A stretch of 64,000 nt of DNA from Collinsella sp. TF06-26 (GTDB taxonomy: Bacteria > Actinomycetota > Coriobacteriia > Coriobacteriales > Coriobacteriaceae): NCBI RefSeq assembly GCF_002232035.1, contig NZ_NKXR01000001.1, forward strand, positions 70,574-134,573. Direction: 5' to 3'. Shown here piece after piece: positions 1 to 64,000 of the stretch. The notes under the pieces are model-generated. The model was given only the letters and a program-made list of their open reading frames with translations, ran no database searches and had not been told where the DNA came from. Each line of letters starts with the position of its first letter. The stretch's first letter is position 1. Both the position numbers and the translations under genes were made by a program.

Positions 1-62
1 TCGATCGCGAGGCGCTGGCCGAGCTTATGCGCGATGGCGCGGTCGCAAAGGGAGGTCGATAA
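1..62 (+). CDS. C-terminal end of an upstream gene, probably an ABC permease (partial)
   Basis: Only the last 19 codons and the TAA stop (60-62) lie in the window, read in frame from position 3 and ending AVAKGGR. The stop is 3 bases before the ATG of the ATPase gene, so the two are translationally close and in one operon. The neighbour suggests the ModB-type permease of the same importer. The fragment is too short to show any domain, so this is inference from context. Confidence 0.5.
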   Translation, partial: DREALAELMRDGAVAKGGR

Positions 63-65
63 GCC

Positions 66-1136
66 ATGTCGCTCGTTCTGGATATCAAAAAGCGCTATCC
101 GGGCTTTACCCTCGACATTCAGCTCGATGCCGGCGAGGAGCGTGTGGCGCTGCTGGGCGCCTCGGGTTGCGGCAAGAGCTGCACGTTGCGCTGCATTGCC
201 GGCGTGGAGACACCCGACGAGGGCAAGATCGTCGTCAACGGCGTGACCTTTTTTGACTCGGCGGCGGGTATCAACCTGTCGCCCCAGGAGCGAAAATGCG
301 CCCTGCTGTTCCAAAACTATCAGCTGTTTCCCAACATGACGGTGGCCGATAACGTTTGCGCCGGTGTTAAGGATGCGGGTGACGCCGCCGCGCGCAAAAA
401 GCTCGCCGAGCGCTATCTGGGCATTTTCGGTCTGGCCGATTTTGCCGACCGCTACCCCGCGCGCCTCTCGGGCGGTCAGCAGCAACGCGTGGCGCTTGCG
501 CGCATGGTGGCGGCGCATCCGGGCATTTTTATGTTCGACGAGCCCATGAGCGCGCTCGATTCCTATCTTAAGAGCGCGCTCGAACAGAACATGCTCGATC
601 TGTTCGATGTATGCAACCGTACCGTGCTCTACGTGAGCCACGACATCGACGAAGCGTGCCGCCTGTGCCGGCGCATTTGTGTGATGCACGACGGGCATAT
701 GGAGGAGATCGGCTCCGTCGAGGACGTGGTCCGTCATCCGCAGACGTTAGCCGCGCTGCGCTTGACGGGCTGCAAGAATACGAGCCGCGCGCGCAAGATC
801 GGCGACGAAGAAGTTGAGGCCCTCGACTGGGGCATGACCTTCAACGTGGGCCGCGAGGTTCCCGATAATGTGGCGTACCTGGGCATTCGCGCAAGCTACT
901 TCCATGTTGACAATCGCGCGGAGCGGGGTCGCAACAGCTATGATTTGCACGTGGCCCGAGTGAGCGATTCACGCTTTGAGCGCCTGGTGCTGTTGGACGT
1001 GCCGCGTACTGATGCGCCCACGCGTCTGCAGTGGAAGGTCAACAAAGTGAACGTAGCTGCCGACGGGCTGCCGCAAGCCGACGAGACCCTGCGCATGCAT
1101 TTCGATGCGAGTAAGATCCACTTGGTTTGTCGATAG
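66..1136 (+). CDS. modC: ABC transporter ATP-binding protein, molybdate type (ModC-like)
   Basis: This is the 356-residue ATPase of an importer, acting on the inner face of the membrane. Walker A is GASGCGKS (31-38), the Q-loop is at about 82-83, the signature LSGGQ is at 134-138, Walker B is IFMFDEP (154-160) and the H-loop is SHD (191-193). About 120 residues follow the ATPase core, as in ModC and other import ATPases with a C-terminal regulatory domain. Molybdate as substrate is inferred from general resemblance and from the many molybdenum enzymes downstream; sulfate/thiosulfate or another oxyanion is possible. The AGGGAGGT-like site overlapping the previous stop supports the ATG at 66. 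A hairpin terminator follows. Confidence 0.75.
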   Translation: MSLVLDIKKRYPGFTLDIQLDAGEERVALLGASGCGKSCTLRCIAGVETPDEGKIVVNGVTFFDSAAGINLSPQERKCALLFQNYQLFPNMTVADNVCAGVKDAGDAAARKKLAERYLGIFGLADFADRYPARLSGGQQQRVALARMVAAHPGIFMFDEPMSALDSYLKSALEQNMLDLFDVCNRTVLYVSHDIDEACRLCRRICVMHDGHMEEIGSVEDVVRHPQTLAALRLTGCKNTSRARKIGDEEVEALDWGMTFNVGREVPDNVAYLGIRASYFHVDNRAERGRNSYDLHVARVSDSRFERLVLLDVPRTDAPTRLQWKVNKVNVAADGLPQADETLRMHFDASKIHLVCR

Positions 1137-1147
1137 CGCCGGGTAAT

Positions 1148-1182
1148 GCCGTCGGGGATATAAGCCTCGGCGGCTTTGTCTT
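1148..1182 (+). terminator. Rho-independent terminator after modC
   Basis: A 10-bp stem (1148-1157 with 1165-1174, two G-U pairs) and a 7-base loop are followed by TTTGTCTT. It lies 11 bases after the modC stop and separates the transporter operon from the selenium-linked cluster. Confidence 0.7.
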
Positions 1183-1336
1183 GCCGTTCGCCGAATGAAG
1201 GATGACAAACTCTTATCAATCAAGATAATTATTTATTAAACGACGGCACACGAGGCTGTCGTACGAATGTCAACGGTGTTCGCATGGTCGATGACCGTTG
1301 ATATAGTTGACCTTATCTTGTAAAGGAGGTGCGCAC

Positions 1337-1405
1337 ATGCCGCAGACGACATACATTCGCCGCGTTGCCGCGCGCGCCCTGTATATGGCTCGGAGCCGCA
1401 TATGA
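1337..1405 (+). CDS. Possible 22-residue leader peptide upstream of the dehydratase-like genes
   Basis: An ATG at 1337 sits 7 bases after a near-perfect Shine-Dalgarno (AAAGGAGGT, 1322-1330) and opens a 22-codon frame (MPQTTYIRRVAARALYMARS, then RI), ending with TGA at 1403. The peptide is basic, with five Arg. The ribosome site is stronger than that of most real genes here. The last codons form the 5' arm of a hairpin (1391-1426), so translation to the stop would open that hairpin, as in attenuation. Whether it is a leader peptide or a small functional protein cannot be told. Confidence 0.35.
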   Translation: MPQTTYIRRVAARALYMARSRI

Positions 1406-1426
1406 GCAGGTATGTTCACGGCTCCG
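1391..1426 (+). promoter_or_regulatory. Leader hairpin overlapping the end of the mini-ORF
   Basis: CGGAGCCG (1391-1398) pairs with CGGCTCCG (1419-1426), an 8-bp perfect stem with a 20-base loop. The stop codon of the mini-ORF lies in the loop. No T-run follows. The rest of the leader (1427-1564) has no gene I can support. Upstream, TCAACGGT (1270-1277) and ACCGTTGA (1294-1301) form another inverted repeat in AT-rich DNA that could be an operator or promoter region. Confidence 0.4.
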
Positions 1427-1564
1427 GGAGAGACGACGCACAACTAAATAACCGTCCGCAAGGCAGGTTCCCTAAAATTCCGGGTTTGAGCATGGCCGGG
1501 CAATCGCCGTCCGTCGTGCATCGATACCGTCGTTATCCGTTTTTGGTTCGAGAGGGGAACCGTC

Positions 1565-2848
1565 ATGGCTGAAGAATTCGATTTCCATCCGATGTGGGAG
1601 AGTCTCGGCATGAATCTTGCCGACCACGACATGCTGCTGGGCGCCGTGGGCCAGATGTACGGGGACATGTTCCTGTCGCAGAACAACCGCCCCAAGTCCA
1701 CGTCCTACTTGGACTTTGTGGCCACCAACATCCATAGCGGCCGCATTAAGGAGATGCTCGACAAGAAAGAGGCTGGCGAGGCCACCAAGATCGTGGGCTC
1801 GTTCTGCGTGTACGTGCCCGAGGAGATCGTGCTTGCCTGTGACGGCATTCCCGTTGGTCTGTGCTCGGGTGCCGATTGGGCAACGGACAAGGTCGAGGAG
1901 CACTTGCCGCGCAACACTTGTCCGCTTATCAAGAGCTTTGCCGGCTTTAAGCTGGGTGAGGTCTGCCCCTACATTGAGTCGAGTGACTTGGTGGTAGGCG
2001 AGAACACCTGCGATGGCAAGAAGAAGGCCTACGAGTTTTTTGCCACGCAAAAGAACATGTACGTCATGGATATTCCCAACGTGCACGACGAGTCGACGCT
2101 CGTGACCTGGAAGGCCGAGGTTAAAAAGCTCGCCGCCAAGATTGAGGAAGAGTGCGGCGTCACGATTACGCCTGAGCGTCTGAAGGCCGCCATCCGCGCC
2201 GTCAATGAGAAGCGTCGCGCCCTGCAGCGCCTCGCTGCCACGCGCGCTGCCGACCCAGCGCCCATTAGCGGTCTCGACAGCCTGCTGACCGTTCAGGCCG
2301 CCTTTATGGACGACACGCCGCGTCTGACCGGAGCCATCAACGATATGGCGGCCGAGTGTGAGCAGCGTGTCGAGGCCGGAGAGGGCGTGGCGCCCAAGGG
2401 AACCAAGCGCATCCTGTACACCGGCACGCCCATGGCCGTGCCCAACTGGAAGCTGTTCAACCTCATCGAGAAGGCCGGCGGCGTTGTGGTAGGCGAGGAG
2501 TCCTGCACGGGCTCGCGCTACTACAAGGATCTGGTCGACGAGTCCGGCGAGACGGTTGACGAGATGCTCGACGCCATCGCCGAGCGCTACTTTAAGATCA
2601 ACTGTGCCGTCTTTACGCCCAACGACCAGCGTATGAAGGACATTGTCCAGATGGCCAAGGACCTGCATGCCGACGGCATTGTCGACGTGGCCCTGCAGTT
2701 CTGCACGCTCTACGAGATGGAGTCGTTTGCCGTGGAGAAGGCTGCCGAGGAGGCCGGCATTCCGCTTATGCACATCACGACCGACTACGCCGGCGAGGAC
2801 GCAGGCCAACTGCAAACCAGGATGGAGGCTTTCTTGGAAACCATTTAG
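1565..2848 (+). CDS. 2-hydroxyacyl-CoA dehydratase/double-cubane cluster family protein, copy 1
   Basis: This 427-residue protein has the HgdB/YjiM-like fold seen in 2-hydroxyacyl-CoA dehydratases and double-cubane cluster proteins, which are ATP-driven low-potential reductases. The diagnostic stretches are NTCPLIKS (Cys119), GEVCPY (Cys134), [13 protein letters not shown] (Cys149) and [11 protein letters not shown] (Cys314). These cysteines are the likely cluster ligands. It is followed by a paralogue (3003-4166) and one activator gene. The CDGKKK motif is typical of double-cubane proteins rather than substrate-defined dehydratases, so the substrate is unknown. The two copies could each be homodimers or form an alpha/beta pair. 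The AGAGGGGAACC site before ATG 1565 is moderate. Confidence 0.8.
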
Positions 2849-2863
2849 GGCTATCCGTCCCGG

Positions 2864-2965
2864 CGGCTTTCCCAGGCACCCGATCTTGCCGTTCAAACCG
2901 TCGCCTGCGAATCAAAGTACGCGACGCTCCTCTTTCACGGCAACCTCGGGCACCTGGGAAAGCCG
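2864..2965 (+). promoter_or_regulatory. Long-range hairpin between the two dehydratase-like genes
   Basis: CGGCTTTCCCAGG (2864-2876) is perfectly complementary to CCTGGGAAAGCCG (2953-2965), a 13-bp stem closing a 76-base loop. It fills most of the 154-base gap between the paralogues, which is much longer than the other spacers of this cluster. No T-run follows. It may stabilise or process the mRNA, or set the relative expression of the two genes. Confidence 0.5.
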
Positions 2966-3002
2966 TTTCCTTGGTTGGTTAAAAGGTTTGTTAAGGAGTT
3001 AT

Positions 3003-4166
3003 ATGTCGGAAAATATTGAGCAGCCGTTGCCGTCCACGTTTGAGGAGTTCAACGAGCAGCGCAAGGCGGCGTTTATTCGCGTCAAGGATTACAAACAGGC
3101 CGGCAATCGCCTGGTCGGCTTTTTGTGCAGCTATACGCCGCTCGAGATTATCGATGCCGCGGGCGCTGCAAGTGTGGCCTTGTGCGGCACATCCGACGAG
3201 GTGATTCCCGAGGCCGAGAAGGTGCTGCCGGCAAATCTGTGTCCGCTCATCAAATCGACGTACGGCTTTGCCTACTCGCAAAAGTGCCCGTTTACGTACT
3301 TTAGCGACATGATCATCGGCGAGACAACCTGCGACGGCAAGAAGAAGATGTACGAACTGCTCAACGAGCTCAAGCGCACGCACATTCTGCATCTTCCGCA
3401 GGGTCGCGATCGCGCCTACGAGCGTAAAGGCTGGTACGAGGAGTGCCGCCTGCTCAAGGAGGAGCTCGAGGGCTTCTACGGCATCACGATTACCGACGAT
3501 GACCTGCGCGCTGCCGTCCGTCGTCGCAACCGTCTGCGTGCGGCCCAGCTCGAGGTGTTTGCGCTGCAGGCCAACCAGCCGGCTGCCATGAGCGGCGTTG
3601 ACCTGATGAGCACCATGTTCGCCGGTACGTTCAGCTTTGATATCGAGGCCTATACGCAGCAGCTGGAGCAAAAGGTTGCCAAGCTGCGCGAGACCTACGA
3701 CGCGGGCGAGCGCCCGGTTGCGGCGGATGCCAAGCGCATTCTGATCACTGGCTGCCCGGTGGGCGGCGTGATCAACAAGATCGGCCGTACTATCGAGTCC
3801 AACGGCGGTGTGGTCGTGTGCATGGACGACTGCTCGGGCGAGCGCACGGCGGCCATGATGATCGACCCGGAGGCTCCCGATATCCTGCGCGCCATCGCCG
3901 ACCGCTACCTGGATATCAACTGCTCGGTCATGACGCCCAACGACGGTCGTATGGAAAACACGCTGGCCATGTGCGAGAAGTATCACGTCGATGGCGTAGT
4001 GGAGAGCGTGCTCCAGGCGTGCCATACCTTTAACGTGGAGAGCGCACACATGCAGGAAGCTGTCGAGGGTGCGGGCATTCCGTACATGAAGATTGAGACC
4101 GACTACAGCAACGGCGACATGGGCCAGATCGAGACGCGCATCGCTGCCTTTATCGAGACCCTGTAG
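3003..4166 (+). CDS. 2-hydroxyacyl-CoA dehydratase/double-cubane cluster family protein, copy 2
   Basis: The 387-residue paralogue of the preceding gene begins at an ATG 6 bases after AAGGAG. It carries the same cysteine blocks: [35 protein letters not shown] and [12 protein letters not shown]. It lacks about 40 N-terminal residues present in copy 1. Conservation of all cluster blocks in both copies argues that both are functional. The family is reduced by an ATP-dependent HgdC-like activator, encoded next. The electron acceptor cannot be read from the sequence. Reported double-cubane proteins reduce small molecules, and dehydratase relatives act on acyl-CoA. Confidence 0.8.
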
Positions 4167-4171
4167 GACAA

Positions 4172-4202
4172 ATGCGGCAAAGGGATAGCTGCTTTGCCGC
4201 AT
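4172..4202 (+). repeat. Hairpin repeat (ATGCGGCAAAG family), copy 1
   Basis: ATGCGGCAAAG (4172-4182) pairs with CTTTGCCGCAT (4192-4202) over a 9-base loop. The same stem recurs at 61204-61234 with 13 bp. Here it ends 2 bases before the Shine-Dalgarno of the activator gene and has no T-run, so it acts inside an operon, perhaps as an mRNA processing or stability element. Confidence 0.6.
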
Positions 4203-4216
4203 AGAAGGAGGATGCC

Positions 4217-4981
4217 GTGGTTGGCATTGGTATCGACATAGGCTCGACGGCCGCGAAGGCTGCGGTGGTGGAGACGGACAACGCCATTGCGTGGACCTGC
4301 GTCATGCCGACGGGGTATTCGTCGGTCGATGCGGCCGAGCGCCTACGCGGTGAACTCGCCGCAGCCGGCTATGACGTGACGGGCGACGATGTTCGCGTGG
4401 TCGCGACTGGCTACGGCCGTGTCGCGGTGCCCTATGCCAACAAGGTAGTGACCGAGATCACCTGCCATGGTGCCGGTGCGGTCCGCCTGTTTGGCGAGCA
4501 GGGCACGGTGATCGACGTGGGCGGCCAAGATACCAAGGTCATCCAACTCAAGGGCGGCCGCGTGGCAAAGTTCGCCATGAACGACAAGTGCGCCGCCGGC
4601 ACGGGGCGCTTTTTGGAGATCATGGCCGACCGCCTAGGCATTTCCCAGCAGCAGATGGCCGACCTGGCACGTTCCGGCGAGCCCACCAAGATCAGCAGCA
4701 TGTGCACGGTGTTTGCCGAAAGCGAGGTCATCAGCCTGATCGGTCGCGGTGAGCCGCGCGAGAACATTGCGCGTGGCGTGATCGACAGCGTGGTCTCGCG
4801 CGTGGCGACCATGGCTGGGCAGGCCGCGGGCGCCCCGTACTACCTGACCGGTGGCCTGTGCGAGAACGCTTTCGTGGTGGAGCGGTTGGGCGAGCTACTG
4901 GGGTCGCCGGTGACCACCTCGCCCCAGGCTCGCTTTGCCGGAGCGATCGGCGCGGCTGTCCGCGCCGCCGCCTTGGCCTAG
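4217..4981 (+). CDS. ATP-dependent activator of the dehydratase/double-cubane proteins (HgdC/YjiL-like)
   Basis: This 254-residue ASKHA-family ATPase carries a [4Fe-4S] cluster at its dimer interface and injects low-potential electrons into its partner. The N-terminal phosphate loop is GIDIGSTAAK, the second is DVGGQDTK, and the cluster cysteines are in NDKCAAGTGRF and SSMCTVFAESEV. The start is GTG at 4217, supported by AGAAGGAGGA just upstream. One activator serving two partner genes is common in this family. The next gene starts 14 bases after the stop, so it continues the operon. Confidence 0.88.
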   Translation: MVGIGIDIGSTAAKAAVVETDNAIAWTCVMPTGYSSVDAAERLRGELAAAGYDVTGDDVRVVATGYGRVAVPYANKVVTEITCHGAGAVRLFGEQGTVIDVGGQDTKVIQLKGGRVAKFAMNDKCAAGTGRFLEIMADRLGISQQQMADLARSGEPTKISSMCTVFAESEVISLIGRGEPRENIARGVIDSVVSRVATMAGQAAGAPYYLTGGLCENAFVVERLGELLGSPVTTSPQARFAGAIGAAVRAAALA

Positions 4982-4995
4982 GGGTGTACCGCGAC

Positions 4996-6213
4996 ATGCG
5001 CATCCTCAATATCTCGGCACAAAAACCAGATAGCACTGGCAGCGGCACCTACCTTGCCGCGCTCGTGCGCGAGCAGATCGAGACGGGGCATCGCGCCGCC
5101 GTGCTTTGCGGCGCGGCACCGGGTGATACCCAAGGCGAGCTGGACCGGCGTGCTGCCGTGTTTGCCGTACCGTTCGAGTCGCCCGAGCTGCCGTTTCCCA
5201 TCTGCGGTATGTCCGATGTCATGCCCTATCCCTCCACACGCTACCGTGACCTGACGCCTTCGATGCTCAAGGCGTTTGAGCGGGCATTTGCTGCTGCAAT
5301 CGATCGGGCGGTGGCTGAGTTTCGGCCCGATCTGGTGCTCTGCCATCACCTGTATCTGGTGACCGCATTGGCGCGCGAGCGCGTCCGGGGCGTGCCGGTT
5401 GTTGCCGTATGCCATTCGACCGACCTGCGCCAGCTGCGTTCGCATGCGCTCGAGCGCGATCGCATCGTAAGCGCGGTTCGTCGGCTCGATGCCGTCTTTG
5501 CGCTCCATGCTGAGCAGGCTGAGCAGATTGGCCTGGTGTGCGGCGTCGATGTCGATCGCATCCACGTGATTGGGACGGGCTACGACCATCGCGTCTTCTG
5601 CCGTGATGCAAGCGTGGCGAGGCAGCCGGGATCGCTTGTGTACGTGGGTAAGATTTGCTTTAAAAAGGGCGTCGAGTCGCTGGTTCGAGCCGTGTCATTG
5701 CCGATTGACGATGACGTCTGCCCATCTGGCTTGGTACTTGTGGGCGGCCGCGGGGACGATGCCGAGTACGCGCGTATTGAGCGCTTGACCGCGGCCTCGG
5801 ATGTGCCGGTGACGCTGGCGGGGCGCCTGGATAGCGATGGGCTCGTGCGTGCTTACCGCAGTTCCGACGTCTTTGTGCTGCCTTCGTTTTACGAGGGTCT
5901 GCCGCTCGTGACGATCGAGGCCCTCGCGTGCGGCTGCAAAGTTGTGGCGACCGATTTGCCCGGCGTTCGTCCCTGGATGGAGGCGATGCTTCCCGGTGCT
6001 CCCGTGACGTGGGTGGCGTCGCCGCGTATGACGGATGTCGACACGCCCGTGGCGGCCGACCTTCCGTTGTTTGAGCGCGCACTGGCAGATGCTATCGCGC
6101 AGGCGCTTGCGGCTCCGCCTTCGACGTTCGAGCCGTCGGCGGTCTCTTGGGAAGCGTGCCTGGCGCGTATACTTAAAGTCGTTGATTTGTTGGAAGGGGG
6201 TTCGTATGGCTAA
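4996..6213 (+). CDS. GT4-type glycosyltransferase in a selenium gene cluster
   Basis: The 405-residue protein has a GT-B fold. The N-terminal acceptor side has SGTYLAALV, the sugar-nucleotide domain begins near LVYVGKICFKKGVESL, and the family EX7E motif is in SFYEGLPLVTIEALACG. It has no signal peptide or membrane segment, so it is probably cytosolic. It starts at ATG 4996 and its last 8 bases overlap selD. This location is unusual for a GT4 enzyme. A different glycosyltransferase family (SenB) makes selenosugars beside a SelD homologue in selenoneine producers, so a selenium-linked sugar transfer is a fair hypothesis. Acceptor and donor are unknown. Confidence 0.75.
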   Translation: MRILNISAQKPDSTGSGTYLAALVREQIETGHRAAVLCGAAPGDTQGELDRRAAVFAVPFESPELPFPICGMSDVMPYPSTRYRDLTPSMLKAFERAFAAAIDRAVAEFRPDLVLCHHLYLVTALARERVRGVPVVAVCHSTDLRQLRSHALERDRIVSAVRRLDAVFALHAEQAEQIGLVCGVDVDRIHVIGTGYDHRVFCRDASVARQPGSLVYVGKICFKKGVESLVRAVSLPIDDDVCPSGLVLVGGRGDDAEYARIERLTAASDVPVTLAGRLDSDGLVRAYRSSDVFVLPSFYEGLPLVTIEALACGCKVVATDLPGVRPWMEAMLPGAPVTWVASPRMTDVDTPVAADLPLFERALADAIAQALAAPPSTFEPSAVSWEACLARILKVVDLLEGGSYG

Positions 6214-7255
6214 GGACACCATGAGGCTCACGTCCATGACGGCCGCGAGCGGTTGAGCCGCTAAGTTGGCTCCCGGAGCCCTCGCCCAGGTCCTGGGCGA
6301 CTTACCCAATGTGCATAACGACAACTTGCTCGTGGGGTTCGATACCTCCGACGATGCGAGCGTCTTCCGCGTAGGGGAGAACCTGGGGCTCGTGCAGTCC
6401 ATCGACTTCTTCCCACCGATGGTCGATGACCCGTTCCTGTTTGGCCAGATCGCTGCGGCCAACTCGCTGTCGGACATCTACGCCATGGGCGGGCGGCCGA
6501 GCCATGCCATGAACCTGCTTTGCATACCCAGTTGCCTGGGCGTTGAGGTTGCCGGTCAGATTCTGGCGGGCGGTGCCGATAAGTGCGTCGAGGCGGGTTG
6601 CTCCATCGCGGGCGGCCACACCATCAACGACGACGAGCCCAAGTACGGTCTGTCCGTGAGCGGTTTTGTGCCACTCGACCACATGCTCGCCAACAGCGGC
6701 GCACGCGTGGGCGATGTTCTGCTGCTGACCAAGGCGATCGGCTCGGGCATCATCACCACGGCCATTAAGGGCGAGCTCATCGAGCAGGACGAGGCCGCAG
6801 CCATGTTTGACTCGATGTGTACCCTCAACGAGGCCCCGATTCGCCTGGCCGAGGGACTCGAGCTTCACGGCTGCACCGACATCACGGGCTTTGGCCTGAT
6901 CGGGCATGCGTGCGAGATGGCCGAGGGCTCGGGCGTGCAGATTGAACTTGCGTCGGGGGCGGTGCCGCTCTTTGACCAGGTGCTCGATATGGCGCGTCTG
7001 GGCATTATTCCTGCCGGTGCCTACCGCAACCAGGACTTCTTTGGCCCGCGCGTGGCTGCCGACGAGGACCTGGAGCCGGGCAGGTTGGATGCGCTGTACG
7101 ATCCGCAGACCTCGGGCGGTTTGCTCATCGCGGCGCCTGCTGCCGATGTGGATGGGCTTGCGCGTCGCCTGCATGCCGAGGGGCGCATCGCGGCCGTTGT
7201 CGGGCGCGTGTGCGAGGCGGAGCCGGGCGGTCCTGCCGTCCGCGTTGTTCGCTAG
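6206..7255 (+). CDS. selD: Selenide, water dikinase (SelD), a selenoprotein with Sec17 encoded by UGA
   Basis: SelD makes selenophosphate from selenide and ATP. Translation from ATG 6206 (after GGAAGGGGG) gives MAKDTMRLTSMTAASG, then an in-frame TGA at 6254-6256, then AAKLAPGALAQVL. The TGA falls at codon 17, the position of the catalytic Cys17 of E. coli SelD, so it encodes selenocysteine. A start after the TGA would lose the catalytic loop. Downstream are the glycine-rich and ATP-binding parts (TKAIGSGIITT, DITGFGLIGH, DPQTSGGLL). The full product is 349 residues. It overlaps the glycosyltransferase gene by 8 bases, and yedF follows after 61 bases. Confidence 0.95.
6254..6299 (+). promoter_or_regulatory. 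Candidate SECIS element of selD
   Basis: Directly after the UGA, GGCTC (6268-6272) pairs with GAGCC (6276-6280), placing an apical loop about 17 bases after the UGA. This is in the range seen for bacterial SelB-binding hairpins. A second stem, CGCCCAG/CTGGGCG (6283-6299), follows. Which stem binds SelB is not certain. Confidence 0.6.
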
Positions 7256-7278
7256 CCCGCACGTTTATGTAACTGTTT

Positions 7279-7296
7279 GCCGTTCTCTAGAACGGC
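7279..7296 (+). promoter_or_regulatory. Short hairpin between selD and yedF
   Basis: GCCGTTC (7279-7285) pairs with GAACGGC (7290-7296) over a 4-base loop and is followed by TCTTTC. It could attenuate readthrough into yedF or mark an mRNA processing site. The yedF ribosome site (GAAAGGAA) starts 6 bases later. Confidence 0.45.
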
Positions 7297-7316
7297 TCTT
7301 TCGAAAGGAATTTGCT

Positions 7317-7943
7317 ATGTCTACCAAGATTGAAGTCAATGCCATGGGCGATGCCTGCCCGCTGCCCGTCGTCAAGACGCTCAAAGCTCTGAAGCAGCTT
7401 GATGGCGAGGGTGCTGTGGTGACCTCGGTCGACAACGAGACCGCCGTCAAGAACATCTCCAAGATGGCGCAGGAGAAAGGTTGCACGGCCTCGGTCGAGA
7501 AGGTTTCTGACGCCGAGTGGCACGTGACCGTGGCGACCTCTGGCGCCGTTGCCGTGGCCGATCCAGAGCAGGATGGCGCTGCCTTCTGTGATGCCAGCGC
7601 CGGCAAGGGCAAGCTCGTCATTTCCGTCTACACCGACTGCATGGGCCGCGGCGACGACGAGCTGGGCCACAAGCTCATGAAGGCGTTTATCTTTGCCGTG
7701 ACGCAGCAGGAGGAGCTGCCCGCGACCATGCTGTTCTACAACGGCGGCGCCAAGCTCACCGTCGAGGGCTCGCCGGTGCTCGATGACCTGAAGGGCTTGG
7801 CGGAGCAGGGTGTCGAGATTCTCACCTGCGGCACCTGCCTCGATCACTTTGGCATTAAGGACCAGCTCGCGGTGGGCGAGGTCACGAACATGTACGTGAT
7901 CGTGGAGAAGATGGAGCAGGCCGTGCGCGTCGTGCGCCCGTAG
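7317..7943 (+). CDS. yedF: Selenium metabolism protein YedF (TusA-like plus DsrE-like domains)
   Basis: The 208-residue protein has an N-terminal TusA/SirA domain with the CPxP motif (DACPLPVVK) and a C-terminal DsrE-like domain (VSVYTDCMGRGDDELG and LTCGTCLDHFG). This two-domain form is the marker YedF family found in selenium-using genomes. It is thought to carry or transfer persulfide or perselenide, and its exact role is unsettled. The ATG at 7317 follows GAAAGGAA by 7 bases. It lies between selD and a DUF3343 gene, an association described for selenium-dependent molybdenum hydroxylase genomes. Confidence 0.9.
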   Translation: MSTKIEVNAMGDACPLPVVKTLKALKQLDGEGAVVTSVDNETAVKNISKMAQEKGCTASVEKVSDAEWHVTVATSGAVAVADPEQDGAAFCDASAGKGKLVISVYTDCMGRGDDELGHKLMKAFIFAVTQQEELPATMLFYNGGAKLTVEGSPVLDDLKGLAEQGVEILTCGTCLDHFGIKDQLAVGEVTNMYVIVEKMEQAVRVVRP

Positions 7944-7962
7944 CGTATTGGTTGGAGTTGCC

Positions 7963-8214
7963 ATGAGGGAGAAGCGCCCGGCGCTTGTCATCACGTTTCC
8001 CACCACGGCGGCCGCCATGGGCTGCGAGTCCCTGTGCATCGAGCGCGGCCTTCCCGGGCGAACGATTCCCGTGCCCGGGGAGGTCGCTGCCGGCTGTGGT
8101 CTGGCGTGGAAGGCGTTGCCTGCCGATGAGGAGCTGCTGCGCGGCGAACTCGCCGCGGCGGGCGTTCCCACCGAGGGCTATACCGTGATTGATATGTGGG
8201 AGGTCGTGCGATGA
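7963..8214 (+). CDS. DUF3343 protein, putative selenium/sulfur carrier, copy 1
   Basis: This 83-residue protein fits the DUF3343 family: an N-terminal strand (LVITFPTTAAAMGCE), then GRTIPVPGEVAAGCGLAW with the conserved Cys near GCGL. The ATG at 7963 follows TTGGAGTTGCC. An upstream TTG at 7948 lacks a ribosome site. DUF3343 genes accompany yedF and the class V aminotransferase in selenium-using bacteria and are suspected chalcogen carriers. Its stop overlaps the next start (ATGA). A second, longer DUF3343 gene lies at 46642. Confidence 0.8.
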   Translation: MREKRPALVITFPTTAAAMGCESLCIERGLPGRTIPVPGEVAAGCGLAWKALPADEELLRGELAAAGVPTEGYTVIDMWEVVR

Positions 8215-9353
8215 TCTACCTGGATAACGCGGCGACGACCATGCACAAGCCGCAGACGGTCATCGATGCCGTGACGCAGGCGATGTGCTCGCTCGGCAAT
8301 GCCGGGCGCGGCGCCACGTCGGGTGCCCTCGATGCCGCTCGTACGATTCACGGTTGCCGTGCCAAGCTCGCGCGCCTTTTAGGTTGCCCGAGGGCGGACC
8401 ATGTGTGCTTTACGCCCAACTCTACGGCGGCGCTCAACACCGCCATCTGTGGCGTGGTGCGCCCCGGCGACCGCGTGGTCACGACGGTGCTCGAGCACAA
8501 CTCCGTGCTGCGTCCGCTCAACCGCCTGGCAGTGGAGCGGGGTGTGACCGTTGAGCATGCGGGCTGTGACGCGAACGGCGTGCTCGACTATGACGAGCTC
8601 GAGCGGCTGGTCACGCCCGGTACGCGTGCCGTGGTGGTGACGCATGCCTCTAATGTGACCGGCAACGCGGTCGACATTGCGCGCGTGGCGGCCTTGGCAC
8701 ATGCCGCGGGTGCGCTTGTGATCGTCGATGCCTCGCAGTCTGCCGGTACGGCGCATATCGATATGCAGGCCATGGGGCTCGACGTGGTGTGCTTTACCGG
8801 CCACAAGGGGCTCATGGGCCCGCAGGGCACCGGCGGCCTGGCCGTGGCGGAGGACGTCGACGTGGCGCCCTGGGCCATGGGTGGCACGGGCGTGCACAGC
8901 TTCGATGCGTTGCAGCCCATGGAGTGGCCCACGCGGCTCGAGGCGGGCACGCTCAACGGTCACGGCATAGCGGGCCTTTCCGCAGGCCTTGATTTTATCG
9001 AGGCACAGGGTGGAGTTGAAGCGATTGCGACTCACGAACGCGCCCTGGCCGATCGCTTTCTCGCCGGTGTTCGTGAGATTCCGGAAATCAAACTCTACGG
9101 TGCCTTCGACCAGTCAGCACGCTCGGCGATCGTTTCGCTCAACGTGGGTGATATCGACTCTGCCGAGATCTCGGACGCGCTCATGCAGGGGTGGGGGATT
9201 GCGACGCGCCCCGGTGCCCATTGCGCTCCGCTCATGCACCGCGCGCTGGGAACCGAGCGCCAGGGCGTGGTTCGGTTCTCGTTTGGTTACTTCAATACGG
9301 CCGAGGAAGTCGACATGGCGATTGAGGCTCTGCGCGATTTGAGCTGCGATTAG
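8211..9353 (+). CDS. Class V aminotransferase of the cysteine desulfurase family, selenium-cluster type
   Basis: This 380-residue PLP enzyme resembles the EF2568-type desulfurase family that travels with YedF and DUF3343. It has IYLDNAATT at the N-terminus, the PLP lysine in TGHKGLMGPQGTG (Lys199) and the catalytic-loop cysteine in GAHCAPLMH (Cys338). It would release sulfur or selenium from cysteine or selenocysteine and feed the carrier proteins or SelD, which is inferred from context. The ATG at 8211 overlaps the previous stop. No clear terminator follows. The next 126 bases hold only the leader of the giant surface gene. Confidence 0.88.
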   Translation: MIYLDNAATTMHKPQTVIDAVTQAMCSLGNAGRGATSGALDAARTIHGCRAKLARLLGCPRADHVCFTPNSTAALNTAICGVVRPGDRVVTTVLEHNSVLRPLNRLAVERGVTVEHAGCDANGVLDYDELERLVTPGTRAVVVTHASNVTGNAVDIARVAALAHAAGALVIVDASQSAGTAHIDMQAMGLDVVCFTGHKGLMGPQGTGGLAVAEDVDVAPWAMGGTGVHSFDALQPMEWPTRLEAGTLNGHGIAGLSAGLDFIEAQGGVEAIATHERALADRFLAGVREIPEIKLYGAFDQSARSAIVSLNVGDIDSAEISDALMQGWGIATRPGAHCAPLMHRALGTERQGVVRFSFGYFNTAEEVDMAIEALRDLSCD

Positions 9354-9390
9354 ACCAACCTTTTGCGCCCTTAGATAAACCGTTTGCGCT

Positions 9391-9475
9391 ACCTTCCCGC
9401 ATTGTCGCTTATACAGGGTAATGTGAAATGATGGCCCACTCTGGGACTCTGTATCTTTGCGAATTGCGGGAAGGT
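9391..9475 (+). promoter_or_regulatory. Long-range stem that would hide the ribosome site of the giant gene
   Basis: ACCTTCCCGCA (9391-9401) is perfectly complementary to TGCGGGAAGGT (9465-9475). The 3' arm contains the Shine-Dalgarno (GGGAAGG, 9468-9474) used by the ATG at 9480. An 11-bp stem with a 63-base loop would block initiation when formed. TTATACAG in the loop could be a -10-like box. If transcription starts after it, the 5' arm would be absent. Confidence 0.5.
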
Positions 9476-9479
9476 TCCT

Positions 9480-12400
9480 ATGAACAGGATCACTGCTGCC
9501 CTCTATAGGTTTTTGGTTGTCTATCTTTCGGTCGCGATGGTCGTGACCTCGATACCACTTGCGCCCCGCGCGGCTTATGCCGATGACGCCGGGGCGCTTG
9601 CCGCTGAGAGCGAGGCCCAAGAGACCGACTCGGGCTCCGATACCGATGCGGTCGATGAATCATCACCTTCGGACGAAAGCGCTTCATCTGCGTCTTCCGA
9701 CCAAGAGAATAATACGCAGGACGACTCATCCAGCGCGGCATCCGACGCCCCCGGGACGAGCCTAGCGCAGGACCTCACAAGTGCTGCGACCGATTTCGAT
9801 GCTGCTAAGAGCTCGCCTGCAACGTCAGAGTCCCCGTCCGACGACAGCGAAGTCGATGCCCTCACGTACGAGCCAACGGTCTATGAGTATGCCAAGTTCA
9901 TGCCGAACTACTACCTGTATCCGTGCGATGCAGACGGAAATGTAACGGTAGAGATTGATGAGAACAACCCGCGCGAGAACTCCGTCGACGGTCGGATGGT
10001 AACGAATTTGATTATCGATTACAGGACGGATTTAGTCGACGTACAGCTCTGCGCCGACTCGACCAATCTGCGCTCAGTGCGCTTTGAGAACAGCTCAATT
10101 TCTAAAATCGGAACACACGCCTTCTATAACTGCCCGAACCTCATCGATATCAGCCTTTCCGGTATGACTATCGGTCACATCGGAAAAGAGGCATTCTATG
10201 GCTGCAAGTCGCTTACGAGTTTGAACATCAACGAGGTTGCCACCATTGGCTCTATGGGCGACGCCGCGTTTGCCGGGAGTGGGCTGGTGTCGACGGGACT
10301 CGACAAGGTCGTTGGCCTCACGTCGATTCCCGACAGCGCCTACGAAGGCTGCAAGGCTCTGACCGATACCGGCCTGGACAAGAATACCTCCATTACATCG
10401 ATTGGCGTTTGCGCGTTCAGGTTCTGCTCGAACCTTGCTACCACAGGGCTCGAGAGCAACACAACGGTCGAAACGCTTGGCCACACCTGCTTCTACGGCA
10501 CCGACTTGAGCGGCGGGCTGACGCTGCCATATAACTCCAAGATCGAGGAGTTGCCGGAAAAGGCGTTTGGCAGTACCAATCTCGAGACCGTGTTCTTTGG
10601 ATGCAACCATGAGGTGCTCATTAACACCGACACGTTCCCCAAATACAACATGACCGTCATGGTCCCCGCCAAGATGATTCCGAAGTATGCTAACGGGCAT
10701 CCCAAAGCTGTTTGGGAGAGGTGCAACGGCTGCCTGCCCGTCCCGGTGGGCAAGGTGCTCGAGAACGTTGAGATCTCATGCGACCCCAACAACATGACCT
10801 ATGAGCCGGGGGACACCATTTCGCTCGAGGGCATGAGCGTCGAGCTCGATTACCCGCATACGGTATCGATTTGGAACTACGAAGCCCTCATAAAGGAAGA
10901 ACTGGGTGAGTACCTAACGGCGACTCCCCGCGACGGTGACGTCTTCGATGAGTCGATGGACGGACAGCCCGTAAAGCTCGTGTATGACGATGGCTATTCA
11001 CATTTTGAAACCCAGACCAAGGGCACGCTACAGCTTAAGAAGCCTGAGCCGACGTCGTTCCAGATCTCCTATGCCCAAACGATCGATAAAGGCGAACGCA
11101 AGCTGATGGACGGCGTTGAGCTGCCCGATGTTTCCGGCGTGACGACGATCGATGCGGGCGCCGAGGTCACGCTCGATGCCGGTGCTTTGGGGATGCTCAA
11201 CGACAACCTTACCTTTAAGGGCTGGTATGACACCGAGTCCGGCAAGTACATCTCCAAAGAGACGGTCTACACGTTTACGCCGGATAAGGACCTGTCCCTG
11301 GAGGCTCGCTTTAAGCTCAAGGACTATGCGGTGCATGTCAACGATGCGCAGGCGACCGATTCGTCACAGGACTATGCGCACCTGAGTGTTACCGTTCAAA
11401 GCTGCTATCGCAATGCCGGCGAGACGGTCGACCTTTCTGCCGCCACGGATAACGCGCTGTTCCTGGGCTGGTATCTGGGTGAGGGCGATGACGCCTACGC
11501 CGTGAGCGATCAGCTCGACTTTACCTATACGGTGAACGAGGCGGACGCGACTGTGTCCGAGGATGAGAGCGACTCCAAGATCGAGATCACTCCGCGCTAC
11601 TGCGCTCCGCAGGCGAGCGTGGTCCTGAGTGCGGACGGGGTCGATGAGAACGGGCAGCCGCTCGGACAGTTCCTTTCCACCGGTCTGTACGGCATCGGGT
11701 CACGCGTAACGGTCGTGGCGGTCCCGTTACCCGGCTATGTGTTTGACTACGCGACCGATGCCCTCGGCAACGTTGTCTTTACCAGCGACGATGGTCCGTC
11801 CTATACGTTTGTGCTCGAGGGGGATGTGCAGTACACCGCGCATTTCCGTGAGGCGACTGGCCCCGACGAGTCGCTCGCGGCGCTGAAGGCCGCGCTCATC
11901 GCCGCGATAACGGCTGCGGCCGTTCTCGCTACCATGTATGGCTTGGGCGAGATTGTCGACCCCATCGCGGCCGACGCGGTGATTGAGATCGGTATGGCCG
12001 ACAACATTGAGGATGTTGCCGCTGTGGGCACCAAAGTACTCAAGGAGATCAAGGACATCATCGACGACCACAAGAAGCCCAAGCCTCATGGCGACCATAA
12101 GATCGAAATAATTGCCACCGCGCAGCCCGAGGTGGGCGGCGTCGTTACCGGAAGCGGTATTCACTATGAGGGGACGGTCGCCACGCTCGAGGCTGTCGCA
12201 AATCCCGGCTATCGCTTCGTATGTTGGAAAGAGAACGGTGTCGAGGTCTCGACATCTCCTCTCAAGACGATGACGATCACGGACCTGACGCCCGAGGTCG
12301 TAAAAATGACGGCCGTTTTCGAGAAAAAAGTCGAGATTACGGCGGTTGCCGAAGCCGATGGCATTCAGGCCGATTTTTCGACAGGCTGCACCGCAAGCCC

Positions 12401-15400
12401 CGTAAAGCAGAGCATTACGCGTGGCGATCAGGCTATGGTCACTGCGAGCGAGGGTCCCGACTATGCCTTTGTGGGATGGCTTGAGGACGGCATCGAGGTT
12501 TCGCCCGAGCGCACGTATATCTTCAAGGCCGAGGTCGACCGCCATCTGGTTGCGCGCTTCCGCAAGGCGGACAAGACCATTCTGGTGAATACCGATCCCT
12601 TCGATAGCGCCGAGGTGCTGTGCGATGGCGTGCCAGTCGTGGATGGCAAGGTTCGCGCAAAGGATGGGGACATTCTCACGTTTACGGTGCGCCCCAAGTT
12701 ACGCCCCGACAATCCGGAGAAAACATACCGGTTTGTAGAATGGCGCGAAACCGATGCACAGGGCATCACGATTGCCAACAAGCAGGAAGTTTGCGAATAC
12801 CGCGTTAACGGGAATGCTCGGATCGAGGCTGTGATGGACGGCAGGGATGCGCACACTGTGCGTGCCGATGCCGACCCGCTCGAGGGCGGTACCGTTACGC
12901 TGAAGCGCGGCGAGACTGCCGGCATGGTACTCGAGGTTCCCGAAGGCGAGCGCGTGACCGCGGAGGCCGCCACATCCGAGGGCTATATCTTCGACGGCTG
13001 GTATCTGAGCAACGGCGGCTCGGATGCCACCTCGACGCTGGTTTCGAGCGAGCGCTCCTATACCTTTGAGCCCATTACCGACTGCGTGATCCAGGCAAAG
13101 TTTACGCGTGCCTGCAAGGTGGACGTTGTCGTTGAGCCGGCCGCGGCCATGGCGGGCAAATATTTGGTGCACGGCGAGGGCTACTGCATGAAGGGCGAGC
13201 CTGCCACGCTGAGCATTGAGCTCACGGCCGAGGCGAGCAAACAATTTACCTTTAAGGGCTGGTACGACGCCAAGACGGACCTGCTTTTGGGCACCGATCC
13301 CAGCTACCTCGAGTTCTATCCCGAGGACGTGGAATGCGCGGTGCGTGCGGTGTTTGAGGAAAACACGTATACCGTGACGGCGAAGGCAAAAAAGACCTTT
13401 GTTGAGCGCGGTGCCGTTGAGATCGAGGGGCACCCGGGGGCATCTTCTGTTACCTGTGGCTACGGCGATACGGTGATGCTCAAGGCAAAGGCCAACGACG
13501 GCTATCGTTTTGACCATTGGAAGGATGGCTCCGGTAAGGAGTACGATACCGCCGAGCTGGTCGTCAAGGTCACCAAGAGCGATACCTATACCGCGATTTT
13601 TACCGACTCAAAACCCGAGGTCATCGTCACCGCCGATTCATGGCTCGGCGGTACCGTGACGTGCAATGGGACCGTGGTGAAGCCTACGACCGATACGTTC
13701 AAATTAGGGGAAACCCTTCATTTGACGGCCAAGGCCCATCCTGGCTTTTTGTTCTGGGGTTGGTACGTCAATGGCCGCCTGAAGAGCCTTAAGCACGAGA
13801 CCTCGTTGGTTGCGAAGGCTCGCGGTAAAACCGGGCACTGCGTTATTACCGCGGGCTTTGTGCCTATCGATACCGTCTGCGTGCCCCTCGCTGATCCTGC
13901 GGAGGGCGGCACCGTCAAGGCGAGCCGCGTTCTTGCGGACCGCGGCGCGGAGGTTGCCCTTAAGGCAACGCCCAATCCCGGTTATGTCTTTACTGGTTGG
14001 TATACGGCAGACGGCACGTTTGAGTCTGCCGATGCGGAGTTCACCTGCCACCAGGAGCGCAGCCATGTGCACGTCGCTCGCTTTATGGCGAAAAGCTATG
14101 ACGTCGACGCCACGACGGTAGTCGATTCCGGCACCGGTTCGCTGGTCGAATCGAGTGTCGCCGGCTGGGTCGAGGGCACGGGTACCGTTGAGGCGGGGCA
14201 TGCCGCCACGCTGACCGCGCATGCGCTTTCGGGCTATGCGTTTGAGTATTGGGCCGATGCTTCGGGCGCCGTGGTAAGCCGTGACAGTACCTATCACGTG
14301 ATGCCAACGTCCGACACGACGCTCCAGGCCGTGTTCTCGGCAAAGCAATATACGGTGGACGTCTCCTGCGAAGAGAGCATGGGCACGGTCGAGGGCGCGG
14401 GGGCGTATGCCGCCGGGCAGGTCGCAACCGTGCGTGCGGTCGCCGCCGAGGATACGGCTTTTGTGGGCTGGTTCCGTAACGGCACATGCGTGAGCTCCAA
14501 GAAAACCTATCGATTTGCCGTGCGTGAGGATACGTCGCTCTATGCCGTCTTTGCGTCGGGTTCGTATGTCGTGCATACCGTTGCTTCGCCTGCCGAGGGC
14601 GGAGCCGTGAGCGGCTTTGGTGGCTATGAGGCTGGCGACCGCGCAACGCTTCGTGCGATCGCCAACACCGGGTATTCGTTTGCGGGTTGGACGGACGACA
14701 AGGGCGAGACAGCCAGCGAGAACGCCGACTATACCGTTAAGGTCGCGGGTGACGCCACCTATACAGCGACCTTTACGCCTAAGTCCTATCAGGTCGTTTT
14801 GAGCGCGAGTGACGATAGCGTTAGCACCCTGAGCGGCGAGGGCTCCTATCAATTCGGTGATACGGTCGAACTCAACGCTACGCCTATGGGTACCAAGCGA
14901 TTTGCCGGTTGGTATGTCCTGAATGCCGAGGGCAACAAGTTGCTGCTGAGCTGCGACGCCCATTGCTGGGTTAAGCTCGACAAGGATATGGTCGAGGGGC
15001 TCGAGGACGATACGTTGGAGCTCCAGGCCGTGTTTGCCGATCCGTACGAGGTGACCGTTACGGGCGAGGTCGTGGTGAAGGACAAGACTTCGAACAGGGG
15101 CTGCCGTGTTACGGGCAGCGGTAGCTTTGCCGTGGGCGACCAGGTGGAACTGTCCGCTGTTGCCGGTATGGGCTATCGCTTTGTGGGCTGGAGCACCGAT
15201 AAGGAGGGCACCTCGATTGTCGAGACCGCGACGACCCTCGATGTGACCGCCACGCAGGACATAACGTACTACGCGCAGTTCGAATCCGATGGACAGGTGA
15301 CCATTACCGTCACTGGCTCGTCCATCTTCCGCGGTACGGCCCTTCTTGTCGACGGCATTCCTGCCGGCAGCAGGTCCTACGACAGGGGCGACATGTTTAT

Positions 15401-18400
15401 GGCGATTGCGATCCCGTGGAAGAAGTACCACTTCTCTCATTGGGTCGACGATGCGGGTGTCACGGTGAGCTACAGCGCGTTCTATATCGGTACCGCAAAG
15501 GAGAATAGGCAGCTTACGGCCGTGTTCTACGAGACGGGCTGCGATGTTCAGGTCGCTACGTATCCTAAGGATGCTGGCTTTTCGATGGTAGCGCTCGGTA
15601 CGGGTGGCTCCTACCACTCCGCGGCGATTATGTTTACCGTGCCGCATAAGGGTTGGAAGTTTAAATACTGGGTCGATGAGAACGGCATGCCCGTTGGCTT
15701 TACGCCGGTCATTAACCGCGTGGTGTTTGGCAACCGAACCTTTACGGCCGTTTATGAACGGGCGACGATGTCGGTGACGGCGGTTGATCCGCGTCAGGGC
15801 GGACACGTCGAGGGTTCCTCCGAGGACGAATCTCTGGGCTATGCCGTGACCAACGAAGTCGAGAACGGTGAGTCCACGACCCTGACTGCCGTTCCCGATG
15901 CGGGGTATGTGTTCGATGGGTGGTATGCGCGCAATGACGACGGGTCGTTGGGCGATGAGCCGCTGAACACGGATACTACCTGGACGTTTGTCCCCGAGGA
16001 CAATATGACCGTCGAGGCGCGCTTTGCGGAGGCGCCCAAGTACAAGGTGACGGCCCGAGCGGTCAACGGATCGGTTGATTCGGAGTCTGCTTTGGTCGCT
16101 ACGGATGGTAAGGTGACGCTTTCGGCGACGCCCGATGAGGGCTGCTACCTGACGCGCGTGACCGTTGCCGAAGAGGCAGGTGATGACGGTTCGGCCGGCA
16201 ATGCCTATGACCTTGATATTTCTGACTATAAGGGTGGGGCGTACGAGGTCACACTGAGTGGCGTGAGTGCTCCGCAGCAGGTTACGTTTGAATTCGTGAA
16301 GGCTGCGGCTCCGGAGGTGCTCGCTCAGCCGCAGGATGCGAGTGCTTACGAGGGCGATCCGGTTGAGCTTTCGGTCGTCGCCGAGGCGGGGCGCAACGTT
16401 CGCGTCCATGCGGCCGTGTCATCTGGATCCGCTGCAGACGTCAAGCTGAGCTACCAGTGGTATCGCGTGTCTGACGATGGCGGCAAGGCGGTGGCGCTGA
16501 AGAGCGAGACGGGGGAGACTCTTTCGATCGCCCAGCTCGACAGCGACGGCGAAGGCGAGTACTTCTGCCGCATTACGCAGAGCTACCTGGGCACGGTGGC
16601 AAAGACGGATACCGAACATGCGAAGGTATCCATCGTGCCCCGAGAAGCACTTGTGTTTAACGGGCGCGTGCTGCCGGTGGCGACCGCTCACGATGAATAC
16701 CGCGCGCAGATTGCCGGCGCTATGGGCGGCAAGGCGCCGTATGCGTACAACTTGGATGATGTTGAGGTTCCTGAGGGCATGCAGCTGACGCTGGCAGATG
16801 ACGGATCGGGCGCCTTGGTGCTCTCGGGCGTGCCTGCGGCCACGGGTGTGTGTCGCTTCAAGATTAGGTGCACTGATGACCTGGGCAACAAGTGCGATGC
16901 GCACTTCGCGCTGCTCGTGAAGGCGAAGAAAGCCCCGCTTGCATTTGAGGGCCAGACCTTTACCTACAACGCGACGGCGCAGGCCCCGGAGCTCTCGGGC
17001 GTGCCCGAGGGTTGCGAGGACGATGTCAAACTGACCTATGTTGGCACGGGTGACACACATTACTCGTCGGATCAGGCGCCGGTGGATGCCGGCACGTATC
17101 GTGCGGTGGCGACGCTCGATGCCAAGGGATATGTCGGTAATGCCTCCTGTGACTTCACGATTGAGAAGGCCCCGGTCGATATTTCGATCGAGACGTCTGA
17201 TGTGACATACGATGGCGCACGACACGGTGCGGCGGTTGCGGTTGCCGGCCTTGATGCGTCTGCCTATTCCGTTGCCTATCGCGGTATAGATGGAACGTCC
17301 TATGGTCCGACGGCGCTGGAGCCGTGCGACAGTGGCAACTACCGCGTCACGGTTAAGGTGACTGACCCCAACTATCAGGGTAAAAAGTCCGCCGAGTTCT
17401 CGATTACAAAGGCAAGCCAGGTCATTATGGGAACGACGAGCTATTCGGGTGTTTACGGTGGAGACCCCATTGTGTTTAATAACGTTGCCCAGACTCCCGT
17501 GAGCTTTGAGCTGGTTGATTCCGATGACGATGCGGGCCCGGTTTCGATTAAGGGACGCTGCGCGACGGTGAAGGCCGCCGGTACGGCACGTGTTGTCGCC
17601 CATGCCAAGGCGTCTCGAAACTATCTTGCCGCCGAGGACGTCGGGTTGTCGGTTTCCGTTGCACCTGCCCAGTTGCTGGTGAAGGTCGACGATGCCGAGC
17701 GCTTTGAGGGCCAGGAAAATCCCGAGTTTACTTCCAGCTTGGTGAGCCGTTGCGACACCTCGGACGTAAAGGTCACGTACTTCTGCTCGGCGAATAAGAA
17801 ATCGCCAGCGGGTGAGTACCAGATCGACGCGGCGGTCGCCGATCCGAACTTTGATGTCGCGGTCGACCCCGGCACGCTGACGGTCAAGAAGAAGCCCGAG
17901 CACTACAAGGTGACGGCGAAGGCAGTCAACGGTTCGGTCGACAATGCTTTGGTTTCGGTTGTTGAGGGCGGGGACGCGACCCTCTCGGCGACGCCCGACG
18001 AGGGCTGCTACCTCGAGCGCGTGACGGTCGTGCAGGCCGGCTCGGATGCGACCGTTGACCTCGACATTTCTGATTACAAGGGCGGGGCGTACGAGGTCAC
18101 GCTGAACGATGTCACCGCATCGCAGGAGGTCACGTTCGAGTTTGCGAAGGCGGACGCTCCGCGTGTGGTCGCGCAGGCGCAGGACGTGAGCGTCCACGAG
18201 GGCGATACCGTCGCGCTCTCGGTCGCTGCCGAGGCAGGCAAGAACGTCGCCGACCACGCGGCCTCGTCCACGGGTTGCGCTGCCGAGGTTGAGCTCTCCT
18301 ACCAGTGGTTCCGCATGGTGAATGGCAAGGCCGTGGCGCTCGGGGGCGAGACGGGGGAGACGCTCTCGCTCGCGGACCTCGACGACGAGCTGGCCGGCGA

Positions 18401-21113
18401 GTATTTCTGCCGCATCACTCAGCGCTACCTTGGTACTGAGAAGCAGACGGACAGTGATTGCGTCTCCGTCTCCGTCGTTGCCTGGGACACCCTTGTGTTC
18501 AACGGCGACCTGCTACCGGCAGCGAGTGCGCACGACACGTACATCGCCACGATTGCCGGGGCCACGGGCGGCAAGGCTCCGTACGAGTACGCATGGGATG
18601 AGACGGAGCTCCCCGACGGGCTCAAGCTTTCCCGTACACCGGGCGGTCTGACGCTCTCGGGCATCCCGTCCAAGACGGGCGTTTCCGCCTTTGATGTCAC
18701 GTGCAGGGATGCTCGTGGCGAGGCCATGACCGCCCGCTTTGCGCTCGTTGTCCAGGCAAAGCACGTAATACTTACGTTTACGGATGGCGACTATACCTTT
18801 AATGGCGCACCGCAGACGCCTGAAGTTTCCGGTGCCCCTAAGGTCTGCAAGGGCGACCTTAGGGTCTGGTACTTCGGTACCGGAAGCACGCAATATTCCT
18901 CGACGGAGGCCCCGACCGATGCCGGCACGTACTGCGCTGTCGCCACGCTGCGCAGCCACGGCTACATCGGTGCCGCTACCTGCCAGTTCGAGATCGCTCC
19001 GGCAAAGCTCAAGGTGAAGGTTGACGACGCCGAGCGCTTCGAGGGAGAGGCGAACCCAGCGTTTACCTCGAGCCTGGAGAGTGCGGTTGACACTTCGCGT
19101 GTGAAGGTCGAGTACTCCTGTGATGCCGATGAGAGCTCTCCTGCTGGCGAGTACCAGATCGGCGCGACGGTCGCCGACCCGAACTTCGATGTCGAGGTCG
19201 TGCCCGGAACGCTGACGGTGAAAAAGAAGCAGGAGCCCGTCAATCCCAACCCGGTGGTTCCGGACCCGGACAATCCGGATAACCCCGAGCCCGATAACCC
19301 GGACAAGCCCGAGCGCTTTGAGGTGACGGCAGAGGCGGTCAACGGTTCGGTTGACAACGCTTCCGTCACCGTTGATGCGGGCGGAGATGTGACGCTCTCG
19401 GCGACGCCCGACGAGGGCTGCTACCTCGAGCGAGTGACGGTCACGGAAGCCGGCTCGGACAAGGCCGTCGATCTCGATATCTCCGACTATGAGGGTGGAG
19501 CGTACGAGGTCTCGCTGAGTGGCGTCACCGCGTCGCAGGAGGTCACATTCGAGTTCGTGAAGGCGGACGCTCCGAAGATGATCGCCCAGCCGCAGGATGC
19601 GAGCGCCCACGAGGGCGATGCTGCCGTGCTCTCGGTTGCTGCCGAGGCGGGCAAGGGCGTCCTCGACCACGCGTTCTCGTCCACGGGTTCCGCCGCCGAT
19701 GTCGAACTTTCCTATCAGTGGTTCCACATGGTGGGCGGCGAGGCCGTGGCGCTCGAGGGCGAGACGGGGGAGTCGCTCCTCATCGAGTGTCTCGATGACG
19801 ATTGCGCTGGCGAGTATTTCTGCCGCGTCACTCAGCGCTATCTCGGCACCGAGGCGCAGGCGGACAGCGATCGCGCCGTCGTTTCCGTTGTGCCCCGGGA
19901 TGCCCTCGTGTTCAACGGCGGTCTGCTGCCGGTCTCACGTGCGCATAGCACGTATCGCGCGACGATTTCGGGTGCCGCGGGCGGCGAAGCTCCGTATGAG
20001 TACACGTGGGACGACGCTAAGCTCCCCGACGGGTTTAAGCTCACCCGCACATCGGGCGGTCTGACGCTCTCGGGCACCCCGTCCAAGGCCGGGGTGTCTA
20101 CCTTTGACATCACGTGCAAGGACGCTCATGGCAAGACCGTGACCGCGCACTTCATTCTGGTCGTTCAGTCGAAGCGGGTCGAGCTTGCATTTGAGGGCGG
20201 CAACTTCGTCTATAGCGGTGATGCTCAAGCGCCCAAGGTCACGGGGGTTCCCAAGGCCTGCGAAGGTGACCTGAGGGTTAGGTACTACGGGACGGGCGGC
20301 ACGCACTATTCGTCGAGTGAGGCCCCGACCGATGCCGGCACGTATCGCGCCGTTGCCACGCTGCGAAGCGACGGGTATATCGGCGCCGCCTCGCGCAAGT
20401 TCAAGATTTCACCGGCGAAGCTTAAGGTAAAGGTCGACGATGTTGAACGCTTCGAGGGAGAGATGAATCCCGCCTTTACCTCGAGCCTAAAGAGCTCGGC
20501 TGATACCTCGGGCGTGAAGGTCGAGTACTCCTGCGTCGCCGATGAGAGTTCCCCGGCGGGCGAGTACCAGATCGGGGCGACGGTCGCCGACCCGAACTTC
20601 GATGTCACGGTTGAGCCCGGTACGCTGACGGTGAAGAAGAAGCAGGAGCCTGTCGACCCGGACCCGGTGGTTCCCGATCCGGACAAGCCCGATGGACCCG
20701 ATCCGGACAAGCCGGACCCGGACAAGCCCGAGCCTGACCAGCCTGATCCGGGCAAGCCTGAGCCCGACAAACCGGAGCCTGATCAGCCGGACAAGCCGGA
20801 CCCGGATAACCCGGATAAGCCTGAGCCTGACAACCCGAGCAAGCCAGAGCCGGAAAAGCCCGGAACGCCCGATTCCGACCAGCCGGATTCAAAGGATCCG
20901 ACAAAACCCGGTAGTTCGGATGACTCCGCAGCTGATAAGGCAAAGGCATCGGGCGCGGAAAACTCCGGCAAGAAGGAATCTTCCAAGTCGAGCGCTCAGC
21001 AGCTCGCCGACACGGGCGATCGTGCGCCATTGGCCGTCGCCGTCGCTGGAGGCGCCGTTGCGCTTGTCGCGCTGGGACTCGAGCTGCTGCGTCGCCGTCG
21101 CTCGGACACATAA
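9480..21113 (+). CDS. Giant repetitive cell-wall-anchored surface protein (3,877 residues), probable adhesin
   Basis: The signal peptide (1-34, cut after AYA) is followed by an acidic Ser/Asp-rich segment (about 35-135). BspA-type leucine-rich repeats occupy about 198-381 (IGTHAFYNC, IGKEAFYGC, IPDSAYEGC). An Ig-like segment (about 426-518) and InlB-type GWY repeats follow. An unexpected hydrophobic segment lies at about 799-822. Many bacterial-repeat domains (GY.F.GW pattern) run from about 874 to 2185. Three large modules of Ig-like, putative-Ig and MBG-like domains run from about 2186 to 3720. A Pro/Asp/Lys wall-spanning tail reaches about 3805, and a sorting signal LADTG (3842-3846), hydrophobic stretch and RRRR end the protein. 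It is probably linked to peptidoglycan by a class E-like sortase and binds host or microbial ligands. The ligand is unknown. Confidence 0.9.
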   Translation: MNRITAALYRFLVVYLSVAMVVTSIPLAPRAAYADDAGALAAESEAQETDSGSDTDAVDESSPSDESASSASSDQENNTQDDSSSAASDAPGTSLAQDLTSAATDFDAAKSSPATSESPSDDSEVDALTYEPTVYEYAKFMPNYYLYPCDADGNVTVEIDENNPRENSVDGRMVTNLIIDYRTDLVDVQLCADSTNLRSVRFENSSISKIGTHAFYNCPNLIDISLSGMTIGHIGKEAFYGCKSLTSLNINEVATIGSMGDAAFAGSGLVSTGLDKVVGLTSIPDSAYEGCKALTDTGLDKNTSITSIGVCAFRFCSNLATTGLESNTTVETLGHTCFYGTDLSGGLTLPYNSKIEELPEKAFGSTNLETVFFGCNHEVLINTDTFPKYNMTVMVPAKMIPKYANGHPKAVWERCNGCLPVPVGKVLENVEISCDPNNMTYEPGDTISLEGMSVELDYPHTVSIWNYEALIKEELGEYLTATPRDGDVFDESMDGQPVKLVYDDGYSHFETQTKGTLQLKKPEPTSFQISYAQTIDKGERKLMDGVELPDVSGVTTIDAGAEVTLDAGALGMLNDNLTFKGWYDTESGKYISKETVYTFTPDKDLSLEARFKLKDYAVHVNDAQATDSSQDYAHLSVTVQSCYRNAGETVDLSAATDNALFLGWYLGEGDDAYAVSDQLDFTYTVNEADATVSEDESDSKIEITPRYCAPQASVVLSADGVDENGQPLGQFLSTGLYGIGSRVTVVAVPLPGYVFDYATDALGNVVFTSDDGPSYTFVLEGDVQYTAHFREATGPDESLAALKAALIAAITAAAVLATMYGLGEIVDPIAADAVIEIGMADNIEDVAAVGTKVLKEIKDIIDDHKKPKPHGDHKIEIIATAQPEVGGVVTGSGIHYEGTVATLEAVANPGYRFVCWKENGVEVSTSPLKTMTITDLTPEVVKMTAVFEKKVEITAVAEADGIQADFSTGCTASPVKQSITRGDQAMVTASEGPDYAFVGWLEDGIEVSPERTYIFKAEVDRHLVARFRKADKTILVNTDPFDSAEVLCDGVPVVDGKVRAKDGDILTFTVRPKLRPDNPEKTYRFVEWRETDAQGITIANKQEVCEYRVNGNARIEAVMDGRDAHTVRADADPLEGGTVTLKRGETAGMVLEVPEGERVTAEAATSEGYIFDGWYLSNGGSDATSTLVSSERSYTFEPITDCVIQAKFTRACKVDVVVEPAAAMAGKYLVHGEGYCMKGEPATLSIELTAEASKQFTFKGWYDAKTDLLLGTDPSYLEFYPEDVECAVRAVFEENTYTVTAKAKKTFVERGAVEIEGHPGASSVTCGYGDTVMLKAKANDGYRFDHWKDGSGKEYDTAELVVKVTKSDTYTAIFTDSKPEVIVTADSWLGGTVTCNGTVVKPTTDTFKLGETLHLTAKAHPGFLFWGWYVNGRLKSLKHETSLVAKARGKTGHCVITAGFVPIDTVCVPLADPAEGGTVKASRVLADRGAEVALKATPNPGYVFTGWYTADGTFESADAEFTCHQERSHVHVARFMAKSYDVDATTVVDSGTGSLVESSVAGWVEGTGTVEAGHAATLTAHALSGYAFEYWADASGAVVSRDSTYHVMPTSDTTLQAVFSAKQYTVDVSCEESMGTVEGAGAYAAGQVATVRAVAAEDTAFVGWFRNGTCVSSKKTYRFAVREDTSLYAVFASGSYVVHTVASPAEGGAVSGFGGYEAGDRATLRAIANTGYSFAGWTDDKGETASENADYTVKVAGDATYTATFTPKSYQVVLSASDDSVSTLSGEGSYQFGDTVELNATPMGTKRFAGWYVLNAEGNKLLLSCDAHCWVKLDKDMVEGLEDDTLELQAVFADPYEVTVTGEVVVKDKTSNRGCRVTGSGSFAVGDQVELSAVAGMGYRFVGWSTDKEGTSIVETATTLDVTATQDITYYAQFESDGQVTITVTGSSIFRGTALLVDGIPAGSRSYDRGDMFMAIAIPWKKYHFSHWVDDAGVTVSYSAFYIGTAKENRQLTAVFYETGCDVQVATYPKDAGFSMVALGTGGSYHSAAIMFTVPHKGWKFKYWVDENGMPVGFTPVINRVVFGNRTFTAVYERATMSVTAVDPRQGGHVEGSSEDESLGYAVTNEVENGESTTLTAVPDAGYVFDGWYARNDDGSLGDEPLNTDTTWTFVPEDNMTVEARFAEAPKYKVTARAVNGSVDSESALVATDGKVTLSATPDEGCYLTRVTVAEEAGDDGSAGNAYDLDISDYKGGAYEVTLSGVSAPQQVTFEFVKAAAPEVLAQPQDASAYEGDPVELSVVAEAGRNVRVHAAVSSGSAADVKLSYQWYRVSDDGGKAVALKSETGETLSIAQLDSDGEGEYFCRITQSYLGTVAKTDTEHAKVSIVPREALVFNGRVLPVATAHDEYRAQIAGAMGGKAPYAYNLDDVEVPEGMQLTLADDGSGALVLSGVPAATGVCRFKIRCTDDLGNKCDAHFALLVKAKKAPLAFEGQTFTYNATAQAPELSGVPEGCEDDVKLTYVGTGDTHYSSDQAPVDAGTYRAVATLDAKGYVGNASCDFTIEKAPVDISIETSDVTYDGARHGAAVAVAGLDASAYSVAYRGIDGTSYGPTALEPCDSGNYRVTVKVTDPNYQGKKSAEFSITKASQVIMGTTSYSGVYGGDPIVFNNVAQTPVSFELVDSDDDAGPVSIKGRCATVKAAGTARVVAHAKASRNYLAAEDVGLSVSVAPAQLLVKVDDAERFEGQENPEFTSSLVSRCDTSDVKVTYFCSANKKSPAGEYQIDAAVADPNFDVAVDPGTLTVKKKPEHYKVTAKAVNGSVDNALVSVVEGGDATLSATPDEGCYLERVTVVQAGSDATVDLDISDYKGGAYEVTLNDVTASQEVTFEFAKADAPRVVAQAQDVSVHEGDTVALSVAAEAGKNVADHAASSTGCAAEVELSYQWFRMVNGKAVALGGETGETLSLADLDDELAGEYFCRITQRYLGTEKQTDSDCVSVSVVAWDTLVFNGDLLPAASAHDTYIATIAGATGGKAPYEYAWDETELPDGLKLSRTPGGLTLSGIPSKTGVSAFDVTCRDARGEAMTARFALVVQAKHVILTFTDGDYTFNGAPQTPEVSGAPKVCKGDLRVWYFGTGSTQYSSTEAPTDAGTYCAVATLRSHGYIGAATCQFEIAPAKLKVKVDDAERFEGEANPAFTSSLESAVDTSRVKVEYSCDADESSPAGEYQIGATVADPNFDVEVVPGTLTVKKKQEPVNPNPVVPDPDNPDNPEPDNPDKPERFEVTAEAVNGSVDNASVTVDAGGDVTLSATPDEGCYLERVTVTEAGSDKAVDLDISDYEGGAYEVSLSGVTASQEVTFEFVKADAPKMIAQPQDASAHEGDAAVLSVAAEAGKGVLDHAFSSTGSAADVELSYQWFHMVGGEAVALEGETGESLLIECLDDDCAGEYFCRVTQRYLGTEAQADSDRAVVSVVPRDALVFNGGLLPVSRAHSTYRATISGAAGGEAPYEYTWDDAKLPDGFKLTRTSGGLTLSGTPSKAGVSTFDITCKDAHGKTVTAHFILVVQSKRVELAFEGGNFVYSGDAQAPKVTGVPKACEGDLRVRYYGTGGTHYSSSEAPTDAGTYRAVATLRSDGYIGAASRKFKISPAKLKVKVDDVERFEGEMNPAFTSSLKSSADTSGVKVEYSCVADESSPAGEYQIGATVADPNFDVTVEPGTLTVKKKQEPVDPDPVVPDPDKPDGPDPDKPDPDKPEPDQPDPGKPEPDKPEPDQPDKPDPDNPDKPEPDNPSKPEPEKPGTPDSDQPDSKDPTKPGSSDDSAADKAKASGAENSGKKESSKSSAQQLADTGDRAPLAVAVAGGAVALVALGLELLRRRRSDT
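12100..16035 (+). repeat. Array of divergent bacterial-repeat (GW-type) domains inside the giant gene
   Basis: Tandem units of roughly 70-85 residues recur with the pattern GGTV/GAV, then Y..G..ATL.A.A..GY.F.GW, then a closing strand ending Y.A.F. Examples are near 12130, 12860, 13900, 14160, 14390, 14590, 15100 and 15850. At DNA level the copies are diverged, so this is an old array rather than a recent slippage product. Confidence 0.8.
16036..20643 (+). repeat. Three long near-identical modules in the giant gene
   Basis: A module opening with VTA.AVNGSVD begins near 16045, 17908 and 19320. Each carries SATPDEGCYL, an Ig-like part (SYQWF or SYQWY, GEYFCR), a putative-Ig part (LVFNG...LLPV) and MBG-like parts ending TLTVKKK. 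Spacing is about 1.86 kb then 1.41 kb, because module 1 has an extra MBG-like domain. Copies 2 and 3 are especially similar in bases, suggesting recent duplication or gene conversion. Confidence 0.85.
20644..20890 (+). repeat. Pro/Asp/Lys-rich wall-spanning repeat
   Basis: Short repeats of PDPDKP, PEPDKP and PDNPDKP encode an extended stalk of about 80 residues just before the sorting signal. Imperfect 6-15 base repeats make this stretch prone to length change by slippage. Confidence 0.85.
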
Positions 21114-21178
21114 CGGCTCAAAAGGGGCGGCTAGATTGAAGCTTTGCGCGATTTAGTCTGCTAAAGCGTATATACTTG

Positions 21179-21208
21179 CGGGACGGGTCTTTTGCCCGTC
21201 CCGTTTTT
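21179..21208 (+). terminator. Strong rho-independent terminator between the giant gene and brnQ
   Basis: CGGGACGGG (21179-21187) pairs perfectly with CCCGTCCCG (21195-21203), 7-base loop, followed by TTTTT. It ends 23 bases before brnQ and 65 bases after the surface gene stop. A TATACT box at 21171-21176 just upstream could put the hairpin at the start of a brnQ transcript, which would make it an attenuator. Confidence 0.85.
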
Positions 21209-21231
21209 GTTTTGACTCGAAAGGTGGTCCC

Positions 21232-22590
21232 ATGGCTTCATCCGCTCCGCGCGGTCTGCGCTCCGACCATGTCGTCACCGTCGGCATCGCTCTGTTCTCG
21301 ATGCTCTTTGGCGCCGGCAACCTCATTATTCCGCCGCTGCTGGCGCTGCAGGCAGGTTCCGCCACGCCGGTCGCCATGTTCGGCTTTCTCATCGCCGCCA
21401 TCGGCCTGCCCGTCATGGGCTTTATCGCCGTGGCGCTTGCCGGAACGGCGCGCGAGCTTGCTGGCCGCGTGCACCCCAAGTTTGGCGAGTTCTTTGTCGC
21501 GGCGGTGTATCTGGCCATTGGCCCGTGTCTGGCCATTCCGCGTACGAGTTCCACGGCCTTCGAGATGCTGGTGCCGCTGTTGCCCGAGGGCGTCTCGCTC
21601 GGCACGGCGCGCCTGGTGTTTGCCGTCGGCTTCTTCGTCGTCGCGTTTGCGCTCACGCTGCGCCCGGGCGTCATCACACGCGTGCTCGGCCGCATTACGG
21701 GCCCCGCGCTCATTGCCCTTATCGTATTGGTCGTGGGTGCCGCCATGGTCTCGCCGCTGGGCCCCGCCGCCGCGCCGCAGGCTCCCTATGATGCCGGTGC
21801 TGCCGTGCAGGGCTTTTTGACCGGCTACCAGACCATGGACCTGCTCGCGTCGCTCGCCTTTGGCATCATCATCGCCGAGACCATCCACGAGCTGGGCGTT
21901 ACCGATGACAAGCGCGTGGCCTTCGAGATTTCGCGCTCCGGCGTGATCGCCGGCGTGCTCATGGCCATCATCTACTGCGGCCTGGCGCTTGCCGGCGCGC
22001 AGCTCGGCACCGTGATGCCCGACGCTACCAACGGCGCCGCCATCCTCGCCCGTTCGGCCTCCATGCATTTTGGGCTTGCCGGCACGGTCGTGGTCTTCGC
22101 CATCTTCTTCCTCGCCTGCATGAACGTGTGCATCGGCCTCATCAGCTGCTGCTCGCGTTACTTCTGCGAGACGTATGTGGTCGAAGGGGGAGCGGAGGCC
22201 TCTGAGGAGGCCATGCGCCGTCCCTTTGCGGTTCTCGCCTTTGTGTTCGCAGCGTTTTCGTGCGTGCTCTCCAACGTGGGCCTCGACGTGATTCTTATGT
22301 TCTCGGTGCCCATGCTCAACGCCTTGTATCCCGTTGCCATCGTGCTGGTACTGATGGGCCTGGTGCACGGCTTTTGCGACGCTCATCCGCAGGTGTGGGT
22401 CTGGGTCGGCGGCGTTGTCGCAGTGCAGAGCGTGATTACCTCGGTCCGCGATGCGTTCTTTACGGGCGCGTGGCTGCCGTTCGATGCGCTGCCGCTGGCA
22501 GACATTGGAGCCGCGTGGGCGCCGGTTGCCGTGGTGGCGTTTGTGATCGGCCTGCTCCACAGTCGGTTTGTCGTACATTCGAGGAGCTAG
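21232..22590 (+). CDS. brnQ: Branched-chain amino acid:cation symporter BrnQ (LIVCS family)
   Basis: This 452-residue membrane protein has about 12 hydrophobic helices. The N-terminus carries the family block LFSMLFGAGNLIIPPLLAL, followed by GTVMPDATNGAAIL. It takes up leucine, isoleucine and valine with a cation across the cytoplasmic membrane. The ATG at 21232 follows GAAAGGTGG. It is a single gene between a terminator and a tRNA promoter. The length agrees with the family (about 430-450). Confidence 0.92.
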   Translation: MASSAPRGLRSDHVVTVGIALFSMLFGAGNLIIPPLLALQAGSATPVAMFGFLIAAIGLPVMGFIAVALAGTARELAGRVHPKFGEFFVAAVYLAIGPCLAIPRTSSTAFEMLVPLLPEGVSLGTARLVFAVGFFVVAFALTLRPGVITRVLGRITGPALIALIVLVVGAAMVSPLGPAAAPQAPYDAGAAVQGFLTGYQTMDLLASLAFGIIIAETIHELGVTDDKRVAFEISRSGVIAGVLMAIIYCGLALAGAQLGTVMPDATNGAAILARSASMHFGLAGTVVVFAIFFLACMNVCIGLISCCSRYFCETYVVEGGAEASEEAMRRPFAVLAFVFAAFSCVLSNVGLDVILMFSVPMLNALYPVAIVLVLMGLVHGFCDAHPQVWVWVGGVVAVQSVITSVRDAFFTGAWLPFDALPLADIGAAWAPVAVVAFVIGLLHSRFVVHSRS

Positions 22591-22601
22591 GGTATCGTCG
22601 C

Positions 22602-22630
22602 TTGCACAGGCGGGGAGTCTCCCCTATAAT
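22602..22630 (+). promoter_or_regulatory. Sigma-70-type promoter of the tRNA-Pro/tRNA-Gly operon
   Basis: TTGCAC (22602-22607) and a consensus TATAAT (22625-22630) are 17 bases apart. The start of transcription would be about 22637, some 45 bases before tRNA-Pro. It is the best promoter match in the window. Confidence 0.8.
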
Positions 22631-22681
22631 TTCCTTCGCTTTGGGACACGCAAGGTTTAGACCTTAGCTGCTCAACACCTT

Positions 22682-22758
22682 CGGGACGTGGCGCAGTTTG
22701 GTAGCGCGCCTGCTTTGGGAGCAGGATGTCGCAGGTTCAAATCCTGTCGTCCCGACCA
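22682..22758 (+). tRNA. tRNA-Pro (anticodon TGG)
   Basis: A 77-base cloverleaf with acceptor CGGGACG/CGTCCCG, anticodon loop TTTGGGA giving TGG, T-loop TTCAAAT and an encoded CCA end. It is followed 6 bases later by tRNA-Gly in the same transcript. Confidence 0.97.
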
Positions 22759-22764
22759 TATCTT

Positions 22765-22838
22765 GCGGGCGTAGTTCAATGGTAGAACCCCAGCCTTCCA
22801 AGCTGATGACGCGGGTTCGATTCCCGTCGCCCGCTCCA
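22765..22838 (+). tRNA. tRNA-Gly (anticodon TCC)
   Basis: A 74-base cloverleaf with acceptor GCGGGCG/CGCCCGC, anticodon loop CTTCCAA giving TCC, T-loop TTCGATT and encoded CCA. The 3' half is copied in reverse orientation 61 bases downstream. Confidence 0.97.
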
Positions 22839-22899
22839 TAAGAATTGTTTTAACGGCTTTGGTTTCCTTTGGGGATCAGAGCTGTTTTCGTTTACGCGC

Positions 22900-22922
22900 C
22901 GGGCGACGGGAATCGAACCCGC
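22900..22922 (-). repeat. Inverted copy of the tRNA-Gly 3' half
   Basis: These 23 bases are the exact reverse complement of 22811-22833 (T arm and 3' acceptor strand of tRNA-Gly). Similarity ends before the discriminator base. It may be a relic of integration at the tRNA, or serve as a long stem at the end of the tRNA transcript. Confidence 0.85.
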
Positions 22923-22938
22923 TCCGCGCCCACCTAAG

Positions 22939-22959
22939 TTGCGGTTAAATACGGACTGT
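22939..22959 (+). repeat. Half copy of intergenic palindrome family A
   Basis: TTGCGGTTAAATACGGACTG is the left arm of the family A palindrome seen complete at 60903-60969. Its right arm is missing here. Confidence 0.55.
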
Positions 22960-23000
22960 CTTTTGGCTTTTGCGGGCCCATTAAAGGCCGGGGTAGCTAA

Positions 23001-23069
23001 TTTGGAGCGGGCTTTTTGACTGCTCTAGCGATCGGCTGGGAAATGTGGTCAAAAAAGCCCTGCCCCAAA
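23001..23069. repeat. Inverted pair of family B repeats
   Basis: TTTGGAGCGGGCTTTTTGAC (23001-23020) faces GTCAAAAAAGCCCTGCCCCA and two further A (23048-23069). Family B copies also occur at 60974, 62376 and 62763. Each arm ends in a G/C block next to a T-run, so the pair could terminate transcription from either side. Confidence 0.65.
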
Positions 23070-23089
23070 ATGACTGGTCTGGTGTTGAG

Positions 23090-23247
23090 CCACGAAAGCG
23101 GCCCATCTACTACGTTTGGCCTGCAGGGGACGACCATAGCAGCAGTTTCGGAAAATCGGCAAGCCGTCTACCAGCTGTTTTGATATTTCGGATTTCTGTA
23201 TGGTCGAGGGTAATCGGTTAAACGTAGTAGATAGGCCCATTTTGTGG
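23090..23247. repeat. Composite palindrome family C, copy 1 (reverse orientation)
   Basis: The outer arms are CCACGAAAGCGGCCCATCTA and on to TACGTTTGGCC at the left, and AAACGTAGTAGATAGGCCCA then TTTTGTGG at the right. The core, read on the minus strand, has CTCGACCATAC, ATCAAAAC, GGTAGACGGCTTGCC and TATGGTCG. Copies 2 and 3 (61031 and 62470) share this core. With the flanking A and B repeats it fills the 543-base gap after the tRNAs. I see no gene in 22839-23381. Confidence 0.75.
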
Positions 23248-23299
23248 CGAACAGTAGGATTCGCGGTCCAAGGCTGCCAGTTTCGGATGGCCAACCTGG

Positions 23300-23367
23300 A
23301 AGTTGCGGTGAATTAATTTCTGAAAAGCGCGAATAAGCCTAATCTAGGAACTATTTCACCGCAACTT
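23300..23367. repeat. Intergenic palindrome family A, copy 2
   Basis: AAGTTGCGGTGAA (23300-23312) is the exact reverse complement of TTCACCGCAACTT (23355-23367). The right arm continues inward as AGGAACTA, like the copy at 62671, while the left inner arm (TTAATTTC) no longer matches, so this copy is decaying. It lies 15 bases after the 3' end of the toxin gene. Confidence 0.7.
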
Positions 23368-23381
23368 AGGTGAGCATGGGG

Positions 23382-23837
23382 TTAGCTGCGGGAGCGGTGG
23401 CGGAGCTTGTCGATGGTGGAGTCGATGCTGCGGCTGCGGGCTTCGGCTGCGGTTTGGCGCTTACGGCGGTAATCGATCATGCCTTGGATGATGGGCTTGC
23501 CAAAGCTCACGACATCATCGTTGTAGATGGCGGTTCGGGCTGCGAGGAGGCAGTCGGTAAAGTCCATATGGGTCTTGCCAAAGAGTTTGACGGCAAGGGC
23601 GACAACGGTGGGTTCGTCGACCATGACGTCATCGAGCAGCCTTTTCATGGCCGCAGCAATCTCAACGCGTGGAACCTTATAGACGTCGCGCAGCGTGACC
23701 ACGACGCGCGTGATGATCTCGGGGTAGACGCGAGCGGTGCGCGTGGCGATGACCTTGGCAGCGCGCGGCGACAGGACCTCGTCGTCGTCGAGCAGATAGC
23801 GCAGGATGACGGTCTCGTCGATGATGGTGCTACTCAT
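23382..23837 (-). CDS. PIN-domain protein, probable VapC-like toxin
   Basis: The 151-residue protein has the PIN pattern: an early acidic residue in TIIDETVILRYLLDDD and the later DFTDCLLAAR motif with clustered Asp. PIN toxins are Mg-dependent RNases that cut tRNA or rRNA. The start ATG (23837) overlaps the antitoxin gene by 8 bases, the usual layout of a translationally coupled toxin-antitoxin operon. The C-terminal 35 residues are Arg-rich (YRRKRQ, RHRSRS), which is long for VapC. Confidence 0.75.
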   Translation of the reverse strand: MSSTIIDETVILRYLLDDDEVLSPRAAKVIATRTARVYPEIITRVVVTLRDVYKVPRVEIAAAMKRLLDDVMVDEPTVVALAVKLFGKTHMDFTDCLLAARTAIYNDDVVSFGKPIIQGMIDYRRKRQTAAEARSRSIDSTIDKLRHRSRS

Positions 23838-24153
23838 AGATATCTACTTCCTCGGGACCCAAAATCGAATCGTCGCTTTCTGTAGCAAGGTATTCAATCC
23901 AAGCATTGCGCTCCTTGGAGCGGCGATTGGGGTCCCCATATGCTTTGAGCGATCCATAGGCGGCGGTGCCGTCTTTTGATCGTACTGCGACCGGCTGAAA
24001 GGGGAGCTTACGCATCAAAATGCTCTGCGCGACAAAAAGACGTACGGCCTCGGCGAGCGATGTGCCCATGGCGTCGTAGAGACGCTCAGCATGCTGCTTG
24101 TCTTCCTCGCGAATGCGCACCTGCAGGATGGCTCGTTTTTGAGTCGATGACAT
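23830..24153 (-). CDS. Ribbon-helix-helix antitoxin (RelB/DinJ-like)
   Basis: This 107-residue protein has an N-terminal DNA-binding segment AILQVRIREEDKQHAERLYD followed by MGTSLAEAVRLFVAQSI, the pattern of RelB/DinJ antitoxins. The acidic C-terminus (ESDDSILGPEEVDIYE) would bind the toxin. The ATG at 24153 is chosen because it lies 6 bases after GGGAGG; an adjacent GTG (24156) is 3 bases nearer. DinJ-type antitoxins usually pair with YafQ/RelE toxins, so pairing with a PIN protein is notable. It probably represses its own promoter upstream. Confidence 0.75.
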   Translation of the reverse strand: MSSTQKRAILQVRIREEDKQHAERLYDAMGTSLAEAVRLFVAQSILMRKLPFQPVAVRSKDGTAAYGSLKAYGDPNRRSKERNAWIEYLATESDDSILGPEEVDIYE

Positions 24154-24378
24154 CACTGGCCTCCCTTAATGAGCGTGCAATATGAATAGTCAAATACAGC
24201 TTCGGCTAGTAATTGCCAATCTTATAACAACTACTTTATTGCACTCGAGTAATTGGGTGTGAACATTATTACAAACGTACTACATCCTTCAGAAGCGAGC
24301 GTGAAATCTTTGTTGGGCGTACGCGTGTAATACACTCGCTTTTATATCCTATTGAGAATAATCCTAACCAGCCCAAAC

Positions 24379-24557
24379 CCCTGCAATACACCCGTAATGC
24401 AGGGCCTATGCTCAAGTTTACCCCCTGCAACTGCGTATATTTAACCTGTATACCGTTGGAGATATTCTACCGAGTGCCTGTTTCGCCGCATGCTCTCGAT
24501 ACGCCGATGCCGGACCACGGGCGGTCCGGGGCAACGTCGACAGGGTCTCTCCGGCAT
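24379..24557 (+). promoter_or_regulatory. Structured leader of the formate hydrogenlyase operon
   Basis: The 428-base gap 24154-24581 has no gene I can support. Its first part (to about 24370) is AT-rich and probably holds the divergent promoters. Further down are three stems: CCCTGCA/TGCAGGG (24379-24404); CCGGACC/GGTCCGG (24510-24529); and ATGCCGG/CCGGCAT (24507-24513 with 24551-24557). The last two share bases and cannot form together. The final stem ends 7 bases before the AGGAGGG ribosome site. This looks like a regulatory RNA switch, ligand unknown. Confidence 0.45.
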
Positions 24558-24581
24558 GGGATTCAGGAGGGAGTGAACAAC

Positions 24582-25100
24582 ATGGGCAATAAACGAGTCG
24601 TAGCCGATTCCTCGCGCTGCATTGGGTGTCAAACCTGCATGGCAGCGTGTATCGAGGCACACGACATCCCCGGCAACATTGCCGCGCCGCGTCTGCGCGT
24701 GACGCGTACGTACGAGATCTCCGCACCGGTGGCTTGCCATCACTGCGAGGATGCCCCGTGCGCTAAGGCCTGCCCCACGGGCGCCTTGTTCTTTGATCCA
24801 AAGAACCATCGCATCGGCGTCAACGAGGACAACTGCATCGGCTGCAAGAGCTGCGTCATGGCCTGCCCCTTTGGCGCCGTGAGCGTGGCGACCACGCAGG
24901 TCCCCGTCTTGATGGGCGACGTGCGCGTGGGTTCGCAGACTAAGAGCTTCGTGCTCAAGTGCGACCTGTGCGTGGACCGTCCCGGCGGTCCGGCGTGTGC
25001 CGAGGCGTGCCCGACCAAGGGCCTCACCCTGGTAGACGAGGAGCGCTTGGCGGAGCTGACCGCCGAGCGTGCCCGCGCCACCATCGAAAACGAGGCGTAG
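24582..25100 (+). CDS. hydN: Four-cluster ferredoxin-type electron carrier (HydN/HycB-like)
   Basis: The 172-residue soluble protein has four [4Fe-4S] blocks: CIGCQTCMAAC, CHHCEDAPCAKAC, CIGCKSCVMAC and CDLCVDRPGGPACAEAC. In enterobacteria HydN and HycB accept electrons from formate dehydrogenase-H. It lies 76 bases before fdhF, as hydN often does. The ATG at 24582 follows AGGAGGGAG. An upstream in-frame ATG (24408) would add about 58 residues unrelated to the family and is rejected. Confidence 0.9.
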   Translation: MGNKRVVADSSRCIGCQTCMAACIEAHDIPGNIAAPRLRVTRTYEISAPVACHHCEDAPCAKACPTGALFFDPKNHRIGVNEDNCIGCKSCVMACPFGAVSVATTQVPVLMGDVRVGSQTKSFVLKCDLCVDRPGGPACAEACPTKGLTLVDEERLAELTAERARATIENEA

Positions 25101-25176
25101 GCGGGCGGCCATACAGGCCCGACGATTGTCAAATACGTACCGATTAATCGGTAGCAGAGAAAGGAAGGAGGGTGTC

Positions 25177-27399
25177 ATGGAGAAGCATAAAGTGATCTGC
25201 CCGTACTGCGGTGCCGGTTGCCAGTTTAACCTCTTGGTCCAAAACGGCCAGGTCGTGGGTACCGAACCGCTCAACGGCATCACCAATCAGGGCGAGCTGT
25301 GCCTTAAGGGCATGAGCGGCTACGACTTCATCAACGACACCAAGATCTTGACTCCTCGCGTACTGCACCCGATGATCCGCCGCACCAAGGGCGCGGATCT
25401 TGAGCGCGTAAGCTGGGACGAGGCACTGGATTTCACCGCATCTAAGATGCAGGCCATAATTGACGAATATGGTCCTAACGCTGTCATGACCACCGGCTCT
25501 TCGCGAGGCGGCGGCAATGAGGCGAACTACGTCATGCAGAAGTTTACGCGTGCGTGCATCGGCACCCACAGCGTAGACAACTGCGCTCGTACTTGACACG
25601 GCCCTACTGTCCTCGGTCTGATGGACACGGTTGGTTCAGGTTGCATGTCATGCTCCATCCCCGGTATGGAGGATGCGGGCTGCATTTTCCTCTTCGGCTA
25701 TAACCCTGCCGATTCGCACCCCATCGTCGCAAGGCGTATCGTGCGAGCCAAAGAAAAGGGTTGCAAGATCATCGTCGCCGACCCGCGCCATATCGAAACC
25801 GCGCGTATCGCCGATATCTACCTTCCGATCAAGAACGGTTGCAATGTCGCGTTCCTCAACGCCTTTGCCAACTGTCTGGTCAACGATGGCCTCTACGATA
25901 AGGAATTCGTCGCCGAGCACACGAACGGCTTTGACGAGTGGTGGGAGACCATCAAGAACTACACTCCCGAATCCGTACAGGACATCACGGGTGTCGATCC
26001 CGCGCTGATCCACCAAGCTGCCGAGATGTACGCCACGGCGAAGCCTTCTGCCATCATTGGCTGGGGCATGGGCGTATGCCAGCAGAAGCAGAACCTGAAG
26101 ACAGTGCACACCATCGCCTCCATCGCCTGCGTTGCCGGCCAGATCGGCAAACCCAATTCCGGCCTCGCGCCCGTGCGCGGTCAGAATAACGTCCAGGGCT
26201 CCTGCGATATGGGCATGCTGCCCAACCTGTACCCTGGCTACCAGAAAGTCACCGACCCCGCCGTTCGCGCCAAGTTTGCCAAGGCTTGGGGCGTGCCCGA
26301 GGAAAAGCTCCCGCTCGAGGAGGGCTACAAGCTCACCGACCTGGGCCACCTGGTCGACGAGGGCAAGGTGCACTGCTTCTACAACTACGGCGAGGACCCG
26401 GTGCAGACCGAGCCCGATTCGGCCGGAATGCGCAAGACGCTCTCCGAGCTGGATCTGTTCATTTGCCAGGACATCTTTATGACGCAGACGACTATGCTCG
26501 CCGACGTCATCCTGCCTGCTACCTCTTGGGGCGAGCACGAGGGTGTCTTTACCGCATCCGACCGTAGCTTCCAGCACTTTGACGCGGCCGTTCCGCCCAA
26601 GGGCGAGTGCCGCCACGACTGGGAGATCTTCGCGGACCTGTCCACGCGCATGGGCTACCCCATGCACTACGACAACACCGAGCAGATCTGGAACGAGTGC
26701 ATTAGCCTGTGCCCCAACTTTGTGGGCGCAACCTACGAGAAGATGGCTCCCGAGGGCGGTTACGCCCAGTGGCCGGTCAAGAGCACCGATGTGAACGACC
26801 ACGGTACGCCCGACATGTTCGCTGGTGGCAAGTTCACCACCAAGGACGGCCGCGCCAACCTGATGGCGCACGACTGGGAGGCGCCCTCCGAGCTTCCCGA
26901 CGATGAGTACCCGCTCATCCTGTGCACCGTCCGTGAGGTCGGCCACTACAGCTGCCGCTCGATGACTGGCAACTGCAAGACGCTGGCGCTGCTCGCCGAC
27001 GAGCCCGGCTTTGTCCGCATGAATCCCGCGGACGCCCAGGCGCGTGGTATCAAGAACGGCGACATCGTCTCGATTCACAGCCGCCGCGGCCAGGTATACA
27101 GCCGCGCCGACGTGAGCGACCGCATCAACAAGGGCACGGTCTATATGACCTACCAGTGGTGGATCGGTAAGTGCAACGAGCTGACCATGCACAAGGTCGA
27201 CCCGGTCTCGCATACGCCCGAGGACAAGTTCTCCGCCTGCCAGGTCGACGCCATTGCCGACCAGGTCTGGGCCGAGGGCGAAGTCGAGCGTCAGTACACC
27301 GAGCTCAAGCAGGCTCTGGTCGACGCCGCTGCTCCCCAGGACGTTGAGCCCGGTGCCGCCAAGTTCGACGACGAGACGCACGTGAATCAAATCGTGTAG
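25177..27399 (+). CDS. fdhF: Formate dehydrogenase H catalytic subunit (FdhF), selenoprotein with Sec140
   Basis: This molybdopterin enzyme oxidises formate to CO2. ATG 25177 follows AAGGAAGGAGG. The frame runs through an in-frame TGA at 25594-25596 (codon 140) to TAG at 27397, 740 residues with Sec. The flanks DNCART and HGPTVLGL match the Sec site of E. coli FdhF, whose Sec is also residue 140. The [4Fe-4S] cysteines are Cys8, 11, 15 and 42, again at the E. coli positions. No Tat signal is present, so it is cytosolic and docks on the ferredoxin subunits of the hydrogenase. It is not a pseudogene: both halves are full-length and conserved. Confidence 0.97.
25594..25640 (+). promoter_or_regulatory. 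SECIS element of fdhF
   Basis: TGTCC (25608-25612) pairs with GGACA (25623-25627). The apical loop contains GGTCTG, the loop sequence recognised by SelB in the E. coli fdhF SECIS. The loop lies 17-26 bases after the UGA. Confidence 0.85.
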
Positions 27400-27420
27400 T
27401 CCCGTTCTCGTTGGCTTTTT

Positions 27421-27455
27421 GGGCCGGGCGTCCCGCACGTTCGGGAGCCCGGCCC
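27421..27455 (+). terminator. Strong hairpin between fdhF and the hyf genes
   Basis: GGGCCGGGC, then TCCCG, pairs with CGGGA, then GCCCGGCCC, one bulged base, 6-base loop, followed by GTTATTTT. It may partly terminate the fdhF transcript and lower expression of the membrane hydrogenase genes, or protect the upstream mRNA. Confidence 0.65.
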
Positions 27456-27477
27456 GTTATTTTGAAAGGAAGTGGGG

Positions 27478-28095
27478 ATGAACCGCTTCATCGACATCAA
27501 CCCGGAGAGGTGCATCGGCTGCGGAACATGCCAGTCCGCCTGTGCCGACGCCCACCGGATGCAGGGTCTTCAGGATACGCCGCGCCTGGCGCTCGTGAAG
27601 ACCGGCGGTATTTCGGCCGCCCTTGCCTGCCACCATTGCGAGGGTGCCCCCTGCGCCGAGGTTTGCCCGGTGAATGCCATCGAGCACGATGGCGACCGCA
27701 TCCGCGTCAAGGAGCAGGAGTGCATTGGGTGCAGGCTGTGCGCCATCGCGTGCCCCTTCGGAGCCATCCATCCCGATGGCACGTCTATCGCCGGTGTCGC
27801 AGGCATGTGCGACCCGACGCCTTCGTATCCTAAGTCCCTGAGTAGCCTGCTTACGTGGGCTCCTGGCCAGTACACCTGCGCCGTTAAGTGCGACCTGTGC
27901 GCCTTCGATCCGGACGGCCCGCATTGTGTGGCGGCGTGCCCCACCAAGGCGCTGACCGTCATGGGCGGCGCGGCCGATCGCGAGCTCGACGAGGCCAAGC
28001 GCCTGCGCTCGATCGAAAACGGTCCGGCTGTCGACGTCACCGCTGTGGCCCAGGGCCTGTCCGAGAAAGCAGAAGGGAGCGTAAACAATGGATAG
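27478..28095 (+). CDS. hyfA: Four-cluster ferredoxin subunit of the formate hydrogenlyase (HyfA/HycB-like)
   Basis: The 205-residue protein has four [4Fe-4S] motifs: CIGCGTCQSAC, CHHCEGAPCAEVC, CIGCRLCAIAC and CDLCAFDPDGPHCVAAC. It would sit between FdhF and the hydrogenase peripheral arm. It differs from the HydN-like protein upstream by an insert of about 25 residues before the last cluster. ATG 27478 is preferred to the in-frame GTG 6 bases earlier because of its spacing from AAAGGAAG. It overlaps hyfB by 8 bases. Confidence 0.88.
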   Translation: MNRFIDINPERCIGCGTCQSACADAHRMQGLQDTPRLALVKTGGISAALACHHCEGAPCAEVCPVNAIEHDGDRIRVKEQECIGCRLCAIACPFGAIHPDGTSIAGVAGMCDPTPSYPKSLSSLLTWAPGQYTCAVKCDLCAFDPDGPHCVAACPTKALTVMGGAADRELDEAKRLRSIENGPAVDVTAVAQGLSEKAEGSVNNG

Positions 28096-30106
28096 CATGA
28101 CGCTGTTTATCGCATCGCTTGCCGTCTCGTGCATCGGTGCGCTCGCCTCGGTTCTGCTGATCAAAGCCGATAACGCCGCCAAGACCGCCGGCTGCCTTGT
28201 CGGCGCCGTCGCCGCGGTGCTTTCGTTTGTGGCCGGTATCCAGGCCGTGCTGGGCAATGTCGCGTCGGTCGACACCATCGTGTTCTTCCCGTTTGCCCAT
28301 TTCCAGCTGCTGCTCAATCAGCTGTCCGGTCTGTTCGTGGCACTCATCTCGGTGCTCGCGTTTGCCGGTTCGATCTACGGTCTCAACTACTTTGATGAGT
28401 ACCCGGGCAAAAAGGGCCGCGCCGGCTTCTTCTTTAACACCTTCGTGGCGTCCATGATGCTCGTCATCACCGCCGACAACGTGTTTTGGTTCCTGGTCGC
28501 CTTTGAGCTCATGTCGCTGACCTCTTACTTCTTGGTTGTGATCGAGGAGAACGAGAACTCCATCCATGGCGGTTGGCTCTACTTTGTGATCGCGCACGTG
28601 GGCTTTGTGCTCATCATGGCGAGCTTCCTCACCATGACCAACTTCGCCGGTGGCTCGTTTGCCTTTGCGGATTTCCGCGCTACGCAGTTTAGCCCCGCGG
28701 TCGCATCCGTGTGCTTCGTGCTTGCCTTCTTTGGCTTTGGCGCCAAGGCCGGTATCATTCCGCTGCACGGCTGGCTGCCCAAGGCACATCCCGAGGCGCC
28801 GTCCAACGTGAGTGCCCTCATGTCCGGCGGCATGATCAAGATCGGTATCTTCGGTATCCTCAAGGTGGGTCTCGACCTGCTCTCCGCCTCGGGCGTTCAG
28901 GTCTGGTGGGGCCTTATGGTCATGGTCTTCGGTGCGATATCGTCGGTTCTCGGCGTGGCCTTCGCCCTGCAGGAGCATGACATCAAGCGCCTGCTGGCCT
29001 ATCACTCCGTCGAGAACATCGGCATCATTCTGCTCGGCGTCGGCGCCTCCATGGCCGCCATGGCGCTCAACTCGGTCGGCATCGCCGTCCTGGCTCTGAT
29101 GGCCGCCCTCTACCACACGTTTAACCACGCGATGTTTAAGGGCGAGCTGTTCTTGGGTGCCGGTGCGCTGCTGTACTCCACGGGTACGCGCAATATGGAG
29201 AAGATGGGCGGCCTGTTCCGTCGTATGCCGGCAACGGCCATCTGCTTCCTTATTGGCGCGCTTGCCATCTCGGCCATCCCGCCCTTCAACGGTTTTGTGT
29301 CCGAGTGGTTTACCTACCAGTCGTTGTTCAACGCCGCTATGCAGGGCGACAAGGCCGTCATGATCGTGGCCGTGTTCGCTGCCGTCGCGCTTGCCATTAC
29401 CGGCGCTCTGGCCGTCACGTGTTTCGTCAAGGCCTATGGCGTCTCCTTTGCCTCCGCGCCCCGCTCCGAGGCCGCGGCCAATGCCAAGGAGGTTCCCGCC
29501 CCCATGGTGTTTGCGCAGGGCCTGCTCGCGGCCATCTGCGTCGTGCTGGGCATTGGCGCTCCCGTGATCGCGCCCGTGCTGGTCGATGTCGCCGCGTCCG
29601 TGCTGCATCCGTACGGTGGCGTGTTTGCCGCCGAGGGCATGGAGCTCATGAACCAGTACTCCGGCGCTGCCACCTCCACGCCCGCGATCGCTATTGCGCT
29701 CGTGGTGCTTGTCGGCCTTGCCTGCGGCTATCGCAAGCTCAAGACCGTCGGCAAGGTGCAGAAGTCCCAGCCGTGGGCATGCGGCTATGCTCCCAACGAG
29801 CATATGCCCGTCGTGGCCACGACCTTTGCCTCCGAGGTGTCCTGGTTTATGCAGCCGCTCTACACGCTGCGCGACCGCTGCACGGCCGTCTGCTGGTCCA
29901 TCGCGCACTTCTTCCAGAAGCTCACCGGTGTGGCCGAGGCTGTGGAGCCCGTACCCGACAAGGTTCTCGTCGATGCCCCGCATAAGGGTGTCGAGAAGCT
30001 CGCCGACCTCGCGACTAAGCTCGAGGGCGGCAACTACAGCATCTATATCTGCTACATCGTCGCGGCGCTCGTGGTGTTCCTCGTGCTCGCCGTGCAAATG
30101 GGTTAA
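28088..30106 (+). CDS. hyfB: Hydrogenase-4 membrane subunit HyfB (NuoL/MrpA-like)
   Basis: This 672-residue polytopic membrane protein has the length of E. coli HyfB. It has the proton-antiporter-like core (GIIPLHGWLPKAHPEAPSNV and LLAYHSVENIGIILLG) and the second half seen in HycC/HyfB. It forms part of the proton-translocating membrane arm. AAGGGAGCG precedes ATG 28088 inside the end of the ferredoxin gene. Confidence 0.93.
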   Translation: MDSMTLFIASLAVSCIGALASVLLIKADNAAKTAGCLVGAVAAVLSFVAGIQAVLGNVASVDTIVFFPFAHFQLLLNQLSGLFVALISVLAFAGSIYGLNYFDEYPGKKGRAGFFFNTFVASMMLVITADNVFWFLVAFELMSLTSYFLVVIEENENSIHGGWLYFVIAHVGFVLIMASFLTMTNFAGGSFAFADFRATQFSPAVASVCFVLAFFGFGAKAGIIPLHGWLPKAHPEAPSNVSALMSGGMIKIGIFGILKVGLDLLSASGVQVWWGLMVMVFGAISSVLGVAFALQEHDIKRLLAYHSVENIGIILLGVGASMAAMALNSVGIAVLALMAALYHTFNHAMFKGELFLGAGALLYSTGTRNMEKMGGLFRRMPATAICFLIGALAISAIPPFNGFVSEWFTYQSLFNAAMQGDKAVMIVAVFAAVALAITGALAVTCFVKAYGVSFASAPRSEAAANAKEVPAPMVFAQGLLAAICVVLGIGAPVIAPVLVDVAASVLHPYGGVFAAEGMELMNQYSGAATSTPAIAIALVVLVGLACGYRKLKTVGKVQKSQPWACGYAPNEHMPVVATTFASEVSWFMQPLYTLRDRCTAVCWSIAHFFQKLTGVAEAVEPVPDKVLVDAPHKGVEKLADLATKLEGGNYSIYICYIVAALVVFLVLAVQMG

Positions 30107-30118
30107 GGAGGGGAGAGC

Positions 30119-31045
30119 ATGAACAACATCGTACTTGCCGTTCTGCAGGGCGTGGTCGTCATGGCCGTCGCGCCGTTCTTCTCCGGTCTCGGTCGCGTGA
30201 TCCGCGCCAAGATGCACAACCGTCGCGGCCCCAGCATCATGCAAGACTACCGCGACCTGGCCAAGCTCTTTGCGCGCCCCGAGTCCCAGAGCGAGGACGC
30301 GAGCTTTGCGCTGCGCATCATGCCGCCGCTGTTCTTCGCCGTCGCCTTTATGCTCGCGATGGGCTTGCCGCTCTTTACGGCACAAAGCCCCATCCCGGTC
30401 TTTGGTGACGCCATCACCATCATGTATAGCTTGGCGCTCGCCCGCTTCTTCTTCGCCCTCTGCGGTGTGGATTCGTCCAACGCCTACGCCGGTATCGGCG
30501 GCGTTCGCGAGCTGCTCATGAGCGTGCTCATCGAGCCGTCCATGCTGCTGGCGCTGTTTGCCGCCGCCCTGGTGTGCGGCTCCACCGACATCGCCACCAT
30601 GGGTCAGCACATCATGACGGGTGCCGTCGACGCGCCGGTCGCCGTGATCCTCGCCGGCATCGCCTTTGCGATTGCCTGCTACATGGAACTCGGCAAGCTG
30701 CCGTTTGACCAGGCTGAGGCCGAGCAGGAGCTCCAGGAAGGTCCGCTCGCCGAGCTTTCCGGACCGTCGCTTGCGATGGCCAAGCTCGCCATGTCCATGA
30801 AGCAGGTCCTGGTCGTCGCCTGGTTCTGCGCGATCTTCGTCCCCTGGGGCGAGCCCGCGACCGTGGGCATCGCGGCCGTTCTGGGCGCGGCCATCTTCCT
30901 GGTGAAGTGCCTTATCGACTTTGTCGTGTGCGGCGTGATCGAGAACTCCTGCTCGCGCTCGCGTTTTAAGGTGCTCGGCAATCAGACCTGGGCCGTCGTG
31001 GGGATCGCCGTTCTGGCGTTTGTCTTCGTGGTCGTCGGCGTGTAG
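30119..31045 (+). CDS. hyfC: Hydrogenase-4 membrane subunit HyfC (NuoH-like)
   Basis: The 308-residue, roughly eight-helix protein has the NuoH/HycD features RRGPSIMQDYRDLAKL and PFDQAEAEQELQEGP. NuoH-type subunits anchor the hydrophilic arm and lie at the start of the proton path. The start lies 12 bases after hyfB and follows AAGGAGGGGAG. Confidence 0.93.
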   Translation: MNNIVLAVLQGVVVMAVAPFFSGLGRVIRAKMHNRRGPSIMQDYRDLAKLFARPESQSEDASFALRIMPPLFFAVAFMLAMGLPLFTAQSPIPVFGDAITIMYSLALARFFFALCGVDSSNAYAGIGGVRELLMSVLIEPSMLLALFAAALVCGSTDIATMGQHIMTGAVDAPVAVILAGIAFAIACYMELGKLPFDQAEAEQELQEGPLAELSGPSLAMAKLAMSMKQVLVVAWFCAIFVPWGEPATVGIAAVLGAAIFLVKCLIDFVVCGVIENSCSRSRFKVLGNQTWAVVGIAVLAFVFVVVGV

Positions 31046-31060
31046 GAGAAGGGAGAAACA

Positions 31061-32518
31061 ATGTCATTTGCAGTCAGTCTGTCCCTTCTCGGCTTGGTCG
31101 CTATCGCGGCCCCGATGGTGGCCTCGGTGCTCGTCGCCCTGTTCCCCCGTCCGTACGCCAAGTGGTTCAGCGTTTTGGGTGCCGCCGTCTCGACGGTCTG
31201 CACCATCGCCCTCGCCGCGAATTTCGCCGGCGCCGGCATGCCCGACACGCAGGTCCCTCTGATCTCGTTTGGGCAGACCCTCGTCATGGGATTCACCTTC
31301 GATCGCATGAGCACGCTGCTCGCGCCCGCCTTTGTGGGTATCGGCCTGCTTGTCGTGATCTATTCGATTCCCTATATGAGCGAGAATAACCGTGAGCATC
31401 CCGATGCGCCGCGTCGTCGCTTCTACGCGTACCTCGCGACCTTCATCGGCGCCATGGCCGGCCTCGTGTACAGCTCGACCCTTTTGGGCCAGCTCGTGTT
31501 CTTTGAGATCACGGGTGCGTGCTCTTGGGGCCTCATTAGCTACTACATGACGCCTACGGCCAAGAAGGCCGGCATGAAGGCCCTGATCATCACGCATATC
31601 GGTGCGCTCGGCCTGTATCTGGGCGCCGCCATCGTGTTTGCCCACACCGGCACCTTCGCCATTACCGCGATTGCCGGCCTCGATGCCAAGCTCAAGGCTA
31701 TCGTCCTTTTGCTCGTGCTGTTTGCAGCCTGGGCCAAGTCCGCACAGGTTCCCATGTACATGTGGCTGCCTTCGGCCATGGAGGCGCCGACGCCTGTTTC
31801 GGCCTACCTGCATGGCGCCTCGATGGTCAAGGTCGGCGTGTGCGTGTTCGCGCGTGCGCTCGTTTCTGCCGGAGAGGTTCCCGAGATCGTGGGCTGGGTC
31901 GCCATTATCGACGCCATGGTCACTATGCTCTTTGGTTTCCTTATGTACCTGCCGCAAAAGGACATGAAGCGTCTGCTGGCCTTCTCCACGATCGCCCAGC
32001 TCTCCTACGTGTTCTTTGGTCTGGGCCTTTCGGTCTTTGGCAGCCAGCTCGCCTTCGATGGCGCCGTCTGCCACATCTTTAACCACGCCTTCGCGAAGAC
32101 GCTGTTCTTCCTGATCGCCGGTTCGTTCTCCTTTACGCTCGGTACGCGTATGCTGCCCAAGCTTCGCGGCATCGTAAAGAAGTACCCGATCTCGGGCGTG
32201 GGCTTTGGTGTCGCCGCGCTCGCCATTGCCGGCGTGCCGCCCATGAACACGTTCTTCTCGAAGTTCCAGATCATCGCCGGCGGCTTTTCTGTGGGTGCCG
32301 GCAACGTCGCGATTCTGGTGCTCGTGTGCATCATGGTTGCCGAGACCGTCGCCACCTTTGCCTGGTTCCTTAAGTGGATGGGCTATTGCCTGCCCGGCGA
32401 GCCGAGCGAAGAGGTCGCTGCGGGAGCCCCGCTTCCCCGCGCGATGGCGTTCGTGTTCATCGTGCTCATCATCATGGTCATCGTCAGCGGCCCGCTTTCG
32501 GCCAGCTGGATCGGTTAG
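31061..32518 (+). CDS. hyfD: Hydrogenase-4 membrane subunit HyfD (antiporter-like)
   Basis: The 485-residue protein is a NuoL/M/N-type channel subunit with YMWLPSAMEAPTPVSAYLHG and a long run of hydrophobic helices. Its presence, with HyfE and HyfF, marks the operon as hydrogenase-4 type rather than the simpler hydrogenase-3 (Hyc). More antiporter-like subunits imply greater proton pumping. Spacer 15 bases. Confidence 0.92.
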   Translation: MSFAVSLSLLGLVAIAAPMVASVLVALFPRPYAKWFSVLGAAVSTVCTIALAANFAGAGMPDTQVPLISFGQTLVMGFTFDRMSTLLAPAFVGIGLLVVIYSIPYMSENNREHPDAPRRRFYAYLATFIGAMAGLVYSSTLLGQLVFFEITGACSWGLISYYMTPTAKKAGMKALIITHIGALGLYLGAAIVFAHTGTFAITAIAGLDAKLKAIVLLLVLFAAWAKSAQVPMYMWLPSAMEAPTPVSAYLHGASMVKVGVCVFARALVSAGEVPEIVGWVAIIDAMVTMLFGFLMYLPQKDMKRLLAFSTIAQLSYVFFGLGLSVFGSQLAFDGAVCHIFNHAFAKTLFFLIAGSFSFTLGTRMLPKLRGIVKKYPISGVGFGVAALAIAGVPPMNTFFSKFQIIAGGFSVGAGNVAILVLVCIMVAETVATFAWFLKWMGYCLPGEPSEEVAAGAPLPRAMAFVFIVLIIMVIVSGPLSASWIG

Positions 32519-32531
32519 GAGGTAGAACGAC

Positions 32532-33185
32532 ATGGGTTATTCGATCGTCAACATCCTTGGCGGCCTTCTGATCGTCACGTCCACCATGGTGGTCGTCTCC
32601 AAGAACATCAAACATGCCATCCGCTGGTATGCGGTGCAGTCGCTGGTGCTCGTGGGGCTGCTCGCTACGCTCGGTGTCACCACCGGTGCGCAGGAGCTGC
32701 TTATGTGGGCCGGATCTGCCTTTATCACTAAGGTCGTCCTGGTCCCTTATATCCTCAACCGCGCATACAAGAAGATGGGCGAGCCGAGCGACGCATCGCT
32801 CAAGGCCGGCCTTAAGCCCGCGTGGGCCATTTGCATCATCGCCGTCGAGGTCGCGATCTGCTTTGCCGTCGTGACGCAGATTAGCCTGCCCACGGCCGAG
32901 GTCGCAACGCCTGCGCTCGCCATTAGCTTCGCTCACTTCTTTGTGGGCCTCACCTGCATCATCTCGCAGCGCAACATCATGAAGCAGATCTTTGGATACT
33001 GCCTTATGGAAAACGGCAGCCATGTGACGCTCGCGCTTTTGGCCCCCACCGCTCCCGAGATCATCGAGATCGGTATCGCCACCGACGCCATCTTTGCCGT
33101 CATCATCATGTCCATCGTCGTGCGTCGCATTTGGGACGACTCCCACTCGCTCGATGCGCGCGACCTGTCCGAGCTGAGGGGGTAG
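32532..33185 (+). CDS. hyfE: Hydrogenase-4 membrane subunit HyfE
   Basis: The 217-residue protein matches E. coli HyfE in length (about 216). It has six or so hydrophobic segments and NuoK-like character in its N-terminal part. TAGGAGGT lies ahead of ATG 32532. The gap to hyfF is 3 bases. Confidence 0.9.
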   Translation: MGYSIVNILGGLLIVTSTMVVVSKNIKHAIRWYAVQSLVLVGLLATLGVTTGAQELLMWAGSAFITKVVLVPYILNRAYKKMGEPSDASLKAGLKPAWAICIIAVEVAICFAVVTQISLPTAEVATPALAISFAHFFVGLTCIISQRNIMKQIFGYCLMENGSHVTLALLAPTAPEIIEIGIATDAIFAVIIMSIVVRRIWDDSHSLDARDLSELRG

Positions 33186-33188
33186 TCC

Positions 33189-34748
33189 ATGGAAACGTTG
33201 ATTCTCGCCCTGCTCGCGACTCCTTTGGTGTTCTCGCTGGTCATGGCGTTTTTGCCCAAGAACACATCCTATAACGTGTTTGCCGGTCTCAACCTGGTCT
33301 CCGTCGCAGCCGTCCTGGTGCTGTCGATTATGACGGCCGGTGACGTCCTTATGAGCGGCGACACCGCGAGCGCTCTTGACCTGTGGTTTCACCTCGATTC
33401 GCTGGGCGCCATCTTTGTGCTGCTCATCGGCTTTATCGGTTTTCTTACGGGGCTGTTCTCGCTGCCCTATGTAAAGGCCGATATCGAGGAGGGCTCCATG
33501 CCCGCCGAGCGCGCCAAGCAGTATTTTGCGCTGTTTAGCCTGTTTGTGTTCACCATGCTGCTCGCGTGCCTGTCCAACAACATGATCCTCACGTGGGCCG
33601 CCGTGGAGGCAACCACGCTTTCCACCGTGTTCCTCGTGGGTATCTACAAGAACAAGACGGCCCTCGAGGCTTCTTGGAAGTATGCGATGGTCTGCACCGC
33701 CGGCGTGGCCTTCGGCCTGTTCGGTACGCTGCTGATCTACGCCAACGCCGCCGACGTGATTCCCAATGCCCACGAGGCCGCATTCCTGTCGTGCGTGCTG
33801 CCGTATGCCGATCAGTTCGACCCGACGCTCATGCGCCTCGCCTTTGCGTTTGTCGTGATCGGTTTTGGCACCAAGGCCGGCCTGTTCCCCATGCACACTT
33901 GGCTGCCCGATGCCCACTCCCAGGCCCCGAGCCCTGTCTCGGCCCTGCTCTCGGGCGTGCTGCTTAAGTGCGCCATGCTTGTGATCATGCGCTTCTACGG
34001 CTTTACTATCCAAGCCGTGGGCGCCGAGTATCCGCAAATTTTGCTGCTGATCGTCGGCACGCTGTCCATTTTGGTGGCGGCACTTTCGATGTTTCGCCAG
34101 GACGACCTCAAGCGCCGCTTTGCGTACTCGTCTGTGGAGAACGTGGGCGTTATCGCCCTGTGCCTGGGTATCGGTGGCCCGCTGGGTATCGCCGCGGCCC
34201 TGCTGCACTGCGTGTTCCACGGCTTTACCAAGACGCTTGCCTTCTGCGTTTCCGGCAACATCCAGCACGCCTTTGGCACGCGTAGCCTGGCCAAGATCCA
34301 GGGCGTCGTCGAGGTTGCCCCCGCAACCGCCGCGCTCGCCATCCTGGCGCTGCTCGGTCTTGCCGCCTTCCCGCCCTTTGGCATGTTTATCTCCGAGTTC
34401 CTGACTTTTGTCGCCGGTGTTACCGCCGGTCCCATGTGGCTGGTCGTCGTGGTCGCCCTCGGTCTTACCGTGGCCATCTCCGCGCTCACCCGCATCGCAC
34501 TCAAGTCGGTATTCGGCCATGCGCCCCAGGGCATGGGCAAGCATGAGGCCCCGGTGCTCATGCTTATCCCCGAAATCATCCTGGCTGTCATGATCTTGTG
34601 GTTTGGCATCGCCACCCCGCTGCCCCTCGTGCACGGTGTGGAGACTGCGACCGGCATCGTGCTCGAGCAGAGCACCGAGGAACTTCACGCGACGCCGATG
34701 TACCGCGCTGTGTTCGGTACCGAGACCGCTCAGAGCGAGGTGGAGTAA
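33189..34748 (+). CDS. hyfF: Hydrogenase-4 membrane subunit HyfF (antiporter-like)
   Basis: The 519-residue protein is the third antiporter-like subunit, with MHTWLPDAHSQAPSPVSALL and RRFAYSSVENVGVIAL. The operon thus has HyfB, HyfD and HyfF channel subunits. The ribosome site GAGGGGG overlaps the end of hyfE, so translation is coupled. Confidence 0.93.
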   Translation: METLILALLATPLVFSLVMAFLPKNTSYNVFAGLNLVSVAAVLVLSIMTAGDVLMSGDTASALDLWFHLDSLGAIFVLLIGFIGFLTGLFSLPYVKADIEEGSMPAERAKQYFALFSLFVFTMLLACLSNNMILTWAAVEATTLSTVFLVGIYKNKTALEASWKYAMVCTAGVAFGLFGTLLIYANAADVIPNAHEAAFLSCVLPYADQFDPTLMRLAFAFVVIGFGTKAGLFPMHTWLPDAHSQAPSPVSALLSGVLLKCAMLVIMRFYGFTIQAVGAEYPQILLLIVGTLSILVAALSMFRQDDLKRRFAYSSVENVGVIALCLGIGGPLGIAAALLHCVFHGFTKTLAFCVSGNIQHAFGTRSLAKIQGVVEVAPATAALAILALLGLAAFPPFGMFISEFLTFVAGVTAGPMWLVVVVALGLTVAISALTRIALKSVFGHAPQGMGKHEAPVLMLIPEIILAVMILWFGIATPLPLVHGVETATGIVLEQSTEELHATPMYRAVFGTETAQSEVE

Positions 34749-34751
34749 CGA

Positions 34752-36524
34752 ATGATTGAAACTGAGAACAAGGTGTATGCCCGTCGCTGCGAGAGCCATG
34801 TCGAGGCCCTGCGCCGCGCCGTTCCGGGCTGCATCGAGAAGGTCGAGTGGCAGTGCGAGGACCAGCTGACGATTACCGTCAAGCAGGACAAGCTGCCCGA
34901 GGCCGTCCACTACCTGTATTACGAGCGTTACGGCTGGATTCCCGTGATCATCGGCAACGATGAGCGCAGTCTGTGCGGCCGTTACGCTGTGTACTACGTC
35001 ATTTCCATGGAGGGGGAGGACCCCGGCTGGGTGACCGTGCGCACCGAGGTCGATCCCGCCAAGATGACGTTCCCGTCCGTGACGCCGTTCGTCCCCGCCT
35101 GCGTGTGGGGCGAGCGCGAGCTTCGCGACATGTTCGGCCTGATCCCTAAGGGTCTGCCCGACCGTCGCCGCCTGGTGCTTCCCGATGACTGGCCCAGCGG
35201 TCTGTATCCGCTGCGCAAGGACTCCATGGACTACCGCTTCCGTCCCGCTCCCGCGAGCGACATGGAAAACTACGAGTTCTTGGCCGACACTAAGGGCAAG
35301 GAGACGACGCTTGTCCCCATGGGCCCGTTGCACATTACCTCCGACGAGCCCGGCCACTTCCGCCTGTTCGTCGAGGGCGAGACGATCGTCGACGCCGACT
35401 ACCGTCTGTTCTACGTGCACCGCGGCATGGAGAAGGTCGCCGAGACGCGCCTGAACTATGATGCCGTCACGTTCCTTGCCGACCGCATCTGCGGCATCTG
35501 CGGCTGCGCCCACTCGGTGGCCTATGCCGAGGCCGTCGAGCGCGCCCAGGGCATTCATGTTCCGCCGCGCGCCCAGTACATCCGCGCTATCATGCTCGAG
35601 GTCGAGCGCCTGCACTCGCATCTGCTCAACATTGGCCTGGCGTCGCACTACACGGGCTTCGACTCCGGCTTCCAGCAGTTCTTCCGCGTTCGCGAGAAGT
35701 CCATGGACCTGGCCGAGAAGCTTTCCGGTCACCGCAAGACCTACGGTCTCAACGTGATCGGCGGCGTGCGTCGCGACATTTTGGCCGAGCAGAAGCTCTC
35801 CACGCTCACGACCATCCACCAGCTGCGCTCCGAGGTCCAGGAGCTCGTCGACGTCTTGCTCTCCACGCCCAACTTCATTGAGCGTACGAGCGGCATCGGC
35901 ATCTTGGATCGCAAGATCGCACGCGACTTCTCGCCGGTCGGCCCGCTCATGCGTGGCTCGGGCTATGCCCGCGACGTGCGCTTTGACCACCCCTTCGACG
36001 GCTACGCCGATCCGGACGTCCAAAAGATGCACGCCGCCACGGCCGACACCTGCGATGCCTTCGGCCGTACCGCCGTTCGCATCCAGGAGGTCTACGATTC
36101 GATCGACATGATCGAGACCATGCTCGAGAACTGCCCGTCGGGCCCCATCCTCACCACGGATTGGGAGTACACCCCGCACAAGTACGCCATCGGCGCCACC
36201 GAGGCGCCGCGCGGCGAGGACGTGCACTGGGCGATGCTCGGCAACAACCAGAAGTGCTACCGCTGGCGCGCCAAGGCCGCCACGTACAGCAACTGGCCGG
36301 TCCTGCGCTACATGTTCCGCGGCAACACCGTGGGCGACGCGGCGCTGATCGTCGGCTCGCTCGACCCGTGCTACTCCTGCACCGACCGCGTGACGGTGAC
36401 CGATGTCGCCGCCAAGCGCGACCACGTGCTCGACAAGGAGCAGTTCGAGAACGTCTGGCGCGACAAGTCGCCGCTTGCGGGCGAGGGCACCATGGCCGCT
36501 CCGCTCGATGAGGAGGCGCTCTAA
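34752..36524 (+). CDS. hyfG: [NiFe] hydrogenase large subunit HyfG (NuoC-NuoD fusion)
   Basis: The 590-residue protein has an N-terminal NuoC-like domain (about 1-170, including WGERELRDMFGLIPKGLPDR) and the hydrogenase large subunit. The active-site cysteines are in RICGICG (Cys247 and Cys250) and DPCYSC (Cys540 and Cys543). About 44 residues follow the last cysteine. Such a C-terminal tail is removed by the HycI protease after nickel insertion, and a HycI gene lies in this operon. It evolves H2 from electrons supplied by the iron-sulfur chain. Confidence 0.96.
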   Translation: MIETENKVYARRCESHVEALRRAVPGCIEKVEWQCEDQLTITVKQDKLPEAVHYLYYERYGWIPVIIGNDERSLCGRYAVYYVISMEGEDPGWVTVRTEVDPAKMTFPSVTPFVPACVWGERELRDMFGLIPKGLPDRRRLVLPDDWPSGLYPLRKDSMDYRFRPAPASDMENYEFLADTKGKETTLVPMGPLHITSDEPGHFRLFVEGETIVDADYRLFYVHRGMEKVAETRLNYDAVTFLADRICGICGCAHSVAYAEAVERAQGIHVPPRAQYIRAIMLEVERLHSHLLNIGLASHYTGFDSGFQQFFRVREKSMDLAEKLSGHRKTYGLNVIGGVRRDILAEQKLSTLTTIHQLRSEVQELVDVLLSTPNFIERTSGIGILDRKIARDFSPVGPLMRGSGYARDVRFDHPFDGYADPDVQKMHAATADTCDAFGRTAVRIQEVYDSIDMIETMLENCPSGPILTTDWEYTPHKYAIGATEAPRGEDVHWAMLGNNQKCYRWRAKAATYSNWPVLRYMFRGNTVGDAALIVGSLDPCYSCTDRVTVTDVAAKRDHVLDKEQFENVWRDKSPLAGEGTMAAPLDEEAL

Positions 36525-36525
36525 T

Positions 36526-37242
36526 ATGCTGAAGCTTTGGAAGGTTAACGCCAAGGCCGGAGACGCGACGGTCAAGTACCCGTTTGCGCCGTTCCCCACC
36601 AACAAGGACATGCGCGGCAAGCCCGAGCACAACGCGGAGCTCTGCATCGCCTGCGGTGCCTGCGGCGTGGCGTGCCCGGCCGATGCCATTCGCATGGACA
36701 CCGACCTTGCGGCCGATACCATCACCTGGTCGATCGACTACGGTCGCTGCATCTTCTGCGGCCGCTGCGAGGAAGCCTGCCCCATGGAGGCCATCAAGCT
36801 CACCGAGGAGTTTGAGCTGGCTGTTATGAGCAAGGACGACCTCACCAGCAAGAGCGTCTATACGCTCGAGCACTGCTCGCGTTGCGGCAAGCCGTTTGCC
36901 CCGCACAAGGAGATCGACTACGCCAAGCGCCTGCTGCAAAAGTCCGGCGGCATGGAGGCTATCCAGGCCGCCCGTACCGTCGGTATGTGCCAGGAGTGCA
37001 AGCGCGAGCTCGACGCCCTGCGCGCCGCCTCGGCCGTCAAGACCGGCAACGCGCGCGGCATGGCTGCCAACGAGACGCTTGCGTCCGGCGAGCCCCAGGG
37101 CCCCGGCATGGAGTATCTGGGCGGCCACGGCGTGAACCCGGAGTATATCGACCGCGAGATCAACCCCGATGCGCCCGAGATTCCCGCCGGTCCTGCGCCG
37201 GTCGAGGGCATCATCATGGATTTTGATACGAAGGAGGAGTAA
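36526..37242 (+). CDS. hyfH: Hydrogenase-4 ferredoxin subunit HyfH (NuoI-like)
   Basis: The 238-residue protein contains two [4Fe-4S] motifs, CIACGACGVAC and CIFCGRCEEAC, as in NuoI/HycF, plus CSRCGKPF and CQEC that may form an extra metal site. It passes electrons to the small subunit. The ATG at 36526 starts one base after the hyfG stop. Its C-terminal 60 residues are Pro/Gly/Glu-rich. Confidence 0.92.
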   Translation: MLKLWKVNAKAGDATVKYPFAPFPTNKDMRGKPEHNAELCIACGACGVACPADAIRMDTDLAADTITWSIDYGRCIFCGRCEEACPMEAIKLTEEFELAVMSKDDLTSKSVYTLEHCSRCGKPFAPHKEIDYAKRLLQKSGGMEAIQAARTVGMCQECKRELDALRAASAVKTGNARGMAANETLASGEPQGPGMEYLGGHGVNPEYIDREINPDAPEIPAGPAPVEGIIMDFDTKEE

Positions 37243-37244
37243 CC

Positions 37245-38027
37245 ATGGCCGAACCCACGCTTTTGCCCGAGCGGCTTCAGTACCGCCCGACCAAGATCGA
37301 GCTCGACGAGAGCATCGAGAAGGCCAAGGCGACCCTTCTTAAGAAGATCAAGCGCTCGGTGTACGTCTACCGTGTTGACTGCGGCGGCTGCAACGGCTGC
37401 GAGATCGAGATCTTTGGTTCCATCACGCCCGTCTTCGACGTCGAGCGCTTTGGCATCAAGGTCGTGCCCTCGCCCCGTCACGCCGATGTGCTGCTGTACA
37501 CCGGCGCCGTGACGCGTGCCATGCGCATGCCGGCCCTGCGCGCCTTTGAGGCCGCGCCCGATCCCAAGATCGTGGTGTCCTATGGCGCGTGCGGCTGCAC
37601 CGGTGGCATCTTCTACGACAACTACTGCGTCTGGGGCGGCACGGACAAGATTCTGCCCGTCGATGTCTACATCCCCGGCTGCCCGCCCAGCCCTGCGCAG
37701 ACCATCTACGGCTTTGCTATGGCGCTCGGCCTGCTGGACCAAAAGCTCCATGCCGAGACCACGGTGGAGGCCGCCGGCGAGCAGGCTGATATCCTGCACC
37801 CCGGCGTGCCGTACAAGCTGCGTGTTGCCATCGAGCGCGAGGCTCGCGCCATGAGCGGCTACCGTTATGGCCGCGACCTGGCTAACGAGTTTATGGATAC
37901 GCTCGAGGGCGCGCCCAAGGGCGATATCCGCGGTGCCATGGCGCTGCTCATCGACAAGCAGGACGATCCGCGCCGCGTCGAGGTGTACTCGGCGCTGCAG
38001 GATCTGGTGCTGGCCGGAGGTCGCTAG
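37245..38027 (+). CDS. hyfI: [NiFe] hydrogenase small subunit HyfI (NuoB-like)
   Basis: This 260-residue protein binds the proximal cluster. CGGCNGCEIE (Cys46-Cys52 region), YGACGCTGG and PGCPPSPAQTIYG are the NuoB/HycG ligands. It pairs with HyfG at the membrane interface. GAAGGAGG precedes the ATG. Confidence 0.95.
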   Translation: MAEPTLLPERLQYRPTKIELDESIEKAKATLLKKIKRSVYVYRVDCGGCNGCEIEIFGSITPVFDVERFGIKVVPSPRHADVLLYTGAVTRAMRMPALRAFEAAPDPKIVVSYGACGCTGGIFYDNYCVWGGTDKILPVDVYIPGCPPSPAQTIYGFAMALGLLDQKLHAETTVEAAGEQADILHPGVPYKLRVAIEREARAMSGYRYGRDLANEFMDTLEGAPKGDIRGAMALLIDKQDDPRRVEVYSALQDLVLAGGR

Positions 38028-38609
38028 ATGGAGCTCACGGACCGCTCTGGTTACTTTGCGGGCCCCGGCATGCTCGGCGGCTCCTTTGGCGATGCCTCGC
38101 GCGCAAGCGACGAGGCTGCCGAGGGCGTCGCCGACCCTTGCCTGGGCCATGCGCCCGACCAGGTGGTCTTTTACGAGCTCACGCGTAAGTTTGTGGAGAC
38201 CGAGGAAGACGTTCCCCAGGAGGCCTGCGACGTGCTGTACTACACGCTCGCCGTGGGCCACCACACCGGCGTGCTCGACTGCTTTGAGCCGCGCCTGTCG
38301 GTGCCGGTGGATGTGTTCTATACGCTTATCGACGCGCTGCCGGAGGGGGAGGCCAAGACCAAGTTTGAGGCCATCCGCTCCTTTGGTGAGTGCCAGCTCG
38401 ACAAGGCGGCGGTGCCGTCGCTGCTCGAGGCCTGCGATGCGCTGCTCGACGAGCGCGGTTTTCGCGGGTCGGCCAAGGCCGGCATCTCGGTGTTCGACGA
38501 CGACTTTGGCTTACATGCCCAGCAGGTCGCGTTTCTGATGAAGTTTCGCGATCTGGTGGAGCGCGTGCGCGATGTGTCGGGCGTGTATCTGACGGGGAGG
38601 TTGCAGTAA
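38028..38609 (+). CDS. hyfJ: Formate hydrogenlyase maturation protein HyfJ/HycH
   Basis: The 193-residue soluble protein matches the HycH/HyfJ family in position and in blocks such as VVFYELTRKF, CDVLYYTLAVGHHTG and FDDDFGLHAQQVAF. HycH is needed for processing of the large subunit in E. coli. The ATG begins directly after the hyfI stop, and the stop overlaps the protease ATG by one base. Confidence 0.85.
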   Translation: MELTDRSGYFAGPGMLGGSFGDASRASDEAAEGVADPCLGHAPDQVVFYELTRKFVETEEDVPQEACDVLYYTLAVGHHTGVLDCFEPRLSVPVDVFYTLIDALPEGEAKTKFEAIRSFGECQLDKAAVPSLLEACDALLDERGFRGSAKAGISVFDDDFGLHAQQVAFLMKFRDLVERVRDVSGVYLTGRLQ

Positions 38610-39112
38610 TGGGTTGCGTTGTGGACGGACGTGTGAACGGCGCCCCGTTTGCGGGCATTGTGCTCACGGCGGGAAGCGTGTTGCGTGCCGACGATGCCGC
38701 CGGCCCCGTGCTCTCCAAAAAGATGGAGGACGCGCCCATTGCCGGTTGGTACACCATCGACGGTGGCCAAACGCCCGAGGATGACATCATCGAGGTCAAG
38801 CGCGAGCGTCCGCCTCGCCTGGTCTTGGTCGATGCCGCCGACATGGCGCTGCCCGTCGGGTCCATCCGTTTGCTCGACAAGCGCGATGTGGCCCGCAAGT
38901 CGATGTTCACCACGCATTCGCTTCCCTTGTCGATTCTGATCGAAGAGATTGAGCAATCGTGCGATGATATCGTCTTCGTCGGGATTCAGCCGGGCGACAC
39001 GGAGTTCTATAACCCCATGTCCCCGGAAGTCTTTGACGCCGTCGACGCCGTGTACGACGCCGTGGCCGCCAACGACTTTTCCCACTTTGTCCGCTTGGGG
39101 CAAGAGCAATAG
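38609..39112 (+). CDS. hycI: Hydrogenase maturation endopeptidase HycI
   Basis: The 167-residue protein belongs to the HybD/HycI fold. VLTAGSVLRADDAAGPVL carries the first metal-binding acidic residue and LVLVDAADMAL the second. It removes the C-terminal tail of HyfG once nickel is inserted. It is a little longer than E. coli HycI (156). Confidence 0.9.
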   Translation: MGCVVDGRVNGAPFAGIVLTAGSVLRADDAAGPVLSKKMEDAPIAGWYTIDGGQTPEDDIIEVKRERPPRLVLVDAADMALPVGSIRLLDKRDVARKSMFTTHSLPLSILIEEIEQSCDDIVFVGIQPGDTEFYNPMSPEVFDAVDAVYDAVAANDFSHFVRLGQEQ

Positions 39113-39151
39113 GTTCACTTGTCCCTGCTGATTAGGAAAGAAGTGATTGAC

Positions 39152-39991
39152 ATGGCAGATTCCAATGTGGAGTATCCCGCTCCCGATTGCCTGGCGCCCG
39201 CCGCGATCGAGGCCAAGACCGAGGCCGCCGGCGTGACCAAGGCCAACCTGCCGGTCGCTAAGGCCTTTCTGTTGGCAATGTTCGCCGGTGCGTTCATTGC
39301 CTTCGGCGGCCTGTTCTTTACGGTGTTTTTGAGCGACAACACGCTGGGCTGGGGTGCCCAGCGCGTCGTGGGCGGCCTGTGCTTTTGCCTGGGCCTGGTG
39401 CTGGTACTGGTGTGCGGCGCCGAGCTGTTTACCGGCAATTCGCTTATGGTCTGTGCGCTCAAGAGCAAAAAGATCACCCTGGCTCAGATGCTCAAGGCCT
39501 GGGTCGTCGTGTGGGTCGGCAATTTTGTCGGTGCCCTGTTCATCGTCTTTTTGGTGTACATGGCCGGCATCTATAAGCTCAACGGCGAGGCGGTCGCCAA
39601 TTCCATGGTGAGCGTCGCCGCTGGCAAGGTGACGATCGACTGGGTGACGATCTTCTTCCGCGGCATCCTGTGCAACATCTTTGTATGCCTGGCCGTGTGG
39701 ATCGGTACCGCCGGCAAGACCGTGGTCGATAAGGTTGTGGGCATTCTGCTGCCCATCGCTGCCTTTGTGGCCTGCGGTTTTGAGCACTGTGTCGCCAACA
39801 TGTACTTTTTGCCCATGGGTGCCGTGATGCACGCGTGCGGCTATGGTGCCGACGTCGCCGGCGCCGATGCGCTCAACGTTGCGGGCATTGCGTTTAACCT
39901 GTCCGCTGCCACGCTGGGCAACATTGTGGGCGGTGCGGTTCTGGTCGCGCTCGGCTACTGGTTTATCTACGCCAAGAAGTCCGAGGCGTAA
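39152..39991 (+). CDS. focA: Formate channel FocA (formate/nitrite transporter family)
   Basis: The 279-residue pentameric channel protein has six membrane helices, with the family blocks GAFIAFGGLFF, GAELFTGNSLM, GNFVGAL and GFEHCVANMYF. It moves formate across the membrane and so controls supply to FdhF. Location after the hydrogenase operon supports formate over nitrite. The ATG at 39152 follows GGAAAGAAG; an upstream ATG in frame at 39119 has no site. A terminator follows. Confidence 0.93.
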   Translation: MADSNVEYPAPDCLAPAAIEAKTEAAGVTKANLPVAKAFLLAMFAGAFIAFGGLFFTVFLSDNTLGWGAQRVVGGLCFCLGLVLVLVCGAELFTGNSLMVCALKSKKITLAQMLKAWVVVWVGNFVGALFIVFLVYMAGIYKLNGEAVANSMVSVAAGKVTIDWVTIFFRGILCNIFVCLAVWIGTAGKTVVDKVVGILLPIAAFVACGFEHCVANMYFLPMGAVMHACGYGADVAGADALNVAGIAFNLSAATLGNIVGGAVLVALGYWFIYAKKSEA

Positions 39992-40013
39992 GGTATCGTC
40001 TGTTTGACGTTGG

Positions 40014-40050
40014 GCCTCCCGCGGGGCGTTGCCGTGCGGGAGGCTTTTTT
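40014..40050 (+). terminator. Terminator of the formate hydrogenlyase operon
   Basis: GCCTCCCGC (40014-40022) pairs perfectly with GCGGGAGGC (40036-40044), followed by TTTTTT. It lies 23 bases after focA. Confidence 0.92.
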
Positions 40051-40113
40051 GGTCTGGGGCTCGTTGCCGGGCTGTTGACCTGTTGTGTTTGGCTGGTGAA
40101 AGGGGTAATCGAG

Positions 40114-42231
40114 ATGGCATCTGCTGTGAAGCGTGACGGTCGCGCCGTGGTGACCACATGCGGGGGATGCTATGCCGATTGCGCCTTTGCGGCCCGCGTT
40201 GAGGACGGTCGCGTGGTGGCCGAGTTGCCGGTGCCGGGGCATCCATGCGCGGCGCGTGCCCTGTGCGCCCGCGGGCGGCATCGCCTGGACATGCCGTTTG
40301 ACGAGCGCGATCGCATCGTGCACCCCATGCGCCGACGAGCTGATGGCTCGGGGTTCGATGCGATTTCGTGGGACGAGGCGTTCGCGCAGATCGCGGCGCG
40401 CCTTGGGTGGATTATTGACGAGCGTGGTCCGCGTGCGCTGGGCATGACGCTCGGTGTGCCCTCGTTCGACCGCTACTGGGCGTATCGCTTTATGCATGCG
40501 CTGGGCTCGCCCAACGTATACGGAGCCGACGGTGCCTGCGAGGTAAGCCGACTTACCGGCTGGGAGCACAGCCTGGGCTACAGTCCCGCCTCCGACCTGG
40601 CACATACCGATTGCATCATGTATTTGGGGCGTTCCATTGTCGATTCGTCGACGATGGGGGCCGTTGATGCGCTCAACGATGCCCGTCGCCGTGGGGCGAA
40701 GATTATCGTGGTTGACCCCCGGCGCAGCGGCTCGGCTGCACTTGCCGACCGCTGGCTGCGCGTGCGCCCGGGCTGCGACTTGGCGCTGCTGTTGGGTATT
40801 GCGCATGTCTTGATTGCCGAGGACCTGTATGACCACGAGTTCGTGACCCGCTATACCACGGGTTTTGACGAGCTGGCGCAGGCGGCCCGTGCTTGGACGC
40901 CCGAGTGGGCCGAGTCGATGTGCGACGTGCCGGCCGCAGAGATTGTCGCCACGGCGCGCGATCTGGCTGCGGCCGCGCCTGCCGCCGTGGTCGATGCGGG
41001 CTTTCATGGTGGCATCGGTATCGCGTATGCCAATAGCACCCAGACCGCGCGCGCTATCTGCTTGGTCGATGTGCTGCTGGGCTGTATCGGGCATGCGGGC
41101 GGCGCGCTCAATCCGCCCACGCCGCTTGTGTTGGGCGACCTCGATCCCACGCGCTTTGCGACGCCGCCGGTGCCGCGTGGGCCCAAGCTGGGGTCCGAGC
41201 GCTATCCACTGGTCGATCCGGTGCGCGGCCTGTGCACGACCATCGGCCAGTCGATACTGGCCGGCGATTTGCGTGGGCTCATCGTCTATGCCAGTAACCC
41301 CGGTGCGGGCTATGGCAACGCCGGGGCGTGGCTATCGATTCTGGAACAACTTGACCTGCTCGTGACGATTGATATTCGCTGGTCCGAGACGGCGCGTGCT
41401 TCTGACTTCGTGCTGCCCGACGTGACGTATCTGGAGGCCGACCGCGGTGTGGGCACAGTCGTGGGCGTCAACGATGCGCGGGTGTTCTACCGCAACGCCG
41501 TGCTGCCTGTGCGGCATGACGACACACGTCCCGGTCGGGAGATTTTTGCCGGTCTGGCGCATGCGTGTGGCGCGGGCGAGTACTTCCAGTTTACATCTGA
41601 CGATCTGGCGGCTGCCCAGGTGGCGCCTTTTGGGATCAATCTGGACGAGCTCAAGGAGCGCGGCTGGGCCGACACGGGTGCTGCGTTGCCGTCGCGTACG
41701 GGCGAGCCGGTGATTCCCTTGAACGGCGGCAGGATCGCGCTGGCAAGCGACGTATGGGAACGCGCCGGTCTGGGTCGCGTGCCCAACTGGATCGCTCCCA
41801 TGGTGGAGCCTGGCCCGGGGATGTTTCGCCTCATTAGCGGCAACCGTCCCTTTGAGTCGCATACCTCGCGAAGGCTTGCAGCCCAAGGTGCCGCTGAGGC
41901 TGGGTCGGACCTGGATGCCGTGCAGATGAATGCCGATGCTGCTGCGCACATGGGCATCGCCGACGGCGAGATCGTCGAACTCGTGAGCGATATGGGCCGC
42001 GACCGCGTGCGTGTGGAGACGACGCCGTATCTGCATCCGGCGTGCATCTTCACCTCGGCCGCCCCCGGTGGGCGTTCGTTTGGCGCCGATGCCGGTGGCG
42101 CTCAAGGCTTGGGCGTGGGCCCGCTCGACCATACGCCGTTGCGTTGGGACCCGTTGACGGGTGCCGCGCTCACCCAGGAAAACGCCGTTCGCGTGGAAAA
42201 GATCGTCGCGTGCGGGGATAATGACGAGTAA
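40114..42231 (+). CDS. Lone molybdopterin oxidoreductase of the DMSO reductase family
   Basis: The 705-residue protein has an N-terminal [4Fe-4S] site (CGGCYADC, then CAARALCARG), the molybdopterin domains (SWDEAFAQIAARLG, IIVVDPRRSGSAALAD) and a C-terminal guanine-dinucleotide-binding domain. The Mo ligand is probably the Cys in GADGACEVSRLTG, as in polysulfide/thiosulfate-type enzymes. There is no Tat signal, so it is cytosolic. No ferredoxin, membrane or chaperone subunit is adjacent. It lies 52 bases upstream of selA. The substrate is unknown. ATG 40114 follows GAAAGGGG; an earlier in-frame ATG (40075) is less likely. Confidence 0.85.
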   Translation: MASAVKRDGRAVVTTCGGCYADCAFAARVEDGRVVAELPVPGHPCAARALCARGRHRLDMPFDERDRIVHPMRRRADGSGFDAISWDEAFAQIAARLGWIIDERGPRALGMTLGVPSFDRYWAYRFMHALGSPNVYGADGACEVSRLTGWEHSLGYSPASDLAHTDCIMYLGRSIVDSSTMGAVDALNDARRRGAKIIVVDPRRSGSAALADRWLRVRPGCDLALLLGIAHVLIAEDLYDHEFVTRYTTGFDELAQAARAWTPEWAESMCDVPAAEIVATARDLAAAAPAAVVDAGFHGGIGIAYANSTQTARAICLVDVLLGCIGHAGGALNPPTPLVLGDLDPTRFATPPVPRGPKLGSERYPLVDPVRGLCTTIGQSILAGDLRGLIVYASNPGAGYGNAGAWLSILEQLDLLVTIDIRWSETARASDFVLPDVTYLEADRGVGTVVGVNDARVFYRNAVLPVRHDDTRPGREIFAGLAHACGAGEYFQFTSDDLAAAQVAPFGINLDELKERGWADTGAALPSRTGEPVIPLNGGRIALASDVWERAGLGRVPNWIAPMVEPGPGMFRLISGNRPFESHTSRRLAAQGAAEAGSDLDAVQMNADAAAHMGIADGEIVELVSDMGRDRVRVETTPYLHPACIFTSAAPGGRSFGADAGGAQGLGVGPLDHTPLRWDPLTGAALTQENAVRVEKIVACGDNDE

Positions 42232-42283
42232 TTGACTCAGCTGATGTATTCGACTGATCCACGTTTCTTTTGAAAGGCCGCAC

Positions 42284-43741
42284 ATGAGCGATAGCCAGAA
42301 CATGTCCGATGAGGTGCGCGCCCGCCTGCGCGCCATTCCTTCCGTCAATGAGCTGCTTGCCGAGTGGCCGGTTGTGAAGGCGGCGGGGGAGACCTGCGAC
42401 GCGGTGGTCCATGCTGCCGTGACGGCCGAGCTCGACGAGGAGCGCGCCGCCATTCGCGCCGGTGCCGCCCCGCGTTCCAAGCGCGAGCTGGCCTCGGCCA
42501 TCGAGTGGCGTGCGCATCGCTCCGCGCTGCCGAGCCTGCGCCCCGCCGTCAACGCCACGGGTGTGGTCATCCATACCAATCTGGGCCGTGCCCCGCTCGC
42601 GGAGTCGGCGGCAAAGGCAGTGGCCGAGGTTGCGCGCGGGTATAGCACGCTCGAGTACAGCGTCGACACCTGTTCGCGCGGGTCGCGCAAGGAGCACGCC
42701 GCGCAACTGATCCGCTCGCTCACCGGTGCCGAGGACGCGCTGGTCGTCAACAACAACGCCGCCGCGGTGCTGTTGGTGCTTGCCACCCATGCCGCGGGCA
42801 AAGAGGTCATCGTGAGCCGTGGCGAGCTCGTCGAGATCGGCGGCAGCTTCCGTATCCCCGACGTCATGGAGGCCTCGGGCGCCAAACTCGTCGAGGTCGG
42901 GGCCACCAACCGCACGCACCTGTCGGACTACGAGCGCGCCATCACGCCCGATACGGCCATGATCCTCAAGGTCCATCCTTCCAACTATCGCATCGAGGGC
43001 TTTCACGAGGAGGTGGGCTCTCGGGAGCTTGCGGCGCTTGCTCACAAGCATGGCCTGCTGTTCTACGAGGACCAGGGCTCGGGCGCGCTGTTGCCCGACG
43101 ACATCTTGGTGCGCGGCGGCGAAGAAACCACGCCGGCTTCGGTTTCGGCAGGGCTCGATCTGGTGTCGTGCTCGGGCGATAAACTGCTCGGTGCCGCACA
43201 GGCGGGCATTATCATGGGTCGTCGCGATCTGGTCCAGGCCTGTGGGTCGCATCCGCTTATGCGCGCCCTGCGCCCGGGCAAGTTGGCGCTCACGGCGCTC
43301 GAGGCCACGCTGCGCATCTACATGGACGGGGCGGACGTGGCCCATCGCGAGGTGCCGGTGCTCAGCATGCTTACGCTGCCGCAGGCCCATTTGGAACGAC
43401 GTGCCCGCAAGCTGCGCGATCGTATGGTCTCCGGGCTCGATAAGGCCGGTTGCCCGTGCGCCGTTCAGGTGGAGATCGTCGAGGAATCGTCGACGCCCGG
43501 TGGCGGCTCGCTGCCTACCGTGGAGCTGCCCACGATGTGCGTTGCCGTGCGTCTTGTTGACGAGCGCCTGACGGTCGATGCGCTCAAGCGCTCTCTTGTC
43601 CAGGACTTCGACACGCCGGTCGTCACGCGAACCTCGCACGATCGCATTTTGTTTGACGTCCGTACGCTCGTGGGCGATCGCGATATCGAGACGGCGGCAT
43701 CGACGCTCGTCGCGTGCGTTGAGAAGGCGATTGTTCGATGA
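42284..43741 (+). CDS. selA: L-seryl-tRNA(Sec) selenium transferase SelA
   Basis: This 485-residue PLP enzyme converts Ser-tRNA(Sec) to Sec-tRNA(Sec) using selenophosphate from SelD. It has the tRNA-binding N-terminal domain (IPSVNELLAEWP), NATGVVIHTNLGRAPL, and the PLP lysine in SCSGDKLLGAAQAG (Lys300). GAAAGG precedes the ATG by 8 bases. It overlaps selB by 4 bases. Confidence 0.97.
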   Translation: MSDSQNMSDEVRARLRAIPSVNELLAEWPVVKAAGETCDAVVHAAVTAELDEERAAIRAGAAPRSKRELASAIEWRAHRSALPSLRPAVNATGVVIHTNLGRAPLAESAAKAVAEVARGYSTLEYSVDTCSRGSRKEHAAQLIRSLTGAEDALVVNNNAAAVLLVLATHAAGKEVIVSRGELVEIGGSFRIPDVMEASGAKLVEVGATNRTHLSDYERAITPDTAMILKVHPSNYRIEGFHEEVGSRELAALAHKHGLLFYEDQGSGALLPDDILVRGGEETTPASVSAGLDLVSCSGDKLLGAAQAGIIMGRRDLVQACGSHPLMRALRPGKLALTALEATLRIYMDGADVAHREVPVLSMLTLPQAHLERRARKLRDRMVSGLDKAGCPCAVQVEIVEESSTPGGGSLPTVELPTMCVAVRLVDERLTVDALKRSLVQDFDTPVVTRTSHDRILFDVRTLVGDRDIETAASTLVACVEKAIVR

Positions 43742-45705
43742 GTGAGGTTCAGGCGCTGGTGGAGTGTCCCGTTATCGTTGGCACGGCGGGCCACGTTGAC
43801 CACGGTAAGTCGGCACTGATCGAGGCGCTGACCGGCAAGAATCCCGACCGTCTGGAGGTTGAACGCCGTCGCGGTATGACCGTGGAGCTTGGCTTTGGCG
43901 AGCTGGCGCTGCCGAGTGGCAAGATCGTCGGCCTGGTCGACGTGCCGGGCCACGCGCATTACCTGCGCGCTATGGTGCAGGGCGCCACGGGTATCGACGT
44001 GGCCGTGCTGGTGGTTTCGGCCGTCGAGGGCGTGATGCCGCAGACCCGCGAGCACGTGCATGTGCTGGAGCTGCTGGGCATCACACACATGGTGGTCGCG
44101 CTGACGATGTGCGACCTGGCCGACGCCGAGATGACTGAGCTTGCCGAGCTCGATGTCGATGATTTTTTGTCGGACACCGTGTTTGCGGGCGTGCCGATCG
44201 TGCCCGTGTCGTCCAAGACCGGTGCGGGAATCGATGACCTGCTGGCTGCGCTCGACGAGCAGGTTGTCGCTTGCTGGGGTGCCTGCCGTGCCCGTGCCGA
44301 GCTCACCGATGCCGCACCGCGTCTGCCCATCGACCGCTGCTTTACGATCAAGGGCGCCGGTACCGTGGTGACGGGAACGTTGCACGATGCGCCGGTTGCG
44401 GTGGGCGATGAGCTCGTCGCGCTGCCGTCGCGTACGGTCTGTCGCGTGCGCGGGATTCAGGTGCATGGCGATACGCCGCGGGCATTGCCCGGTCAGCGTG
44501 TGGCGCTCAACTTGGTGGGCGATGCCGTCGCCGCGCTCGATCGCGGAGAGATGCTCGGCGTGCAGGGTCGCTTTGGCCAGACGATGCGCTTTATGATGGT
44601 GTTCACTTACCTGGGCCGCGAGGGTGCCAAGCCGCGCGTGCTCGAGTCGGGCGCGCGCGTGCATGTGATGGCGGGTACGGCCGAGGTTGTCGGTCGCATC
44701 ATGCTCATGGAGGGCGAGGCCCCCATGGCGGTGGGCGAGACCCGTACCGTACAGGTGCGCTTGGAGGAGCCGCTGCCGCTGCGAGCCGGAGACCATGCCG
44801 TGGTGCTGTCCTATTCGCCCGTGATGCTTATTGGCGGCGGGCGCGTGCTGCTTTCGCGCTGCCGTCGCTCGCGCGAGCTTTCTGCCGGCGAGCGCGCACT
44901 GTTTGCGGCGCTCGAGTCCGGCGATATCGCGGGCGGTGTGGGCGCTTGGCTGGCGCTGCAGATGCTGCCGGTTACGGCGGTTGATGTTGCCGTGGCTTTG
45001 GATCTTGGTGTCGGCGAGGTCGATGCCGCACTGCGCGGGTTGGTGGCGCAGGGCTCCGTTCGCAAGCTTGCCGCGGGCGATGCGGACCTCTTGGCGGACG
45101 CCGCGGTGCTCGACGGCGCGATGGATGCCCTGGCGGCGACCCTGTCAGCCATGCATGCGGCGGCTCCCAAGGAGACGGGCTTTACGCCCGGCGCCGTTGC
45201 CCATGCTGCGTGGCCTGCCGCTGATGATACGGTTGCCGCAGCCCTGATTTCCGAGGGCTGCTCGCGCGGCGTGTGTGCCTCCGAGGGCGCCGAGATGTTC
45301 GACCCGCACTCCGCTGCCGCCGCGGCGCGTGTGGTGCGCGAGGCCTGCGAACGTATCGTTGCCTTGCTGGATGAAGCCGGCCTCGATGCACCGACGTTGC
45401 CCGAGATGGGCGAGCGGTTGCAGCTCGATCGCGACACCATGACGCGTGCCCTGCGCGAGCTTTCGCTCAACCGTTCCATCGTGAAGGTCGAGCGCGACGT
45501 TGCCTTGTCCGCCACCGTGGAGTCGCACGCGCGCGAGCTTGTCGCCGCCGCTATCGCCGATGCCGGCGGCGCTGCCACCACGAGCGTGCTGCGCGAGGCC
45601 CTGGGTGTGTCGCGCAAACGCGCCATCAGCATCTTGGAGCACCTGGATGCCGTGCGCTTTACGGTGCTCGACAAGGAAGCCGGCGGCCTGAGGTCCCTAC
45701 GCTAG
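43738..45705 (+). CDS. selB: Selenocysteine-specific elongation factor SelB
   Basis: The 655-residue GTPase delivers Sec-tRNA(Sec) to UGA codons by binding the SECIS hairpin. The G1 motif is GHVDHGKS (18-25), G3 is DVPGH, and the C-terminal third has the winged-helix domains that bind SECIS RNA. It is coupled to selA by ATGA overlap. The selC tRNA follows 36 bases after its stop, giving a selA-selB-selC unit. Confidence 0.97.
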   Translation: MSEVQALVECPVIVGTAGHVDHGKSALIEALTGKNPDRLEVERRRGMTVELGFGELALPSGKIVGLVDVPGHAHYLRAMVQGATGIDVAVLVVSAVEGVMPQTREHVHVLELLGITHMVVALTMCDLADAEMTELAELDVDDFLSDTVFAGVPIVPVSSKTGAGIDDLLAALDEQVVACWGACRARAELTDAAPRLPIDRCFTIKGAGTVVTGTLHDAPVAVGDELVALPSRTVCRVRGIQVHGDTPRALPGQRVALNLVGDAVAALDRGEMLGVQGRFGQTMRFMMVFTYLGREGAKPRVLESGARVHVMAGTAEVVGRIMLMEGEAPMAVGETRTVQVRLEEPLPLRAGDHAVVLSYSPVMLIGGGRVLLSRCRRSRELSAGERALFAALESGDIAGGVGAWLALQMLPVTAVDVAVALDLGVGEVDAALRGLVAQGSVRKLAAGDADLLADAAVLDGAMDALAATLSAMHAAAPKETGFTPGAVAHAAWPAADDTVAAALISEGCSRGVCASEGAEMFDPHSAAAAARVVREACERIVALLDEAGLDAPTLPEMGERLQLDRDTMTRALRELSLNRSIVKVERDVALSATVESHARELVAAAIADAGGAATTSVLREALGVSRKRAISILEHLDAVRFTVLDKEAGGLRSLR

Positions 45706-45741
45706 CTAGCCTGCTCGGTTTGGTAAAATACCGCCGCACTT

Positions 45742-45838
45742 GGGAACGGATGGGCTCCGGTGGGCTCCGCGGTCCTCAAAACCGTTGCGAGGCGTGCAAA
45801 ACGTCTTGGATGTGTTCGATTCACATACGTTCCCGCCA
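45742..45838 (+). tRNA. selC: Selenocysteine tRNA (anticodon TCA), selC
   Basis: The 97-base tRNA has acceptor GGGAACG/CGTTCCC with encoded CCA, a 6-bp D stem GGGCTC/GGGCTC around the 4-base loop CGGT as in other bacterial tRNA(Sec), anticodon stem GCGGT/ACCGT, anticodon TCA in loop CCTCAAA, a long variable arm AGGCGT/ACGTCT and T arm ATGTG/CACAT. Position 33 reads C rather than the nearly universal U. The eighth acceptor pair would be G-A. A TAAAAT box (45724-45729) may be the -10 element. Confidence 0.95.
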
Positions 45839-45846
45839 TACACTAC

Positions 45847-45903
45847 CAGCGCTTTTGTGCTCGCGGTCTTGCTGCGTGCCGCAAAGGCGCTGTTTTGTTT
45901 TTG
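45847..45903 (+). terminator. Terminator of selC
   Basis: CAGCGCTTTTG (45847-45857) pairs with CAAAGGCGCTG (45882-45892, one G-U) and is followed by TTTTGTTTTTG. It begins 9 bases after the tRNA CCA. Confidence 0.8.
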
Positions 45904-45993
45904 CACGGGTTTGCCGTGCCGTCCGCTTTATCGGCGACGGTATTTGGCTTCGCGTGCCGGGTTTTGAGCATGCCGATGGAGGTGTTTTGCCGT

Positions 45994-46626
45994 ATGACTA
46001 CCGTAAGACGTGCCGATCTTTCTTGTGTCGTCCAGGCGGGCGGGCTGTCGTCGCGTATGGGCTGCGATAAGGCGCGCATGGCGTTTTGCGGCGAACCGCT
46101 CATCGAGCGCGTGCTGGGCCGGCTGGCGTCAGTTGCCGGCGAGTTGGTCGTGACGACGTCGCGTCCCAGCGAGCTTGTCTATCTTGAGGAGCACGCGTTT
46201 GGCGGTCTGGTGCCGCGTGTGGTGGCAGATATTGAAGGGTCGGCGGGCGCCATGCGCGGCATCGCGAGCTCGTTGGCTGCGGCTCGATTGCCGAACGTGG
46301 CGATCGTTGCCTGCGATATGCCGTTTGTCTCGCCGGAACTCATCGGCGCGCTTGCCGATCGTGTTGAGGCCGAGGCGCTCGATGTGTGCGTGCCGCGCGA
46401 GGAGCGGGGGATTGAGCCGCTTTGCGCTGTCTGGCGCCGTGACGCGTGCGCGCCGGTTGCCCAAGAGCTGCTCGCCTGCGACCGCCAACGCATTCGCTGC
46501 CTGATCAATCGCGTTCAAGCTGGTTATATGGATGAGCCGCAGATCGTTCAGGCCGCGGGCTCCACGCTCTGCTTCGAGAACGTCAATACGCCCGAGGAGT
46601 TTGCGGCGGCCGAGTTGCTTGCCTAG
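45994..46626 (+). CDS. mobA: Molybdenum cofactor guanylyltransferase MobA (or MobA-like MocA)
   Basis: The 210-residue nucleotidyltransferase attaches a nucleotide to molybdopterin. Motifs: QAGGLSSRMGCDKARM (GTP/CTP-binding loop), VACDMPFVSPELI (metal-binding Asp) and ENVNTPEEF. The NTPEE ending favours MobA, needed by FdhF. A MocA role for the molybdenum hydroxylase downstream is an alternative. The ATG at 45994 is chosen for GGAGG 11 bases upstream; an in-frame ATG at 45970 lacks a site. Confidence 0.85.
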   Translation: MTTVRRADLSCVVQAGGLSSRMGCDKARMAFCGEPLIERVLGRLASVAGELVVTTSRPSELVYLEEHAFGGLVPRVVADIEGSAGAMRGIASSLAAARLPNVAIVACDMPFVSPELIGALADRVEAEALDVCVPREERGIEPLCAVWRRDACAPVAQELLACDRQRIRCLINRVQAGYMDEPQIVQAAGSTLCFENVNTPEEFAAAELLA

Positions 46627-46641
46627 ACGATTGGAGTTGCC

Positions 46642-47037
46642 ATGTCTCACGATATTTGTCCCGACACGGGAGAACCTTGCACTTGCGACGGGTCCGAACC
46701 CTGTACCTGCGGCTGCGGAGGCTGCGGGCATACTGCGGAAGAGGAAGCGACCGCCGCGGCGTATCGTGAGGCACACCGCGAAGGCCCGTCCGGTGATGCC
46801 CTCGACCACGAACGCAAGATCATCGTATCGTTCGACAGCACGTTCGATGTGATGGAATGCGAGCAGCTGTGCCTGGATGCCGGCGTGCCCGGGCGCATTA
46901 TGCCATTGCCAGGCTCCATTACCGCCGGCTGCGGGCTGTGCTGGGCCATGCCGTTCTCGGGCGATGCACTCGCTGCCTTCCGCGCTGCCACCGAGGGCCG
47001 CATAACCCCCGCCGACTACCATCAGCTCGTCCTCTAA
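46642..47037 (+). CDS. DUF3343 protein with Cys-rich N-terminus, copy 2
   Basis: The 131-residue protein is a paralogue of the gene at 7963. The DUF3343 core (about 58-130) has IIVSFDSTFDVMECEQLC and GRIMPLPGSITAGCGLCWA. The extra N-terminal 35 residues contain eight Cys (CPDTGEPCTC, CTCGCGGCG) and resemble a metal- or chalcogen-binding tag. The start context TTGGAGTTGCCATG is identical to that of copy 1. Its place beside mobA, selB and a molybdenum hydroxylase suggests it hands selenium to that enzyme. Confidence 0.8.
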   Translation: MSHDICPDTGEPCTCDGSEPCTCGCGGCGHTAEEEATAAAYREAHREGPSGDALDHERKIIVSFDSTFDVMECEQLCLDAGVPGRIMPLPGSITAGCGLCWAMPFSGDALAAFRAATEGRITPADYHQLVL

Positions 47038-47045
47038 CCACCAAC

Positions 47046-47080
47046 ACCACCACAAAGGTGCCTGTCCCCAATGTGGTGGT
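47046..47080 (+). repeat. Hairpin after the second DUF3343 gene
   Basis: ACCACCACA (47046-47054) pairs with TGTGGTGGT (47072-47080). The loop contains GGTGCCTGTCCCC. No T-run follows. The rest of the gap to 47294 probably holds the gdhA promoter: TTGCTG at 47199 and CATACT at 47223 are 18 bases apart, a weak match. Confidence 0.5.
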
Positions 47081-47294
47081 TTGGAACACGTGGACGAAAC
47101 AGGTTTGAAACACGGGTTTTGCACGTCAGGCACTCAAAAACGCTTCTACCTGCATCGTAATCAAAACGAAACATCCGCTTGTCGGCTTATGCGAAACTTT
47201 GCTGCAACAGTGCGATATTATCCATACTCGATAAAGCTCGCGGCACATGGGACGCCGCGAACGACACCTTTCTTTTCCATCAATTGGAGGAAGC

Positions 47295-48650
47295 ATGAGC
47301 TACACGCAGAAAGTTCTCGACGAGCTCAAGGCCCGCTATCCCGAGCAGCCTGAGTTCATCCAGGCCGCGACCGAGATCCTCGGCACTATCCAGCCGGCGC
47401 TCGACGCCCATCCCGAGTACGAGGAGGCCGCCCTGCTGGAGCGCCTCGTCGAGCCCGAGCGCATCGTTATGTTCCGTGTCCCCTGGGTCGACGACCAAGG
47501 CAAGGTCCAGGTCAACCGCGGCTACCGCGTCGAGTTCAACTCTGCTATTGGACCCTACAAGGGCGGCCTGCGCTTTAACCCGACGGTCACCCTGGGCATG
47601 CTCAAGTTCCTGGGCCTGGAGCAGATCCTCAAGAACAGCCTGACCACCCTTCCCATGGGCGGCGGCAAGGGCGGCTCCGACTTTGACCCCAAGGGCAAGT
47701 CCAACAACGAGATCATGCACTTCTGCCAGTCCTTCATGACCGAGCTCTTTCGCCACATTGGCCCCAACACCGACGTTCCCGCCGGCGACCTGGGCGTTGG
47801 CGGCCGCGAGGTTGCCTACATGTTCGGTCAGTACAAGCGCCTGACCAACGAGTGGACCGGCGTCCTCACCGGCAAGGGTCTCTCCTTTGGCGGCTCGCTT
47901 GCCCGTACCGAGGCCACCGGCTACGGTCTGGTTTACTTTGTGGACGAGTACCTCAAGAGCCGCGGCGAGTCCTTTGAGGGCAAGAACGTCGTCGTTCACG
48001 GCTCCGGTAACGTCGCTATCTACGCGGTCCAGAAGGTCGCCCAGCTCGGCGGCAAGGTCCTGGCCTGCTCCGACACCCACGGCTGGGTCGAGGACCCCGA
48101 CGGCATCGACTACACCGTGCTCGAGCATGTCTATAACAAGAAGCGCTCTGGCCACGACAAGGGCGTCACGCTCGCTATGTACGTCGACGAGAAGCCCAAT
48201 GCCACGTGGCACGAGGGCGACGGCCGTGGCGTGTGGCAGCTTCCCTGCGACATCGCGCTGCCCTGCGCTCGCGAGAACACGCTGCTGCTCGAGGACGCCC
48301 AGGCGCTCGTCGCCAACGGCTGCAAGGTGGTCGGCGAGGGCGCGAACATGCCCACGACCATCGAGGCCACGACCTACTTCCAGGAGAACGGCGTCGCCTT
48401 TATGCCCGGCAAGGCTGCCAACGCCGGTGGCGTGCTCGTGTCCGGCCTGGAGATGAGCCAGAACGCCGAGCACCTGTCCTGGACCTTCGAGGAGGTCGAC
48501 GGCAAGCTCGAGCAGCTCATGCGCGGCATGTTCCACAACGTGGACGACACCGCCAAGGAGTACGGCGAGGAGGGCAACTTCGTCATGGGCGCCAACATCG
48601 CCGGCTTCCTGAAGGTCGCCGACGCCATGCTCGCCCAGGGCGTCTGCTAA
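47295..48650 (+). CDS. gdhA: NADP-type glutamate dehydrogenase GdhA
   Basis: The 451-residue hexameric enzyme aminates 2-oxoglutarate to glutamate. It has GPYKGGLRFNPTV, the catalytic lysine block PMGGGKGGSDFDPKGKS, and the dinucleotide fold VVVHGSGNVAIYA, in which the second Gly of GxGxxA is followed by Asn-Val, as in NADP-type enzymes. Length matches the 450-residue bacterial class. TTGGAGGAAG precedes ATG 47295. It is a single gene with its own terminator. Confidence 0.96.
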   Translation: MSYTQKVLDELKARYPEQPEFIQAATEILGTIQPALDAHPEYEEAALLERLVEPERIVMFRVPWVDDQGKVQVNRGYRVEFNSAIGPYKGGLRFNPTVTLGMLKFLGLEQILKNSLTTLPMGGGKGGSDFDPKGKSNNEIMHFCQSFMTELFRHIGPNTDVPAGDLGVGGREVAYMFGQYKRLTNEWTGVLTGKGLSFGGSLARTEATGYGLVYFVDEYLKSRGESFEGKNVVVHGSGNVAIYAVQKVAQLGGKVLACSDTHGWVEDPDGIDYTVLEHVYNKKRSGHDKGVTLAMYVDEKPNATWHEGDGRGVWQLPCDIALPCARENTLLLEDAQALVANGCKVVGEGANMPTTIEATTYFQENGVAFMPGKAANAGGVLVSGLEMSQNAEHLSWTFEEVDGKLEQLMRGMFHNVDDTAKEYGEEGNFVMGANIAGFLKVADAMLAQGVC

Positions 48651-48676
48651 ATTGTCGCTCGACATAGCATCGCAGA

Positions 48677-48710
48677 AGGCTCCCAGTCATCTTGGCTGGG
48701 AGCCTTTTTT
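48677..48710 (+). terminator. Terminator of gdhA
   Basis: AGGCTCCCAG (48677-48686) pairs perfectly with CTGGGAGCCT (48696-48705), 9-base loop, and a run of six T ends at 48710. Confidence 0.95.
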
Positions 48711-48805
48711 GATCCGCATGCGACGGAGGAAAACGGTTCATTTTGTCCCGACACGAGCTGTGCCCCCTCGTTTGGTACACTTAAAGGTACTGGACAAGTG
48801 AAGAG

Positions 48806-49720
48806 ATGGGGGAGAACGTGCTCAAGTTCGGTACCTACGTCCGTGTTGGAAACGCGGCCGAAGCCTATGAGCTCTTGCAGAAGAACCGCAACAACAAGAT
48901 TGTGGGCGGCGGCATCTGGATGCGTCTGGGTTCGCGTCGCGTGGCGACGGCGATTGACCTTTCGGCCTGCGGACTCGATCAGATCGAGGAGACCGAGACC
49001 GAGTTTCGCATCGGTGCCATGTGCACCCTGCGCCAGCTCGAGCGTCATGCCAGGCTCAACGCGCTTGTCAACAATGTCTTTGAGTTCGCCGTCCACGACA
49101 TCGTGGGCGTGCAGCTGCGCAATACCGCCACGGTGGGCGGCAGCATCTACGGCCGCTTTGGCTTCTCGGACGTTCTCTCGGCGTTCCTGGCGCTCGATTC
49201 CTATGTTGAGCTGACGGGCGCCGGTCGCGTGCCGCTCGCGGAGTTCGTGGACATGGGCTACGTACGTGACGTGATCGAGCATGTCGTGGTCGTCAAGCAC
49301 GATTACCGCGCGAGCTATGAGGCCGTGCGCAAGGCCGCGACCGACTTCCCCTCCTTAAACGTCACCGCCGCCTGGTGGGACAACAGCTGGCACGTCACCG
49401 TGGGCGCCCGCCCGCTGCGCGCTACCTTGCTGCAGGGCGAGGCATGTGGCCTTTCCAGCGAGCAGCCTTCCGAGGACGAGCTTCGCGCCCTTGCTGCATC
49501 CGTGCGTGCCCTGAGCTACGGAACCAACCTGTGGGGCTCGGTCGAGTACCGCCGTCGCATCTCGGCACCGCTCGCCGTCCAGGCCGTGCGTCGTGCCGCC
49601 GGCATCGAGCTTTCTGCCGCGCTTGCCCGCGAGCTCGAGACCGTGCAGATTCCTAAGTTTGCCACGGACGAGTATTCCTGCCGCCGCGTGCCCGGCGTCG
49701 ATTCTAGCGAGGTGCGCTAA
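48806..49720 (+). CDS. FAD-binding subunit of a molybdenum hydroxylase (YgfM/XdhB-like)
   Basis: The 304-residue protein carries the FAD-binding PCMH fold of the CO dehydrogenase/xanthine dehydrogenase medium subunit: IVGGGIWMRLG binds the FAD pyrophosphate, with RNTATVGGSIYGRFGFSD and a C-terminal CO-dehydrogenase-type domain. It overlaps the Mo subunit gene by one base. The start is uncertain: a GTG at 48818 just after GGGGGAG would give LKFGTYVRV as the N-terminus, closer to relatives. The combination with a fused Fe-S/Mo subunit resembles E. coli YgfM-XdhD. Confidence 0.85.
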   Translation: MGENVLKFGTYVRVGNAAEAYELLQKNRNNKIVGGGIWMRLGSRRVATAIDLSACGLDQIEETETEFRIGAMCTLRQLERHARLNALVNNVFEFAVHDIVGVQLRNTATVGGSIYGRFGFSDVLSAFLALDSYVELTGAGRVPLAEFVDMGYVRDVIEHVVVVKHDYRASYEAVRKAATDFPSLNVTAAWWDNSWHVTVGARPLRATLLQGEACGLSSEQPSEDELRALAASVRALSYGTNLWGSVEYRRRISAPLAVQAVRRAAGIELSAALARELETVQIPKFATDEYSCRRVPGVDSSEVR

Positions 49721-52551
49721 TGGCTGCCAAACTCATCGATCTTTCCTTTACGCTCAACGGCCGCAAGGTCAAGGTTCAGATTGCCCCCGACACTATGCTC
49801 TTTGCGCTGCTGCGCGAGCAGGGCTGTGCGTCGGTGCGCTGCGCCTGCGAGACCACCAACTGCGGCCTGTGCACGGTGTGGCTCGACGGCGACCCGGTGC
49901 TGAGCTGCTCGGTTCCCGCCGCCCGCGTTGAGGGCCACACCATCACCACGCTCGAGGGTCTCAAGGCCGAGTCCGAGGCGCTTGCCCGCGCGATGGCTGC
50001 CGAAGGCGCCGAGCAGTGCGGTTTTTGCGCCCCCGGCCTTATCATGAACGTGCTGGCGCTTGCCCGCGCCGCCAAGGAGGACCCGAGCCTCGTCGCCACG
50101 CGCGAGGAGCTGTCGCGCCAGCTCGCCGGCAACCTCTGCCGTTGCAGCGGCTACGAGAGCCAGCTGCGCGCCATTGTCCGCTTCCTCAACGAGTCCGGCG
50201 TGCAGGTGGGCTTTGAGATGCCCGAACTGCCGGTCAACGACACCAGCTGCGACGGTGTCTCGTACAAGCAGATCACCCATAAGCAGCCCAAGAAGGACTC
50301 GAAGGCGCTGCTCGAGGGCCGTCCCGTCTACACGGGCGATATGGTGCCCGCCGGGGCCCTGATCGTCAAACTCAAGCGCAGCCCCTATGCCCGCGCCAAG
50401 ATCCGCTCCATCGATACGTCGCGCGCCCTGAGGGTGCCCGGCGTCGTGGGCGTCTACACTTACGAGGACGTGCCCAAGCGCCGCTTTACTATCGCCGGTC
50501 AGAGCTATCCGCAGCCAAGTCCCTACGACCGTTTGATTCTCGAGAACCTCGTGCGCTACCAAAACGAGGAGGTGGCGATCGTCGCTGCTGAGACCGAGGA
50601 GGCTGCCGACAAGGCGCTCAAGCTCATCAAGGTCGACTATGAGGTGCTCGAGCCCCTGCTCGACTTTACCCAGGCACTCGATAACGATATCGTGGTCCAC
50701 CCCGAGGGCGACGTGACCTTTATGTTCCCGCAGGGCGGCGATGTCCCGCGCAACCTGGTGTGCAGCGGTACCAGCGATTACGGCGATCTGGACGAGGCCT
50801 TCGCCCAGAGCGACATCGTCTTTGAGCGCACCTACACCAGCCAGGCCACGCAGACTGCGCCCATGGAGACCTTCCGCGCCTTCGCGACGACCGACGCGTT
50901 CGGCCGCATCTCGGTGACCACCTCTACGCAGGTGCCCTTCCACGTGCGTCGCATGGTTGCGCAGTCGCTCGACATTCCGCAGTCGCAGGTGCAGGTCATC
51001 AAGCCGCGCATCGGCGGCGGCTTTGGCTCCAAGCAGACGGGCTGCTGCGAGATCTTCGTGGCATTCGTTACCCAGCAGACCGGCCGTCCTAGCTACTGCT
51101 GCTACACCCGCGAGGAGACCATCACCGCGGGCAACTCGCGCCACCAGATGCAGATGACCGTTAAGCTGGGTGCCATGAACGACGGCACCATCACGGCCAT
51201 CGACCTGCACACGCTGTCCAACGCCGGAGCGTACGGCGAGCACGCCACCACGACGATCGGCCTTTCGGGCCACAAGAGCCTGCCGATTTACAACCATGTG
51301 AAGGCGAGCCGCTTTAGCTGGGACGCTGTCTACACCAATACCAACCGCGGCGGCGCGTATCGCGGCTACGGTGCCACCCAGGGCCAGTTTGCCGTGGAGA
51401 GCGCCGTTAACGAGCTCGCCGACATGCTGCACATGGACCCCGCCGACCTGCGCCTTAAGAACATCGTGCGCGAGGGCGAGACCATGCCGCAGTACTACAA
51501 CGAGAAGCTCAACGCCTGCGCACTCGACCGCTGCCTGCTGCGCGCGATGGACATTATCGGCTGGCGCGACAAGCCGCTGGCCGTCGACCTGGGCGACCGT
51601 GTGCGCGCCCTGGGTTGTGCGCTCACCATGCAGGGCTCAGGCATCTCCAACGTGGACATCGCCGGCATCGACATGCGCCTGGAAGAGGACGGCTTCATTA
51701 CCATCGGCACCGGCGCCACCGATAACGGCATGGGCGTCGACACGATCTTGGCGCAGATTGCCGCCGAGGAGCTGGGCGTGGAGAGCTCGCTGATCGTGGT
51801 GCGCGGCGTGGACACCGACGTGTCGCCGTTCGACGCCGGCTCGTACGCGAGCTCCGGTACCTACGTGACGGGCCTTGCCGCCAAGAACGCCGCGACCGAG
51901 CTGCGCGAGAAGATTTGCGCCAAGGCCGCTCAGATGTGGGACGTTGACGCCGCCGACGTGGTCTTCGACGGCCAGTACGTGCGCCTGTCCGACGAGCGTG
52001 CCGCTCGTGAGCAGAACCGCTACCTCACACTGCGCGACTTTGCCAACCTGTGCGTCAAGAACATCGCTGGCGGCGACGCACTGACCTCGCATGCTTCTGC
52101 CTGCCTGCCCGTTTCTCCTCCGCCGTTTATGGCCGGCATTGCCGAGGTCGAGGTCGACAAGGCCACCGGCAAGGTGACTGTTGTGGACTACGCGGCGGCC
52201 GTCGACTGCGGCACCGTGATCAACGAGGCACTCGCGCGCGTCCAGGCCGAGGGCGGCATTGCCCAGGGTATCGGCCACGCGCTCTACGAGATCGTCGAGC
52301 ACGACGACCGCGGCCGCCTGCGCACCGGCAACTTTATGAGCTACAAGCTGCCCACGCGCCTGGATATCGGCAGCATTCGCGTGGCCTTTGAGCCGAGCTA
52401 CGAGCCGACGGGTCCGTTTGGCGCCAAGTCGATCGGCGAGGTCGTCATCAACACGCCGCTCGCCGCCGTTGCCTCGGCCGTGGCGCACGCGACCGGCCAT
52501 CAGGTCCGCTCGCTGCCGATCACGCCCGAGAAGGCCCTGCTGGGGGAGTAG
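49720..52551 (+). CDS. xdhD: Molybdenum hydroxylase with fused [2Fe-2S] and Mo domains (XdhD-like)
   Basis: The 943-residue enzyme has two [2Fe-2S] sites in its first 160 residues (CACETTNCGLC and CGFCAPG...NLCRCSGY), then the Mo-binding domains: IGGGFGSKQTG, RGGAYRGYGATQGQFAVE and, near the end, FGAKSIGEVV with the catalytic Glu. The fused order and size match XdhD/YgfN (956), a family linked by comparative genomics to selenium-dependent hydroxylation of purines or related heterocycles. The substrate cannot be read. The nearby DUF3343, mobA, selB and the SelD/YedF cluster support a labile-selenium cofactor, but YqeB and YqeC are not in the window. Confidence 0.85.
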   Translation: MAAKLIDLSFTLNGRKVKVQIAPDTMLFALLREQGCASVRCACETTNCGLCTVWLDGDPVLSCSVPAARVEGHTITTLEGLKAESEALARAMAAEGAEQCGFCAPGLIMNVLALARAAKEDPSLVATREELSRQLAGNLCRCSGYESQLRAIVRFLNESGVQVGFEMPELPVNDTSCDGVSYKQITHKQPKKDSKALLEGRPVYTGDMVPAGALIVKLKRSPYARAKIRSIDTSRALRVPGVVGVYTYEDVPKRRFTIAGQSYPQPSPYDRLILENLVRYQNEEVAIVAAETEEAADKALKLIKVDYEVLEPLLDFTQALDNDIVVHPEGDVTFMFPQGGDVPRNLVCSGTSDYGDLDEAFAQSDIVFERTYTSQATQTAPMETFRAFATTDAFGRISVTTSTQVPFHVRRMVAQSLDIPQSQVQVIKPRIGGGFGSKQTGCCEIFVAFVTQQTGRPSYCCYTREETITAGNSRHQMQMTVKLGAMNDGTITAIDLHTLSNAGAYGEHATTTIGLSGHKSLPIYNHVKASRFSWDAVYTNTNRGGAYRGYGATQGQFAVESAVNELADMLHMDPADLRLKNIVREGETMPQYYNEKLNACALDRCLLRAMDIIGWRDKPLAVDLGDRVRALGCALTMQGSGISNVDIAGIDMRLEEDGFITIGTGATDNGMGVDTILAQIAAEELGVESSLIVVRGVDTDVSPFDAGSYASSGTYVTGLAAKNAATELREKICAKAAQMWDVDAADVVFDGQYVRLSDERAAREQNRYLTLRDFANLCVKNIAGGDALTSHASACLPVSPPPFMAGIAEVEVDKATGKVTVVDYAAAVDCGTVINEALARVQAEGGIAQGIGHALYEIVEHDDRGRLRTGNFMSYKLPTRLDIGSIRVAFEPSYEPTGPFGAKSIGEVVINTPLAAVASAVAHATGHQVRSLPITPEKALLGE

Positions 52552-52575
52552 CGGGTCGGCGAACAAGTCGTAATT

Positions 52576-52604
52576 GGCGGGGCGGGGCAACTCGTCCCGC
52601 CTTT
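52576..52604 (+). terminator. Probable terminator after the molybdenum hydroxylase
   Basis: GGCGGGGCG (52576-52584) pairs with CGTCCCGCC (52593-52601, one G-U) and only a short TTT follows. It lies 24 bases after the stop. Confidence 0.6.
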
Positions 52605-52691
52605 CGCACTCGTGGTGAGGTCGTGAGCCTGTAAAACGTGTGCGTGCGCTTGCCGTTCGTATCTGCTATCATTCCTAGTCTGTGCGCTCAT

Positions 52692-52775
52692 GCGGGCGTG
52701 GCGGAATTGGTAGACGCGCCAGATTTAGGTTCTGGTGGGATTCCCGTGAAGGTTCGAGTCCTTTCGCCCGCACCA
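52692..52775 (+). tRNA. tRNA-Leu (anticodon TAG)
   Basis: An 84-base class II tRNA with acceptor GCGGGCG/CGCCCGC, anticodon loop TTTAGGT giving TAG, a short variable arm, T-loop TTCGAGT and encoded CCA. TATCAT at 52667-52672 may be its -10 box. Confidence 0.97.
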
Positions 52776-52863
52776 ACGCATCTGCGTCGGCTTCGGCCGT
52801 CGCGACTCTTTGTTGCATAAAGGTACCAGCACCTCAGATAAGCTGGGCAGTATGAGGAGGAAC

Positions 52864-54165
52864 GTGTTGAACATCACCGCTTCTGACGTCAAGGACGCCA
52901 AGCTCACCGCTACGGTCACCATCCCGGCCGCCGACGTCGACGCCGCGATCAAGAAGGCCTACAAGGACACCGCCAAGAAGTACCGCTTCCCGGGCTTCCG
53001 TGCCGGTAAGGCTCCCCGTCCGGTCATCGACTCTGCTCTTGGCGCCGAGGCTACCCTCGCTCAGGCCACCAACGACCTGATCGCCGCCAACGAGCCCGCC
53101 GTCCTCAACGAGCTGGACATCGTCCCCACCAAGAACGGTGACTACAAGGAGCTCGACCTCGCCAAGGATCACGAGGACTACACCTACACCGTCGAGTTCT
53201 CCCTGCGTCCTGCTGCCGAGCTCTCTTCCTTCGACGCCGTCGAGATCGAGATGCCCCCTGCGGAGGTCACCGAGTCCGAGATCAACAACCAGGTCGAGAT
53301 GCTCCTCAACTACCGTGCCACCTTCGAGGACGTCGAGGGTCGCGCCGTCGAGGCCGAGGACTACGTCACCGTCGACCTCAAGGCCGTCGAGAACGCCGAC
53401 AACTTCGCCGCCGAGGGCCGTATGCTCATCGCCGGTAGCGACAGCAACCCCGCCGAGTTCAACGAGGCTCTGATCGGCGCCAACGTTGACGACGTCAAGT
53501 CCGTCACCTGGACCGACGAGGCCGAGGAGGGCGAGGAGGCCGAGACCCACACCGTCGAGGTCACCGTCAAGGGCATCAAGGTCCGCAACACCCCCGAGCT
53601 CACCGACGAGCTCGTCAAGTCCGACTTTGGCTTCGACAGCATCGACGCTATGCGCGACGCCATCAAGATCGAGATCGAGCAGGACAAGGCTTCCCGCCTC
53701 CCGGCCGAGAAGGAGAACCGTTGCGTCTCCGCTCTCGCCGAGCGCCTGCAGCTCGACGAGATGGATGCCGACTACGAGCAGTCCGTCTTTGAGGAGCTTG
53801 GCCAGAACTTCCTGTCCAACCTCGCTGCCCGCGGCATGACGCTGGACACCTGGCTGCCCGCTTCCGGCCTGACCATGGAGCAGTTCATCGGCGACCTGCA
53901 CAAGCAGGCCAACGACGTTGCCCGTGAGTCCCTGGCTCTGGACGCCCTCGCCCGTGAGCTCAAGATCGAGGTCACCGAGGACGACATCAACGCCGAGTTC
54001 GAGAAGGCCGGCGTCAAGGACGTCGAGGCTTCCAAGGCTGAGTTCATCGCCGATGGCCGTATGCCTGCCGTCCGTGAGTCCATCCGTCGCTCCAAGGCCG
54101 TCGACCACCTGGTCGAGAACGCCAAGGTGACCGAGGTCGACGAGACCGCCAAGGACGCCGAGTAA
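52864..54165 (+). CDS. tig: Trigger factor (ribosome-associated chaperone and prolyl isomerase)
   Basis: The 433-residue protein has the ribosome-binding domain with the signature FPGFRAGKAPRPV near residue 40, a PPIase domain (about 150-245, starting AEDYVTVDLKAV) and a helical chaperone C-terminus. It shelters nascent chains. It precedes clpP and clpX, the common order. The start is unclear: AGGAGG (52855-52860) suits the GTG at 52864 or the TTG at 52867, while an ATG at 52852 lies inside that site. The acidic tail ends TAKDAE. Confidence 0.93.
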   Translation: MLNITASDVKDAKLTATVTIPAADVDAAIKKAYKDTAKKYRFPGFRAGKAPRPVIDSALGAEATLAQATNDLIAANEPAVLNELDIVPTKNGDYKELDLAKDHEDYTYTVEFSLRPAAELSSFDAVEIEMPPAEVTESEINNQVEMLLNYRATFEDVEGRAVEAEDYVTVDLKAVENADNFAAEGRMLIAGSDSNPAEFNEALIGANVDDVKSVTWTDEAEEGEEAETHTVEVTVKGIKVRNTPELTDELVKSDFGFDSIDAMRDAIKIEIEQDKASRLPAEKENRCVSALAERLQLDEMDADYEQSVFEELGQNFLSNLAARGMTLDTWLPASGLTMEQFIGDLHKQANDVARESLALDALARELKIEVTEDDINAEFEKAGVKDVEASKAEFIADGRMPAVRESIRRSKAVDHLVENAKVTEVDETAKDAE

Positions 54166-54241
54166 TTCTCGCCACCTTGCCCACGAGCGCATGCATGCGC
54201 CCGTGATGGGGTAAAGTTATAAGCCGGTTATCCGGTTGCTT

Positions 54242-54286
54242 CGTACGGTGCCAGCCAATGCATAGCATGCGGGCACCGTACGTTTG
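54242..54286 (+). terminator. Hairpin terminator between tig and clpP
   Basis: CGTACGGTGCC (54242-54252) pairs perfectly with GGCACCGTACG (54272-54282), with TTTGTCT following. It probably ends the tig transcript before clpP. Confidence 0.65.
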
Positions 54287-54327
54287 TCTAGAACCACTAT
54301 TGGTCCGTAAGAGAAATGGAGATGCGT

Positions 54328-54948
54328 ATGATCGCTAAGTTCGATTCCGCCCTCGTGCCATACGTTATCGAGCAGACGCCGCGCGGCGAGCGCAGCTACG
54401 ATATCTATTCGCGCCTGCTCAACGATCGCATCATCTTCTTGGGCGAGGAGATCAACTCCGTCAGCGCCAACCTGGTCGTTGCCCAGCTGCTGCATCTTGA
54501 GAGCCAGGATGCCGAGAAGGATATCTCGCTCTACATCAATTCGCCCGGTGGCGAGGTTTACTCTGGCCTGGCGATTCTTGACACCATGAACTTCATCAAG
54601 CCGCAGGTCTCCACCATCTGCGTCGGTATGGCCGCGTCTATGGCTGCCGTGCTGCTTTCGGCCGGCGCCAAGGGCAAGCGCTTCTGCCTGCCGCACTCCA
54701 AGGTCATGATTCACCAGCCCAGCGGCGGTGCTCAAGGTCAGCAGACCGAGATCGAGATCGTGGCCGAGGAGATCAAGAAGACCCGCCGCGAGCTCAACCA
54801 GATCCTGTCCGATGCCTCGGGCCAGCCGATCGAGAAGGTCCAGGCCGACACCGAGCGCGACAACTACCTGACCGCTGCCGAGGCCCTCGACTACGGCCTG
54901 ATCGACCGTATCGTCACCTCGCGCGATCTCGCCGCGAAGGACGCCTAG
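54328..54948 (+). CDS. clpP: ATP-dependent Clp protease proteolytic subunit ClpP
   Basis: The 206-residue serine protease forms the tetradecameric chamber. The catalytic Ser is in GMAASMAAV (Ser104) and the His in MIHQPSGG (His129). Three in-frame ATGs lie close together (54316, 54322, 54328); the last is chosen because GGAG (54318-54321) sits 6 bases upstream and the N-terminus [13 protein letters not shown] matches relatives. clpX starts one base after the stop. Confidence 0.95.
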
Positions 54949-54949
54949 G

Positions 54950-56356
54950 ATGGCAGGAAACATGCAGGACAACTTTGACGAGAATGGCAACCCCATCCGC
55001 TGCTCCTTCTGCGGAAAAGAGCAGGGGCAGGTTCGCCGCCTTGTAAAGGGTCCGACCAACATCTTTATCTGCGACGAGTGCGTTGCCGCCTGCTCCGAGA
55101 TCCTTGAGGAGTCGCTGGCTTCGGACTTTATGGACGCTGCCCGCAACGGCAAGCTGCCGGGCTTCCTCAACGACCACGGCCAGGCTGCATCCCAGCCCGC
55201 CGCGGACCCCGAGACCGAGGGTTTTGAGCTCGAAGACGATCGCCAGGTCATCACGCACGTGCCGACGCCGCACGAGATCTATGACGAGCTTTCGGCCTAT
55301 GTTATGGGTCAGGAGGACGCCAAGCGCGCCATGTCGGTGGCCGTGTACAACCACTATCGCCGCGTGATCGAGGGTGGCGCCGCGGTGTCTGCCTTTGACG
55401 GCGGCATGGGCTCGCAGTTCGACGACGATATGGACGAGGTAGAGCTTGCCAAGTCCAACATCCTGCTGCTCGGTCCCACCGGTACCGGCAAGACCTTGTT
55501 GGCCCAGACGCTCGCGCGCATCCTCGAGGTGCCGTTTGCCATCGCCGATGCCACCGCGCTCACCGAGGCCGGCTATGTGGGCGAGGACGTGGAGAACATC
55601 CTTCTCAAGCTCATCAATGCTGCCGATGGCGACATTGAGCGCGCTCAGGTGGGCATTATCTACGTGGATGAGATTGACAAGATCGCCCGCAAGGCCGAGA
55701 ACCTCTCCATTACCCGCGATGTCTCGGGCGAGGGCGTTCAGCAGGCGCTGCTTAAGATTCTTGAGGGCACGGTGGCAAGCGTTCCGCCCACCGGCGGCCG
55801 CAAGCATCCCCAGCAGGAACTGTTGCAGATCGACACGACCAACATCCTGTTTATCTGCGGCGGTGCCTTTGTGGGTCTGGATAAGATCATCGCCGATCGC
55901 GTTGGCAACAAGGGCGTGGGCTTTAACTCCGAGATCGCCGGCCCCACCTCGGTCGACGAGAACGACCTGCTGCGCCAGGTACTCCCGCAGGACCTCAATG
56001 CATTCGGCATGATCCCCGAGTTCGTGGGACGTACGCCCGTCGTTACCCAGACGCAGGCGCTCGACGAGGACGACCTGGTGTCGATCCTGACCGAGCCAAA
56101 GAATGCCGTGGTGCGCCAGTACCGTAAGATGTTCCAGCTCGAGGACGTCGATCTTGAGTTTGAGGACGCGGCCCTGCACGAGATCGCCCGCATGGCGCTT
56201 GCCCGCAAGACCGGCGCCCGCGGCCTGCGCGCCATCTGCGAAGACGTGCTGCAGCAGACGATGTTCGACCTCCCCAGCGAGGAGGGCGTCGCCAAGGTCA
56301 TCGTAACCGAAGCTGCCGTAAAGGGCGAAGAACAGCCCCGACGCATCTACGGGTAA
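54950..56356 (+). CDS. clpX: Clp protease ATP-binding subunit ClpX
   Basis: The 468-residue unfoldase has the N-terminal zinc-binding domain ([19 protein letters not shown]), Walker A GPTGTGKT (about 175-182), the pore loop GYVGEDVEN and a Walker B block [13 protein letters not shown]. An acidic insert (about 65-95) lies between the zinc and AAA domains. It works with ClpP and shares its transcript. A terminator follows. Confidence 0.97.
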
Positions 56357-56378
56357 ACCTGACAAAAACGTGCTTGCA

Positions 56379-56416
56379 AATAGCCTCCGACCATCCGCGG
56401 TCGGAGGCTATTTTAT
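56379..56416 (+). terminator. Terminator of clpPX
   Basis: AATAGCCTCCGACC (56379-56392) pairs perfectly with GGTCGGAGGCTATT (56399-56412), a 14-bp stem with a 6-base loop and TTA tail. Its A-rich 5' side would also serve the other strand. Confidence 0.85.
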
Positions 56417-56507
56417 ATATACGCAATAACCCCAACTACCTGTGTTATTCTGTGTGTTTGTTTAAGCCTCAGCGAAGTCATATCAGACTGAAGTAATCGA
56501 TACCTAA

Positions 56508-56547
56508 GGGGAGGAATGCAGACCCTAGCGGGCCTACATTCCTCCCC
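56508..56547 (+). promoter_or_regulatory. Leader hairpin of valS
   Basis: GGGGAGGAATG (56508-56518) pairs perfectly with CATTCCTCCCC (56537-56547) over an 18-base loop, 20 bases before the valS ATG. The ribosome site (AAGGGAGAG) is outside the stem. The conserved T-box AGGGTGG is not seen, so this is not a recognisable T-box. Confidence 0.55.
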
Positions 56548-56567
56548 GACGGGCAAGGGAGAGATAT

Positions 56568-59264
56568 ATGGAAGAGATGCCCAAGAATTACGATCCGTCG
56601 ACCAACGAGCCGGCGATCCTGCAGAAGTGGCTCGACGGCGGCTACTATAAGCGCCGTGAGGGCGTGGGCGACTGCACCGTCACCATTCCGCCTCCCAACG
56701 TGACCGGCAAGCTCCACATGGGCCACGCTACCGACGACTCCATCCAGGACGCCATCGTCCGTATGGCTCGCATGCGCGGCAAGTCCACGCGCTGGGTGCT
56801 GGGCACCGACCACGCCGGTATTGCCACGCAGACTAAGGTCGACAAGAAGCTCAAGAGCGAGGGCATCAGCCGCCTGGAGATTGGCCGCGATAAGTTTGTC
56901 GACGCCTGTTGGGACTGGACCCACGAGTACGGCGGCATCATCGTCGAGCAGATCAAGCGCATGGGCTGCTCCGTCGACTTCGACAACGAGCGCTTCACCA
57001 TGGACGAGGATTACGCCCAGGCTGTGCGTAAGGTCTTCTGCGACTGGTACCATGACGGCCTGATCTACCGTGGCAAGCGCATCGTCAACTGGTGCCCCAA
57101 CTGCACCACCGCCATCTCGGACGACGAGGCCGAGTATAAGGACGAGAAGGGCCACCTGTGGCACCTGCGCTACCCGCTGACCGAGCCGGTTAACGGCCAG
57201 GACTACATCGTCGTCGCCACCACGCGCCCCGAGACCATGCTCGGCGACACGGGCGTCGCCGTCTCCCCGAAGGACCCCGAGAAGGCCGCCTTCGTGGGCA
57301 AGACCGTCATGCTGCCGATCGTCAACCGTGAGATCCCTATCTTTGAGGATTGGCATGTCGACGCCAACTTTGGCTCCGGCTTCGTTAAGGTCACCCCGGC
57401 CCACGACCCCAACGACTATGCCATGGGTCAGGCTCACGACCTGCCGCAGATCAACATCTTCGACGAGCACGCGGTGGTCGTCGAGGGTTACGGCGAGTTC
57501 ACCGGCATGAACCGCGACGAGTGCCGCGAGGCCGTCATCAAGTGGTTCGAGGAGCACGACCTGCTCGATCACGTCGAAGAGCTCGACCACTCCGTCATGC
57601 ACTGCTACCGTTGCGACTCCGCGCTGGAGCCGTGGCTGTCCGAGCAGTGGTTTGTGGCCGTCGACAAGCTCAAGGGGCCGGCACTCGACGCCGTTAACTC
57701 CGGCAAGGTCACCTTCCACCCCGCGCGCTGGACGCAGACCTACACCACCTGGATGGAGAACCTCAAGGACTGGTGCATTAGCCGTCAGCTGTGGTGGGGC
57801 CATCGCATCCCCGTGTTCTACTGCGAGGACTGCGGCTGGGAGGACGCCCTCACCGAGGACACCGACGTGTGCCCCAAGTGCGGCGGCCATCACGTGCATC
57901 AGGACGAGAACGTGCTGGACACCTGGTTCAGCTCGCAGCTGTGGACCTTCGCCACGCAGGGCTGGCCGCAAAAGCCGGAGCTGCTCGAGGGCCATCATCC
58001 CACGACGGCGCTCGTCACCGCGCGCGACATCATCGCGCTGTGGGTCGCCCGCATGGTCATGAGCTCGCTGTACTTCCTTGATGAGGTGCCGTTTAAGGAC
58101 GTCGTCATCTACCCGACGATCCTGGCCAAGGACGGCAGCCGCATGTCCAAGTCCAAGGGCAACGGCGTTGACCCCATGGACCTCATTGGCATGTACGGTG
58201 CCGATGCCATGCGCTACAACTTGCTCACGCTGTGCACCAACAACCAGGACGTCAAGTTCGACGCGAACATCGACAAGAAGACCAAGAAGCTCATCGACAG
58301 CCCGCGCACCGACCAGGCCAAGTCGTTTGTGACCAAGATCTGGAACGCCAGCCGCTTCCTGCTCATGAACATGGAGGGCTACACGCCCGGCGAGCCCGTC
58401 GTGGAGACGCCGGCCGACGCCTGGATGTTCAGCCGCCTTGCCAAGGCCGTCAAGATGGTTACCGAGGGTATCGAGAACTACACCTTTGGCGACATGGCCC
58501 GCGGCGTGCAGCAGTTCTTCTGGAACGAGGTCTGCGACTGGTACGTCGAGGTCACCAAGGCCCGCCTGAAGGGCGAGGGCCGTCTGCAGGCCCAGCGCAA
58601 CCTGATCTTTGTGCTCGACACCTCCATTCGCCTGATGCACCCGCTTATGCCGTTTGTCACCGAGGAGATCTGGGACAACATGCCGGCGAGCGTGCTCGAC
58701 CTGGACGCCGAGGGCAACGTGAACCGCGCCGAGGCGCTCATGATCGCCAAGTGGCCCGAGCCCGCCGACTACGCCAAGTATGTTGACGAGGACGCCGAGC
58801 GCGCATTTGAGCTGTGCCGTACCGTCGTGTCTGCCGCCCGCGCCACGCGTTCGCGTTATCGCTTGAGCCCCAAGGCCGAGCTCGACGTGGTCGTGCGCGC
58901 CGGTGCCGAGGACATCGAGAAGCTCGAGAGCCTGCGTTCGACCATCGAGCCGCTGGCCAACACCGTCTCGCTGGTTATGGGTACCGACGTCGAGAAGCCG
59001 GCCGCGAGCATTGCCGTGGTCGATAGCGGCGTCGAGGTCTTTGTGGTGCTCGAGGGCAAGGTTGACCTTTCGGCCGAGAAGGCACGCCTGGAGAAGGAGA
59101 TCGCCGCGGCCCAGAAGGAGCTTGCCGGCTGCGAGAAGACGCTCGCCAACGAGGGCTTTGTGGCTAAGGCCGCGCCTGCGGTGGTTCAGAAGAAGAGGGA
59201 CCGTGCAGCTGAGCTCAAGGAGATTCTGGCGGCGCTGACTGCTCAGGTTGCTGACTTCTCGTAA
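56568..59264 (+). CDS. valS: Valyl-tRNA synthetase
   Basis: The 898-residue class I synthetase charges tRNA-Val. The HIGH motif is HMGH in GKLHMGHATDDS, the KMSKS motif is RMSKSKGNG, and the editing domain holds TTRPETMLGDTGVAV. Zinc-like knots occur (CPNC, CEDCGW...CPKCGG). A C-terminal coiled-coil arm (LEKEIAAAQKELAGCEKTL) is typical of ValRS. AAGGGAGAG precedes ATG 56568. Confidence 0.97.
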   Translation: MEEMPKNYDPSTNEPAILQKWLDGGYYKRREGVGDCTVTIPPPNVTGKLHMGHATDDSIQDAIVRMARMRGKSTRWVLGTDHAGIATQTKVDKKLKSEGISRLEIGRDKFVDACWDWTHEYGGIIVEQIKRMGCSVDFDNERFTMDEDYAQAVRKVFCDWYHDGLIYRGKRIVNWCPNCTTAISDDEAEYKDEKGHLWHLRYPLTEPVNGQDYIVVATTRPETMLGDTGVAVSPKDPEKAAFVGKTVMLPIVNREIPIFEDWHVDANFGSGFVKVTPAHDPNDYAMGQAHDLPQINIFDEHAVVVEGYGEFTGMNRDECREAVIKWFEEHDLLDHVEELDHSVMHCYRCDSALEPWLSEQWFVAVDKLKGPALDAVNSGKVTFHPARWTQTYTTWMENLKDWCISRQLWWGHRIPVFYCEDCGWEDALTEDTDVCPKCGGHHVHQDENVLDTWFSSQLWTFATQGWPQKPELLEGHHPTTALVTARDIIALWVARMVMSSLYFLDEVPFKDVVIYPTILAKDGSRMSKSKGNGVDPMDLIGMYGADAMRYNLLTLCTNNQDVKFDANIDKKTKKLIDSPRTDQAKSFVTKIWNASRFLLMNMEGYTPGEPVVETPADAWMFSRLAKAVKMVTEGIENYTFGDMARGVQQFFWNEVCDWYVEVTKARLKGEGRLQAQRNLIFVLDTSIRLMHPLMPFVTEEIWDNMPASVLDLDAEGNVNRAEALMIAKWPEPADYAKYVDEDAERAFELCRTVVSAARATRSRYRLSPKAELDVVVRAGAEDIEKLESLRSTIEPLANTVSLVMGTDVEKPAASIAVVDSGVEVFVVLEGKVDLSAEKARLEKEIAAAQKELAGCEKTLANEGFVAKAAPAVVQKKRDRAAELKEILAALTAQVADFS

Positions 59265-59283
59265 GGTTTACTCGGGGGCGCGT

Positions 59284-59384
59284 CCCGATGCTTTGCTCTC
59301 CGCTGCGGACAGTCCTGCGCAAGACGGACAGCACATTAAGTGCTGTCCTTTGCGTGCGGAACTTGCGGCGAGCAAAGCATCGGG
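59284..59384. repeat. Long imperfect hairpin between valS and folC
   Basis: CCCGATGCTTTGCT (59284-59297) is the reverse complement of AGCAAAGCATCGGG (59371-59384). Inside, GGACAGCAC pairs with GTGCTGTCC around ATTAA, with further imperfect pairing between. The whole 101-base unit can fold as one rod. It is not a simple terminator, since one with a T-run lies 107 bases later. Confidence 0.7.
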
Positions 59385-59491
59385 CCGCTCCTGGTTCGTT
59401 TACGTGGTCGTTTGCATCTGGCGTGTTAGGGCCACTGGGTTGTGGCCTTGATCTCGCTGCAAAGCGGTGTTTGGCTGATATTTTGAATGGG

Positions 59492-59524
59492 AGGGGCTCG
59501 TTGTTTATTACGGGCCTCTTTTTA
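59492..59524 (+). terminator. Terminator after valS
   Basis: AGGGGCTCG (59492-59500) pairs with CGGGCCTCT (59511-59519, two G-U pairs), followed by a T-run. It ends about 20 bases before the folC start. Confidence 0.7.
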
Positions 59525-59544
59525 TGTTGAGGGGACTTTGGGTT

Positions 59545-60888
59545 ATGGCTAAGCGTTCTGGGTCGTATTCTGTGCCGTTCTCGTTTGAGTTGCTTTCGTT
59601 TGATGAGGCTGTTGGGCTGGCTGCTGATACGGGGCGGATTTCCGGGGATGCTGGTCCTTTGCTCGAGACGGTTGTCGATATGCTCGATGAACTCGGGCGT
59701 CCGGATGAGTATTTCGATTGCATTCAGGTTGCCGGTACTAATGGCAAGACTTCGACCACGCGTTTTTCGGCTGCCATCCTTCGTGGTGAGGGGTTAAAGA
59801 CCGCGCTGTATACGTCGCCGCAGCTGGTGCGCTATCCCGAGCGCATGGAGGTTGATGGGCGCGTTGTGAGCGACGAGTCGTTTGCCCGTGGTGTTTCTGC
59901 TGCTGTTGAGGCGGGACATCGCGTGAATGCCCGTCGTGTGGCGGCGGGGGAGCGCGCCTATTCCATTACGCCGTTTGACCTGCTGACGGCTGCCGCACTT
60001 GTCGTGTTTGCCGAGGCCGCGGTGGATGTTGCCGTGCTCGAGGTCGGCATGGGCGGACGCTGGGACGCCACGAGTGCGACCGATCCCGTCGCCGTTGCCA
60101 TTACGGGCATTGGGCTCGATCACACACGCATTTTGGGCGATACGCTCGAGGCCATTGCGGGGGAGAAGGCTGCGGTTATTAAGCCTGGACGCCTGGTTGT
60201 TTTGGGCGAGGGTACGCACGAGGCGAGCGTTCAGCGCGTGATGGATGCACGTTGTCGCGAGTGCGGCATAGTGCCGCTGGTGGTGAACCATGCCACGACC
60301 AAGGTGCCGGCACATGTGGGCGACACGGTTGAGTTTAGCTGCACCACGCCGCGTGCGATCTATACGTCTAGCATGGTCAAGCCGGCGTATCAGCCGCAGA
60401 ATGCCGCGTGCGCGATTATGCTGTGCGAGGGGTATCTGGGTCGCGAGCTCGATCATGACAAGCTCGATGCGTCGCTTATGGGCTGCCCCACGCCGGGTCG
60501 TTTTGACGTGCTGGGGACCAATCCGCTCAAGCTGATCGACGCCTGTCATAACCCTCAGAGCTGCGAGAACTTTGTGAGCGCACTGGACGAGATCGATTCG
60601 TGCGTAGAGAATCGCCCCACGCTGCTGTGCGCCGCGCTGGCCGATAAGGACGTGGCGGGTATCGTTGACGTTCTGGTTCCGGCGTTCCCCCACGTGGTCG
60701 TAACCCAGACCGATTCCGATCGCGCCTTGCCCGCACAGGAGCTTGCCTCCCTGGTGGACGCCGACAAGCTCGCGGGCGTGTACCCCAGCGTATCCGAGGC
60801 CCTCGCGGCTTTCGATGCCGCGGGCGAGCCTTTCGTAGCAGCCGGTACCATCACCCTAGCCGGCGAAGTAGCGGGGCTGCTCCGTTAA
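59545..60888 (+). CDS. folC: Folylpolyglutamate/dihydrofolate synthase FolC
   Basis: The 447-residue Mur-ligase-type enzyme adds glutamate to folates. The ATP loop is AGTNGKTSTTRF. The family blocks GGRWDATSATDPVAVAITGI, DHTRILGDTLEAIAGEKAAV and DACHNPQS follow. ATG 59545 has GAGGGGAC upstream; the in-frame ATG at 59524 sits inside the terminator tail and is rejected. Confidence 0.92.
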   Translation: MAKRSGSYSVPFSFELLSFDEAVGLAADTGRISGDAGPLLETVVDMLDELGRPDEYFDCIQVAGTNGKTSTTRFSAAILRGEGLKTALYTSPQLVRYPERMEVDGRVVSDESFARGVSAAVEAGHRVNARRVAAGERAYSITPFDLLTAAALVVFAEAAVDVAVLEVGMGGRWDATSATDPVAVAITGIGLDHTRILGDTLEAIAGEKAAVIKPGRLVVLGEGTHEASVQRVMDARCRECGIVPLVVNHATTKVPAHVGDTVEFSCTTPRAIYTSSMVKPAYQPQNAACAIMLCEGYLGRELDHDKLDASLMGCPTPGRFDVLGTNPLKLIDACHNPQSCENFVSALDEIDSCVENRPTLLCAALADKDVAGIVDVLVPAFPHVVVTQTDSDRALPAQELASLVDADKLAGVYPSVSEALAAFDAAGEPFVAAGTITLAGEVAGLLR

Positions 60889-60902
60889 CCCATCCCCTCA
60901 TC

Positions 60903-60969
60903 AGTTGCGGTGAAATACGGACTGTTTTACAAGCCAGAAGCCTCAAACGGTCCGTATATCACCGCAACT
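60903..60969. repeat. Intergenic palindrome family A, copy 3
   Basis: AGTTGCGGTGAAATACGGAC at the left faces GGTCCGTATATCACCGCAAC at the right, with TGTTT/AAAC continuing the stem inward. The outer part equals the other A copies; the inner part (ACGGACTGTTT) differs from the AGTTCCTG version at 62671. It starts 14 bases after the folC stop and could stop transcription. Confidence 0.75.
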
Positions 60970-60973
60970 CAAA

Positions 60974-61001
60974 AGCAGTCAATTTGGGACGGGGCTTTTT
61001 T
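60974..61001 (+). repeat. Family B repeat, single arm
   Basis: AGCAGTCAATTTGGGACGGG then GCTTTTTT. The same string, with small changes, occurs at 62376 and, reversed, at 62763. Confidence 0.65.
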
Positions 61002-61030
61002 GGCTGCCCTGCGCCTCGAGTTGACTTGCT

Positions 61031-61192
61031 CGCCACGAAATGGGCCTATTTACTACGTTTGACCGGTAACCCTCGACCATACCGAGAATTGCGAAATCAA
61101 AACCGCAGGTAAAGGGCTTGCCAGTTTTGCGAAAACACGGGTATGGTCGACCCACGCGGGCTAAACGTAGTAGATAGGCCGTTTTTGTGGCG
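61031..61192. repeat. Composite palindrome family C, copy 2
   Basis: The outer arms CGCCACGAAATGGGCCTATT (then TACTACGTTTG) and TAAACGTAGTAGATAGGCC...GTGGCG are those of copy 1. The core has CTCGACCATAC, ATTGCGAAATCAAAACCGCA, GGGCTTGCCAGTTTTGCG and GTATGGTCG; CGACCATAC and GTATGGTCG form an inner stem. With the A, B and hairpin repeats it fills 60889-61237, where I see no gene. Confidence 0.75.
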
Positions 61193-61203
61193 GCATTCGT
61201 GTG

Positions 61204-61234
61204 ATGCGGCAAAGGGACAGCCCCTTTGCCGCAT
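61204..61234. repeat. Hairpin repeat (ATGCGGCAAAG family), copy 2
   Basis: ATGCGGCAAAGGG (61204-61216) pairs perfectly with CCCTTTGCCGCAT (61222-61234), 5-base loop. It lies 3 bases after the M24 peptidase stop, between convergent genes, where it could end transcription from both sides. Confidence 0.7.
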
Positions 61235-61237
61235 TGC

Positions 61238-62326
61238 CTAGTCTAAGCGGACCGGATCGTGGGGGTAGGCGTTGAGAATCTCGACGCCGTTCTCGGTCAC
61301 CAGGGCTAGGTCCTCGATGCGGACGCCGGTGTGACCGGGGAGGTATATACCCGGTTCGATAGAGAACGTCATGCCCGGCTCTACGACCTGCTCGTTGGCG
61401 AGCGAGACATCGCCCGGCTCGTGGTCTTGCAGACCGATTGAGTGACCCAGGCGGTGCGTAAAGTACTGCCCATAGCCCGCATCCTCAATCACGTCGCGTG
61501 CGGCGCGGTCCAAGTCGCACATACGAACGCCCGGCGTGATGAGCGCCTCGGCGGCCTCGTTGGCGCGGCGCACGATGTCGTAGACGTGCGCGGTCTCCTC
61601 GTCCGGCTGGCCCCAAAAGAACGTGCGTGTCATGTCCGAGCAGTAGTTGCGACGGCGTCCGCCAATGTCGAACAGCACCACGTCGCCATGCTTGAGCACG
61701 GTATCGTCGGGTTCGTGATGCGGGTCGCCGGCGTTGGCGCCAAAGCTCACGATGGGCGGAAAGCTAAAGCCCTCGCAGCCGTGCTTGCGGTACAGGCCGA
61801 GCATCTGGTCGGCGATTTCGCGCTCCGTCACGCCCTCGTGGACGAGTTTGATGGCATCGGCCATCACGGCGTCGTTGGCGGCCGAGGACACGCGCATAAG
61901 CTCCTGCTCGGCGGCATCCTTGTAGGTGCGCGCGGCGGTGACGGCAAAGTCACCCAGGAAAAACTCGCTTGCGGCGTGGTGCTCTATGAGCGGCATCAAA
62001 AAGCCGGAACGCATGACAGTGTCGACGCCAAGCGGCTTGGCTGGGTCGATCTCACTCGCGATGGCGTCGGTCACGACGTCGGTGTCGGTGTGGTAGGCCA
62101 CGCGGGCATTGTCGTACTCGGGCAGCTGATGCAGGGCGTTGACTAAGATCACGGACTCGTCATCGCGCGCGAGCAGCACGCCGCAAAAACGCTCGAACAT
62201 ATCGGCATAAAAGCCGGTCAGATAGTAGATCGACCACGGGTCATTCACAAGCAGCTGCGCGCCGGGGTGCTGAGCCTCGAGCGCATCGAGCACGCGCGCC
62301 ACACGCTGGTCATCGACATGTGCCAT
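61238..62326 (-). CDS. M24 family metallopeptidase (Xaa-Pro dipeptidase/aminopeptidase)
   Basis: The 362-residue protein has an N-terminal creatinase-like domain (about 1-135) and the pita-bread catalytic domain. All five metal ligands are visible: the two Asp in LFDIGGRRRNYCSDMTRTF, His in HRLGHSIGLQDHEPG, and Glu in FSIEPGIYLPG and GVRIEDLALVT. It cleaves X-Pro bonds in the cytosol. The start at 62326 follows GAAAGGATG on the minus strand. It is a single gene flanked on both sides by repeat-rich DNA. Confidence 0.92.
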   Translation of the reverse strand: MAHVDDQRVARVLDALEAQHPGAQLLVNDPWSIYYLTGFYADMFERFCGVLLARDDESVILVNALHQLPEYDNARVAYHTDTDVVTDAIASEIDPAKPLGVDTVMRSGFLMPLIEHHAASEFFLGDFAVTAARTYKDAAEQELMRVSSAANDAVMADAIKLVHEGVTEREIADQMLGLYRKHGCEGFSFPPIVSFGANAGDPHHEPDDTVLKHGDVVLFDIGGRRRNYCSDMTRTFFWGQPDEETAHVYDIVRRANEAAEALITPGVRMCDLDRAARDVIEDAGYGQYFTHRLGHSIGLQDHEPGDVSLANEQVVEPGMTFSIEPGIYLPGHTGVRIEDLALVTENGVEILNAYPHDPVRLD

Positions 62327-62375
62327 GAAACATCCTTTCGCTAGGGTGTCACCATGGTATCCCCAACGCCAGGGT

Positions 62376-62404
62376 AGTCAATTTGGGACGGGGCTATTTT
62401 AGCT
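62376..62404 (+). repeat. Family B repeat, left member of an inverted pair
   Basis: AGTCAATTTGGGACGGGGCT then ATTTTAGCT. It faces the inverted copy at 62763-62791; between them lie one C and one A element. Confidence 0.7.
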
Positions 62405-62469
62405 GTGTCAAACATGCGGAATGATAGGTAAAAGTAGTCATAAGAGGGTCGTCCCGAATTAGCTGCTTT

Positions 62470-62623
62470 CAAAACTATGGCGGATTACGGGGCTGGACCT
62501 GTATTACTTGACCATTGGAAAAATTGCGAAATTAAAACCGCAGGTAGACGGCTTATCAAAAATCGAAAAATGCCGGTATGGATGGGGGTCTCCGAATCAG
62601 CCCCGTAATCCGGCATAGTTTTG
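62470..62623. repeat. Composite palindrome family C, copy 3, with different arms
   Basis: The arms CAAAACTATGGCGGATTACG (then GGGCTG) and CAGCCCCGTAATCCGGCATA (then GTTTTG) are complementary to each other but unrelated to the arms of copies 1 and 2. The core keeps TTGACCAT, ATTGCGAAATTAAAACCGCA, GGTAGACGGCTT and GGTATGG. The gap 62327-62793 holds only this and A and B repeats; I see no gene in it. Confidence 0.75.
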
Positions 62624-62670
62624 AAATGGCACTAAAGTAGGCACAATCTAAATATCGATCCCAAGGCAAG

Positions 62671-62733
62671 TTGCGGTGGAATAGTTCCTGGATGCCGGGG
62701 TTTTGGCGGAAATCAGGAACTATTTCACCGCAA
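62671..62733. repeat. Intergenic palindrome family A, copy 4
   Basis: TTGCGGTGGAATAGTTCCTG (62671-62690) faces CAGGAACTATTTCACCGCAA (62714-62733), complementary but for one G-U/T position, around a 23-base centre. Confidence 0.8.
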
Positions 62734-62762
62734 TTGAGGAGGGGCGGGGTGGATGGCGGGGT

Positions 62763-62791
62763 AGCTAAAAGAGCCCCGTCCCAAATTAACT
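62763..62791 (-). repeat. Family B repeat, right member of an inverted pair
   Basis: On the minus strand this reads AGTTAATTTGGGACGGGGCT then CTTTTAGCT. It begins 2 bases after the stop of the DUF1667 gene, so it may act as its terminator. Confidence 0.7.
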
Positions 62792-62793
62792 GC

Positions 62794-63192
62794 TTAGGCA
62801 GGGTCGATGTCCATGCTGGCGATGAGGTCGGTACCGGTGTCTAGGAGGTTGGGGAGGACTACATCGCTCATGCGGATGGGGGCTTTGACCTCTAGGCCGC
62901 GGATGAGGTCCATCGCCTGGGCGTGGAGTTCGAGCGGGATGGTTTCGGCCGTGCGCACGGGCAGCAGCGCCTCGTCGCCGCCGGATACGGCCACGGTCGT
63001 GGTAAGCACGCGCATGGGACAGGTGAGCTCCTGATGTGCAAACTTATCACCGCGCGGGCAGCTGTTGCCGGTTACGGAGCGTACCTCTACCACGGCGCCG
63101 TCTGCGCTGCGCTCGACCTCCACGGTCAGGAGGCACTCGGATGGGCAAGTGGTGCAGTTGAACTGCAGCGTCTCGATTGCATTCGTGCTCAT
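62794..63192 (-). CDS. DUF1667 protein, probable partner of an FAD oxidoreductase
   Basis: The 132-residue protein has four cysteines in FNCTTCPSEC and GNSCPRGDKF, plus LTCPMRVLTTTV, the DUF1667 layout. The cysteines probably bind an iron-sulfur cluster. The family occurs directly after GlpA-like and NAD(P)/FAD-dependent oxidoreductases, as here, with a 3-base gap. It may link the flavoprotein to an electron acceptor. Confidence 0.85.
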   Translation of the reverse strand: MSTNAIETLQFNCTTCPSECLLTVEVERSADGAVVEVRSVTGNSCPRGDKFAHQELTCPMRVLTTTVAVSGGDEALLPVRTAETIPLELHAQAMDLIRGLEVKAPIRMSDVVLPNLLDTGTDLIASMDIDPA

Positions 63193-63195
63193 AGT

Positions 63196-64000
63196 CTATG
63201 CCTCCTCGACGGGATCGACGGATAGGACAATCTCGCTGGCACCCAGGTCGAGCGCTTGTTTGATGACCTTTGCCGGCAGCGGGAAGCTTTCCATAACGCT
63301 CGGCATAAACGCGCGGACCTTGCCTGCAAGCAGTTCCTCGTCGCCTGCCAGAATACGCACGCGGGCGGCGTCGACCGGTCGGCGCACGCGGAAGTTCAGC
63401 TTGGTGAGCGCCGCAGCCGTAATGCGTCCCGGCAGTGCGTATCCCGCAATGCCAGCAGGGGAGACGGTGAGCTCGCAGTCCGGAACGGCGCCCGCGCCGG
63501 TTCCCAGCGCGTACGCCGCCGCAGCTGCGCCAGCTCTCTCGGACTCACACGTTACGTTGTCGGCCAGGTCGTGCACGTGCAGCACGTTGCCGCAGGCAAA
63601 GATGCCCGGCACGCCCGTCTGCAAGCTCTGGTCCACCACGGCGCCGCGCGTACGTGGGTCCAGCTCCACGCCTGCGGCAACCGAAAGCTCGTTCTCGGGA
63701 ATCAGCCCCACCGAAAGCAGCAGTGTGTCGCACGGAACGATGCGCTCGGTCCCGGGAATGGGTGCAAGATGCTCGTCGACTTGGCTCACCTCGACAGCCT
63801 CCACGCGATCGTGTCCAATCACGCGCGTGACCGTGGTCGACAGATGCAGCGGAATGCCAAAGTCGTCCAGGCAGTTCTTGACGTTGCGGCGCAGGCCGTT
63901 GGCGTACGGCATGAGCTCGTACACGCCCTCGACCGAAATCCCCTCGAGCGTGCAACGGCGCGCCATGATCAGCCCGATGTCACCCGAGCCCAAAATGACG
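63196..64000 (-). CDS. NAD(P)/FAD-dependent oxidoreductase, C-terminal part (partial)
   Basis: The gene runs off the window end; about 268 residues are present. The visible part opens with the NAD-binding [12 protein letters not shown] (GxGxxG), then [17 protein letters not shown] and the FAD-closing block [19 protein letters not shown]. It is the upstream partner of the DUF1667 gene. Such pairs are often found with glycerol-3-phosphate dehydrogenase genes. The substrate is not determined by what is visible. Confidence 0.85.

Follow-up and report, generated by a model that had tools for sequence, protein, structure and literature searches.

The gene between focA and selA in Collinsella sp. 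TF06-26 encodes a conserved and constrained oxidoreductase of the PsrA/PhsA branch that has no export signal and is genetically tied to the formate hydrogenlyase (FHL) operon, both in Collinsella and in one genome of another family (G056). We coined the name MopX for it in the present analysis. MopX is a real, somewhat unusual variant of its enzyme group. In the open-access literature a paper on this gene was not found. Our reading of the whole, which we put forward tentatively and rate a little below an even chance, is that MopX is a soluble reductase, a cytosolic offshoot of the polysulfide and thiosulfate type of reductases, that would use formate-derived electrons in the FHL setting.

The MopX gene and its locus

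The window, i.e. the whole stretch of 64,000 nucleotides that was analysed, contains the following features.

6314..7225, plus strand: selD match
24582..25100, plus strand: HycB/HydN-like 4Fe-4S protein, hycB1 (HydN model 135.7 bits, cut-off 260)
25177..27399, plus strand: fdhF, formate dehydrogenase H, with selenocysteine at the in-frame TGA 25594-25596
27478..28095, plus strand: HycB/HyfA-like Fe-S protein, hycB2
28088..36524, plus strand: hyfB, hyfC, hyfD, hyfE, hyfF and hyfG, the FHL membrane arm and the NiFe large subunit
36526..38027, plus strand: hyfH and hyfI, Fe-S subunit and NiFe small subunit
38028..39112, plus strand: hycH-like gene and hycI maturation protease (HycI 129.8 bits, above the cut-off of 119.1; HycH 112.7 bits, below the cut-off of 145)
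39152..39991, plus strand: focA-type formate channel, the immediate upstream neighbour of MopX (FocA model 237.7 bits, cut-off 290.1)
40114..42231, plus strand: MopX, orphan PsrA/PhsA-branch Mo/W-bisPGD oxidoreductase of 705 amino acids, intact open reading frame
42284..43741, plus strand: selA, starting 52 bases downstream of MopX
43738..45705, plus strand: selB
45742..45838, plus strand: tRNA-Sec
45880..46626, plus strand: mobA-like molybdenum cofactor guanylyltransferase

The labels hyfB to hyfG follow position and resemblance and are presumed; hyfH and hyfI are likewise presumed, and selA and selB are taken to be such by resemblance. The order on the plus strand is hycB1, the selenocysteine-containing fdhF, hycB2, hyfB to hyfI, hycH, hycI, focA, MopX, selA, selB, tRNA-Sec and mobA. 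The first-pass annotation had placed MopX right before selA, and the gap of 52 bases agrees with this. When the plus strand was scanned, sites resembling promoters or terminators were absent both from the gap between focA and MopX (122 bases) and from that between MopX and selA. The scan favours co-transcription weakly, since the terminator count of the region was near the level of shuffled sequence.

The reading frame of MopX opens with the ATG at 40114 and runs without interruption to a stop codon whose last base is 42231. An in-frame TTG at 40075 is a possible alternative start. Because the residues upstream of the ATG vary or are missing in the orthologues and the beginning MAS... is retained in the close ones, the ATG was preferred. 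Three Pfam models exceeded their gathering scores: Molybdopterin (PF00384, 1.6e-27), Molydop_binding (PF01568, 3.2e-9) and Molybdop_Fe4S4 (PF04879, 5.4e-5). MopX belongs to the Mo/W-bisPGD (DMSO reductase) family, with C16, C19, C23 and C51 as Fe-S ligands and C142 as the probable Cys ligand of Mo or W. All five cysteines are invariant in 9 MopX orthologues, 9 Tat-type homologues and PhsA, and the metal-binding residues of MopX stay invariant down to 53-54% identity. The models and these residues bear out the earlier description of a molybdopterin oxidoreductase with an Fe-S site and a probable Cys ligand. The median dN/dS of MopX was 0.109 (120 pairs from 16 sequences; selA 0.060), a sign of purifying selection which indicates that MopX is a working gene. 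When a phage collection was searched with MopX, 35 records were returned, all of them distant matches and none reaching 80% query coverage. The AlphaFold model, made from a shallow alignment, was too poor for use as evidence (mean pLDDT 55.2).

Lineage, export and active site

The top NCBIfam model for MopX was PhsA with 297 bits, against 218 bits for Fdh-alpha and 157 bits for the nitrate reductases NasC/NarB. The cut-off of the PhsA model is 694 bits, far above this score, so MopX is not PhsA itself. The same model matched all 10 members of our alignment A3, from which L026 (in-frame stop in the stretch named) and L031 (same flag) were left out. In the PDB, the best match was the Thermus thiosulfate (polysulfide) reductase with 218 bits (399 with the A3 profile); acetylene hydratase gave 155 bits (295 with the profile) and FdhH 145 bits.

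Following the check that the first-pass annotation had proposed, MopX was placed by phylogeny within the DMSO reductase family. Of the 29 sequences gathered, two truncated ones (other_L088_11 and other_L085_0) were removed beforehand, leaving 27 rows that included 9 of the 21 collected MopX sequences. The 9 MopX rows formed one clade (support 100/100) with the Tat-type protein of G336 as its sister (100/99). All 18 MopX and Tat rows grouped together at 99/98 and were joined by PhsA, also at 99/98, and the rows of the acetylene hydratase (AH) type, DmsA, FdhF and NapA fell outside this group. The program warned of long branches (NapA, PhsA, L089_8 and Rhizobium) and of an unusual composition of the MopX rows; the joining of Rhizobium and L089_8, both AH-like by sequence search, may be a long-branch effect. 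The Rhizobium sp. CB3090 plasmid (L164, 3251-8320) carries an acetylene-hydratase-like molybdoenzyme beside genes for an aldehyde dehydrogenase, a ferredoxin, an FAD/NAD(P)-binding protein and moaA. From the model scores, PDB matches and tree we conclude with good confidence that MopX belongs, in identity and lineage, to the PsrA/PhsA branch. The members of this branch that have been characterised are reductases of sulfur compounds or of selenite.

PsrA, PhsA and SrrA are described as periplasmic and Cys-ligated in two surveys of the family (PMC7331816, PMC10100899). MopX resembles PsrA, PhsA and SrrA (Thermus 2vpw, PhsA) in best sequence match, tree grouping, Cys ligand and four-Cys [4Fe-4S] motif. 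It differs from them in having neither a Tat signal nor PsrB/NrfD partners, in its presumed cytosolic location and in a histidine, His298, in place of the arginine of PhsA and the Tat homologues. Its closest relatives, with 34-41% identity, are PsrABC-like enzymes of Coriobacteriia (G336, G063, G074, G055, G053 and G047), which in contrast are exported. The Tat motif was present in 9 of 9 Tat-type homologues and in none of 21 orthologous MopX sequences. The simplest reading of these sequences is that export was lost in the MopX lineage, and MopX is presumably cytosolic, as the first-pass annotation had described it.

That MopX has no partner subunits, a further claim of the first-pass annotation, also held. 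An NrfD-type gene was not noticed among the genes examined between 24.6 and 52.6 kb of the window, and in the MopX neighbourhoods examined no PsrB- or NrfD-type gene adjoined MopX, whereas the Tat-type homologues of G063 and G074 were each followed by a pair of Fer4 and NrfD genes (2 of 2 pairs scanned). The Tat-type homologues, in turn, did not stand beside focA or FHL in the stretches fetched. The two HycB/HydN-like Fe-S proteins near MopX are part of the FHL operon. We fetched FHL operons lacking a MopX orthologue from 16 genomes (G064, G074, G176, G116, G235, G365, G055, G291, G047, G317, G375, G240, G200, G336, G187 and G205); hycB1 and hycB2 were both present in 15 of them, the operon of G375 being cut by the contig end before hycB1. 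Neither protein is therefore reserved for MopX, and hycB1 was rejected as its private partner.

The active site has features of its own. Position 298 is His in 9 of 9 MopX rows and Arg in the 9 Tat rows and PhsA; this Arg we take to be catalytic in PhsA-type enzymes. At a further 42 positions MopX has a fixed residue that none of the Tat rows shares. Together these differences suggest a substrate site that is changed yet constrained, and the exchange of Arg for His, conserved throughout MopX, speaks against a substrate that is simply that of PhsA.

A substrate of another kind was considered, since the 42 fixed positions would also fit a soluble enzyme that resembles dehydroxylases or hydratases and has an organic substrate. 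The catechol dehydroxylases of Gordonibacter are reported to be soluble and Tat-less, and their group is placed next to acetylene hydratase (PMC7028382), so related gut Actinobacteria do have such Dodh-type enzymes. MopX shares the Cys ligand with this group, AH and Dodh lack export as well, and AH is of similar size. The group lies on a different branch, however, and has Tyr, Ser or Pro where MopX has Asp after the second Fe-S Cys. AH itself is absent from the tree, where the AH-type rows, for which it is the best PDB match (373 and 314 bits), branch outside the 99/98 group of MopX, Tat homologues and PhsA; membership of MopX was rejected. Obvious catabolic genes were not noticed beside MopX either, and we regard a role of this kind as unlikely. 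The assimilatory nitrate reductases NasC/NarB are likewise cytosolic and Cys-ligated, and they can use ferredoxin. Their model scored MopX lower than that of PhsA, and nitrate assimilation genes were not noticed in the part of the window examined.

MopX might instead be a second formate dehydrogenase or a formate-linked oxidase of the FHL operon. Like FdhF it is cytosolic, carries Fe-S and bisPGD and belongs to the same operon; it stands behind focA, follows the presence pattern of FHL (see below) and has FdhF-type homology in its 145 bits to FdhH. R313 of MopX, invariant in the aligned rows, aligns with Arg333 of FdhF. However, MopX has about 28-29% identity to FdhF, lacks selenocysteine and does not group with FdhF in the tree. 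The FdhF pattern of Sec or Cys followed by His is not seen in MopX, where the residue after the Cys ligand is Glu (Gln in G056), and two residues past the fourth Fe-S Cys MopX has Arg, not Lys. With the PhsA model also ahead of Fdh-alpha, a second formate dehydrogenase is highly improbable, and we return to a reductase of the PsrA/PhsA branch.

Co-occurrence with FHL and sel genes

Within the genus, MopX was found in 20 of 43 genomes, and the FHL-type hyfG (above 1,000 bits) occurred in exactly the same 20; other matches of the hyfG search, at about 205-215 bits, were a different protein and were not counted as FHL. The gene selA was present in 22 genomes (19 of the 20 with MopX plus G012, G004 and G006) and selD in 29; G001 lacked selD, and so did G026, an assembly of 72% completeness. 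The Fisher values of 1e-12 for MopX with FHL and 3e-8 for MopX with selA are descriptive only, since the genomes are related and the counts are not independent events. Usually focA precedes MopX, which closes the FHL operon at its 3' end. focA adjoins MopX in 17 of 17 named loci and also in G056. The link to formate metabolism that the first-pass annotation had suggested is thus supported.

The same annotation had offered selenium as the other possible link. MopX could be a cytosolic selenite (or selenate) reductase that feeds SelD and the selenocysteine machinery: it lies immediately before selA in 16 of the 17 named loci, and in the distant genome G048 it is next to tRNA-Sec. The PsrA/PhsA/SrrA lineage, moreover, includes a selenite reductase, as stated in PMC7331816. 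Most telling is the locus of G001, where MopX (75% identical) lies behind focA and the FHL operon has the same order. Its FdhF has no TGA and hence no Sec (L082 7521-9737), and mobA directly follows MopX (L045 10103-11161) at the place where the sister species have selA, selB and tRNA-Sec. selA and selD were undetected in the G001 genome, and tRNA-Sec was absent on the stretches fetched. G001 is a natural conversion, an FHL operon with a TGA-less FdhF, with selA and selD undetected and with mobA behind MopX.

Conversely, three genomes have selA without MopX. G012 lacks the hyf core as well as MopX but retains hycI, focA, selA, selB and tRNA-Sec, genes that lie between and behind the two, a pattern in favour of the tie to FHL. 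In G004 and G006, selA comes next after focA. These loci (L093, L094 and L095 of G012, G004 and G006) keep selA, selB and tRNA-Sec, and no FdhF-like protein was found there at E 1e-8.

In a class sample of 396 genomes, searched with MopX at E up to 1e-150, 22 genomes gave a match; that of G336 is the Tat-type protein, which leaves 21 MopX genomes. FHL was found in 61 genomes of the sample and selA in 170, and each of the two accompanied MopX in 20 of 21 cases. Only 20 of the 170 selA genomes had MopX. Outside the genus, G056 (family f3) has the order hyf-hycI-focA-MopX and an FdhF with TGA, with selA, selB and tRNA-Sec on a different contig from MopX. The orthologue of G056 (L086 9215-11437, minus strand) has a low-complexity insertion after the equivalent of about residue 590, and a long stretch of open frame precedes it. 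G048 shows the order selD-selA-selB-tRNASec-MopX; FHL was not found there at E 1e-130, nor was a close FdhF. On the minus strand of the same G048 contig (L085 2725-8818) there is a Tat-bearing, FdnG-like formate-dehydrogenase-like gene with an in-frame TGA. With it are genes for a Fer4 protein and for a protein of the cytochrome b type, and another gene resembling fdhE; fdnG and fdhE are our own labels here, fdhE without a model hit. Each of the three kinds of arrangement observed thus has a formate dehydrogenase in the vicinity of MopX, and in most genomes sel genes are close by as well.

The sel genes also adjoin FHL operons that have no MopX: selA is beside the operon in G235, G240 and G205, and in G176 the distance is about 5 kb. 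The proximity of sel and FHL genes therefore requires only that FdhF is a selenoprotein. In G336, the FHL-operon FdhF (L151 3941-6112) lacks TGA though selA is in the genome. The proposed selenium link thus appears mostly secondary: MopX stands before selA in 16 of 17 loci and a place beside sel genes recurs once outside the genus, in the sel-only neighbourhood of G048, but G001 keeps MopX with selA and selD undetected, which contradicts an accessory found only with sel genes. Lack of a conserved link to sel genes, which the first-pass annotation had named as a refutation, is thus borne out only by half. Selenium supply was rejected as the main role, and as an explanation of MopX we consider it improbable.

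FHL, for its part, does not require MopX, since 41 of the 61 FHL genomes lack it. MopX does not have the general presence in FHL operons expected of a core FHL subunit, being found in 20 of 61. In addition, G002 has a MopX that is frameshifted into two frames with a net one-base length difference (L047 8001-10114 / L096 17016-19198), and the neighbouring FHL and sel genes appear intact. MopX might then be a passenger, a dispensable or decaying gene of an FHL-sel island. The dN/dS of 0.109, the metal-binding residues that persist to 53-54% identity and the retention of MopX in three differently arranged loci speak against this, and we give it very little weight.

A possible outlet for formate electrons

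The soluble reductase reading can be put as follows. The ancestor of MopX probably had a Tat signal and PsrB/NrfD-type partners and lost both, which the tree and the neighbourhoods support. The place of MopX after focA, closing the FHL operon, would then have become fixed, and MopX is probably co-transcribed with this operon. Electrons from formate via FdhF, or from hydrogen with the system run backwards, may reach the [4Fe-4S] cluster of MopX by way of a HycB-like Fe-S protein belonging to FHL, or of a free ferredoxin. The Cys-ligated Mo/W centre would reduce a small cytosolic acceptor; judged by lineage, polysulfide, thiosulfate or a related oxyanion is a first guess. Sequence evidence naming the acceptor or a docking partner was not found.

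Several observations stand against an FHL-linked mechanism. These are the 41 FHL genomes without MopX, the operons examined that already have both HycB-like proteins with no subunit reserved for MopX, the retention of MopX in G048 without FHL, and the frameshifted MopX of G002 beside an apparently intact FHL. A bolder version is that MopX is a second catalytic head of FHL, which would dock in the cytosol, on the Fe-S arm formed by HycB-like protein, and switch the complex between H2 evolution and the reduction of sulfur or another acceptor. We regard such a docked head as rather unlikely. If true, Collinsella could get rid of electrons from formate with no hydrogen being made, or could reduce the acceptor at the expense of hydrogen.

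Formate hydrogenlyases are reported in Coriobacteraceae in PMC12578642, and the legend of a figure there, on how gut isolates grow and produce H2, names C. aerofaciens. A cytosolic, partnerless PsrA/PhsA branch tied to FHL, in a genus that is common in the human gut, would give formate electrons a new outlet. This would matter for how much hydrogen, and possibly sulfide, is produced there.

Two other features of the window were seen. The region 49720-52551 encodes a single xanthine-dehydrogenase-like protein of 943 residues that joins the 2Fe-2S and Mo-binding parts (TIGR03313 530.6 bits, cut-off 1101.9), and the region 9480-21113 contains an open reading frame of 3877 residues.
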